Translations under genes and position numbers: made by a program
Shown here: positions 1 to 64,000 of the stretch, in pieces
Numbering within the stretch: position 1 is the stretch's first letter
Layout of the letters: each line of letters begins with the position of its first letter
Assembly: GCF_000003815.2 (NCBI RefSeq)
Contig: NC_049982.1
Span: forward strand, 8,428,542-8,492,541
DNA from: Branchiostoma floridae
Taxonomy: Eukaryota; Chordata; Leptocardii; Amphioxiformes; Branchiostomatidae
Length of the DNA: 64,000 nucleotides
Direction of reading: 5' to 3'
Notes under the pieces: model-generated
Databases searched by the model: none
The model's input: the letters and a program-made list of their open reading frames with translations, nothing else
Told to the model about the DNA's origin: nothing

Positions 1-14
1 TTCACGATCAACTT

Positions 15-287
15 TTGTCAGAATTACCGGTAAATCATGGCCAAACGGATAACATGCAGTCACTAACGTCCATGCTCAGAGAGATACTCACGGGCTATCT
101 GAGGGACGGGAGGAACCAACGGACTAGGACGGTCGTCTGGAGAAAATATGGGACGACCAGGATTTCATGTCGAGAAAAATTGGCGCGAAAAAATATACCC
201 TTTGACATTAGGACTAACCCAAATGGAGACTTTGTTTTTAGTTCAATGAATAAAAAGATAAAAGCTGCAATGGGAACGGCCGCATAG
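15..287 (+). other. Unrecognised 90-codon open frame at window edge
   Basis: An open frame rich in basic residues with no domain I recognise. It could be the end of an upstream gene, a fragment of a mobile element or chance. It has no visible splice site or poly(A) signal that would support it. The rest of 288-430 shows nothing I can name. Confidence 0.12.
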
Positions 288-429
288 CTTAATCATATAG
301 TTGTGATTGAAGGTTCTCTAATTATTGAGGTTCTTTGGTTTCTTGTTGTATTTTGCCAACTTAGGTACAAAATTTCTCCCTATGACGTAGTAGCATGATC
401 CAAAGAAGCTTTCGTGCCGCGTGCAAATA

Positions 430-496
430 GCAGGTGCATTTTGGGAAGAAGCATGACGTGTGCATCAACCAACGCTTGGCCGCCATCTTTGGCTTG
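430..496 (+). promoter_or_regulatory. Promoter / non-coding first exon of SRSF7-like gene A
   Basis: The sequence GCCGCCATCTT at 479-489 is a full match to the YY1 site (reverse of AAGATGGCGGC), which is typical of TATA-less housekeeping promoters and usually sits just after the start site. A CRE-like TGACGTG lies at 454-460. A strong donor, CTTG|GTAAGT, ends the exon at 496, and the next acceptor lies just before the start codon at 1333. No TATA box is evident. The exact transcription start is not determined. Confidence 0.6.
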
Positions 497-1332
497 GTAA
501 GTGAATTTACGGAAATTAAATTCTAGTAAACGCCTGTATTATACAATAAATCCACATTATAGGTATGTTTTGATGCAACGAGTAATTTCGACACATCCTG
601 TAGCACATTATTCCGTTGAAGCGTGTGGCTTTTTTTCCCGGATTGTTGCGATGTTTACCCGATTGTGTTCCTTGTTATGGACGCCACAAGCCATCCTTCC
701 TCATGGCACGGACCTGACTGTTTATTTGCCCAAAACCGAAAATGAATTAAACCAAGGGATTTCGTGTTGTTCTCGTCTTTTGCTGAAGTACTGGAAGCAC
801 AGTTTGCGGGATGCACGGTAGACTATATTAGATCTGACATGTTTTTGTGTCTTCTTGTTATCAAATAATTTGCCCCCCTCCCCATTCATTGTTGTCACGC
901 AAATGAGATCAATTACTGCGGTTTGCCAGCTAGGACTGTAGACAAGGCGTGTCAGGGCCCAGGGACATCGTGTTTGTAACGTAAGCTTGCTCTGAGCAGT
1001 TCATTGACCTCATGTACCACGTGTCCATGCAAACTGCTTGAAACTGATAGTGTGCTCTGGGTTGAAAATAAAAGAGAAGTTCTGTATCTGTGTTGTTTCC
1101 TGGTGTTAAAAAGCGCAAGGCTGCATGACGCAAGCTGAAAATTGATTGTCTGTACAAACTGTTTAATTTTTCAACGTGCCACAATCTGTAGCAGTTTATT
1201 TTGAGCGAAATGGTATTTGTGTCAAAGGTTTATAATTTGACTTTTGGGACATGGGCACAGTTTAATCTGTCAGTGTTGTATGAGAAATGCATTTATACTG
1301 TAGCATTTATTTGCCCTTTGCTCCAGATCATC

Positions 1333-4300
1333 ATGTCGAGGTATGGGAGAGATCCGCGGGACCAGTGTCCCCTGGACTGCAAGGTCTACGTGGGGGACCT
1401 CGGCACACGCGGTAACGAACGGGAGCTTCGAGACATCTTCAGCTACTACGGCCCCTTGAGAAACGTCTGGGTGGCTCGCAACCCTCCAGGCTTCGCGTTT
1501 GTGGAGTTCGAGGACCCCCGTGATGCTAAGGATGCCGTCAAGCACCTGGACAGAAGGTGATCCTAAACAGGATTTCACATAATCATAATCTTTTCTTTAG
1601 ATGAGTGATTTACCATTACATCTGTACAATCTGTTTCATTTACCAAGAGATGAGCTTGATCAGTTCTAATGATTGTTCTAGAGGGGGTCACAGGCTGTAA
1701 AGAAGAGTGGATGTCAGCCTGGCCCTCTAAATTGTTTTGTACATACATATAGTATGCATTATTTTGTAACCTAACTTCTAGAGGTTTTGAGGAAGATAAT
1801 CGTTGTAACTGACTGTTTTTTCCCCTCCAGAGAGATCTGTGGAGCGCCAGCTCGTGTGGAGATGTCCACAGGTATGCATGTCTATTAGAATATCCTGTGT
1901 TTTTCTGCTTACTGTCTGATGATTTAAAAGTATAATTTGCAGTCAACTTTCAGACAATTGACATAAGGATTACAGAGGGTTAATGATCTTTCTTTTTTCC
2001 CTATGTGTCTATCATCACTGGTTGAAACCATCACAACTTCAGCACGCCAAGGTTAGTGAGAAATTTACATGATGGATTTTATTTTTGTGCAGTCTGCTGA
2101 ATGCCTGTGGCTTGCCATAGTACCTGCATTTCATGAATGTTTGATTTTTTGGGCCTACTTGTGCATGGTGCTCAGGATGCACAAGTGTATGACTGACAGA
2201 AAAATGATGTCAGATGTGCTGTGAAAATTACAATGGCCTCGAAGCAGTCTTCTTGGCAACTAGAAAATTGTTGGTGTCTCTGAGAGCCAGATTGGGTCTG
2301 GAGGAATTTTGTATTTTGCCCAACTTGTTTCCATTTTTCCTCTATATGTGATGCCCTCATACTGACACCACCTTCACTTTGGACGAACACACTTGGTTGC
2401 AGCAAGGGAAGGTGTGCATAACTTCGCATTGCTAGTACACACCCACCCTCAGTGCACAGCACAATATCACAGACTGTGCCAATGTATTACAATCTCTGCT
2501 GTCAAACAGGACAAACAGCCTTCAGAAAAGGCAATTGTATGCTCCTGAAAGGCTGTTCTTTCATTACATGTCATAAATATAGACTTACATAAAATACATA
2601 AATCGGTCTGTTTAAGAAGAAGTATATCTGTTTGAAGAAAAAGGATGTTATAAGTTGAGAATAAAGCATACGCTTGAAATCTATTGAAATCCCCGCTCTT
2701 CATATTGCATCTATTGAATGCTGTAAAGTTGTATGAAAGCAAAGATATTGACACATACTCTGGTGTTTCATTGTTGAATTTGGTGGAAAAATTGAGTCTA
2801 TTTTGCTGAACTTCTTTTGTTTCCCCTCTTATGTGATGACCATAAATTGACAACATATTCACTTGGGATTACAGCAAGAGAAGGTGTGTATGCATATCTA
2901 CTTTCTTTTTCTTCTTCTGACATTTGAAATAGAATTTTGTATTTGTTAGTGTTATTATATGATATTGTATCTGCCATATCTCCATTCTTGAAATGGAATC
3001 AAATAAAAACAATGATCATGTTGATGCAAACGGTATATTTCCTTTCTTCCTTTCCTACAGGAATGGGAGGTGGTGGTCGACGTTCGCGATATGGCCCGCC
3101 CCCTCCGTATTATCGCCGCCCCTTCGACCCGCTAGACCGATGCTATGAATGTGGCGAGCGTGGGCACTATGCCCGGGACTGCTACCGCTACCGCCGCCGG
3201 TAATGACACATTTCATACCTTTCCGCAACCTACCGTCTACTAACGTAGCCATATTTCCTTGGTTATTTTCAGAAGCTTGCTTTGTGCTCTTACCGTAAAT
3301 TGTTCTCCCCCCTCATGTACAGTATAGACATTCCCGTCTTAAGTGTTTGGTGAACATGTAAGTAGACTCCACTCTGCATGGCTTACAGAAAGTCTGGGGC
3401 CTAATCTTGTTTCCTTTTTGGCTACCTGTATTTTGCTGCTAGCAGAAGAGAGTGAGTATATTGAATGACCAGCCCATGTTGATTTGTTACTTCATGTTTT
3501 ACATACTGGTAAAGTGCTTTTCTTGTAAGAGTGCCATGCCATATTCTAGACTGTTCCTGTTGGCCACTAAGTCAACTTTCAACATGTCAGTAGTAATAGT
3601 AGGAAACCAATGTATAACCCATGATATTCAAGTAAATGCAAAAAATTTCTTTATTCCGCTTCCCGAAAGTTATGGTTGGACATATTTTACTATAGGGAGA
3701 TGGATCTGTCCCGAATTTACTTCTGAACCTAGCAAACACTACATAAAATAGATGAGACCAAAATGAATTTTACATGCCACTATATGGAAAGAAAAACAGT
3801 GGTATTCTTAGACTATTGTTTTCCAAGTAATGTCTAAGACTATTGGCAACATATGTGGCATGAGAACATTCTAGGTATGGCGTTGGTAGCCTTACGTCTG
3901 TATGCGCATCTCTTATTGCACATGGAATATTTTTCTTTTCTGCATACTTATTATACTTATTCTGTGCCACTTGGTGTAAAACTTGCAGGCGGTTTTCCTC
4001 CTTGAGTCAGTTCTCCACACGCACCACATGAGTCGTTGAAAGTTCTCCATGTACCTTCTGTGGGCGCCAGGCGTGTGGCACACTCCCTGATCGGCACTCG
4101 CCAATCAGCGTAGTCTACATCATGTGATCGGCGCTGAGCCAATCAGCATACAGTTGTCGCCACGCTCATGATCAGCTAGCCAATCCCAGCATGTGTTCCT
4201 CCCACACATCCACCAATCCGATAAAGTCGACCATCGGCCATTCAGAAAACGGCTCTCAAGTCAGTTTCGGCTCAGCCGTCGACACATTCGGCCCTTGTGT

Positions 4301-6762
4301 GAGCCAGAGTTGATCGACCTACTCACCCAGCATTCTACCATACCGTTGATTATGTGTGAGATTCGTCCGACACTCTGCACTGTGCAGTGTTACGACAGTA
4401 GATTCGACTCCAGTAAACCAGGTGCCATATACTGTCTGTAGTTAAGTTTGCTGCAGTTAGGGTAGGTATGTACTGCACCACCTCACATCTTACTCAGATA
4501 GCATTGCCACAGCTAACCAAAATTAAAAGTAACTCTGAAAAAAAAATGTGATCAAACTTGACCAGAAACATGATTCGAAGTTAAGTGACATTTCATATTG
4601 ACAAATTTTATAAAGATCTGTTTTTGCACAGTAAACACTCTTTTTTCCCCTTTTCTTACAAAGGAGGAAAAAAGACTATTTTTTGCTGTGAAGATGGGAG
4701 GTGGTGAGATGCTATGAAGATTGCTTGTCCCTGCAGTACTGAATGTTGTGGAAGTTTTGTACAGCTACAGTTACAGAAATGACAGCTCTTGTGTTTGGGT
4801 TGATTTGAACAACTTTTGTGTGGTCCAAATAAACTAAAGAAATCTCATTGCAATTTTTGGCCAGATAAGCAACAACCTAAGCATTGTTACCAACTTCACT
4901 GCATCCTATATTGTGCATTGTTGTACTCTAGGGGGCTACCTTGCTACAGTAATGACATATTACAAAAACTTTGTCTTCCTTCCATGCTGTCAAAAAAAAT
5001 TGACCACCTTTTAACAGGACTAAATCATGATCTGCATTCTTTTTCTGAATCATTGCCTATTTTCTTTATAATAAAAAAAAATCTGAAGATGAATTTCAGG
5101 CACTGCCAAGCATTTAGAATGTGACTAAAATGCCTGAGACGTTATTTCACAACTGTACCTTATAGATTATCTACTTTAACTTTTTACTTGGAACTGTCAT
5201 CCTAAAATCATTCTTTCTTCTGCTTTCCTTGACTGGGAACTATCCACCTAAAGGATCTCTTCCTTTCAATCACTGGTGAAATCTCTATCTTGATTTATTG
5301 TCAGTCTTTTGACAAATCCCTGGTATGACTTGGCAACTCAAATTCTTCACCACACAACCAAATCTTGGGTTTCGTTGGGTATTGTAGTCACTGTAGTCAC
5401 GACAGCATTGAAGTTCAGGCTGAGGCCAGTTAAGACAAATCAATATACATTGTGGTAATAAGTTGTCCAGCTAGGCAGGGGAATTGGTTATATGTAAGAA
5501 GACAGGTGTAAATGTTGCTTTTGACTCCCACGTAAGCTACTGCAGGTCCCATGGAAGAAGTGCAGGCCCAGAAAGGTTGACAATGTCATGCGAATGTTGC
5601 ACACCGTAAGCCCAGTCTGAGCTGACGGTTTGTGTGTCTGTGTCCTCGACAGGAGCCGATCCCGCAGCCGTGACCGCCGTCGCCGCACGCGGTCCCGCTC
5701 CAGGTCCCGCAGCCGCGACCGCAGGAGGAGCTACAGCAGGAGCCGGTCCCGCTCGCCCTCCCGCTCCCGCAGTCGGAGCCGCAGCAGGTCCCGCCGCAGC
5801 AGGTCCCGCAGCCACACGCCCCGCAGCAGGTTGGCAGCTCTGCTTATTTGTGTTGCTTTGGCTCGGAAAAATGCTTCCTGTTTTAGCCATGAAAAAATTA
5901 GGGTCGGTAGGTAGGGATCAGAGTTGTAGTCAGCGTCCGTCCTTTGACGGAATTCTGCAGCTGGGGACAGAAAATGATTTTGTTCATTCGTCCTGAGCTC
6001 CTCTGTGATGGACAGAAATTGATATGTAAAGGTATAAAAAACTGTCCCACTTGTGTTATTCTTTACTAAGACAGATGCCATCGAATAGCTTAGTCTACCA
6101 GCAAAATTTACACCTCAAAATGCAGGAAATAGCGTTTCAGAGGGTCTAGACTTCAAAATTTTCCGGGGGAGCATGCCCCAGGACCCCCCATGAAATGTGG
6201 CGCCTTGGGCGCTCAATGGGATTCAAAATCAAGGAGACGGGAAATGATTTCAGGCTGGCTACAACCCTGGTAGGGGTTATCTTTTTTTTTACACTCGGCC
6301 AAAACTTATACAAAAACATTTCAACAAAAAGTAAAATGGAAATGCATGAACACATATTTTTATTCTCTTCTTGCACTTAATATGTTGTTCTGTTACCCTA
6401 CAGGTCTGGCTCCAGGCGTGAATCCCGCTCCAGGTCGAGAACTCCTGAGAAGCGGTCCCGTTCCCCGTCACGTGGTCGCAGGTAAATAACCCCCTTCTTT
6501 CACACCTATCTTGGATATTTTCCACAACTTTTGCATGTGGCAGTTAAAATCATTTGATAGGAGGGAATAGGTTTAGCATACTGTGTTTCATTTAACCTGG
6601 TAACAATCACAAATACAGAATGATGTGATATGGCTACTATGAAACTGCCTTAAAAGGGAAAATTTCTTACAGAAGTGAAAACTTTTCTGTTTTTGCAGCG
6701 GTTCTCCAGACAAGCTTAAAGAGAACGGAGTAGAAGATGTGCAGAAGGAGAATGACGACTGA
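1333..6762 (+). CDS. SRSF7: SRSF7-like serine/arginine-rich splicing factor (gene A), 6 coding exons, 240 aa
   Basis: Coding exons: 1333-1556, 1831-1871, 3061-3199, 5653-5829, 6404-6481, 6699-6762 (723 nt, 240 codons plus stop; human SRSF7 is 238 aa). All junctions are GT-AG and in frame. An N-terminal RRM (about residues 15-88) carries RNP2 KVYVGDLG and the RNP1 region [13 protein letters not shown]. Exon 3 of the coding series adds a Gly/Arg/Pro linker and a CCHC zinc knuckle, [14 protein letters not shown] (C-x2-C-x4-H-x4-C), the feature that separates SRSF7 from SRSF3. The next exons encode RS/SR dipeptide repeats, and the tail is acidic, ending in NDD. By family it is a nuclear SR protein that binds exonic enhancers and regulates splicing and mRNA export. 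The start is the first ATG of the RRM exon, with family-typical MSRYGR. Introns hold candidate microexons (2043-2883) and a candidate poison exon (3989-4421). Confidence 0.93.
2043..2051 (+). other. Candidate 9-nt microexon in gene A intron
   Basis: CACGCCAAG is preceded by a long pyrimidine-rich tract and CTTCAG and followed by the good donor GTTAGTGAG. It lies between coding exons ending at 1871 and starting at 3061, whose junction is phase 1. Nine nucleotides keep the frame and would insert three residues before the Gly-rich linker. Splicing is not proven; the evidence is only flanking signals and frame. Confidence 0.35.
2403..2883 (+). repeat. Duplicated intron segment with two more 9-nt microexon candidates
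   Basis: A stretch near 2330-2425 is repeated, diverged, near 2815-2895; both contain a TATGTGATG-type motif, then CACTTGG, then an acceptor-like AG. In each copy a 9-nt block is bounded by AG and GT: CAAGGGAAG at 2403-2411 and CAAGAGAAG at 2875-2883. Both would keep the reading frame without a stop. Donors (GTGTGC, GTGTGT) are weaker than that of the 2043 candidate. Confidence 0.3.
3989..4421 (+). other. Candidate poison cassette exon of gene A
   Basis: A 433-nt block in the intron between the zinc-knuckle exon and the first RS exon. It starts after ACTTGCAG and ends at AAACCAG|GTGCC. Spliced onto the preceding exon (which ends in CG), it meets an in-frame TGA at 4029-4031, so inclusion would truncate the protein before the RS domain. 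It holds four CCAATC motifs (4101, 4139, 4180, 4213) spaced 33-41 nt, and several CGAC/GAC triplets. Genes B and C carry comparable blocks in the homologous intron. Vertebrate SRSF3 and SRSF7 are known to use poison exons; use here is inferred. Confidence 0.5.
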
Positions 6763-8041
6763 AGCAAGTTACCTCCTCTCAGATCCGGGACATTCACGGC
6801 CGGAACTGCAGAGAGACAGACATGAAACTGTACCACATTTCTTCTTGTAAATCTCTAGTGTTAATGTGAAAAGACTTGGTAAGGCTGTGAGGAGACCTAG
6901 GTAATGATGTAGACATGAGCAGGCCTCTGAGATGCAGCCACCCCTGTAGCATAACAATAGAAGGTGGACATGGAAGATTATGTTTTAAGATGTATAACAG
7001 TAGGCATCTCCCTCTAGCTGAGTAAATCCTGTGGAGGGTATGGAAGTAAATGTGTGGATTTGATAACTGATTCCTTCAAATTAAAGCTAGTGTTTTCCAT
7101 TGCAAGCATAGTACTAGCCAGTGGAAAACAACTATCTGGAGGAAGAACAAAAGATAAAATTTTAAAGCTTTACTATTCCATTTAAAATTTTGATAGAAGA
7201 GATGGATTGAGTTTTTTAAAGAAGTACTGGGAAGATACTTGAATAAGGGGAAAAGGTTGTGTATGATTTCTACCACCCCATATCAAGTTTTTTAATGGAA
7301 TAGTCCTCTGTGAAGGGTTGGTTGTTGAATCCCTGAAAAATGTCATAGTTGAAATCCCCATCTGTGGTCATCATTCCTCCTCAAGGTTTTACTCAAAATG
7401 AGAGGAAAATATACAAGTTGTGATCTTGCTGTACAAACTATCTCATATTGATGGAGGGAATATGGTGAAATAAAGCTTGGAAGTCCTTTTTTTTTTATAT
7501 ACCTGTACTTGTATATGGAGTTGATGGCATTACAATATCGTTGCCGTTCGAGGAGATGTGTCTCATTCACCAACTAATATTGGCATGCATTTCTGTAGGT
7601 ATTATGTTGTATGTGCAGCAAAGTGGTGAACACCCAGTTTATGGTCAATCATGTAATGCTATAGAGGAAGCCAGCGTTTACAAGCATTCACAAATTGTGT
7701 CTAGTATAGTACATTCCATTACTGGTAGTTTTGCTGTAGTCTGTCGGGAACAGTACTTCTTTTGACCAAGCTTGTCTGCAATATTTCAGCTAGAGCTTCT
7801 CAAGTAGTTGGTGGTTACTTATGTACGGGCAGGCAGTAGTGGAGAGGGGCAAGCCCATCATCTTGCAACAACATTTTGAAGTTTTTTGGTGAATATGACT
7901 TATATGAGTAATGTTAGACCTGTGGTTATATTGTGACATGTAATGGGTATGACTCGAGTCACATGAAGTATGATGTTTTGACATTTCCTGTATATGGTAT
8001 TATAACTGTTGTATGGCTTTGTCATTTCTGTATAGGTGTTC

Positions 8042-8178
8042 AATAAACAGCAATTTCAGTATTTAGCTCACCACTTGTATGAACAGCTTGTCCTGTGATT
8101 TTCCTTTGCAATTCAGAGAAGATCTTTGCATTTATTGCTACCAAGGCTGTTTTGAATGTTTGATGTGCTTTTAATAAA
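8042..8178 (+). terminator. Poly(A) signals of gene A
   Basis: AATAAA occurs at 8042-8047 and again at 8173-8178, after about 1.3 kb of AT-rich 3' UTR following the stop at 6762. Either could be used; an earlier AATAAA near 7465 is a third possibility. Confidence 0.5.
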
Positions 8179-8324
8179 GATCACCACGTAATCTTTGTGC
8201 TGTATTTATTGTGCAAAAGGCGAGGGATGATTCGAGGAGGTATGTGGAGATGAAGAGGAATGATGTATGATAAAATATGTAGTGGAATGAAACACTTGGC
8301 TGACATGTTAAATGAAACACTTGC

Positions 8325-8520
8325 AGATGAAATCAAAAGCTATCTGCATCCCCAAAATCAAGGCAAAAGTTCTGCTACAGAGTGCAGTACTAATAAAAGT
8401 ATTGTAGAATCCCAAGGTGAATTTTGAGCTTTGTCATTCCAAAATATCAAAACATACCATGATCCATTTAGACCAGTGGACTGCTTGCCAAAATATTCAG
8501 CAGCACTATCGCTGAAAATA
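8325..8520 (+). repeat. Degenerate copy of a dispersed repeat
   Basis: The string AAGCTATCTGC..CCCAAAATCAAGGC and the later GAATTTTGAGCTTTGTCATTCC match, with divergence, the interior of the longer elements at 45725-46613 and 62321-63401. It lies between genes A and B. Nothing else of note is visible in 8180-8880. Confidence 0.4.
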
Positions 8521-8879
8521 AGACCTACCAGTTATTATAAAATTATATTAATTTATTATATAAATAAAATTAAGTTCTTGTTCTGAATTTACAGCTAGCT
8601 GGTCTGTAGTCAGGTCTTGGCAGTCTCAAAACTGGGTATCTATCAGAAAACTACAGTTTTTACAACTACAGTTTTTTTTAGTAAAAACTGTTAAGTACCG
8701 AATATCAATATGATTCAAAATACAGAAAATAGCCCACTTTACTACTAGTAACTTAGATCTAATACGTGTCTTTTTACGCTCAAACAGATACATCATATTA
8801 AAGCCCAAATTGTCAATTGTGCATACACGTCCTTACAGTGCACAAAAGTACAGTACGTATTATTTTTCGGCTTGTCAAA

Positions 8880-9034
8880 AACTTGATGCGGAATGAAGTT
8901 CAACGCTCCCCAGGGGGCGCGACTGTCACTCCGACGGCGGAAATACTTCGAGCCTCGTCGGCTTTCCGAGTAGCCCCGAGTGCTTGTCGAACGGACGGAC
9001 GGCGGCCATCTTGAGTGTGGGGGTTGGTCAAGAG
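8880..9034 (+). promoter_or_regulatory. Promoter / non-coding first exon of SRSF3-like gene B
   Basis: A GC-rich island in AT-rich DNA. It contains a YY1-type GGCGGCCATCTTG at 9001-9013 and ends in AGAG|GTGAGTT at 9034. The donor and following bases (GTGAGTTGTAAACA) match those after gene C's first exon (GTGAGTTATAAACA). Upstream, CCCCAGGGGGCGC at 8908-8920 resembles the CTCF core site. There is no TATA box. The first intron then runs 5.7 kb to the acceptor at 14719. Confidence 0.55.
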
Positions 9035-10683
9035 GTGAGTTGTAAACAAGCTTCCGTGCTCTGTCATTCCAGCGTGTTCTTCTTTTTGCTGAATGAAAAA
9101 CTCTGTATGGCAGTTCTGTGCTTCATCTAAGGCTATCGTTGTGGACTTGTTCACGAAAGATCCACCGCTTGTCTGATGGAAAATAGACGCGCGAGTCGCG
9201 GTGCCCTCTCTCAGGTTTGGTGCGGTACTGCACAGAGGCCCCCTACTTTTACCGACTTGCAGACGCTCCTTCAGTGATCTGCTCACTTGTATACTTTTCT
9301 AGTCATGTGTTGAAATAAATGAAGCCTCAATGTAACCATTAAGTGACAAAAAGTATGCAGAGCTGACAGGCTTTGCACGGGAACAATCTAGGCGATGGGC
9401 GTTGCAGGGCATGGGGGAGGGGGGCACTCATCCATACATACAAACATGCCTGTCTTCTAGAAAGTGAAAGGAACCGTTCAACTATATTATGTAGGTCATC
9501 ACACATGGGATAAGCTCAACGATAATTCTACGATCATGTACATACCCATTACGTGACAGATATCACATCCTATGGCGTAGAATCAATTGTTTCACAGATA
9601 AACAAAAATATCATAATTTCCTTCTAGTTCTCAGTATAGAAGGAAGTTAAATGTTTTAACTTTTGTTTACAGAAAAACATTGTGCAGTCATCTGATCCTA
9701 CAGCTATTATCCCAGACAACGGAACTAGAAAGGTTTGTATTTACAAAGTTAAATCTCTTGTTTGTCACTTACATTTACAGATCCTTTTCGTTACATTCGA
9801 TATTCTTGATATCAAATTGCCTGACTATTATAATATGTTATGCTTTCTTTCCCAGAAAGATTCTTTTCCAAACAAATGCCTATAATATAGTATTTTTACA
9901 ACAATCACAATAGTATGCTGCCAAATTCCTGGTGGTTAATTGTGATCAGGAGAGCTGACCTGCTTGGAGAATGTACACTCTTCCTTTTATTTACTAGTAA
10001 TGGCATTCTGGGTGTTGTAGTTGTGTTCACTGTCCGATTTTGCATGCTTGATGGCCACTATACTATAGGCACTTAAATGCAGCTGCTGTTCTGTCAATGA
10101 TAAGAAATAAGAATGTTCTACCAGAATACCCATAATTTTGCACTAACGTAAACATCTCGACAGAACTATCTACTGCTTGTACTAGTACAGCAGCAATACA
10201 TGATGCCAGCAATTGATTGACATTTAAACATGATTTTTTAAAGTTTGGCCCAAATCTTGCACGCATCAAACATTGTTTTGAAAAGCCGTCATGTCAATCT
10301 CCTATTCTATTGTCTCATCTCTCTCACAAAAACGCTATGCAATAATATCTAATCGTAAGAAGAACATTACTGCTTGAATCATCAGATAGTGTGGAACAAT
10401 GCGGGGTTTATCTGAGTATTGAACTGTTTGGCCAGATGTGAAGAGCTGTTTAACGTCAGAAGATGACTAACTGCTGTTATATGTCTGTAATATTGGTGTG
10501 AAACAGTGGCCTGGTATCCATCCCTATCAGAGCTGCCAGGTTTCTTGCAATCCCCTATGAAAGTATTGGCTGGACCTACAGTATTTACAGAGTGGACTAC
10601 AAGAACTCTAGCAGGGATGGAGACCAGACTAGTAAAACAACAACAGGGTTGGAAAAACTTACTTCACTTACTTGATAAATAAG

Positions 10684-10815
10684 GTACCACCATGCACTGT
10701 AGTCTCTTGTATACTGCCATAGAAAAATGTTTGCGGTGGTTTTAAGATTGCAGTAAATTTGCAACGCGAAAACTGCGAACATAAAAACCACCGTGAAAAT
10801 TTCTGCATTTACAGT
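10684..10815 (+). mobile_element. Short non-autonomous element, copy 1
   Basis: The block starts GGTACCACCATGCACTGTAG and ends near CACCGTGAAAATTTCTGC. It is homologous, in reverse orientation, to 58744-58850 in the P450 gene. It contains GGTTTTAAGATTGCAG and ATAAAAACCACCG as imperfect inverted parts. I take it as a MITE-like element in intron 1 of gene B. Confidence 0.45.
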
Positions 10816-11654
10816 ACCCTCCAGAACCCAGTCCTTCTTAGAAATAGCTGTAAACTATAATGTGTCACTTTAGAGGCCATCTTGTGATTAAGTAGGTGCC
10901 AAACAATTAGACTGTTTTTAAGTAGGACAAACAATAATGGCGTCAAACATGCAATTAGTTTTCTCACTGACCCCATTGTTCCAGAAGATAGTAATTTCCG
11001 AGGACAGTTTTCTTCCGGAGTGGGTCTATACACCCGCTGTGAGCAAAATTACTAGTACATTACTAGTAGTAGACGATTTGTTGTGTCTGTATAAATGTAA
11101 CTTATGTAAGGTTAAGTTATGATTTTGAGGTTCAGTTTTGATTTGTTATGATGATTTTAAGACTAGGCTTTAAGATCAATAAATAATTAATTAAATTTTA
11201 CAGGGTCACTTAATTCTGCCTTTTGCAAATAATTCTATTCCAATGTTCAGGTTTTGTAGGACATTCTGGATCTTTCCAAAAAAAGTTGATTGTTGAATCA
11301 TTTGTTTTCAACAATAATTATAACAAGGTTCATAATAAAAGAACCACCTGGTATTGATTATATTTCATACGTGACGGTGAAACAGGTCACCGTTGCTATA
11401 TCATTAACTTTAACCTAGTGTTCCTGGCGTAGCCTGTTCCCGTGGGAATGGGCTGGATGCCAGTTATTGTCAGACCTTTTAAACAAGGTTAAACCTCGTT
11501 GTTCTAATTGAATGGAGCCGATGAAAACACTTTTTTAAAACTCTGTTGAGGCATTTGGTATGCATTTATTTTTCCCTGACAAACCTGCCTCTATGTTCAA
11601 TGTATGCAGAATTCAGTGAATCAGTGAATGACATAATCATAATGTAATATAGGT

Positions 11655-11912
11655 TAAAAAAAACAACATAGGGCGGCGCCCATCTCTGTTTCCTTAGCCA
11701 TGGGCCACACAACGCAATCTCTACAGCAAGGGGCTAGTCCACTGGTAGTGGTGTGTGTTCAACTTCCATACTCTTTCCCGAATGCTGAGTGCTAAGCAGA
11801 GAAAGCAGCATGTACCATTTTTAAAGTCTTTAGTATGACTCGGCAAGGGATCGAACTCATGACCTACAGAATGGAAGGCGAACACTCTACCCTCTAGGCC
11901 ATTGCACCGGTT
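11655..11912 (-). mobile_element. tRNA-derived SINE
   Basis: Read on the minus strand, the head (11912 to about 11840) resembles a tRNA with A box TGGCCTAGAGGG and B box GAGTTCGATCC at tRNA-like spacing, followed by a unique body and a T-rich end near 11655. It has no intact cloverleaf, so it is a SINE rather than a tRNA gene. It lies in intron 1 of gene B. Confidence 0.7.
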
Positions 11913-12261
11913 GTAATGTAATATTATGCATGTAAGAAATAGCTTCATAAGGATAGCTTTCAGCCCAAATGTTTGAGCATGTCGTATGACTAGTAAATAC
12001 AGTCCTGACCATTGTTCTTCCATCCATTGTGGTTCTCCCGTGTTTGTGATCTCTGTAACCAGAATTTTACATTTTGCAACGCTTTGTTATTTCAGACGTT
12101 CTAAGTTGATTTCATCCCCCATCCCACGAACATCTAGATCTACACCAACATGTCAGGTGACTATGCCAATTAAGAAACCCATGCAATTACGAGGGGGATA
12201 GAGAACTGAAATGACTCTACTCTCCTAGCAGAGGTTTGGCTCCAGCTTATTTTGGACTTGG

Positions 12262-12380
12262 TCTTTTTAGGCATTTTGTCAGCCTTTCTATTTTGCAAGT
12301 TTCTCTTAGTGGCCTACATGCACCAAGAAAAAACTGACAGAATAGAAAGGCTGATAAAATGTCCAAAACAAGCAAGACCT
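12262..12380. mobile_element. Foldback (inverted-repeat) element
   Basis: About 30-nt arms at 12266-12295 and 12338-12367 (sharing CAGCCTTTCTATT and its complement) extend inwards through a CACCAAGAAAAA/CTTAGTG segment, so nearly the whole block can form one hairpin. It is probably a small MITE. Confidence 0.5.
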
Positions 12381-14399
12381 TAACCTGCCAAAATGTCAAC
12401 TTTTTTCCTGTGGCCTTAGTGTGCAGACATTATGATTTATATACTCTAGTGTATATATACATAAAGCCTGTATACATTAAGTTATATACATGGAGACTTC
12501 AGTCTATTAGCATTACTATCATCATTTTGGGAGAGTTGTCAGGAGTGAAGTTTTTCTGCATCCAAATTTAAGCAGCATTCCCCGAGATGATGTTTTCAAT
12601 TATCTAAGGAACCTCCAAAAAATTGTCACATTAGCCTGAGGTGGCCTTTTTGCAGAAGTTTGACTGTATCGAGAGGTTGTAGAGTGATCAATGAGGCATG
12701 TACAGAGCTTGAACCCAAGACTTGAATGTCAACTGTCTAGAATCCAAACCAGTTTTTTTATCTACCGCAGACAAGCAGACAGATATTAAACATGTTGCTT
12801 TTGGCCATTGAAGGAGAGTGTTTTGGCAAATCCCCACATTGTGAGTTAGATTGTCTGTGAATGAAGGTGGATCTGTTGGCGGTTGAAGGAAACGTGGTAT
12901 ATGTAAGGAAGCACACCTGTATTCCTCTGTTGTACCCACCTCCGAAACATTTGAAACGCCCTGGGCAGGGCCGACTACAAAGATTTTTATCACGTAAGTG
13001 GAGGCGATTATGTGTAATCATAGTTTGGCAGTGTGTAATTTCAGCAGGTTGTCACAATGGGAGTGTTCAGACAGGGTGACAATTATGTTGCCTAATATAT
13101 GCACTCCCGGTAGATTTACACTCCAGTTGACTTTTACCCGAAGATGCAGGTATTTGTGTCCTGTGGGCTGGATCATTGGGTTACATATGCTGGGCGGAGG
13201 TGCACAAACTTTATGAGGTCATTGCCACTTACCTGTAAAGCCAGTGTGTTATGCTGATGCTGTTTTATTAAAACACTACATAAATATCTTTAATTTTTTT
13301 TCTCTCTGTGATGGCATCACTACCACAAATGAGTCAAGATGCTCAATTAGTTTTAGTAACAAAATCATTTGCAGCAAGAAAACTGGAAAACCTAAATTTA
13401 TAGAAAACTGGAAAACCTAGATTTATAGAACAATGTGACTACAAGTCAACAATATACTTCTGTTGCTTTTCTTGTTTTACTAGGCCCTTTGTACTGAAAT
13501 TCAGCCCAGGTATAACCGTACTACAATAATATCTGTGATACAGTACTGCAAGCACAGATGGCACATAAATGTTATCACTTCGAATTCTGTTTGAGTAGGG
13601 CAGCTGTCAGAAGGACTATTGTTACCATATCAATTTGGTTTCTTCTTTTAAACCAACACACCACTAATCAACAAAAGATAGTCATTAAAAGGGGTATTTT
13701 ACTGTCCGTACATCCATTTCTGTCGACATATGCTCAGATGTTTGGTCCCGAGTCCACACAGAGCGTGGTAGTCAATTCTCCAGCCTTGTCTTTCTACAAA
13801 GAAGCTGAGGTACTGTGTAATATATATATATATGTCGTTGCTTATACCCACAAATATTACATGTATGCTGTTCAGGCAAGTCGACTTAGTGCTGTACATG
13901 TATTTGTATATGAAAGCCTTACAGCCATGAATTATTCAAAAGGTGTTTCATCCAAATGAAGTCCTAAGATAACCATAACTTTATCAATTATTCATTCTCT
14001 TTCAAAAATGTTGAAAGCCATTCTTTAGGAAATTTCTTGGATGTTGACAATGGGCATCATTTAGTAATTGCCTGCCAATTTGTGGGTACTCGACTGTGAT
14101 GTACCTGCTGCCAGATGTTAAATTGTCGACTGGCCTTGAAATGTACATGTAACAGGTATTATCAAAGAAAAAAGTCACCTGAATATTTGCACATATGCTT
14201 TCTTAGACAGGATGCCAGCGTTGTTAGCTTTAGCTGATCAAAATCTAACGCAGAAACTGAAGCATCATAACTCATCTTCTCATCATAAAGGGGCAAAGCA
14301 AGAATTTTTCTTCAAATTGGTTTCTGATAGCCAGCCACAGGACAGTCACTTTTTTTTCTCCTTGTAACGATAGAAAAAGGCAGATCCTGCCCCGCAGTG

Positions 14400-14660
14400 T
14401 CAAGCAGTGGCTAGAATACTAGTAATTGGTAGTCATGTGTATGTAGTCCAGTTAGCGCCCCAGCCTCTGAATCTGGAAGAGTTTGAGTTTGATTTTGGCC
14501 GTGTCACTCACCCGATATGCAGGCTATCAGCAAAGGTTTCAGTCCTTATGACATGTCCACTGTTCATTGTGCTTCTTGAAAAAAGCTAGGGGAAGTTCCC
14601 CGATACGTCACGAATAGTGAAAGACTTATAAACTCTTCAGTCAGCTAAACTGGATCGATA
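14400..14660 (+). mobile_element. Degenerate tRNA-derived SINE
   Basis: AGTTAGCGCCCCAGCCTCTG is followed by GAGTTTGATTTTGG, which look like mutated tRNA A- and B-box regions, and then by a non-tRNA body ending in TTCACTTTTACT. It lies just upstream of the first coding exon of gene B. Confidence 0.35.
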
Positions 14661-14730
14661 TCACTTTCACTTTTACTATAACAATGAAAATTCAGCTCTA
14701 CTTTCTCGTTGTTCCTCAGGAGGTCGCGAC

Positions 14731-17700
14731 ATGTCCCACTGGAGAGACACCGGTCCCATCGACTGCAAAGTGTACGTGGGTGACTTGGGTCAGTCTGGCA
14801 CCAAGCACGAGCTGGAGCGTGCGTTCAGCGCCTTCGGACCCCTTAGAAATGTCTGGGTCGCTCGTAACCCTCCGGGCTTTGCATTCGTGGAGTTTGATGA
14901 TCCACGTGATGCGAGGGATGCTGTGGACGCATTGGACGGGCGGTAAGTATAACATCATCCCACAGATATTACAGCTTTCTTTTCTCCACTGACTTAGATG
15001 AACATTAGATGAATACTGAAATGATAGATTATGAAATATTGTCCATTCCCTTCAAAAATAGATTGTATTTGAAGATCTTGAAGTCTTGGTTCTTCAAATT
15101 TGCGTGTGCAAAATATGTTTAGATCATAATGTGAGAATTATCTGGAGCTCCGCTAATTCTACATAATACAAAAGTAACTCAAGCAGCTTGATATGTGTTT
15201 TGAAGACTCCAGTTGCTTGAGTGACTTTTGTATTGAGTATCTCATAACCTGGATCTCTGAGCTTCATCGACGTACCCTGATTCTAATTTCCAGTTATCTC
15301 TGCGGCCGCCGTGTGCGAGTAGAGCTGTCTCACGGAATGAAGCGTTCCTCTCGATACCGTCCTCCCCCTCCGAACAATTACCGCGGTTACGACCGTCCAC
15401 AGCGCCGACGCTCAAGGTGACTTCATGCTGTTTTTTATTGTGTTTAGTCAAAGCATGTAAATATCAGTTGCTATTGCTTATGGACAGGTTAAGGTTGATT
15501 TGTTTCGAAGGACATAGTGGTTTCAATTTTGTTCTTGTCTTTTGCCAGATAACATGAGAGAATGTAATGCATGTATAGGTCCTTTACTTTCATATAAGAA
15601 GAAATGGAATATTTGACTGTGGAGGTCTGAATGTTAGTTGTGGGTGAGATGATAAATGTGTTAAGTGTTTCAGTGGCAGACAGGTTACAAGTGTAGCACC
15701 TAGATATCCAAAGATGTGGAAAAAAAAATTTCAGTTTGTACCTTAATGTTTGAGCCTCTAAGACTTAGCCTGATCATCGTGATTCAGAAACAGAAGCCCC
15801 AAATTAATTTGTTCCTTTGTTTTGTGTGTATATTTTTTCTCAAGATAATTTTGAAAATGGTAGGGAATTTCTGACGAAGATGTTTCTTCTATACATGTCA
15901 ATGGTAATGTAGTCCGAGTGTCAAACGAGGGTGTAATGTTTTAAGTATCTGGAGTGCAGTGCAGTAGAATAGAGGTGCAAGCATGTGAGATGCTCTGATT
16001 CAGTGTACCTGTGATGTCTTGAGGTAATTTTTTCATGTCTTTTTCCAATCCATATGCTCAGTAATTTTTAATTTGGTTTTCTATAGTCTAGTATCCTCGA
16101 TATTAACTGTCCCAACAAAACCCCTTACAGAGTGGCCATCTCGCTTCTCCACCCCATCAGACTACATTAGCCAATCAGCTCAGCCTTTGGCAAGTCACGT
16201 GACCGTCGCCATCCAATCAGCATTACCTGTCACCTCAACTACACCTTCAGCCCCTCCACCCAGCATGCCTTGCTGCAGCCCTTCTGGCCAATCACAAAAC
16301 AGCGCCCGGCCTCAGGCACAAAGAAAGCATCAAACCTTCTACAGCGCGGCCTTCCAATACAGTCTCAAAAACTCAACAATTGTGCTCTTCCGTCCCTACA
16401 ACCAACCAATCTCCAATGAGGACCATCCCTCATCGATCACAACCCCCTTGACGAAAACTACTCACCTTTACTTCAGCGTCTTTAGAAAAAAACAGAAACA
16501 ACTACGTACTACAAGCCAAACTACAAAAAAATGCCAGCTTCTCCACCTACTGTCTGCAACACCCACCTTCCCCACCACATTTGAGCCGTCTGTCTACTGC
16601 TTAAAAACGAGTCGGGTTTCCACGGCAACTTGTCATGGACGATGCTGTTATGACCTTGCCTCATCTTTCGACCACCCTCCAATACCGCCTGGCCCAACTT
16701 AACAACCCTGCCGCCTTTCTACTTTCAGCCTCTTGGGCCGGTGTAGGTTATCTGTTCTTGTCTCTAGACTAGTCTGTAGTTAGACACACACAGTTTCTGC
16801 CACTGTAACTTGAGCTCCAGGATGGCAAAACTTACCATGCACCAATTGAACTTACAATGTATTTCAGACTCAAAAATTGATTTTCTTTTCGGACATTTTC
16901 CTCTCAGTCTCAAGTTTGTGGCAGCTGTGTTGGGTTGTGTGTGAAAATATGAAGGATTCTTTGATTGATAACAATGTTAACACAATCTCTTGAAAATGTT
17001 TACTGCTAATCAATATAACTCAGTGATTTTGATCTAACAGCAATGCCATCCAGTGTTCTGCTGACACTTGACAGCATGAAGGCTGAAAAATTAACATTGT
17101 CTTTTGTATTTTTGGACTGTGCTGTGTATTAGTTTCAGGTGGACTTGTAGGCTGTGCAGTTTTTTTTTTTTCTATTTTCATACAATGCACAACATACATG
17201 AACATGTGAAACATTGTGTTGTTTGTCCTATCTTTGACATCTATGTGACATGTACGAAATAGTCACATCAACTTAATTTAGCAACACCTATGGTAGGAAG
17301 TTCCTAGATTAGAATAGTGTGGTAATCTGATAGTTTCTCACATTGTTGCACAGTCGGACCCTGTGCATATGATTTGTAAATTGGGATTCGCCCAAGTACA
17401 GGAATTGATCTGATTTACATATCCTGGTTCCAAGGGCAAATCAATCCCACCACTCAAACCAGGATTTGTGAATCAGGTTCGATCCCCATGCCTGGGTGGA
17501 TCCCAATTTGTGAATCCTGGTATGAACAGGGTCAAAGATTCAGCATTTACCATACCAACACCTTCAACAGCCAGTCTCACTTATGATAGGAGGGTAATTC
17601 AACTACGTTATTACCTGTAGCTCATTTCTATCAGGAACGCCGTGCTCAGGACAAGCTCGACAACTTTCCATACAAATTCATCTATCAGCAACCTGTCTCA

Positions 17701-20077
17701 TGTATCCTGTGGGATTATGATATAGGAGAACTGTCTTGAAAAATTTAAGTTACTGAGATATGGAGCAAATGCATTACCAAGGCTTGTCTCAGTTCTAAAA
17801 TGTCATGCTACTTTATGTATAAACCACACCTTACATAGCGGAGAGAGCAAAGTATGATTCAGATATGCACCTAACAAGGACCAGTCATTGTAGAATTGCA
17901 AAATCTGACGTGATGATTTTTTTCAATTTGCTAAATACAGTCTTCATTACATGCACTTGATTGACACTCCAAAATTGTCGAAATCTAAAGCCTTAGATAA
18001 ATAAATTCAATTTACAGTTAGTGTTACCCACATCTTGCTCTGTATAATGGAAGTAACACTACTTCAGACACAATTTAAGTCTGGTGTTGGACTTCTTCGT
18101 GAAATATATGCTCTCTACATGTATCTTGTATCTTTACAGTGTGTGAAATACATATTGTACTTCACAGTGGCCAGTATTAGGCTGAATCTTTTCTCAGTCC
18201 ACTGAGCCAAACTTTCAGATGAAAATCAAAATAAGCAATGATTATTTGACAGGTAAGGGTTTTAAGATCATGATTCTTTCACATTGATAAATTTGGTCAT
18301 AGATTGGAAATTTGGCAATTTTATCTGACCTGGACAGGCAAACATCTGTCCTTAGACGTGCAGTGTGCAACTCTTTACTTTCAAAATGTATTTCATACAC
18401 TACTGATTGATGTGTTTTTACTGATTGAGAAAGTGGCTGGAGAGAAACATAAAATCTTCATGTCCATCAGGCAGTTACAACACACAGACTGGTGAGGCTG
18501 TGCTGCTCCTACTTTGGGCTTAGAACCCAGGACTTACGGCTTAAGACTTCTGTCCCTAACTGAGAATGTCCTTCCAAACAGGTCGTTGTCTCCATACCGG
18601 CGAGGGCCCTACAGTCGCAGCCGCAGCAGGTAGTACTGAGCATGCCCAGTTGTGTTTGCAGTTTGACAGCCAATCACAGCACAGCAAAGCTGAGTAAAGT
18701 TGCCATGTCATGCGGGAGACTTAACATTCAGAGAACACACTTTCCAGTTCTTCTATGTAAAAACAAGGAAACTGATTAGTGTAAATGCACAAATGGTGGA
18801 CTCGTGTATGTGCATTCACATCTGTCTTCAGTACAGATCTGAAAGGTCTATGATTTTGGCTTTCCACAGAGTATGGAACATAAATATCAAATGGTAATAG
18901 CAAACCAACCAACCTCACTTTTATATGAAAACTCCACGACTAAATGACTAGTGCAGAAACTTACCACATATCAGACTCCTGACTTGGCAGATTGGGTGAC
19001 AGCAGTCTGGGTGTTTGAAATTATCATTTTCCTAATCTTATATCTAATTCAAATCAGTACAGAAGATTGTTCCTCAAATTTGGTTTGACAGATCCTGTCT
19101 TAATTTCTCAATCATTTTCTGTAATAATTTCCCACTTTCATGACCAGCTCCTTTCTCCGCTGTGTGCTGCTTTTCGTTTTTCATGTTGATTTGAACTTAA
19201 AGTTTTATATAAAACAACCTCTCTTTGACATCATCCTTATAACAATAGTTTATGCATTTACATGTAACAAGCTTTACTAACACTTGTTCTGGGGTTGAAG
19301 GAAAGCAGTTTGCACATACAATGTATTACTTAAATGTTAATTAACAACTTGAATTTCAGCTGGATGCTGCCATACAGACTTCTGCCTCTCTTGCAGCCTG
19401 TGGTAACACGACGGTTTACCGGCCATGTTTTTTTTTTTTTTTTGCCACGTCCAGGTCGCCGCGTGACAGACGACGGAGCCGATCTCGCTCCCGTTCCAGG
19501 GACAGGAAACACTCGAGGTCTCACTCTCATTCCCGCAGGTGATTGATTGTCTGCTCTCTTGTCTGATTGCTTCAGCGGAGCTCGTGGCACAAAACGTGGT
19601 CATTTCTGACATGCTCAAGGCACAAAATGTGGTCATTTATGACATGCTCATGGCACAAAACGTGGTTATTTCTGACATGCTTGTGGCACAAAATGTGGTT
19701 ATTTCTGGCACATTCATTTGTTTCAAAATAAAGCATGTCATTGCTTTTTCGCAAGGATGTGGTATCAGACAGGAAATTTGGCAAAGAAAATACTTTTTTT
19801 TCTCAAATATTCAGGGATATTATTTGATATTGTAGTGTTACTGTTTATGATTTACTACAATTTGTCCAAAATGTTACCAGTAGATAACAGTGTTCAGTGT
19901 TGAAAAGGATTACACAGCGAAAACTCCACATAAAGATAATAAAAATCTTCTTGAAGTATGAATTCTCTAGAGTGCTGTTCATTCAATCAGGCTTAATTGT
20001 TTTTGTTGTTGTTTTTCAGTCGGTCAGCCTCCCCTATCAATCTCAGTCCCCGAGGCAAGAGTCCGCTAGACGACTAG
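14731..20077 (+). CDS. SRSF3: SRSF3-like serine/arginine-rich splicing factor (gene B), 5 coding exons, 174 aa
   Basis: Coding exons: 14731-14942, 15294-15416, 18582-18629, 19455-19538, 20020-20077 (525 nt, 174 codons plus stop). All internal junctions are phase 2. Residues about 11-85 form one RRM with RNP2 KVYVGDLG and RNP1-region [10 protein letters not shown], closed by [12 protein letters not shown] as in SRSF3. There is no zinc knuckle, which points to SRSF3 rather than SRSF7 (human SRSF3 is 164 aa). A PPPP/Tyr/Arg linker leads into short RS exons and the tail ends GKSPLDD. By family it is a nuclear shuttling factor in splicing, 3'-end processing and mRNA export. The ATG lies 11 nt after an acceptor, with a non-coding exon 1 near 9034. 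Gene C downstream is its duplicate. The exon at 19455 has a 16-T run in its polypyrimidine tract. Confidence 0.92.
16092..16740 (+). other. Candidate poison cassette exon of gene B (conserved in gene C)
   Basis: This block in the intron between exons 15294-15416 and 18582-18629 is highly similar to 27353-27976 in gene C, while the intron on either side is not. Similarity begins about 10 nt before the acceptor (TTTTCTATAG) and runs past the donor GGGCCG|GTGTAG. From the acceptor at 16091 the spliced frame hits TAG at 16168-16170, the same position as in C. CCAATC motifs lie at 16171, 16213, 16288 and 16405, and GTCACGTGAC at 16194-16203. The sense strand is C-rich and G-poor. A second acceptor at 16086 would keep the frame open to 16702. 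Confidence 0.6.
17357..17533. mobile_element. Foldback element, 177 bp
   Basis: The left arm (17357 to about 17430, with AAATTGGGATTCGCCCA) pairs with the right arm (about 17457 to 17533, with TGGGTGGATCCCAATTTG), and the outer ends GACCCTG and CAGGGTC are complementary. It has no coding capacity. It is a MITE-like hairpin in an intron of gene B. Confidence 0.6.
19582..19715. repeat. 33-bp minisatellite, about 4 units
   Basis: GGCACAAAA(C/T)GTGGT starts units at 19586, 19619, 19652 and 19685, an exact 33-bp period. It sits directly after the donor of the RS exon ending at 19538 in gene B. The unit is a multiple of three and open in one frame, but the host exon would read into TGA at once if the intron were retained. 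Confidence 0.75.
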
Positions 20078-20695
20078 CTCTGCCTGTGTGAGCCTCAAGG
20101 GGGAACTCTGACCCACCAGCCTTCCAACAGACCTACTAAAGGCCTGTTTGATGCTTAACCAACCTGTAGAGGACACGTTGTTCAAGTCATAATCTAGTAA
20201 TTGTTACTTGTTCTGCCTCTACATGTAGTATTGCTCAATTTGCTGGGAAGGAAATTTTGTAGTTTGTTTTATGTTATGAATTGATATTTAGCAAGTTACC
20301 CCTCAGTTGACACATGCTTTTGTATTGTATTAATCGTATCCTTAGGCTCTTAGAAAAAAAGGTCCTATCATGTTACGCTATTATAAGTACTGTATTGTGT
20401 ATCGTAACTAGAATGCAGTAGTCACTGTTGGATTCTGACTTCTAAAGATATTTTCATTTACAACAGAGCAAAAGCTAACCTGTCTGCTAGTATATTTGCT
20501 TAAGTTTCAAAGGAAGGTTTATATATATCTATACCGTGTGAAACTCCTCTATTTTCTTGTTTTAACTTTTTTTGAAAGTTTTAGGGAAACAAAATTCCCA
20601 CCTGTCATTTAGAAACAAAAGTTGATTATAAGATAAAAGTAGAAATCTGCAATTTTGCAGGCCAAAAAGTCCAAGGTCTTATCAGTTAAGTAGAA

Positions 20696-20701
20696 AATAA
20701 A
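20696..20701 (+). terminator. Likely poly(A) signal of gene B
   Basis: AATAAA lies about 620 nt after the stop codon at 20075-20077, in AT-rich 3' UTR. Between here and the first exon of gene C (20710-22780) I see no gene, only AT-rich sequence. Confidence 0.45.
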
Positions 20702-22779
20702 ACATGTTAACTATCACATGTTGTAACCAAATTCCATAAGTGTTCTCTACCTTATAAGCAAAATCCAATGTGTAGTAAAGGTTGATATAGAAAAGGCTTG
20801 TGGACCTTCCTGTTGGTCTTGTCTTCTGAAGGCAGATCTATTATACATGCAAAGCACTGTAAAAATTATGTATGTTGTAACACACTGTTTACGTTGTCTG
20901 TGAAATCGTTGTATGTCATACTGGAGGGAAACAATGTTTTTGATAGTCTTTAATACATGCATTCTCCTTATTTCTTTACAAAAGCCAATTAGCTTTTACA
21001 ATGTATATTGTAATATAGAGGAAGACCAAGCTTCATTTCATTTTGTTACAGGAGGCACTGAATGATCTCAGCAGTAAACAGTGATCTATGCCTCAGTGGT
21101 ATATTGTCAGCTGGTACCAGGGATGTCAGTTAACACTCTTAGTAATTAGAGCTCCAGCTTTATGTCACCCAGAACTATCATGTTTCTGGCAAGTATGAGC
21201 ATATTGTTGAATGTTTTGTTTGACAAAGACTAAAGATTACTAGAGGCTGTCTCCAGCTTGTTTCTCACACTCTACTCATTTGTTTGGGTGCCCATGTTAT
21301 TTTTTTTTTCATTTTTCATTTTAATGTATTTTTGTCAATTTCATGTCTTAAAGTTAAGACTTTGGGGCACACTTTGAAATTTTTGTCCATCCCAAGTTCC
21401 CAACAAGTAGGCAAGTTTCCATCCTGGGATACGAGCAATCGCTGTTGTTGTATAGATATCCGGGGTATTGGACGGTTGTTGCCTACCAGGACGTCAGTAG
21501 ATTGGATCAAAAATTGATATTCAAATTAGCGGCTCAAATTACTGGTTCATATGTAAAGCAATCCTTTGCCAAACACCTGCTTCTTGCCTACCACTGTGTC
21601 ACCATGACATCATCGCGATCCCTCGTATTGAGGGACGGGTTCTGGAGACAGTCCTAGACAGGTGCAGCCTCTGGAGTGCATGTTGTAGTACTTTGAAGGC
21701 GCCTGGTTTTGAGCCTTGGGGTATCAAGTGAAACATTTTATTTTTTTTTTCAGTATTATATTTTATTGGTCAGTATTGTTGGATCTTTAACATATTCCGA
21801 GTTGTACCCCCTGCAGGTTATGTACATCTGCAGTTCATTGTAGTTTATTTTTAGAAAAAGATGCTTGAAGGTATCTGGTGATAAATGTTATGAAGCTAGA
21901 TTATCGGAAACATGTTATATATGCTACATAATTAGCACTCATTTATCATTACGTACCCTTTTAAGTACATGTAACCCTTGTTTCATTATGTACAGAATTA
22001 ATATGTGCGCAGCAGTTACACAACCTTGAAGTCAATGTGCTTCGTTGGTAGCAAACTTTTCCACCTTAAGTTCTCATTAAAGACTGTTGACATGTAAAGG
22101 AGAGACCTTTGTTGTGTGATTTTACAGCCTGACAAATGATCAGAAGCAATCTTATTTTTCTTGTCCAGGCTCAAGTATTATCAGGGGAGCAGTATTCAGC
22201 ATTCTGCCTGCCTCACGGAAGTTTCCCGTGCCCAGGCAGTGTACGGACAAGCCCTGTGTCTGTTCTGTTATCCCTGATGTGTTAGTCTTCCGCGGCATCT
22301 GAAAAGAATCTGGGTTTTACCCTTGGTTACATAACGTTATATGCTAAATAATATAGCTCTCAATAATTATTACGAATTGTTTCATTCTGTACAGACTTAC
22401 ACAGCTGGAGGCACTATTCAGTATAATGTTACACCTTGTCCTTGGGATAACCTGACTTCACTTCTAATTAAATGGGTTTCAAAGAGAAGAAAAAAGACTA
22501 TCCCAAGTTTTACTTATGCATTATAAACTTCTGAAGTAACAGCTATCATTAACTCAAATGTTAAATTTAGGAATTTCACAGAAGACTAGTCGGGCAGGGT
22601 ATTAATGGATATTGTCACCCGTAAACATGCCTGTCTTGATGATGATCGCTGTATTGACCAGGAGATGCTGAAAATGGGACATTTTATATTATGACAAAGA
22701 AAGGTCGATAGTTTCGACCAAGAAAGTTACAAGTGGGTGAGAGAAAGAAATGTGTGAAAATGATCCTTTCCACCCCTCA

Positions 22780-22893
22780 AGTTTTACATGGAATGGTCCT
22801 TCCCCACATGACGTACACCTTGCGGTGCGGCTGCGCATTGCTGTCGGCTTGGGAGGCCATCTCCCGGGCTCTGTGAGGTGTGCGCCCATCGAG
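22780..22893 (+). promoter_or_regulatory. Promoter / non-coding first exon of gene C
   Basis: A locally GC-rich stretch containing GGGAGGCCATCTCCCGGG, a YY1-like core in the same place as in genes A and B. It ends at CGAG|GTGAGTT (22893). The donor context is shared with gene B's first exon, which supports a duplicated first exon. The next acceptor is at 25926. Confidence 0.5.
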
Positions 22894-25800
22894 GTGAGTT
22901 ATAAACATGTTTTCAGCGGTTTTCCCCCCATAAAACTCATAGTCTGTGCTCTGATTGCCGGTGAAGATATTCGTGCTTAGATCTGCGTGTTATCGGATAG
23001 TCGCAAATCTAGGATTGGAGGCGAGTAATCGGCATCGGCGTCGAGCGTGCTCCCGACGCTCCGGTTACAAAGAATTTCCTCAGGCCGCTGTGCTCCGCCG
23101 CTGCCAGACAGACGTAGTGCTAGGAAGCGGTCTAGCGAAGAAATAGACGTAAAGCAAGGACAACAACAACGGGTTGTTCTTCGTGGTAGAAATTGCTTGA
23201 TGAGCACATAATTTCACAGTGGTCGGTGCTATCTTGGTGCTATGATCTTCTATTTCAGCTGTGAGGCTTTCAAACGATAATTTCTCAAATTACAGTAGAG
23301 CGCTTGAGGAAAGGTGGGAGGGGTGGCCGTGGTTTGTTATTATTTTGCTAAATTACCTGATTAGCCTTACACATAATTTGAGAAGCTTTTAGGAAATGGG
23401 CTAGTGTACAAGAGAAATGAAATGGGGGGAGGAACATTATCACGTAGAAATTAACAGATAATGCAGAGCACAAAGGCATCCCGAAGAAGAAGAAGAACAC
23501 CCCAACCCTCTTGAATAAATAAACTAACCTTTGCAAGCGCGCCATGGCGCTCAGTTCAGGTGCTTGGGTGTGGGCCAGCAACGTTAGTAACAAATTCCGT
23601 TGAACCAACTGAATTTTATATTAACTGTTGTGGATGAATATGTTTAAATTACAGTACACTTTCCCAAGGGAAATTGAGTAATGACTAATGAGGATTTTGA
23701 AGAAGCTTGGTGGTATAAAACATGTGAAAGCAAAATTATTCCAGATAATTTGCGCACTCAACTTAAATTATCCAAAAAGAAAAATGAACAACTATTCATG
23801 CATGGTTATTGTTTTGCAGGTAAATATTTCGATGAAATTGACAAGTCTGTTTCTCTCACTCTGCTATGTTTAATTTACCCAAAGGTCAATATTTTGGCAT
23901 ATTATCACTTGCTTGATTTAACGGTTAAATGTTCCCCTGAATTGAAATACCAAATCTACCTATCTTGGATGTGCAAAGTTTTCTTGTTTGTGTAATTGGA
24001 TATTTTACTGTAGAAACACAGCCTACAGTCCCTGTAGGTTAGTCTATTGGCACTCACCAGATACGGCTACAAAGTAGATAAACTGGGACTGGAGGATTCA
24101 TTTGTGAACTATTGTGGGTCCTGCCTTAGTTGACAAACAGGACAGCACCTCCGATTCAGACAAATCCGTGAGACTTAAAATGTAAAATGGGAAAATATAT
24201 AACATATGCAGCATTATGCATAAATTTGCACCCTTTCTTCTACGATCTTGAACCAGGTAAGTTTTTCTTCTCTTTGCCCAGGTTAATTATGCATAAATAA
24301 TGCCACCTAGGAGCCCTGGTTGTAAAAGGTATTTCAAGCACTGTACTGTGTTGACCTAATTTGCAAAAATGACTGAGTATGTTGTACTTGCTCCAAATCT
24401 TATCAGAAAATCACACACACGTGCATTTGTCCCCCTTCAGATCCAATCACTCAGGTGCTATTAATGAGGGAACTTTTGTATTGTCCTTGATGTTTCCAAC
24501 ATTACTACTATCCTTGTCCCTGATACGGGAAGTAGATAATAGCCCTTACTCAAGGAACCTGCAACCTAGCTAAATTGTAACAGCTTTCAAACAAAACTCT
24601 TGCAGACTATACTTGGCAGAAAGTCAGACTGACAGCCCAGGCCACTCTGTAGATTGATTGAATCCCGCATGTGTCTCTGGCTGCCAAAAGCCAGGTGTCA
24701 CTCACTGGCAACCCCCAAAGGGCAGAAAGGTACGCTATCACAAGGTTGATCTGTATCTGTGTAGCCAGTATAGTCACCCTTCTGGTTATATAATTATAAC
24801 TCAGAGCGAGATGTCACACATTTTTTGCATATCTTGCTGCAAGCATGTTTTAATCTGTCAAGTGGGGATGCCCCTACTGTACTTGGTTCCACCCAGGAAA
24901 TTTTTTTGAACTCATTAGTCCTGGATTACTTGAAGGCATGACTACTTTCTTAATGTTTCCCGAGCTGGTAGTGGTACTTAAGTAAGAATGTGTAACACAA
25001 AATCCGCCAGCGGATGTTGGGCGGGCCCGGCTGCTATAACTTAAGATTTAAGCAGCCTAGTGTTACTTTGAGTAGTTAGCAGTTGGTAAGTCCATCAGTT
25101 TAAAAGTAATTTGGTGCATAGTGAACATAAACTGTCTTCAGTCTTTGAGTAAAATCCAATGTAGATCTGGCCCAAAATTATGCAAAGATTGAAAGGTACG
25201 CTACTCAGAATGGGTAACAACATTAGACAATTCTATAACGTTATGTGTTTGTAGGTCAGCCTTTTGTGTGAATATCTGGAACAGGTAGCCGAAATGAAAC
25301 ATGTTCTAATGATGTTAAGTCCTACAAAGATAAATATACAAAGCCATTTGTTGGTAGCTAGGCAGGTGTCTCTTATTGTTCTGTATGGAGTCCTTTGTTC
25401 TGGTGGTGGCATCACCTGCCCTGGGATCAAGGACCGAAGGACTTGAGCCGTGAGCAGTTACCAAACAACCCGAACGGAACAATTGGCCTTTCTATTAGTA
25501 ATTGGAGTCATTACCGGTCAATGTATATGTCAAAGCAAGCAGCACCGCCTTGGCTTGAGTCATTCATTGGTTGCCTTTGTCTTTAGTTTGAGTTTGAGGA
25601 CATAGGACACAAACGTCTGTTTCAATAGCACTCCACTCTCAAGGAATTGATAGTTCTCCCTTAGAGCTGCACAGTCTATGCAAGGTCATGAGGAAAGGTA
25701 CATATATGTTTGATTACTGTAGAAATAATTGTGCATTGTACAACAAGAAGTTTTTTCTGCATGCTTCTGTTTTTTAGTTTCAGACTGGTTGTTCTTTGTT

Positions 25801-25946
25801 GTTTTTTTAGTTGCAGACTTGTTGAACACAGTTAACAGATACTGTACTTATATGGTAGGCTGTGGACACAAATTGTCCTTCATTCTTCCCTGTACACTAT
25901 TATAACATGTATACTTCCCACTGTAGGTTCAAGAGGCAGCTACAAG

Positions 25947-28900
25947 ATGTCCCATCGCAGAGATGCCGGGCCAATTGACTGCAAAGTCTACGTTGGTGAT
26001 CTGGGTCAGTCTGGTACCAAGCACGAGTTGGAGCGGGCGTTTGGCGCCTTTGGGCCACTGAGGAACGTCTGGGTTGCCCGTAACCCAGCAGGATTCGCAT
26101 TCGTAGAGTTTGAAGATCCACGGGATGCAAGGGATGCTGTAGACGCGCTAGACGGACGGTAAGATTGCGCCATCAAACACTATTTATTTCAATCCATTTT
26201 TTTTTACTCTTGTATGTAAGAAGCAAGCATAGAAATGCGAATAGTGAAGAGAAGTGTTATGGAGAATTGACAAGTTCGAGAAGGGACTTACATGGCATGC
26301 AACTGTTAGGTACTTGGAAAACACACTGTCCTCAGTGTCCTGATTTAGCAGTCCAGCCCAGCAGTCCAGCCTTGTAAGATAGTAGCTTTATTTCGCTCCC
26401 TACAGCTGCTACTCACGAGTAGCAACATAGACAGCTTGTAACTAATGTAAGGCTGGACTCAAGGCTTATGTCCTCTGAAATTGCCAGGCTTAAACTCAAG
26501 CTAACTTATTTCTGTTGTTCTCCAGGTATATCTGTGGCCGTCGTGTCCTAGTTGAAATGTCTCACGGTAAGAAGCGCTCGTCTCGATACCGGCCAGCACC
26601 CCCGCCCAGTTATCGTGGCGGCGGCGGTTACGATTACCCTCAACGCCGGCGATCGCGGTGAGTCTTCTGCTACGTTCTGTCACATTGACTGATTGATATG
26701 TGCAAGCGTTGCTTTTTGTATATCAAAGCGTTCTTCCAAAATGTGCTACTGTGAAATTTTGCAAAGTAGAAGTGAGCACTTGTGTTTTTCTTGAAGGACA
26801 GGTAAAGCAAAATGCAACACTGCCTGTCTTCTCTAGACACATGGATGTAAAGGTCAAACCTATTACAGTGGTGCTTGCCTGAAGTGACTCGTGTAGGTTA
26901 AAAATCCTCCCAGTAATGTGAAGAGAATAATTGGGTTGTTTTTGATTATTCATGCATGCCTAGTTTTGTTTCACTTATCTGGCAAATTCATTTTTGGCAT
27001 ATTTATATTCAATTGTCCTTTGTTCAAGATTGAGCACTCACATTGTGTTTTGTCATTTTACCTACCTAATGCTTGATATATCTTCTCACCAAAATTGTCC
27101 CCAAACACTTAGAACAACAGGCTCCAATCAAGCATCCTAAAATGAATTTTTTTTTCTGGCTGAAATGATTTATTGGGCCAAAGCAAGCACCATTTATGTA
27201 TTACCAGAGTGTTAAAAGTTTGTTAATCATGCTATGTATGTATGTAAAATTCTCTGTGGTGATAACTTAGTTTATCTGTAACTTTAGTAGAATATCTTTC
27301 TCTGGGTAATACAAGTAGTTTGCTTGGTGATTTGTGGGCAGGTTTTCTATAGAATCCTCGATATTAACTGTCCCAACAAAACCCCTTACAGAGTGGCCAT
27401 CTTGCTTCTCCACCCCATCAGACTACATTAGCCAATCAGCTCAGCCCTTGACAAGTCACATGACCGTCGCCATCCAATCAGCATTACCTGTCACCTCAAC
27501 TACACCTTCAGCCCCTCCACCCAGCATGCCTTGCTGCAGCCCTTCTGGCCAATCACAAAACAGCACAAAGAAAGCGTCAGTCCCACCTTCTACAGCGCAG
27601 CCTCCTATACAGTCACAAAGCTCTTCTACTCTCCAGCCCCTCCAACCACCAAACTCCGATAAGGACCGCCTTTCGTCGCAAGCCCCCTAGACCAACCCAC
27701 GTCCTTACTCCAGCGTCTTTTAACAAAAGAAACAGCCACTACGAGCCAAACGACCAAAAAAAGGCGCCGTCTTCTCCGTCTACTGTCTGCAACACCCACC
27801 TTCCCCACCACATTTGAGCCGTCTGTCTACCTCTGCCAAAAATGATCCGGGGGTTCCTCGACAACTTGTCATGGACGATGCTGTTTTGGCTTCTCCACAT
27901 CTTTCGACCACCCTCCAATACCGCCTGGCCCGACTTAACAACCCTGCCGCCTTTCTACTTTCAGCCTCTTGGGCCGGTGTAGGTTATCTGTTCTTGTCTC
28001 TAGACTAGATTGTAGTTAGACACACACATTTTCTGCCACTGCAACTTGGGAAGACAGCCGGAATGGCATTTCATGGTTTCAGAAAAGCAATCATCCCAGA
28101 TTGACCATCCCAGAATGTCAGCATTAGGAGCACAGGAGTCACTGGGATGAATTGCTTTCACTATCTCAAGTCAGTGGCAGTCAAACATGTGTTTGATCAT
28201 GCGTGCAAATCTGATGAAAAAAAGTCTTTGGAGAGTTCACATACAGCTAACCAAGAAGAAATCATGATTTGTCTGATGCAAGAATAGAACTCTTTTGCTG
28301 TAAGTTCTTTACACAAAGCTGCATGAAGGCTAAAAAACTAACACCCTTGATTGTGTTTTGTTTTCAAAGATGTTTTCTATGTCACAGTATGTTTGTGCCA
28401 TAGTAAGACATCATTTACCATATTTCTGCTTTGATTGCACAAGAATTAAAGATCGTTCTTTTTTTCTTTCTCAATTTCTAAACTTTCTTGAATGTTTCCA
28501 TGGTGGTATCTGCAAAGTATGCTCATTACTAGTTAGACCAGGAAATAGTCCAGTGATTTTCTGCTCTGAATTTGTGAGACTACCAGATTGAACATATGTA
28601 ACTAGTAGCTGAAATCAAAATGTCAGCTTTCTAACTGTCTCCATGCTTTTTCCTTTGTTGAGCAGTTTAAAACATGCACTCCAATTCCAAGTGGAACATT
28701 GGCTTTGTGTACCTTTTAAAAGATTTTTTTATCCAAAGCACTGTACTTGCACAGTCAAAGAATCTACTAAATTGATAATTGCTTGTATTATTCAAATTGA
28801 TGGCAACTGTATTGAAATGAGATACTCATCAGATAGGGTAGTAACTGAAAAATATGAGGGAAAGGTAATAAAAGTCTTATGATTATTTTTATTCAGTTTC

Positions 28901-30501
28901 CCTAAGAAGAAAATGTGAAACGTAATGTAGCGACCATCATCATTATTATGATGTGATAGCCTTGTCTTGCGTAGAAACAAAACAAAACTCGCATTAAATG
29001 ATCATGACTGTTCCACTCTACCCTTGACTGTTCCACCATATCCTTGTAAAACACATTCTGTGTTGAACTTGTATTTCATACTTTGTAACACTTGACATGT
29101 GTAGTTAGATATATCATCTCAGAGCCAGCCCGTGGTGATGACTCGCCTGTGCTGCTCTGGGAATCGAACCCAGGAAGCGACATGTCCTGATGATGAGTAT
29201 TTTTCCAAACAGGTCGTTCTCGCCGCAGCGCCGACGCCCGTACAGTCGCAGCCGCAGCAGGTAGTACTGAACCCGTCATGTTTGTTTGCAGTTTGACAAC
29301 CAATCACAAGACAGTGTGTTATTCTAAAGCTGTCCTGTCAAAAGTCTCATAATATCAGAGAATTCATAGAGCCGGTATAGACAAAACACACACAAAATTC
29401 CTAGGAATACCATTGACCTAGAAAAGAATTGTACCCAGAAGTCTGAAGCCTACTGCCATTTGTTCTCGATTTATTTTGACATTTATGACAGAAGAAGTTC
29501 CTGTCCATTTCAGTACTATCCTGACAGGGCAGCTTTAGGGTCCAACTTTTTGACTGCACTAATCCAAGTCTAACGTTCATGTCTCAAGGCTTGGCACCCA
29601 GAGTTACCCCATACAAACAGTCTGGATTTGGTGAACATTAGCATGCTTACCTTTTCATCTTAAACACAACTTCCTTAGTGTTAAATGGCTCTTGTTGCCC
29701 CTTCCCTTTCAATTTGGTGAGTCCTCCCTGAAACATCAAATAGCCCCCATGTCAAAAAAGCAGATTGTCTCTTTTGGTCTGTGTCATTGAAAATTTCCTG
29801 ACACTACTGCAAGTCAAGGTCTGAATGCCTTCGAAATTTTGCAGTCTAGCCGTTGATTGGAAGCAGTTTTCAATACAAATGAAGACTGTGTCATGAGCCT
29901 TGGTGCATGAAACATAGTTGGATGTGATGTATAAGTGATTCCTCAAAGTCAAAGCAATCTAATCTAACATCACTTGTGGGATATTAATGAAGAGGTTTTG
30001 GGTGTGTTGGTGTTTTTATAACCTTGCATTTCAGCTGGGAGGAACCCTGCAGATTCTGTCTTGTTACTTGTCGATAGGTTGGAACTCAACGTTGTCTCGT
30101 TCTCTGCTCCGTGTCCGCAGGTCTCCCAGGGACAGGTCGCCCAGGGACAGGTCTCCACGCGACAGGCGTAGGAGCCGCTCCCGCTCTCGTTCCCGCGACA
30201 GGAAGCACTCCAGGTCTCGTTCCCGGGATCACAGGTGAGCTGTTGTTCCTTTGTGTCACCTCCCAGCAAGTTGAAAGAAATATGTCTTTGGAAATATAGT
30301 TTTGCTGCCTTCACATAGGCGGGCTATAGTTGCTGACAGGAACTTAACGAGAAAGCACACTATGATGAGTCCCTAAGACTAGCACCATCTAACAAGTTGT
30401 TTTTGTTGTGAACTGAACTAGATTTGTTGTTTCCTTTCATCAGTCGCTCCGTCTCACCCCTCAACAAGAGTCCACGAGGCAAGAGTCCAGGAGACGACTA
30501 G
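25947..30501 (+). CDS. SRSF3: SRSF3-like serine/arginine-rich splicing factor (gene C), 5 coding exons, 187 aa
   Basis: Coding exons: 25947-26158, 26526-26657, 29213-29260, 30121-30234, 30444-30501 (564 nt, 187 codons plus stop). Exon count and phases are identical to gene B, and the first coding and 48-nt exons have the same lengths. The RRM carries KVYVGDLG and [10 protein letters not shown]; the conserved NPPGF before RNP1 is NPAGF here. The linker has a GGGG run. The fourth coding exon is 30 nt longer than in B because a five-residue SPRDR unit is repeated three times. The C-terminus ends GKSPGDD. There is no zinc knuckle, so the assignment is SRSF3-like. The role, nuclear splicing and export, is taken from the family. 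The ATG lies 20 nt after the acceptor. I infer a tandem duplication of B, with partly different regulation possible. Confidence 0.92.
27353..27976 (+). other. Candidate poison cassette exon of gene C (conserved in gene B)
   Basis: The counterpart of the gene B block, in the same intron. The acceptor TTTTCTATAG ends at 27352; the donor GGGCCG|GTGTAG follows 27976. Joined to the exon ending at 26657, the frame reaches TAG at 27429-27431, exactly as far in as in gene B. CCAATC motifs are kept, while the E-box is CACATG instead of CACGTG. Indels relative to gene B shift the long open frames, so the conservation is not that of a coding sequence. Confidence 0.6.
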
Positions 30502-31965
30502 ATCCAACCGGTGCCAAACTTCAGGGTGACCTTTGACCCACCGGCCTTCTCACCATCCACCATGGGCCCTGCATGGCACCAACCACCCGTAAATGTTTAA
30601 AAGTCTGGAGTCAGTCCTTTTATCTGTTCCCACCGTAGCAGTAGCATATACAGATTTTTTGTTGTTTTACCTTTATTTTTAGCTGTGTAAGTGAAAACTC
30701 AATGGGACCTGTTTGTTGTACCTTGTAACTTGTATGTAGGGGATCCATTTCTATATATGCCAGCTATATGTCAATGAGTTCTTTTGTTCATATTGTAAAT
30801 CACAATACCACCGCAGTCTGTTTTTGTATAGCCACTAGAGGACAGAGGAGCTTGCCTATTTGTTTGTGCATGAAAACATGAACTTTTTGTGTGCAGATGG
30901 AGTAGTACAACATGATTCAAATTGTAATCGCCCGATATGTACTTTGCACTGTTGTGTTTAAGATATGTCTGTTCCCTGCATATGTTGTCTGTGTTACTCT
31001 TAGGAATTGGTAGAATACACCATTTAATCAACATATAATTAGATGTATTTGTAAAATCATCAAACTGTCCTGTTACTCACCAAATTGTAGCCATTTTATA
31101 ATTTCTATAGCTCAGTGATTTTGTGCTCATGTTCCGACCAAGAACCTGCGTATGATTGTGCCAACATGGGTGCCTCTGAAGTAGGTGTGTCAGGGAATCA
31201 CACCTTTCATAAGGACTTACATGTAGTTTACACTATAAAGGATTCTCCTCGGTTGGCTCTGTGACTTGTAGAGCAAAGAGTAAGAGTGAAACTGGGTAAG
31301 GGAAGGGAGTACAATGTTCTAATATCACACTCATCATGTGTGCTGAACTTGAAATGAAATGGCCATTCCATTCCTCCCTATAACTCAGTCTTTGACAGCT
31401 GCTCCAAATGCTGCTATTGTCATGACAGACAAAGTACATGTAATGCTTTTATGCCACAGATGGGGTTTAGCCTTTTTCTCTCGAGAGGAGAGATAGTTTT
31501 CCTAACTAAATCATTTAATTGGTATGAGAAAGTCATACTTTACTCATAGTCCCTGACATACCTACACAGAGGCAAAGACAGTCAGTGAAAGGTGCATGCT
31601 TGCTTGTGTACATGTGCATATTGTGACACTATTTTGATAATCAGTGGTGTATTCAGGTAGGGTCAAGGTTCAGGAACAGTAATTTGGTTAATAATGTTTT
31701 GAAATAATGATTTGTCTATTCCATGATTGTATAATGAGGACTAGTATCACCAATAATTGTAACTGTAGCCATGGTGGGGCATTAAGACATAAAAACATTT
31801 AACAATCTCCCTGTTTGTTGTGGTCTAGTTCACGCACTAGATTTACTTGGCTTGGGCAAAACTCAGCAGGGAGAGCGTTAAAGTTTGTTGTTAAAAGTGT
31901 AAGTAGCAGTCCACCATAGAGGAGAACCTTACCATTGCTTGTATTGTCTATGTATCTTTGGAGAA

Positions 31966-31971
31966 AATAAA
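31966..31971 (+). terminator. Likely poly(A) signal of gene C
   Basis: AATAAA lies about 1.46 kb after the stop at 30499-30501. It lies 231 nt from the opposing signal of gene D. Confidence 0.5.
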
Positions 31972-32201
31972 AGTTATTACATTTCTACCACCGAAAGGGT
32001 TCTGTTTAGTCTTTTTGTTCTGCTGAGAATCCGACCTGATATTTGCTCCCCTGTATGAAAACAAAGTCAAACATACAGTCTTATTCTCCTGAGTTGTAGC
32101 ATTAACAAAGCAGTGGAAGACTTTTCATGTCTTGATAATTAGTGGTGAAAAGTTTTCTGTAAAACATGAAGGAGTGCTAAAGGCAGTTAATTCAAACATC
32201 T

Positions 32202-32207
32202 TTTATT
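32202..32207 (-). terminator. Likely poly(A) signal of gene D
   Basis: The minus strand reads AATAAA here, about 970 nt after the gene D stop codon at 33177. The 3' UTR between is AT-rich with no other feature. Confidence 0.45.
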
Positions 32208-33176
32208 GAAAAGCTTCCTCACCAAGATAAGCCAATAGCATGTAAGTTATTGCACAAGGTATATCCCAAGCAATTCCACAACAATTATGTTTCACCTTGT
32301 TCCTACATGTACTTGAGTTTCTAGCATACATCACATACATTCACCTACTATAGGGACAGGGCAGCTAGAACAATATGACAAAGTGGATCATACTTATTGT
32401 AAGTACCAATGGTCCATAGAGAATTGTTCAGAAGAGCAATCTCCTACTCGAGTACAATGCAATGGAACAGTTCAGGACCAAACCTAAGAGAGGCAAACTG
32501 AGTACTAACTTTAAAGAACATGTTAAGACATGCAAACGAGTAATTATGGACTGACAAACGGGATGCGATTATGGAATAGTGAAGCGTGAATAGTACGGCT
32601 GATTAAAAGGCTATGGGACGAACGAATGAAGCGTATTAACTGTTACTATAAATAATTAATGAAACTTTATCTACAAAAAACTTGAAAACCAGTTTAGGCT
32701 GAAGGGGTTGTACTCAAGGCTGAATAAAGGATGGATGAAAATCAATCTTACTACAGCAACCTTGGCATTCTGCTGACAACCTGCCTGGAAAATTGACATT
32801 TTTAACCTTTACTCCATACATATCATACATACAGCTGGTTTACATGCTTCAGCTTAAAGAATTTATACTTATTACAGATGAACAGAAATCTTTATGAAAG
32901 GTTCAAATGTAGCCAGCTAGACAAAAGCAGACTTTAAAAAATAAACAATAAACTTTCTACTCAGCCATCCCCTGCTAACATTAACACTGTATCATCAGGT
33001 CATGCCTAATAAATGTAGACCAATGTTTTTTAATAACTTAGAACTCTGACTGAGGACTACACACAAAGACTCATTGTTCACTGGATTTACGCTATCATGG
33101 TGTGCACACACAGACAGACAAACCAAACAAATGAAGTCAGGCAAAATTTTGACAAGCCACTTCAAAGTGGTGGTAC

Positions 33177-36100
33177 TCAATGTCCTAACATTATTTCCAC
33201 AATCACTTCATGTGGCTTCTCACGAACAAAGTTGATCCTCATCGTTATCGGTCTTCCTGACTGCCCGTTTATACCAGGGTTGTACTCCAGACTACATGAG
33301 TGGGACTTGATGGAGAAGTGTTGGTCCAGCTCCAACACGGTGTCTGTGCCTATCATTAGCCTCTGCCCTGGGGCCTGGAGGGAGGCTAGCAGAGCTGCGT
33401 AGTCTGGAACCAGGTCGGGCATGCCCTCTGCACTAGTAGCTGGGTACTGACTAGGGAAGGCCTGAATGTCTGCTGTCATGTTCACCAGTGTACCTGGGGA
33501 TGGCAAATAGAAAGAAAAAAAAGTCATGTTAGTCACCTACCATTATACTACAAATACGAACTAGTGATACTGCTACTGAACACATTTAGACCATTATTTG
33601 TGTCGCTCTCTGAGATTTTAGAAAAGCTTATGCCATCTGTGATAAAGGCCACACTACCATCACCTTATTGCAGGTGACGCTATTAAATCTTGAAAATCTT
33701 GTAACTCCTTGAAGAAATTCTGACAGAGGAACTAGTAGTAGGCGATCACACAAGGCTGATGCAGAATACACCGTGTTGTATTTCATCCATACGGTATACC
33801 CACACAAAAAAAAAAAACACATTCAATGCAAAATGCGCCAGAAATTGACATGATTCTAATTCAAACATCCAAGTCTGGGTTTTCTCAATTTCGACAGCGC
33901 TCATGCAAAGTGTGTTCGAATGATTCTTTTGAAGTCCATGGGATACAAGTAGAAGCCAGTGGGATGCTGTAATTTAGTGTAAAATACGGACGGCCCGGAA
34001 CACTCTTATGGATCCTTATCGCGGCCTGGGTATGACATTCAAAGATATACAAGGCAATGGTCTGGTGATGAGAGACAGAGCTTGACTGAGTGGCGCGGGA
34101 AAAGTAAACTGTTATTTGTGGTTAACTGAAAACAATACACCAAGAGGAGAACACAAGAATCTAACAATCTTGTTACATGATACCAAATGTCCATAGCTAT
34201 AGTTATTTTTACAAAGGTGGAAATGCTTACTGAGGAGTTAATCAAAAGGAGGAAACCAATGCAATAAGTTTGGAGGCAGAGGAGCCACGTACGGTGGGAA
34301 TAGCATTGCCCCTAGTGGTAGTTTATGTAGTGCACACGGACTTGACTATAGCACTTTGAGATGGATCATGTATTTTTTTCTGGGCGAGAGATTTGCATAC
34401 ATTTTGGGCTTATCAAGAATTACTTTAAAACTATCTAGCCTTTTTCTTCCCATTTGGCCTTCGCCCCAGTATCCCTTCTACCTCAGGTATGTATTGCAAA
34501 CGATATGCGCCATATCGCGGTGAAAATCCAAGCAGCTTGGAGCGTTCACACTCAAAAAACTATCCGGATCCTTGCAGTTTAATCAGATTCGATGTGTAAT
34601 CCGCATGCTTTTTTTTAATGTGAACGGGGTCTTACCTTGAATGGGGATGGCAGTTTCCCTGTCCAGAACTTGAGTACAAAAGGCGAATGGGCGGTTTTGC
34701 GGGCTGCCCTGGTACTGCAGGTTAGTGGTGGTGCCTGTCACGTACCAGTGGATACCGACCTGCCTAGGGCCTCCCTCACAACCGGGAACTGAAGAATAGG
34801 CGAGTAGATGTGGAAAATCGACAGTCTTTATGTTGAAGTAGCTTTGAAATAGCTGTTTTAGTCACTGGATTGCTACTCGCACCATTATCGTTTAATAATG
34901 ATTGTTGTCGTCCTCAATCTTGGGTGATACAGTGGTTTTCTGCTTAATGATAATTCATTTAGGCCCCATCGGTATTAGCTACATCTTACCGACTCCCAGA
35001 GCGAACGGAAAGGTGACAGAATGACATCCCGCGACTACTTGTTCTCATCGTTATTGTAGTCGCTACATTATTGTCATGAGGTGTTCGACAGTTTTTGTCA
35101 ACGCAAAATTGTTATTCATAGTAATTACAGCTTGCTCTTGATGGAAGGGCTCACTGTAATTTGAGGCATATAGTATACGTTCTCATGGTCTTAAATGCAA
35201 GAATCGTATTGTTGCAAAACCACTGGCTCACTTTGTCTTAGAAAGTGGATACAACAGGTGAACAAATATTCTGATTGTGAGAAAAATGGAGAACATAATT
35301 TTTGTGGCGACCAGCAACTTATACTGACCTGAGTCGATCTTATACACGGACATTCTGTACCTCCCACCGCACTTCTGATTCCTGTTGCCACGGCAACGGC
35401 TGTTACATTCACTGTCGCACACCCGCTGACCCAGCCGGTTGAAGTCCGCCTCCCTTCCGCAGTGGCAGTCTTGTAAGCGCCGCCAGCGGCTCCGCGAGGC
35501 CTCGGTGGCTGCAGAGGAAGGAATCTGTACTTGCCAATAGCCCCCGAAATAGTGCTGGATTAGGAACATTGTTACAAATCCACTTTCTAAGGGGACTTAG
35601 TTCTTCAAAGTTAAAAGTCAAATCAATATGTAGCTATACTCTGGAACCAACTATGATATTAGGTGACTCAGGCAAGGAAGATTTTGCGTGGCCATGGCTT
35701 CACGTCAAAATGTATGGGGATTTTGTGTGACTTGGACTATGAATTCAATCAAAAGCGAGTATGTTCCTCTTCTTCTGACCAAAGCATTGTTCATATATGG
35801 ACCAACCAGCGTAGGCGTAGCCAGCATTCCGGCATGCTGTTGTGCACCTCTCAGTCGTCATGGCGCTTGACGTCATCACCTTTCTCGGAAAACTGTGAGG
35901 AGAGCCATCCCGGTAGCACCCAAGGTATTCTAAAAAAATTCGAACGGACTTACACATCAGAAAATTTCGTTGCCATCTATGGAACATCTGCTGTATTTAC
36001 AAGACATCGAAATAAAGATTCAGTTCAAACACCGGTGTATATGTAACGTTACAGTCTCAAAGGTATTCTAAAATGATGTGATAAAACTTCTCATCAGGAA

Positions 36101-39100
36101 TACGTATACAAAGAATAAGTCTTTAGTCCTCCATGCAGTTTCCCTATCCGTATCACTCTACCCGTAAGAGTCCCGTAAGTGTAGAGGGGAGGGGAGGGGC
36201 AGGCCTTACCGTTCGTTTTCAGCTCCTGTACGTGCTGCACCACACTAGTCAGTCCCAGCTCCGCTAGAGTCCCGGGTAGGCCACGTGCCAGCTGTTGAAC
36301 CTCTTGATGAAGTTCTACAAATTCTGACCTCTCTAGAGAGTTCAGGAGAAATGGCTTGTCATTATCAATCTACACTGGCCGAGCTCTATACGAGATTTAT
36401 AGCAAAAGATCTGGAGGACACAAGCTGAGCAAGGCTGGGACTTTGGCGATGAAACCGATTCTACTCGCACCCTACCCCCACCCCTCGCACTGTCTGAGGA
36501 TGCCGGACCTAGAAGAAGTGAAGATCGAGAATGGCACCACAGATATGTTTGCCAAGGAACGTTTTTTCGATAGTAGCTTCCTTAGCAGGCTCTACGAGTT
36601 CGGCTTCTTGAGGTGTCGACCGGGTTTGTTGGTGCGGAGCAAAGTCTTCACGAAGAAAGTATACGAAAGGTCTAATATTCAGATTCATTCTAAAAACAGC
36701 AAAAAGAAATTGGTGTTGCAGGGCAGGTCTACCCTGAAAACGCATGATGGAGACAGATTGGCACACGATGTTTAGGCTCATTAGGAGAAAAGGGCGTAGC
36801 CTGGGTACCATCCTATTTCTACCGGGGCTCCGTACACTCACATTTTTAGGGTAGCTAGTGCAAGGAGCCCCGGTAGAATACGGATGATACTCAGGCTAAA
36901 AAGGGCGCAAAATGATGGAAATATTAAAAGCTTGAACACACAATTCATACTTTCTATAATCAAGAAATCGCAATATGCTCAGTCTTTTTTGTTCAATGCT
37001 TCTAGGCTCTAGCCGTCTGAGTCCTACAACTATGATGCGTACCTGTTCGCCTGCAGACCAGGTTGGTCCCAACCCAGTGGCCATTAAAGCAGGTCCAGGT
37101 GGTGCTGCCGGAGACCCGAATGTACCCGTAGCGACAGCTGTAGAAGCACCTCTCCCCGTGTGTGTAGGGGGAGTAACACCCGCTTCGGTAGGTGTTACCC
37201 AGGGTTGGTGAAGCAGGACAATCTGTCGGCAACGACAAGTCAAGAAAGAAGACGAAAATATTTAATCTTTTAGAATAATTCAGAAGAAAACAAAAAGAAA
37301 TTGGAGGCGTCGAGCAATTCTAGCCTGAAAACGTTTTTTTTTGGGGGGGGGGGAGATTTGTTCATTTTCAAGCGTGGTTTGGAAAGAGAAACGTTCACGC
37401 CATGATAAAAGTATGAAATATTCGGTTCGAATTCCTGAACACAGTTCATCCTTTTAATCATCAGGGGACATGGCAATATGCTCAGTTTGGTTCCTATTTT
37501 TGATGCCAAAGTCCCCCTACATGCCTACCTCTCCTGCAGACCAGATTGGTCCCAGTCCAGTGACCATTAGAGCAGGTCCTGGTGGTGCTGCCGTAGACTT
37601 GTGTGTATCCATGACTGCAGTAGAAGGAGCAACTCTCCCCATGTGTGTAGGGAGAGAAACAGCCACTCATGGAAGTGTTGGTCGGAGTTGGTGGTGAGGA
37701 GCAAACTGTCGGCACCGAAAGAAAACAAAGGAAAGGTCTAATTTTCATATCGGATAATCCATTCTAAACAACAGCAAGAATAGATTGGTGGTACAGGGCA
37801 GGTCTACCATGAAAACGCATGGCGACAGATTGGCACATGATGTTTAGCTTCAATGTCAATCGTGGCTTGGAAAGGAAAAAGGCGCGAAATGATGGGAACA
37901 TGCCTGTACAAAATGCTTGAACACACAGTTCATAACTCGGCCTATTTATAACATTTTATTTAAAAAAAGTTGTTATAACTGCTTTTACACGTGATGAAGG
38001 TTGTCACAAAGGTATCACATTATCCATTGATTTGTAATTCTCTTACTAGTGAATTAATGAGATAGAACCGCCTATCTCATTTTTTTCACTAGTAGACCAA
38101 TCCATTATGTTTTCCTTCGAAACTTTTACAGGTGAATTAATGAGATAGAACCACTCTATCTCTTCTAGCGAACGATGAGATATAGGTGCTCTATCACATT
38201 AATTCACTTATGGAGCAGACTATTATCAAAATAACCATTCAAAAACAAGTTATCACAACTTTTCCAACTATCACATTTTTTAAAGTACTAAATGAACGTG
38301 ATAAATAATCAAGTCTCTATTCATACGTTCTACAATCAGGCCAATCGCAATATGCCAAGTTGTCTTTTTGTGTTTTTGTTCAATCCTTCTTACATGTAAC
38401 TCTAGACGTCAACTCCTACATGCGTACCTCTCCTGCAGACCAGGTTGGTCCCAGCCCAGTGGCTATACAAGCAGGTCCTGGTGGTGTTGCCGGAGACCCG
38501 AGCGTACCCAGAACGGCAGCTGTAGGTGCAAGTCTCTCCGTGTGTGTAGGGAGAGGAGCAGCCGATTCTGGAGGTGTAGGACAGGGTTGGTGGTGCGGGG
38601 CAATCTGCAAAGAAAACGTGCGAAAGATTTAATTTTCAGACTAATTCAAAGCAAAACGATCTTGGTGGTGCAGAACATGTCTTTCCTGAACACGCATGGA
38701 GACAGATCCGGGTGCGATCATTGTCTACTAGTAGCTTGGAAAGAGAAACGATTAACTGTCCGTTGACGAGAGAACGTGTAAATACTGTTCAGGGAAAGCA
38801 GTGGAAGATGAACTGCATTTCATTTGTCAATGTTCACATTACAGTTCCAAAAGAAACAAACTTTTCCTTAAAATCTGCAAAACTTTCCCAAGCTTTTATC
38901 ACCTTACCGACCAACAAAAATCAATCTTCTTGCTTAAGTCGTCCCACCTCTTTATATATGAAAATGTTGGACAATTCAACTTCTACTGCATACGGAAAAA
39001 AAGTCAAACCCATCAAATAGCTTAAGTAGAAATTGATTTAGTTTAGACGTTTTTCCCTTTTGATTTATCTATGATTATCATTTCTCTTCTTTGTTAAGTA

Positions 39101-42100
39101 TGTTTATGTATACCACTACTACTTTACTCTGTATGCAATTAGCCCTCGGGCATGAATTTGCAATAAAGATTATTATGATATGAAATGCTTGTACATTTTT
39201 TCTATATTCATAGCAATTCGAAAATGCTCTCTTTTTTAATGCTTCTTGGCTCTAGCCGTTAACTCCTAAGAGCCTACCTCTCCTGCAGACCAGGTTTGTC
39301 CCAGCCCAGTGGCCATCAGAGCAGGTTCTGGTGGGACTGCCAGAGACCGGAGTGTACCCAGAACGGCAGCTGTAGGTGCAAGTCTCTCCGTGTGTGTAGG
39401 GGGAGGAGCAGCTGCTTATGGAGGTGTAGGACAGGTTTGGTGGTGCGGGGCAATCTGCAAAGAAAACGCGCGAAAGATTTAATTTCCAGACTTATTCTAA
39501 CGCCAACGGAAGCGTACCTTCGGGGAGCGTCCAAGGCACAACAAGGCTGGACTCAAGGCTAATTCTAACCACAGCAAAAATATCTTGGTGGTGCAGAACA
39601 GGTCCTTCTGAACACGCATGGGGACAGATTCGGGTGCGATGATTAGGTTCATTCTCAATAGTGGTTTGGAAAGGGAAAAGCACATGACTTGGTGGTATAT
39701 GAAATGCTTGTACATGTTTTCTACAATCAAGGCAGTTATTTTTTCAATGTTATTTTTTATTTATTTTTTATTGCAACAGATAAATACATAACATGATGGC
39801 GGCACACTCAAGCTCAACATGCTTATTTTCATGGCGTCATCAAAAACAAACTGATAGCACAAAAGAACATTGAAACAAATACAGACAAGCAAAGCATATA
39901 ACAAAAGTAATGTTAAGTAACACCATATAACAAAATCATAGAACATAAGAAAATACATTTGAATGTAGGTGGATATTCGGACAGGTACTCCGGGCCAAGC
40001 TGGTAGGATAGAGATTCACTTATTCAAATCTTTTTGTTTCTTTTATGAATGATTGTACATGCTGTAGAAGTTTTGTGTTAATTGAGTTGGATAGAAATGC
40101 AGACCCTCGAGTCATTAAATGGACTAGATCATGATCCGAGAGATCGTCCATGTTTATCGGTGCACACCCCAGTTCTTCCGCGGTAGTGCGCGACCAAAAA
40201 GTGATGAAAGGCTTCCGAGGGTCCATGTTTGAGTTGACATTTCTCATTATTTCCTGCGAAATGACATTAAAGGGTTACATGGCTGAAAAGCGTAGGAAAT
40301 GGTGTGTTTTTGGTGCAAATTGTGTTTTGGTCCGCGCGTGGCTTCCGCGATATCCCTACGCCTGAATGTAAACAGGCCGGTGACCTAGATTGACCTCTGA
40401 AGCGCTGTGTTAACCCAAGTTGTAATGCCGCGCGCCGTGGATGATTAAAAAAACTGTAGTACTAGAATTTTCTTCATAATTGGCTGGATTACTCTTTAGG
40501 TTTTCCTCTTCCTGACAGTATCAGTCGTCTTTGCCGGAAAAATCGTCTTCATGTTTTTCTTTCAATGCCAAAATGCCCGATTTTTTGCATTACTTTTTAC
40601 ATGAAAATAATGTTTTGTCCCTCTAATTTTTTGAAATTAAAGAAGTTGAAGGATCGAAACTCAGTTGATCTTGTAGCTAAAGGAATATCCTTTCACCATA
40701 TATACAGTTATTTTGCTTCAGGATAATTCCCTTGTAGAGCAGGTCGCTAGACTTTAGGGTATGCCGCCTCCAATTGCACCCCCAAATAAACTGGTGTGTG
40801 CCCCCTTATGGCAAATCCTACCAGCTTATGCAAATTGCTGAGGAGGGAGATACAGTATTGGGTGTAGTTAGGGCAGTACAAGAAATAATGATAACTACTT
40901 TCACAATGATGGCCACAGGCGCAAGCACTACTAATAACAAGATTGCGGGAGTACAAGTTGGAGTTTAAACTATGAGTACCTAGACGGAAACGAGTGAGAA
41001 TAGCGCAAGTGAAACGAGGACCTATGCTGAAGTATGGAACAGAGACAGGGCGCACGGATTTGACCATTTTTTTCTTAAATTGAGGAAGACTTAAGGAACG
41101 ATCTGCTAGGGTAAGGTTGTTCCAGTGATACGTTGCATAGGGAATAAACGATTTCTTATAGCGGGTTGTGGTACATTTTAGTGACAGAAGATCGTTTTTA
41201 TTACGAAGGTCATAGGAAGAAGAGTCTGATACTAAGGGTGGTATCAAATCATTTAAATATTGTCGAGTATGGCCATGAACGATTTTATAGAATAAGATAA
41301 GAGTCTGAATGTGTCGGCGGTCGGATAGTTTTTCCCATCCCAGTTCAGTTAGTAGAGAAGAGTATGAGGACCCCCTGATGGCACCAGCTACAGTTAAAGA
41401 ACATTCGTATTGCATACGTTCAATAAGATCCGAATCTGAAGTAGTGCAACCGTGCCAAACTACGCCGCCATATTCAAGTAGAGGACGGATAAACGATTTG
41501 TATATTATTTCTAGAACTTTACGAGGGAGCTTAAATTTGAGTTTACTGAAGACTGAGACGTTTTTAGATGCATTTGCTAGCATTTTAGATATATGAGTAT
41601 TCCATGTCATAGTAGATGAAAGATGGACCCCGATGTGTTTATGACAATTAACAGATTTGATTTGTACACTACCAAGGAAAAGTGGTGGGTGGGTCGGGGG
41701 CTTAGCCTTTGTAGAATAACACATTTCGATGGTTTTAGAAGGATTGAGTTCCATCAACCACATAGTTGTCCAGGATGATATCTTAGAAAGATCCGAGTTA
41801 AGTCTATTTGCTGATAAGAGTGGGGATTCAACAACATCGAGCAGGGAACTATCATCTGCGAAAAGAAAGAAATGGGTGTTAAGGCCTTCTATCATGTCAT
41901 TAATGTATATGAGAAACAAAAGTGGACCAAGCACTGATCCTTGTGGCACACCTGCGCTTATCTAACTCCAATCAGAATTTTGACCTTCAATTGTTACTCG
42001 TTGTTTTCTACCAAACAGATAACTTTGTATCCAGTTAAGAAGAGGACCTTCCACCCCATTTCGTTGAAGCTTGAAGAGTAGACCTTTGTGCCAAACTTTA

Positions 42101-45100
42101 TCGAAAGCTTTTTAGAAATCCAAATAGACAGTTCTAACTTCTTTATTTTCGTCAAAGGCATGAAGAATTTTGTTTGAGATGTAGACAAGTTGATTTACAG
42201 TTGAATCCACCCTGATAAATCCTGATTGATAAGAGTATAACAGATTTTGAGACATTAAATGGTTGTACAGATGTTTATAAACTATTTTTTCAAGAATTTT
42301 AGAGAGGGTAGGCAATAACGAAACGGGGCGGTAGTTTGACACTAAACAAGGATCGCCTTTTTTAAAGATAGGCACAACATTCGCTCTCTTCCAGACTTCG
42401 GGAAATATACCATGACAGATCGATAGGTTAAAGACATAGGCTATCTTGTCAGATATGTATGGACAGATAATTTTTAAGAAACGATTGTCAATGTTATCCC
42501 AGCCGTACGCCTTAGAGACGTCCAACTCGGAGACATATAGTTCAACCTCAGTGGCAGTACGAGGGCGGTTCAAAAAGTAATGCCACTGGTTTTATAACAG
42601 GCTCATTTTTTCATCGAATGAGTTGAAATTTGACACAAAGGTACAAGAATATGTCCTCTTGAGATTGACATATCTCAGTTTGTTGTTAAGATTTTTCTGA
42701 GTGACTGAGTTGAATTCAAGATGACCACACCCTTGTTATCCCGTCGGAAGAAATTAGAGGATCAATTAACGTGCAATTGATAATGTCTGTAAATCACTTG
42801 TAGCTATGGTAAGAAACTAAAATTGCACATGTATCAAGTTGCAGTTCTCTATAAGCCACATGCCTAGTTTCATCTTTTATATACAATCACCTATTATTTT
42901 TTTCGTTCCTGGTGTGAAGTATGGTCGTCAGGGGCGTAATTAGCGGTGGATTAGTGGCGGGCTGCTTAAAGTTGCCATAACCGACTTTTTTTTATCAACT
43001 GAGAAACATCAAACTTAACACACTTCCTGATCTTGAAACAGTTAATAATTGTGCCAAGTTTCGGATCTTTCAGCTAATAGAAAAGCAGTCTACAAAACCT
43101 TTCATTCAACAAATCACGTATTTGGCTATTAATCAAACTGTCTGTAATATAGCAACTCGTTCCATTCTAGTGGCTGTAAAAGATGAACCATTGAAAGTTC
43201 AAACATGAAATTTGGCATGTAATCTATATAGATATTTGTTATTATACAGGTGCAATCTTAGCTTCCTACAATAGTTTTAAAATGGTGAGATCTAGAGGAA
43301 CTGATCTCCTGACAAGCTTTTAAGGGTGTGGTCATGTTAAAATCATCTCATTTGCTCATAAAAATCTGAACCAGAAATTGAGATATTTCAATCTCAAGAG
43401 TTCAAATCTTCAATCTCAAGTTCTCTTATTCGGGCTGTCATCCATGGTCTGTCACGAGGTCTTATCGTGATATTTCTCTTTGGGACGGACTTTGTTTTTG
43501 TTTCGGAAATAAGATCAATTAACATGTTGCAGGCGGCATCAACAGAATTACAATAAAAGATATCTAACCAATTCGAATCTGTGGAGGACTCAACGAGTGT
43601 ATCGTGATCAATTTTTCAGAAATCCCAGACAGTGCGAACATACGGACGGGTTTGATAGAGAAGTCGAAATTTGCAATGGTAGGGCAGTGGTGGCAACCAG
43701 ACAATGGAGATAGAACACTTGTAGATTTAACAAGATTTGGCGTATCAGTAAACAGTAAATCAAGTAGTGAGGGTGAGCGAGATAGGTCGCATGTGGGTTC
43801 CGTGATCATTTGGGAGAGACTTTAATTTAGCATCTGAGATGCCTGAAACAATTTAGAGCCAACTGAAGAATTTGAGTCGAGATGCCACCACGCCGCATGC
43901 TTAGCATTGAAATCACCTGTAATGATAATTGAGTCAGTATTTAAAGCGGCAGCTGTAAAAACGGATGTTTGGAGAGAATCGATAAAACTGTCAACAGTGA
44001 CTGGGTCTTGACCAGGTGGCCGGTAGTAAACTGAGAACAAAATGCGGAACGTGCCGGGGAATAGTTCGAGCCAGATGCTCTCATCAGTTAAAGATTCCAG
44101 GTCGCAGCGACGTCTAAACGCTATCTGGTCTGATACAAATATTAATACACCTCCGCCGTGTCTATTCCTGTCACGGCGAACTGGGGACTGAAAACCTTCA
44201 AGCGAAATAGCTTCAGAATCGACAGTACTACCAAGCCACGTTTCTGCAATTTTCAATGTTTCTTAGCTCTAGCCGTCCACTCATACACCCATACCTCTCT
44301 TGCAGACCAGGTTGGTCCCAGTCCAGCTGCCATCAGAGCAGGTTTTGGTGGTGCTGCCAGAGACCGGAGTGTACCCAGAACGGCAGCTGTAGGTGCAAGT
44401 CTCTCCGTGTGTGTAGGGAGAGGAGCAGCCGCTTCTGGAGGTGTAGGACAGGGTTGGTGGTGCGGGGCAATCTGCAAAGAAAACGTGCGAAAGATTTAAT
44501 TTCCAGACTTATTCTAACACCAACGGAAGCGTACCTTCGGGGAGCGTCCAAGGCACAACAAGGCTGGACTCAAGGCTAATTCTAACCACAGCAAAAATAT
44601 CTTGGTGGTGCAGAGCATTTAAAAAAAAAAGAATTATTCAGAAGAAAACAAAAAAAAAGGAATTGAAGAGGTAGAGCAGATCTAAGCCTGAAAACGTATG
44701 GGGGTAGTATGTTTAGGTTCATTGTTCACTGAACTGAATCTGTCAAGCGTAGTTTGGAAAGAGAAACGTTCACGTCACAGTGACACTATGAAATGTTTGA
44801 ATTCCTGAACACAGTTCGTCCTTTTTATCATGAGGGGAGATGCAATATGCTCGGTTTGCCGAACGATTCCTATTTTTTATGCCAAAGTTCTCCTACATGC
44901 CTACCTCTCCTGCAGACCAGGTTGGTCCCAGTCCAGATGCCATACCGGCATGTCCTAGTGGTACTGCCGTAGACTTGAGAGTATCCATGACTGCAGTAAT
45001 AGGAGCAACTCTCCCCGTGTGTGTAGGGAGAGAAACAGCCACTCATGTAGGTGTTGGTTGTAGTTGGTGGTGAGGGGCAAGCTGTCGGCACCAAAAGAAA

Positions 45101-48100
45101 ACATGGGAAAGGTCTTATTTTCCATATTCATTCTAAACAACATCAAGAATAGATTGGGGGTGCAGTGCAGGTCTACCATGCAAACGCATGGCGACAGATT
45201 GTCACACGAGGTTTAGCTTCAATATCAATCGTGGCTTGGAAAGGCAAAAAGGCGCAAAATGATTGGAACATGCCTGAACAAAATGCTTGAACACACAGTT
45301 TATAACTCATCTTATTTATCACATTTTGTTTTATTTAAAAGAAGTCGAAAACAGTGATAACTGCTTTTAGACGTGATGAAGGTTGTCCCAAATGTATCAC
45401 ATTATCCGTAGTAATTCTCTTACTAGTGAATTAATTAGATAGAACTGCCTGTCTCTTTTTTCACTCGTAGACCAATCCATTGCTATGTAAATCTCTTAGT
45501 ATTTAATTGATCAATAGAACCCCTCTATTTAATTTTTTCACCTGAAGACATATGTATGAAATTTTCTTCATCAGTGACTGAGTGAGGCAGAACCTATCTA
45601 TCTCATTTAGAAGACATATACATCTTCGTCGGAAGTACAGAATGTTTCCGTCCCAGTATTTGCCTTTTGTCAAGCTAGTCGCACACAATACTGTACCATT
45701 GAAAAGTAAAATCGTAAGAAACAAGAGTTCGGAGACCTCATATCTCCATTAAATAGTCTGATTATGTAAATGACTTCCACATTTTTATAATCTATGCTTA
45801 GTTATGTAACCTACGCTGGTCACTACTAACAGTATATTGATTGTCCAATCATTTACCACATCGATGAATTATGACACTTTTACATTAATCATGCAAATTA
45901 GGGACTTATTTGCATTATGCAAATTAGGGATTCATTTGCATGATTGGTATAAAGTAATGTTCCACATGCCACAAACTACATATATTACATGATGTTCATG
46001 CATTTGAGTTCTATAAAGGAAACTCTGTTATATACTTTGTCTGACTCTTGCCTCAATGAAAAGCGGCTTGCAGGCCGATTTGAGCTTTCATGAATAAATA
46101 AAGGTTCAAACAAACAAACAAACAAACACTACAAATACAGATTGTCCTCATCAAATATGCAAATTAAGTGTCAGTTTGCATAATTTGTACTTCATGGTGT
46201 GCATCTCTGTCTAAGCTACCTACATACCAAATATAACGTAAATTTGTTGTTCCCTTCTTCAGTTATCCTCCTTAGAAGATTTTGACAAAAATGCCCCTGC
46301 AGTTTCAGAGCAACCTGCTAGGCGGCTCAAATATACACCACATACACCACATGTCACAAGCTATCTGCCATCCAAAAATCAAGACCATAGCACATCCAGT
46401 TCAAAAGATAAAAAAAAAATTCTGCTGCAGTACCAATGTCACATTCCAGGGGGCCCAAAATTGACCTTGACCTTTGTCTTTCCAAGACCTACCCACAAAC
46501 CAAATATCATCGTAATCCATCCAGAGGTTCTTCAGTTATGCTCACTACAGAAATCCGGACACACAGACACACCCAAAACTGTATCTCCATTTTTCATGGA
46601 GATAATAATTAAAAGCCGAGTGTCAAACGTATAGACGTCTAAAAAGCAAAATAGGTCGAGCCTTCGTCCTTTAGGCCACAGCAAGTAAATTTTATGGATG
46701 ACATCCTCTGCAGACTGCAAAAATAGTGCGATAGGGCGAGAAAAAAACAAGATGGGTGAAAAAACAAGATGACAACATTTTCAAAAATAGGCACCATAAA
46801 GTTGTGATGACTGTTGTAAAACGAATTAAAGGGACAATACATGGGATCAGAGCCGACAAGGCATTCATTCCTGTATCTAAGACATGTACTGGTGTACTAA
46901 AAGTGACACTAGTGTGGTAGACTGGCATCACAAACAAAGTTGGTAACCACACTCATGGCTTCCATATTGGTGTCACTTTTACAACTATCCAATAAGTTTG
47001 ATTTCTACAACTACATTCCTTTGTACCTTGCAAGTGTCGCTTCTACAAGTACAATCATTAGGCCACAACACAATATATTTGCTCATATTGGTACTTTATC
47101 GTCATGGTGACCATCCCTACAGAAGAAGAAAAAATCTTGTTTGTTTTTTTTCTGAAATCAGGCGAAAATTAATGCGCGCGCTGATGTCATCCATAAAATT
47201 TACTTGCTGTGGCCTTATCTTCATAGACAGTAGAATTGCCGATAACGTTACTGATTGAGCGACTTGTATCTCCATGGTTCTTTCGCAACAGTATCAGTTC
47301 GCAACAAGGCTAGTCGTTTTGCAGCAAGGTACAAGTCGTTTCGCAACAAGGTACATTCCACGCATTGAAATAAATGTATTTTTTTTTAATCCTCAGGCCC
47401 TACGGTCCCTGTGCACACCGCGTATGAAACTGAATGGCGTATTAGAATCATCGGGCTGTCAGGTCCATGCAACCACATGGTCCATGCGGCCCCATGGTCC
47501 ATGCGGCCCCATGTTCCTCTTCCGCCGGGGTTGCCTTTCGCACCCGGAAAGATTTTACGCGGTAGGGGTATAATTATGTTAGGAATACGATTTCTAATAC
47601 TATTAGGCTATCAAGATTAATAACATTCAAATGTCGCGAAACGACTTGTAGCGTGTTGCGAAACGACTTGCTTTGTTCCGAACTGACGTATTCGAACTGA
47701 CATTGTTGCGAAACAACCTCCTGTTACTATCTGCATTAGGTGATGGAGATTTTTATGTTATGTTTTAGCCTACCTCATAGTAATGTCAAGGGCACCATGG
47801 GCCCAGGAATGGTAGCTGGCACTATGAGCAAGTGCGAGCAGGACTAAAACACGCTCCACTGTTCAATTGCTGTCCATTTTAAACCTTGAGTATTTACAGG
47901 TAATAACATTTTATCATAGCATATTCTACACCATGTAGAAAAATGAAGGTAGGTGAATAAAAAGCGTACGAAACCACAATCATAATAGGAGGAAAACATG
48001 GCATATACCACACGATACACCAAACTGCTCTGATCGGCTGATAATATTTTAAAAACAGGCCAGTGAAAACAATGTTTTCCTTCGAAACTCTTACAGGTAA

Positions 48101-51100
48101 ATTAATGAGGTAGAATCATCCTTTCTCTTCTAGCTAACAATGAGATAGAGATGTTCTATCACATCAATTTACTTGTAGAGCAGACTATTATCAAAATAAC
48201 CATTCAAAAACAAGTTATCACAACTGTTCAAACTATTACATTTTTTACTAAAGTGAACGTGATAAATAATCAAGTCTCTATTCACACGTTCTATAATCAG
48301 GACAATTGCAATGAGCCCAGTTGTCTTTGTGTTTCTTGTTCAATGCTTCCTCTTACATCTAGTTCTAGCCGGCTACTCCTACATGCGTACCTCTCCTGCA
48401 AACCAGGTTTGTCCCAGTCCAGTGACTGTGCAAGCAGGTCCTGGTGGTGTTGCCGTATATCCGAGCGTATCCAGAACGGCAGCTGTAGGTGCAAGTCTCC
48501 CCGTGTGTGTAGGGGGAGGAGCAGCCGCTCGTGGACGTGTAGGACAGGGTTGGTGGTGCGGGGCAATCTGTAGACAAAGGAAACATACAAAATATCTAAT
48601 TTTCAGGCTTATTCTAAACCACAGCAAAAGTACTTGTGATGCGGGGCAGGTCTACCTTGAACACGCATGGAAACAGATTCGGATGCGGTGATTATGTTCA
48701 TTCTCAATCGTCATTGGAAAGGGAAAATATGCAATATGGAAATATGAAATGCTTATTGGAAAATACTTTCTATAATCAAGGCAATTGGAAAATTATCACT
48801 TTATATCAATACTTCTTGGTTCTAGCCGTCTACTCTTACAAGCCTACCATTTATCTATGATTATCATTTTCCTTTTTTGTTAAGTATGTTTATGTATACC
48901 ACTACTACTTTACTCTGTATGCAATTAGCCCTCGGGCATGTATTTTCAATGAAGATTATCATAATATGAAATGCTTGTACATTTTTTCTATATTCATAGC
49001 AATTCGAAAATGCTCTCTTTTTTAATGCTTCTTGGCTCTAGCCGTCTACTCTTACAAGCCTACCTCTCCTGCAGACCAGGTTTGTCCCAGCCCAGTGGCC
49101 ATCAGAGCAGGTCAAGGTGGGACTGCCAGAGACCGGAGTGTACCCAGAACGGCAGCTGTAGGTGCAAGTCTCTCTGTGTGTGTAGGGAGAGGAGCAGCCG
49201 CTTCTGGAGGTGTAGGACAGGGTTGGTGGTGCGGGGCAATCTGCAAAGAAAACGTGCGAAAGATTTAATTTTAAGACTTATTCTAACGCCAAGGAGCGTC
49301 CAAGGCACAACAAGGCTGGACTCGAGACTTATTCTAAACCACAACAAAAAGATCTTGGTGGTGCAGAATAGGTCTTTCCTGAACACACATGGGAACAGGT
49401 TCGGGTGCGATGATTAGGTTCATTGTCAATAGTAGTCTGGAAAGGGAAAAAGAGCACGACATGGTGGAAATATGAAATGCTTCTACATTTGTCTATAATC
49501 AAGACAATTGGAAAATGCTCACTTTTTTTCAACGCTTCTTCGCTCTAGCCGACTACTTCTACATGCGTACCTCTCCTGCAGACCAGGTTAGTCCCAGTCC
49601 AGTAGCCATCAGAGCAGGTCCTGGTGGTGCTGCCGGAGACCCGAGTGTACCCAGAATGGCAGCTGTAGGAGCAACTCTCCCCGTGTGTGTAGGGGGAGGA
49701 ACAGCCGCTTCGGACGGTAAAAGCCGGGGTTGGTAGTGAAGAGCATCCTGTCGGCACCGATAAGAAATAAGACATATGAAAGATTTGATTTAAGACTATC
49801 TATAAATAGAACAAAACGATATTGGTGGTACAGAGCAGATCTACCCTGAAAACGCATGGAGGCAGATGTTTTCTGTTTTAGGTTCATTGGAAAGGGAAAC
49901 GTTCACGTCATGAGAATGGTATGGAACGTTTGAATTCTCGAACTTGTACTAGTAGTTTGTCATTCTCATTGGCAAAGAATGTTACAATGTGCTCAATGTG
50001 GTTCTTATGTTTCATGCTGAAGTTCTATTACGTGCTTACTTGTTTCCCTGCAGACCAGGTCGGTCCCATACCACTGGGCTATATAGGGACCACTCCAATT
50101 GCAGGTCCTGGTGGTGCTGCCAGAGGCCCGAGTGTACCCAGAACGGCAGCTGTAGGTGCACCTCTCCTCGATTGCGTAGGGGGAAGAACAGCCACTTCGG
50201 ACGGTGTTTGCTAGGGTTGGTGGTGCAGAGCATCCTGTCAGCGCCGATATGAAAGAAAACATACGAAAGATCTAATTATTATAACAATTTAAAGAAAACC
50301 AAAAAGAATTGGTGGTGTAGAGTAGGTCTAGCCCAGAAATCAATTTCCCTCCGACACAACGTAAATTTCTCACTCACTCAAAGAGCGAAATGTTCTCCCA
50401 CACAGACTCCTTATGAAGATTGTAGTGTAAAATTTGAATGCATAGGACATTGGTACTATAGATATACTCTTATAGTACAAGTTGTGTATATCATATGTAA
50501 GGTTGTGAATGTGCCGTGGCAATGTAACTTGGATTAATTAGGGTAAGTCTTACTATACGCTATTGACAACCATCGTTGTCAAAAGAATTATTTCCACCCA
50601 TCTTTTATAACGTTAGACTAGGTGCATTGTTAATACTATTTTAGTTACATTTTATGATTTAACATTACGTACATCATGTGTTCTTTATTCTGCGTAGAAC
50701 TTGAATAGGTAACCATCAGAACAATACCTCTGTATGCAATCCTAAGTCATGCACCTTCAAAACCAAGTAATTATCTATAGTTGTTTATTTTGTATTTATG
50801 TTATGTATTTATGTCATATAGTTCAAACTGTCCATCATCGTTCCCAACAACATAGGTAGAAAGTATTCTCCAAGCAGAGGTTCGGTCGCGGGATTAGATT
50901 CCCTCCTGGCCACTACTATATCTAATGTCTGAGACTATTTTCACAAGTCGTATGGGAGAGAGATATCTTTGTGTGTAATAGACCTTTTTCAGCATGTGTG
51001 TGGGACAGAAAACTGTCCCTGTGTGTGAAACCTTTTTAGTGCTTCTGTGGAAGAGAATGATTGATATCTATACATATGGCCCCAGATGTTATCGTCACCT

Positions 51101-51186
51101 GTGTATATGGGGCCCAAAAATGCGGCTGTCGACGAGAAAGAAGACGACACCACCGCCAGTGTCAGAAGCAAACTAGTCATAGCCAT
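33177..51186 (-). CDS. Secreted sushi (CCP) repeat and WSC domain protein (gene D), 16 coding exons, 930 aa
   Basis: Exons in coding order: 51186-51099, 50234-50040, 49747-49571, 49240-49064, 48567-48391, 45081-44905, 44471-44295, 39454-39278, 38604-38428, 37705-37529, 37222-37043, 36323-36210, 35929-35780, 35508-35329, 34788-34636, 33493-33177 (2793 nt; all junctions phase 1). Exon 1 gives a signal peptide (MAMTSLLLTLAV...). Ten symmetric exons each encode one sushi module of about 59 residues, with six cysteines, Trp before the last Cys and an Arg-Arg end. A helical linker and a WSC module follow (starts YLGCYRDG, later QDCHCG, CGG and SVY). The last ~157 residues are unrecognised. Sushi and WSC modules suggest extracellular glycan or protein binding, possibly in immunity or adhesion; that is inference. 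No membrane anchor is visible. The start is the first ATG after an acceptor at 51211. Confidence 0.85.
36797..36898. mobile_element. Foldback element
   Basis: 35-nt arms at 36797-36831 and 36864-36898 (sharing CTACCGGGGCTCC and its complement, with ends TAGCCTG/CAGGCTA) pair with few mismatches around a 32-nt loop. It lies in an intron of gene D. Confidence 0.65.
38755..39175 (+). mobile_element. LINE 3' fragment
   Basis: One frame reads a reverse-transcriptase C-terminal tail with a CxC...H motif region (EDELHFICQCSHY) and stops at 39025. A UTR follows, ending GCAATAAAGATTATTA near 39175. It is 5'-truncated and antisense to gene D. Its last ~115 bp also occur at 48848-48962 next to the paired sushi exon. 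Confidence 0.6.
39752..44249 (-). mobile_element. Non-LTR retrotransposon (LINE), decayed, flanked by 11-bp target-site duplications
   Basis: TTTTCAATGTT occurs at 39741-39751 and 44250-44260, bracketing the element. On the minus strand it encodes an APE-type endonuclease (about 44249-43564, with ETWL, GGGV and ITGDFNAKH motifs), a linker, then reverse transcriptase (42573-40747) with the FADD catalytic box. The RT frame is continuous but carries two stops, at 42112-42114 (in place of the Ser of DF-S-KAFDKVW) and about 41952-41954 before AGVPQGS. A Cys/His tail follows, and a C-terminal piece (40247-40020) is separated by about 0.5 kb of foreign sequence. It is CR1/L2-like by gene order. It lies in the gene D intron between sushi exons 39454 and 44295, same strand. 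Confidence 0.8.
42575..43435. mobile_element. Inverted-repeat element nested in the LINE
   Basis: An arm near 42650-42745 (TTGAGATTGACATATCTCA ... GACCACACCC) is complementary to an arm near 43318-43410 (GGGTGTGGTC ... TTGAGATATTTCAATCTCAA). The block breaks the LINE between the endonuclease-RT linker and the RT palm region, and part of the LINE is missing there. It has no transposase frame. Confidence 0.6.
45725..46613. mobile_element. Dispersed repeat with short terminal inverted repeats, copy 1
   Basis: It begins GAGTTCGGAGACCTCATATC and ends with a hairpin, CTCCATTTTTCATGGAG, then ATAATAA. The complement of the end matches the start around ACCTCCATGAAAA. The interior has ATGCAAATTA repeats and a block shared with 62321-63401, 8325-8520 and 55196-55410. 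There is no coding capacity. It is nested in the gene D intron between sushi exons 45081 and 48391. Confidence 0.55.
46660..47225. mobile_element. MITE with perfect 32-bp inverted arms
   Basis: GGCCACAGCAAGTAAATTTT... at 46674-46705 is the exact complement of 47183-47214, and weaker pairing continues inwards for about 50 nt. No transposase frame is seen. Confidence 0.7.
47274..47725. mobile_element. MITE with TTTCGCAACA-repeat inverted ends
   Basis: The left end (47280-47360) holds repeated TTTCGCAACAAGG/AGTCGTTTCGCAACA motifs. The right end (47635-47725) holds the complement GTTGCGAAACGACTTG several times. Inside, CATGGTCCATGCGGCCCC is tandemly repeated at about 47477-47515. Confidence 0.6.
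48790..48965 (-). pseudogene. Relic of a lost sushi exon fused to LINE 3' end
   Basis: 48800-48847 matches the intron segment that follows the sushi exon at 49064 (CTAGCCGTCTACTCTTACAAG, up to the donor-side GCCTACC). Where the exon should begin, the sequence switches to the LINE 3' UTR seen at 39062-39175. The exon body is missing, so the junction marks a deletion after the array had expanded. Confidence 0.5.
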
Positions 51187-51210
51187 GATGTGGTGGTGTT
51201 TCAGTATATC
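51099..51210 (-). other. First coding exon of gene D with 5' UTR start
   Basis: The acceptor TTCCCAACAG ends at 51211 and the exon runs to the donor ACACAG|GTGACG at 51099. The ATG at 51186-51184 starts a hydrophobic signal peptide. An untranslated exon must lie further upstream (above 51211); its ends are not clear to me. Confidence 0.6.
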
Positions 51211-52067
51211 CTGTTGGGAAGGAAAATATAAAGTTTTTGTTATTTCTAAAAACCGCGTGTAGAAGTCAACATTGTATCGATCTGCTTTGCATAAATTCAA
51301 CACAACAAGTTTGGTAACTTTATTTCTGTCGATTATATCTTTGTGAAGACTTAATCTACTGCGTTGCAATATGTGCCTTTAAAGCTTACTTTACAGTGGT
51401 ATTCCGCTTGTTATTATATGGGGTGGAAATCTTAAACACGGCAAGAGCAACAAGGAAGTGCTCCCACATTGACCCCCATAACCACATAAACTCATAAACA
51501 TCCTAGACTGTGCCATGAACAATGGCCAGAGACATATTAGCATAATACTGGTCACAAGATTCGAATTTTCTGTACTGGCTTTCATAGGAACATATAGCAT
51601 GACCAAACTACACAGAATGACCCAAAGTAGATTTCAATCCATATTGATAATGTTGATAATATTATCATATGAATAATATTGTCTTATTATCCATAAGATA
51701 AGACAATACTACCTGCAGTTTTTTTTAAAATCAACTTTGTTCAAGATGTACTGAGAACATGTGCTGCGAAGACATCGAAAATTTGGAGGTATATGTTTAC
51801 GCCTTTCAAAGTGTCACTGATTGAGGAATATCCGACTGTATTCTTACGTGACAGATTGAACTTTTCAACCAACTTTGTCCAACTTTAAAACAGCCCTGTC
51901 AAAAGCGTATCAAGGCATCTAATTGCATCTAAATTTAGTATGAATGATTTTTCTAAACGGGTTGTGGCACTTATACAAGACAAGTTTTATAATAACCTCT
52001 TTGATGTAAGCAAGACAAATGATCATCATTATCATGATCACGCTTTTATGTAACAAGCACCATGTGG

Positions 52068-52169
52068 GTAGCCTGGAGTCCAGCCTTGTTCACTTTGGTC
52101 CGCTCCCGAAGGTCGCTACCCCGACCTTCGTGAGCGGACCAAAGCGAACAAGGCTGGGTTCCAGGATAC
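52068..52169. mobile_element. Near-perfect 48-bp-arm hairpin element
   Basis: Arms at 52068-52115 and 52122-52169 pair with about five mismatches around a 6-nt loop. The sequence includes CAGCCTTGTTCACTTTGGTC and its complement. It lies between genes D and E. The rest of 51400-53826 holds a small palindrome at 51686-51716 and no gene I can support. Confidence 0.7.
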
Positions 52170-53826
52170 AGAGTTAGCTATTTCTTTTAAATACTTTTCA
52201 GAGCTAAATAAATGTGATAAATAATCAGGTCTCAGGATACCATGTGGATGTCACCAAAAAAAGTGCCGAAATTCCCCCGCCAACGTCAGCCACTGTGTCC
52301 GGGCACGTGAATTAATTTTGGCTTTTTTTGTTTTGTGCCTGCTCATGTGTCCAATCTTTGACTGTATGATCACGACAAATCTTGTATCATTGTAAAGGAT
52401 AATAGATTAACTTTCAGGTGATACATTTCGGTGGTACAATTGGTCGAGTGACAACAGGGAAATGATTGGTCAAACTTAAGTTTCCGAATTTTTTGTGCTT
52501 AGTGTGGCTAATCAAGCCCAAGCCAAAATCGTCTTACTCAGGAGCAGTCCAATTACCTTTTCTTCTTCTCCTTTTTGTTGTTGTTGTTGTTGTTTTGTTG
52601 TTAATCTACTACTTACTTGGTATATTATATAGCACTCTTGACAGAACCGTGTGTCATGAGGTCACAGTCGCCCGCGGTGCTCTATAATTGTGCAGTGAAA
52701 TTGTGCAGTCACATTTACTACTATTCATTTACTCCCAGGGAAAACATTAGGCACGAAGACTTAGAGTACTATCTTAGTCTGTGTAAATACAGTCTCTCGC
52801 TGGACAGGTACTGATTGGGCCTTCTTCCAGAGGGGGGGCTGGCCATTGGAAGGGCTGCCGCGAGTGGATGAGCCTATATCTAGTCAGGCTATGTATCATC
52901 TCTTAGTTTTGTTACCATACTTTGTGAAAAAAAATCCTGTGGCTTTCATTCGATTTCATTGTGCACTTGATATTCCATCTGTTTTCCATCAAAATGCCTT
53001 TATCTTTAACGCTGAAAAGCCTCAGAAAAACTGTTTTGGCAAGATGGGAAGACCTCTGGGATCCCCCTTCTCTTCGCTCATAAAAACCAAAAGGTGACGT
53101 GAACATTGGCATCGAGCACTGGTTGAACAGGAAAAAAAAATAATACTCGGTCGAGCAATTACCGTCCTTTTTGGCTGTGAACATAGTCTTGTAAGCTATG
53201 TTTCTGAGCTTATTTTAAAACCAAAAAGTCCTAGACAACAGCTAGTCCACTGGTACTGTGATGTGACGGCACCAACCCAGGTGATCGTATAGCGGCGTAA
53301 ATTTAGGGATTTCCTGCGAGCTGTTTTTGAAACGATGTTGTTAGCCCATAAAACCGCTCATGGAGAATCAGTGTTGTCACCTTACCTAATTCATACACAC
53401 ATAACATTTATCACAAAGTAGTTTAGAGAGCTTGAGTACCACATTATGATGCTAACAGCAGTAGTCTACAGACCCTTATTGCGCGTCACCACCCAGTTAT
53501 TCTTACTTACACATTAAAAGTTAGCACTGCGTGGGCAACACAAGTTCGCATCTGAAGGCTCACAACACTAGTCCATGGATCACGCGCCCAACATCCATCC
53601 TTACATTAGCAATGCATATAAATGACATTAAGCGAGATTTAGTTTAAGATAGCCCATACCTGGCTGTGATGCTGACGGCACGAGCGCACGAATACAGACA
53701 GGTACACCACTAGGGTGGACTGGCTGCGTCTGTCCCAGCGAGCTGTCTGCAGTTTGGGTACAGCTCGGGGCGAAACGGGGTGGGGCGGTCATTTGCATTC
53801 CGGGGCATGGCTAACGCTCGCCCTAA

Positions 53827-54350
53827 AAGCTAAGGGCACAACCCACCGTACGTGCAACTGCGTGATGTCTACGTGCAAAAACGTGGGCAATACTTTGGGA
53901 TCCGTAAGTGGTAAGTACCACCTCCGTACGAAATCGTACGGAATCCAACAGATTTGTGCGCACGCGGACACGCCGTAGCACGCTAAGTGTATTTATAACT
54001 TTTTCTGCGTTCGGGCTGCGGATTCACCCCCCGTACGTGCCAGTACGGGCAGGCGACGCGCGTGCCCCGCACAGCAAGTAGAGTGAGTATTAAAGGAAAC
54101 CGTACGTACGCAGCACGTGTAAGTACGGCCTGCATACAGTAACGTGGCAATCGCGCAGAGATCTTACGTTGTAAGCACGTACAACTCACCACTTGCGCAA
54201 CGAACGATGGACGTGCGAGTGACGTACGTTGACGTACTCCTTCCCTGCTCTTGCCAGTCCTTCCCCACGTTTTCAGAAAAACGTGGCGGACGTGGCCTCC
54301 AAAAAAACCTACGGACAAAAACCACGTACGATGGGTTGTACCCTTAGCTT
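53827..54350. mobile_element. CGTACG-rich MITE, copy 1 (524 bp)
   Basis: It starts AAGCTAAGGGCACAACCCAC and ends with the complementary GGGTTGTACCCTTAGCTT. The interior is packed with CGTACG, TACGTA and CACGT(A/G) palindromes. It has no transposase. Copy 2 lies reversed at 61141-61381; copy 1 carries roughly 280 bp extra in the middle. Confidence 0.75.
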
Positions 54351-54469
54351 ATGACACACTTTCCACTTGATGGAGACCGTCGTGCTACTCTTCAAGCACA
54401 GGTTTAAGTCGCGGGTAACGCAATTCTTTTTACGGCTTTCAAGAATTAGAAAAAGTTGTCTATATATAT

Positions 54470-54990
54470 ATATGAATGGTTTATTGCGTCGAGACATACA
54501 ATAACATACAATGGCAGCCTTTCGGCTGGATTGAAGTATGTTTTACATTAAAGAAGTACATAATTCTAAACATTTTAAAACATAACAATACTTACTATTA
54601 AAATAACTGTGTGTACATTCCAAGCTTCTTTATACCTCTAGCACTTTGAACTGTTGAGTAAGTCGACCAGGTAAGGTAGTGTGGTCTTCCTATACCTAGC
54701 AGTTCTACAGTGGAATTGTGTTATCTGGTGTTTGGACCTGAGGTTTCTGCCATGTAGGCTCACACGGTTTGGCGGTAGCCATCTTGAGAAAGACGAAGAG
54801 CTCAGTAAAGAGGTACCAAACTTTGTACAGAGTTCGTGCCGTCTGTTGCACAGAGACGGAAGAGACAATTTGTCTAGAGCCATGTCATAACTAGCAAATG
54901 TAGAACCAAGAATTATGCGGCAAGCTCTTTTTTGTACGTTCTCTATGGCCCTAGTTGGAGTCCAACATATTATCTGTGAATGCCAAGAAA
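54470..54990 (-). mobile_element. LINE RT C-terminal fragment
   Basis: Minus-strand frame with RT C-terminal signatures: IENVQKRACRIILG, then LCNRRHELCTKF, then WLPPNR and RYRKTTLPYLVDLLN. It ends at a stop near 54638, with an AT-rich tail and a (TA)n run at 54464-54472. It is 5'-truncated. Confidence 0.65.
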
Positions 54991-55195
54991 CACTTCCTCC
55001 TTTTCAGTAATGAAAATAAAACCTTCGATAGAAATAACGCAAAATCGTATGGTCGTGGTAAAAAATCTAAAACTAGTGGAATTATATGAAACCTCAATCA
55101 TCTTCTTACTAAGCAAAATATTATCACTATATATGATAGCTTAATATATCCATATCTGACCTACGCTAGAGCTACTAGTATATAACGTTACCACT

Positions 55196-55410
55196 CACAA
55201 GTAAAGACCATAGCATGTCCAGAACACCAGATATCAAAGCCAGAAATTCTACAGCAGTACCATGGCGAGTCGCCATCAATATTTACCAACACACCAATTG
55301 TTATAAAAATCCATCCACACCGTTTCGAGTCATGTTGTTCACAGACAAACACACAAACAAACACACAGCCCCGAAAACAGTACCTTCTTGGCGAAGGTAA
55401 GTCCTGATCC
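55196..55410. repeat. Fragment of the dispersed repeat of 45725 and 62321
   Basis: It shares AAGACCATAGCATGTCCAGAA, the GCAGTACCA block and an ACAAACACACA tract with the longer copies. It is diverged and truncated. Confidence 0.45.
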
Positions 55411-55419
55411 CACGGTGCC

Positions 55420-55880
55420 TTGTGCTGTGTATTTATTTATATTTATTTATTTATTTCTGTGTTCTTTTACCAGGGTAAGCTCCCATCAGTGACTAAGACT
55501 GCTTTTCATGGAGGCCCTTGATACATATACAAATAACACATACATACAATATTTACATAATACAACAAAAACAAAACCATGTCACTTATATGGAGGTCAG
55601 AGGTCACACAATGTTCTTCCACAATGTTTTGAATGTTTGTGTGGATGGTGCAGTTTTCACAGCTAGTGGGAGTGCATTCCAGCTTTCTGCACCTCTATAT
55701 GCAAATGTTCTTTTCCCTGATTCTAGCTTAACCTTCGGAATTCTCAAATACTGGTTCAAACTATGTCTGGTAGTATAACTACGAGATTCTGATGCTCTGC
55801 TAAATACGTTTAGGTACACAGGTAACACGTTATACATTGACTTGTATACAGTCAATATATTTTGCCCCCTTGATGTGATA
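55420..55880 (-). mobile_element. LINE C-terminal fragment with TATTT tail
   Basis: A minus-strand frame at 55855-55604 reads a typical LINE C-terminus: KSMYNVLPVYL, YTTRHSLNQYLRIPK, and TFAYRGAESWNALP. The 3' side ends in a (TTTA)n tract at about 55430-55455. It is 5'-truncated and in the same orientation as the fragment at 54470. Confidence 0.65.
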
Positions 55881-56711
55881 CCTATCTAACCTTTGGCACC
55901 GTGAGATAATAGGGCTAGGGATTCTCAGTGTCGGTGGACATCGAGGTGCTAACCACCTTTTAGACTGAACCAAGGAGTAAAAGGTACTGTTTCTCTACTC
56001 TGTGACTACGTCATTACCAGGGTATCCTTATTGATGATCCTTGGTGTGTGAGAGTTAGGACAATGGTAATCTTCAAGTAGATATTGTGTTAATGTTGGAG
56101 GAAGAGCGCATCTGTTTTATACTTAATGCGCGAGGGACGGATACAGTCGCCACATTGAACCTAAAAATGTTACATTGGGACAACGATGTTATTGACGACA
56201 TTAGCTAATACTAGAATAGATCACCCAAATACAAAATGAGATGCATTGATCAGTACACTCAAATAACTGTTAAGAGCATTGGGACATTGTTTGAATTCAC
56301 GTCGGTCAAAAGGTGAACATTTGGAAGCAGGTTAAACAGGTAAGTTGATATAAACCATAACGCGCAGGTTGCATGCTGGGTGATCATCATTTTTGTCGCC
56401 TCTGAGCAGTAAAACAATGTCAGTATTAGCTGCGTGCTCAGTAATGGTTTTGTGATAATTATTACCTGTCTTGGTTTATATATATTAGCCTATTAGCATA
56501 TTGACCTGTTTTAAGTACAGTTACCCTACGGTGCCAGTGGAGATAGATACAGAAAAAAATCAAACATAGCTTCCGGACACAGCTTGCAAGTGTTTGTATT
56601 ATGTACTAAAGGCATTAGCGTTTAATTCATTGTTGGGATAATTGATTACTTCAAAATGATGAGAAATGCGGTTTTTTTTTTCAGTGACGATTTCCCATTC
56701 CCTAGTTCGAA

Positions 56712-63713
<7,002 letters not shown>

Positions 63714-63898
63714 TGTCGCGGACGTACAGGTGTAACGTTACTTTCACTTTTCATTGAAAGTTTATTTTGTAAGTTGAATGCTAATTTGGTAGATATATCG
63801 GAAAAATAGTATTGCATGTGACAAAGACAGTGATTGGCATATTGTAACATGATGCTAATCCAAAGTTATTGTTAACTATGTATGAATTTATATCATAT

Positions 63899-63904
63899 AA
63901 TAAA
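63899..63904 (+). terminator. Poly(A) signal of the P450 gene
   Basis: AATAAA lies 186 nt after the TAA at 63711-63713, in AT-rich 3' UTR; the window ends shortly after. Confidence 0.6.
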
Positions 63905-64000
63905 GTATCTATATCATCGGAAGCATACATATGTGAAAAGACAAAAGTCTTGAAATACGTGGAATGAAATTCAAAATGAAAGTTACATGCAAGATCTTTA

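Follow-up and report, generated by a model that had tools for sequence, protein, structure and literature searches.

Two SRSF3-like genes of the amphioxus Branchiostoma floridae (genes B and C) contain, in the same intron, a conserved non-coding block that is probably an alternative stop-carrying exon (a poison exon) mediating negative feedback in both genes and predating their duplication. A neighbouring SRSF7-like gene (gene A) in the same window (the whole stretch of 64,000 nucleotides that was analysed, from contig NC_049982.1) appears to carry a related, diverged element in the matching intron, which suggests that the candidate poison exon is older than the split between the SRSF3 and SRSF7 types. 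The three genes are as follows.

1333-5900, plus strand: gene A, SRSF7-like, traced at its 5' side (exons 1333-1556, 1831-1871, 3061-3199, then from 5653)
14731-20077, plus strand: gene B, SRSF3-like, 174 aa (coding exons 14731-14942, 15294-15416, 18582-18629, 19455-19538, 20020-20077)
25947-30501, plus strand: gene C, SRSF3-like, 187 aa (coding exons 25947-26158, 26526-26657, 29213-29260, 30121-30234, 30444-30501)

The models of genes B and C both close exactly, and RRM_1 matches and RS tails in their products identify them as SR-protein genes; the top PDB match of the gene B product is SRSF3. The product of gene A contains an RRM_1 domain (E 2.7e-17), a zf-CCHC match at residues 115-129 (E 1.4e-5, above cut-off) and an RS stretch. 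Its CCHC zinc knuckle lies between the RRM and the RS domain, as in the SRSF7 type, and despite this knuckle its top PDB match is SRSF3. The block-bearing introns of B (15417-18581) and C (26658-29212) occupy an identical position in an identical phase (2), and we take the poison-exon intron of vertebrate SRSF3 and SRSF7 to be their match. Coding nucleotide identity between B and C is 77.6%, with differences at 53 of 83 four-fold sites (JC distance 1.43, near saturation).

The matching span covers 16087 to about 16816 in B and 27353 to about 28050 in C. Counted over the gap-free columns of an alignment of these two paralogues, identity reaches 205/210 in the 5' part (16092-16302) and 98/105 in the 3' part (16636-16740), so the strong similarity that had been noted was confirmed at both ends. 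The middle is gap-rich and poorly conserved (16303-16544, 153/211 with 35 gap columns), making the block a mosaic, and is followed by 16545-16618 (62/74) and 16619-16635 (15/17). The longest identical runs are 102, 76, 50, 49 and 43 nt. Around the acceptor, 16055-16091 shows 23/32 identical positions with 5 gap columns. The surrounding intron has drifted as described, the flanks being mostly unalignable (35/74 over 15980-16054 upstream and 32/71 over 16819-16900 downstream), with one similar stretch outside the block (17074-17112 in B and 28321-28359 in C, 39 nt, 77%). The similarity was said to end just past the donor, which is not so: it extends about 75 nt further. Conserved sequence outside the candidate exons comprises the following stretches.

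16741-16816, plus strand: conserved intron sequence 3' of the proposed donor of B, with a pyrimidine-rich start (69/74 against C over 16741-16818, 4 gap columns)
27977-28050, plus strand: conserved intron sequence 3' of the proposed donor of C, from the B/C alignment
18653-18684 (B) and 29283-29314 (C), plus strand: extra conserved stretch just 3' of exon 3, with one CCAATCA (18670 in B)

Since the block is conserved while its flanks are unalignable and 53 of the 83 four-fold sites differ, it has outlasted synonymous sites in these two genes. Its constraint is far above that of synonymous sites and its conservation exceeds that of the B/C coding parts; such non-coding conservation, here between paralogues, is a property of poison exons. 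The possibility of a genome-wide interspersed repeat, which the original prediction had itself raised as an objection, was examined by using 673 nt of block B as a query against the 513 Mb assembly. The two candidates, both scored, were B and C themselves (block C with E 3.3e-200 and 84% identity), and the repeat explanation was set aside, with both copies at this locus and with counts that are lower bounds, as the search skips very common words.

The candidate exons lie between coding exons 2 and 3 of their genes.

16087-16740, plus strand: gene B, candidate poison exon with two possible starts (16087 and 16092) and a donor GT at 16741 (or, alternatively, 16743)
27353-27976, plus strand: gene C, candidate poison exon preceded by an AG and followed by the donor GT at 27977 (TAG after 76 nt)

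Conservation of the block starts at the polypyrimidine/AG of the acceptor. The common start that had been proposed therefore stands in this respect, with the qualification that B has two adjacent AGs (slashes mark exon starts; TTTTCTATAG/TCTAG/TATCC in B and TTTTCTATAG/AATCC in C). The TAG at 76 nt likewise holds for C from 27353 and for B from the second AG (16092), with 545-576 nt left between stop and exon end, and fails for B from the first AG (16087), where the frame is open for about 600 nt and the stop ends 616 nt into the exon, 38-44 nt before its end. Two further junctions follow downstream, and it is these (exon 3 of 48 nt and exon 4 of 84 nt in gene B) that provide the distance for the 16087 form. 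For both acceptors of B and for C, the premature stop thus lies more than 50 nt before a later junction. A premature stop is also produced by the other acceptors tried (16131 and 16161 in B; 27392 and 27422 in C), the sole exception being a microexon of 12-18 nt from 16729 or 27965 to 16740/16746 or their counterparts, which keeps the protein frame and is disfavoured, as it leaves most of the conserved block unused. On a scoring matrix drawn from general knowledge and not trained on this genome, the donor CCG/GTGTAG (2.3) and the overlapping GGT/GTAGGT (3.1) fall short of each of the eight constitutive donors in these genes (4.4-11.2), and the candidate acceptors score 6.9 and 4.7 in B and 5.5 in C, against 6.2-10.2 for the eight constitutive acceptors. 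The low donor scores count against a poison exon, as does the strongest acceptor-like site of the block (16729), which has no role in that reading although it lies just before the proposed donor.

The same intron and phase, the conserved polypyrimidine/AG start, the in-frame stop upstream of later junctions, the lack of a coding signal, the constraint above synonymous sites and the retention after duplication lend partial support to the predicted poison exon. Under this interpretation, abundant SR protein would bind its own transcript, so that the C-rich exon, its weak splice sites notwithstanding, would be recognised and joined into the mRNA between coding exons 2 and 3. Inclusion would bring a premature stop into translation, the mRNA would be removed by nonsense-mediated decay, and the loss of mRNA would lower the level of SR protein, closing a negative feedback loop.

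Other types of element were also considered. A Pfam scan of five block ORFs gave no match above cut-off (one at E 0.27), and no Rfam family reached its gathering threshold within the window. No fold excess was found (z +0.24 in the 5' core and +1.29 in the 3' core), a donor-burying hairpin was rejected (z -0.66 in B and -0.16 in C), and donor pairing with the donor 14-mer kept was not above shuffles (53/200 and 89/200 reach the observed value). A split-ORF arrangement with a second frame into the RS domain was discarded, an ATG being present for one of six exon ends (C, donor 27979) and not common to B, as was an alternative last exon, with no AATAAA or ATTAAA within 16000-17000 or 27300-28300. 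The published SRSF3 motif CNYC (PMC7948361) has a density among the highest in the stretch, the count in B being reached by 5 of 2534 windows and that in C by 1 of 2536 (own windows included). Once dinucleotide content is taken into account, little excess remains (z +1.1 in B and +1.5 in C), and the high density mostly reflects composition. The SRSF7 motif GAY was not enriched in gene A (z +0.7) and was slightly enriched in C, where this is unexpected (z +2.1).

The related element of gene A and the hexamer clusters of all three genes are located as follows.

3989 to about 4461, plus strand: candidate related poison exon of gene A, within the matching intron (3200-5652), a prediction based on one sequence
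4101-4218, plus strand: four CCAATC in gene A (4101, 4139, 4180, 4213), the first and second having TCATGTGA between them
16171-16294, plus strand: three CCAATCA in gene B (16171, 16213, 16288), the first and second having GTCACGTGAC between them, and a fourth CCAATC at 16406
27432-27555, plus strand: three CCAATCA in gene C (27432, 27474, 27549), the first and second having GTCACATGAC between them

The candidate exon of gene A has a weak acceptor (4.5), fair donors at 4462 and 4466 (7.6 and 8.0) and a TGA ending 43 nt in. The Smith-Waterman score of A against block B was reached by 0/300 island shuffles, 1/120 whole-intron shuffles and 0/30 control stretches; the alignment with block C is weaker (3/300 island shuffles and 5/120 whole-intron shuffles). 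The best local alignment of A and block B contains a common module, CCAATCAGC/TCAYGTGA/CCAATCAGCAT, and the dyad TCANNTGA is conserved across A, B and C. Segmentation found GC islands at 3985-4426 (A), 16121-16826 (B) and 27382-28146 (C), each matched by 0/200 shuffles. Among 27 overlapping control stretches, nine reach the gain of A, two that of B and none that of C, so that the island is weak evidence for A. Over the three islands, 11 CCAATC hexamers are found on the transcript strand and none on the opposite strand, fewer than 11 being independent, since B and C share ancestry. The cluster in A has a Poisson P of 5.9e-6 against the window background and the heptamer CCAATCA alone a P of 0.0012, both values being post hoc, as the hexamer was first noticed in the block. 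The element of A, which the original prediction did not mention, may share descent with the B/C block, in which case its origin would predate B and C.

Several other explanations of the block were weighed against the poison exon. A role as a regulatory element at the DNA level (an intronic enhancer or an internal promoter) is unlikely, though worth keeping in view. Such an element would fit the three or four CCAAT boxes of each island, the conserved dyad in A, B and C and the conservation extending outside the proposed exon, and we take the CCAATCA repeats to be similar to NF-Y boxes and the GTCACGTGAC-type dyad to be similar to an E-box. However, all 11 hexamers lie on the transcript strand (with the shared ancestry of B and C noted above), conservation begins on its 5' side at an acceptor, and more conserved CCAATCA copies occur some 40 nt downstream of exon 3 in both B and C. 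It is quite unlikely that the block acts by retaining or slowing the intron through decoy sites, without exon inclusion. The weak donors and nearby acceptor-like sites at 16729 (9.6, the strongest in the block, 12 nt before the proposed donor) and 16768 (7.6) are compatible with this, and plain intron retention also yields a stop, 4 nt into the intron; but a unit of about 650 nt whose edges lie close to splice-like sites exceeds what a decoy needs, and vertebrate SRSF3 and SRSF7 genes are described as including an exon (PMC10321290, PMC3439968).

Maintenance of the B/C similarity by gene conversion rather than selection, which would be compatible with a poison exon, is improbable: the identical tracts of 102 and 76 nt next to diverging coding exons point to it, whereas the gap-rich middle between conserved ends, with diverged exons on either side, is unlike one recent tract, and the related module in A in itself argues for constraint. 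Conversion may have helped, limited to the sole alignable stretch. A protein-coding alternative exon or small nested gene is very improbable. A 45-codon ORF from the ATG at 16635 (B) and 27871 (C) keeps its frame in both genes and a 224-codon frame is open in B, but the latter is broken in C, neither gave a Pfam match at E 1 (44 residues scanned for the shorter), and no frame in three gap-free block segments showed an excess of synonymous over amino-acid-changing codons (five changed codons in the 5' segment).

The poison exon has close counterparts in published systems. Human SRSF3 exon 4 is described as a 456-nt stop-bearing exon whose inclusion is promoted by SRSF3 and leads to a 124-aa protein with little RS domain, and which is near-invariant in mammals (PMC10321290); the vertebrate parallel drawn in the original prediction was thus confirmed. 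As in the human and mouse exon, the amphioxus block would be an alternative exon of several hundred nucleotides with an early stop, placed, by the published description, between the RRM and RS parts; it differs in its length (624-654 nt), weak donor, CCAATC cluster and status as a predicted exon. SRSF3 and SRSF7 minigenes are reported to respond alike to SRSF3 (PMC3439968). Gene A resembles the system of the SRSF7 poison cassette exon in its RRM, zinc knuckle, RS stretch and stop-bearing candidate exon within the intron that precedes the RS exons, and differs in that its exon is predicted from one sequence and GAY is not enriched. Unproductive splicing of SRSF5, already published for lancelet with ESTs, likewise involves a stop-bearing alternative SR-gene exon kept over long times across animals, in another subfamily and another intron; the main text of that paper names SRSF3 once and SRSF7 never (PMC4379411). 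Among the matches listed in open-licence PMC titles and abstract starts (e.g., the best 12 of 156), none concerned an amphioxus SRSF3/SRSF7 poison exon or CCAATCA in SRSF3 regulation, and the consulted passages of the literature do not list CCAATC among SRSF3/7 sites.

The B/C exon would be a new case of an already known type of regulation, and the hexamer module is a new lead. It is possible, though doubtful, that the CCAAUC-repeat module (CCAAUCAGC, the TCANNTGA dyad and CCAAUCAGCAU) represents an ancestral recognition code of SRSF3/SRSF7-type unproductive splicing that predates the split of the gene types and that is recognised, at the RNA level, by a factor or SR-protein binding mode absent from the searched papers. 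The splicing-factor intron block is 98% alike over 210 columns, against near-saturated synonymous sites of the same genes. If the interpretation is true, an element common to three SRSF3/SRSF7-type paralogues would imply deep inheritance, the published case study having followed SRSF4/5/6, and three diverged natural versions in one genome may be used to read the regulatory code.

Three SR-protein genes lie in tandem on the + strand within the window:

Gene A, traced over 1333-5900 (+), SRSF7-like
Gene B, coding exons in 14731-20077 (+), 174 aa, SRSF3-like
Gene C, coding exons in 25947-30501 (+), 187 aa, SRSF3-like

The originally proposed SRSF3-like identity of genes B and C agrees with RRM_1 matches in both (9.8e-19 and 2.1e-18 in a profile search), with SRSF3 as the closest solved structure to the gene B protein (E 5.6e-50), and the two proteins share 150 of 174 aligned residues. 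The gene A protein carries a zinc knuckle (zf-CCHC, E 1.4e-5) besides its RRM and RS stretch, the layout given for SRSF7 in PMC7948361. As SRSF3 comes first among its PDB matches (E 5e-40) and the SRSF7 RRM behind it (1.1e-33), the predicted SRSF7-like assignment rests on the knuckle.

The original observation of a block alike in genes B and C, within intron sequence that has drifted, was borne out. Positions 16087 to ~16816 (B) could be aligned with 27353 to ~28050 (C) in the phase-2 intron after coding exon 2, and the introns around the block were mostly unalignable. In the 5' part, B and C were identical at 205/210 positions; the middle part had 153/211 identical and 35 gap columns, and for the 3' parts the counts were 62/74, 15/17 and 98/105. 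The similarity indeed passes the proposed donor (GTGTAG at 16741 and 27977), but extends further than "just past" it (69/74 identical over 16741-16818). Of the four-fold sites of the coding regions, 53/83 differ, and thus neutral sites are near saturation. Recency cannot explain the likeness of the block; selection is needed, with conversion possibly helping. A genome-wide interspersed repeat would have further copies, whereas a search of the 513 Mb assembly with the block gave two candidates, both scored, namely B itself and C, repeat counts from this search being lower bounds.

In these comparisons, the block appears to be non-coding. Within three gap-free segments of at least 60 nt (16089-16301, 16520-16596 and 16597-16814), synonymous-only codons outnumbered amino-acid-changing ones in no frame, the first segment having only five changed codons and so carrying little information. 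Five block ORFs had no Pfam match above the cut-off (one at E 0.27), and a 45-codon frame with ATG at 16635 (B) and 27871 (C) is open in both genes. Rfam gave nothing at gathering threshold within the window, and RNA folding of the block added nothing.

The proposed TAG 76 nt into the spliced frame is present in C from 27353 and in B from 16092. Two AGs in gene B offer the exon starts 16087 and 16092; from 16087 the frame is open up to a stop ending 616 nt in, which lies 38-44 nt before the end of its own exon, with exon 3 (48 nt) and exon 4 (84 nt) still to follow. With either B acceptor, later junctions lie >50 nt 3' of the stop. Retention of the block-bearing intron would give a stop 4 nt in. 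Using a general splice-site matrix, the candidate acceptors scored 6.9, 4.7 and 5.5 (6.2-10.2 for the constitutive acceptors of the two genes, eight in all), and the candidate donors 2.3 (GTGTAG) and 3.1 (GTAGGT, two bases on), compared with 4.4-11.2 for constitutive donors. A regulated exon could have such weak sites, but they make its 3' end uncertain. Good acceptor-like sites, the same in both genes, lie on either side of the weak proposed donor (16729 and 16768 in B, 27965 and 28004 in C; scores 9.6 and 7.6) and may act as decoys or delimit a microexon.

Gene A holds a candidate related element:

3200-5652 (+), matching intron of gene A, same phase as the B/C intron, directly 5' of the RS exons
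3985-4426 (+), GC-rich island from unguided segmentation

The island is a probable relative of the block, judging from alignment and shared hexamers. CCAATC occurs four times in it (P 5.9e-6), four times in B (P 3.1e-5) and three times in C (P 6.4e-4), the background being 29 copies in 124,190 nt-strands elsewhere in the window, these P values being post hoc as the hexamer was first noticed in the block. The transcript strand carries all 11 copies in the three islands, the opposite strand none; the heptamer CCAATCA alone occurs twice in the gene A island (P 0.0012). We know of no reader of this hexamer cluster. The best local alignment of the whole gene A intron with block B falls in the island and links two copies of CCAATCAGC that flank a TCAYGTGAYCG dyad. 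Its score was reached by 0/300 island shuffles, 1/120 whole-intron shuffles and 0/30 control stretches (best 28 vs 32), and that against block C by 3/300 and 5/120 shuffles, respectively. In an exon starting at 3989, a TGA would end after 43 nt. On the other hand, BLAST alone gave the A/block B match only E 0.15, GC islands were as strong in 9/27 overlapping control stretches, and the gene A acceptor is weak (4.5, same matrix). Outside the block, 18653-18684 (B) and 29283-29314 (C), just 3' of exon 3, form a conserved stretch with one CCAATCA.

WCWWC, a SELEX motif, gave z +2.6 and +1.4 in B and C. For the motifs listed in PMC7948361 (CNYC for SRSF3, GAY for SRSF7), CNYC reached counts of 53 in B and 61 in C, a very high density relative to the rest of the window, mostly because of a C content of 36-38% in the blocks (z +1.1 and +1.5 against dinucleotide shuffles). 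GAY was slightly enriched in C (z +2.1) and showed no enrichment in the gene A island (z +0.7). Thus, self-binding of SR proteins appears plausible at the B and C blocks and is unproven at the gene A island.

Elsewhere in the window, intron 4 of gene B contains a 33-nt unit in head-to-tail repeat (19580-19711), the repeat search listing no further copy in 12000-32000. Judged by eye only, ORF pieces at 40747-42591 and 43822-44262 (- strand) resemble non-LTR retrotransposon reverse transcriptase and endonuclease; similar CRPGWSQPSG-like ORFs (38305-38766, 39263-39562, 44146-44579, 48109-48573 and 48965-49417) are perhaps an antisense reading of repeated sushi-like exons; and an ORF at 59890-60327, broken by 100 N at 60061-60160, is similar to part of cytochrome P450.

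In PMC10321290, human SRSF3 exon 4 is described as 456 nt long, stop-bearing and near-invariant across mammals, its inclusion being promoted by SRSF3, and UUUCU is named there as a PTBP1 exonic silencer of this exon. TTTCT occurs at three matching places in amphioxus (16078, 16716 and 16794 in B; 27344, 27952 and 28030 in C), one within the candidate exon. PMC3439968 reports that minigenes of SRSF3 and SRSF7 included their poison exons more when SRSF3 was over-expressed, and a table row in PMC3173450, as read here, gives alternative splicing in 9/11 B. floridae SR genes. PMC4379411 reports unproductive splicing of SRSF5 in lancelet, and the phenomenon itself is therefore not new in amphioxus; among the literature matches listed, none described a strongly constrained block of SRSF3 type retained by both gene copies, or its probable relative in the SRSF7-type neighbour. 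The rival readings are not all exclusive of a poison exon, and we consider it likely that the block serves as one, as predicted.
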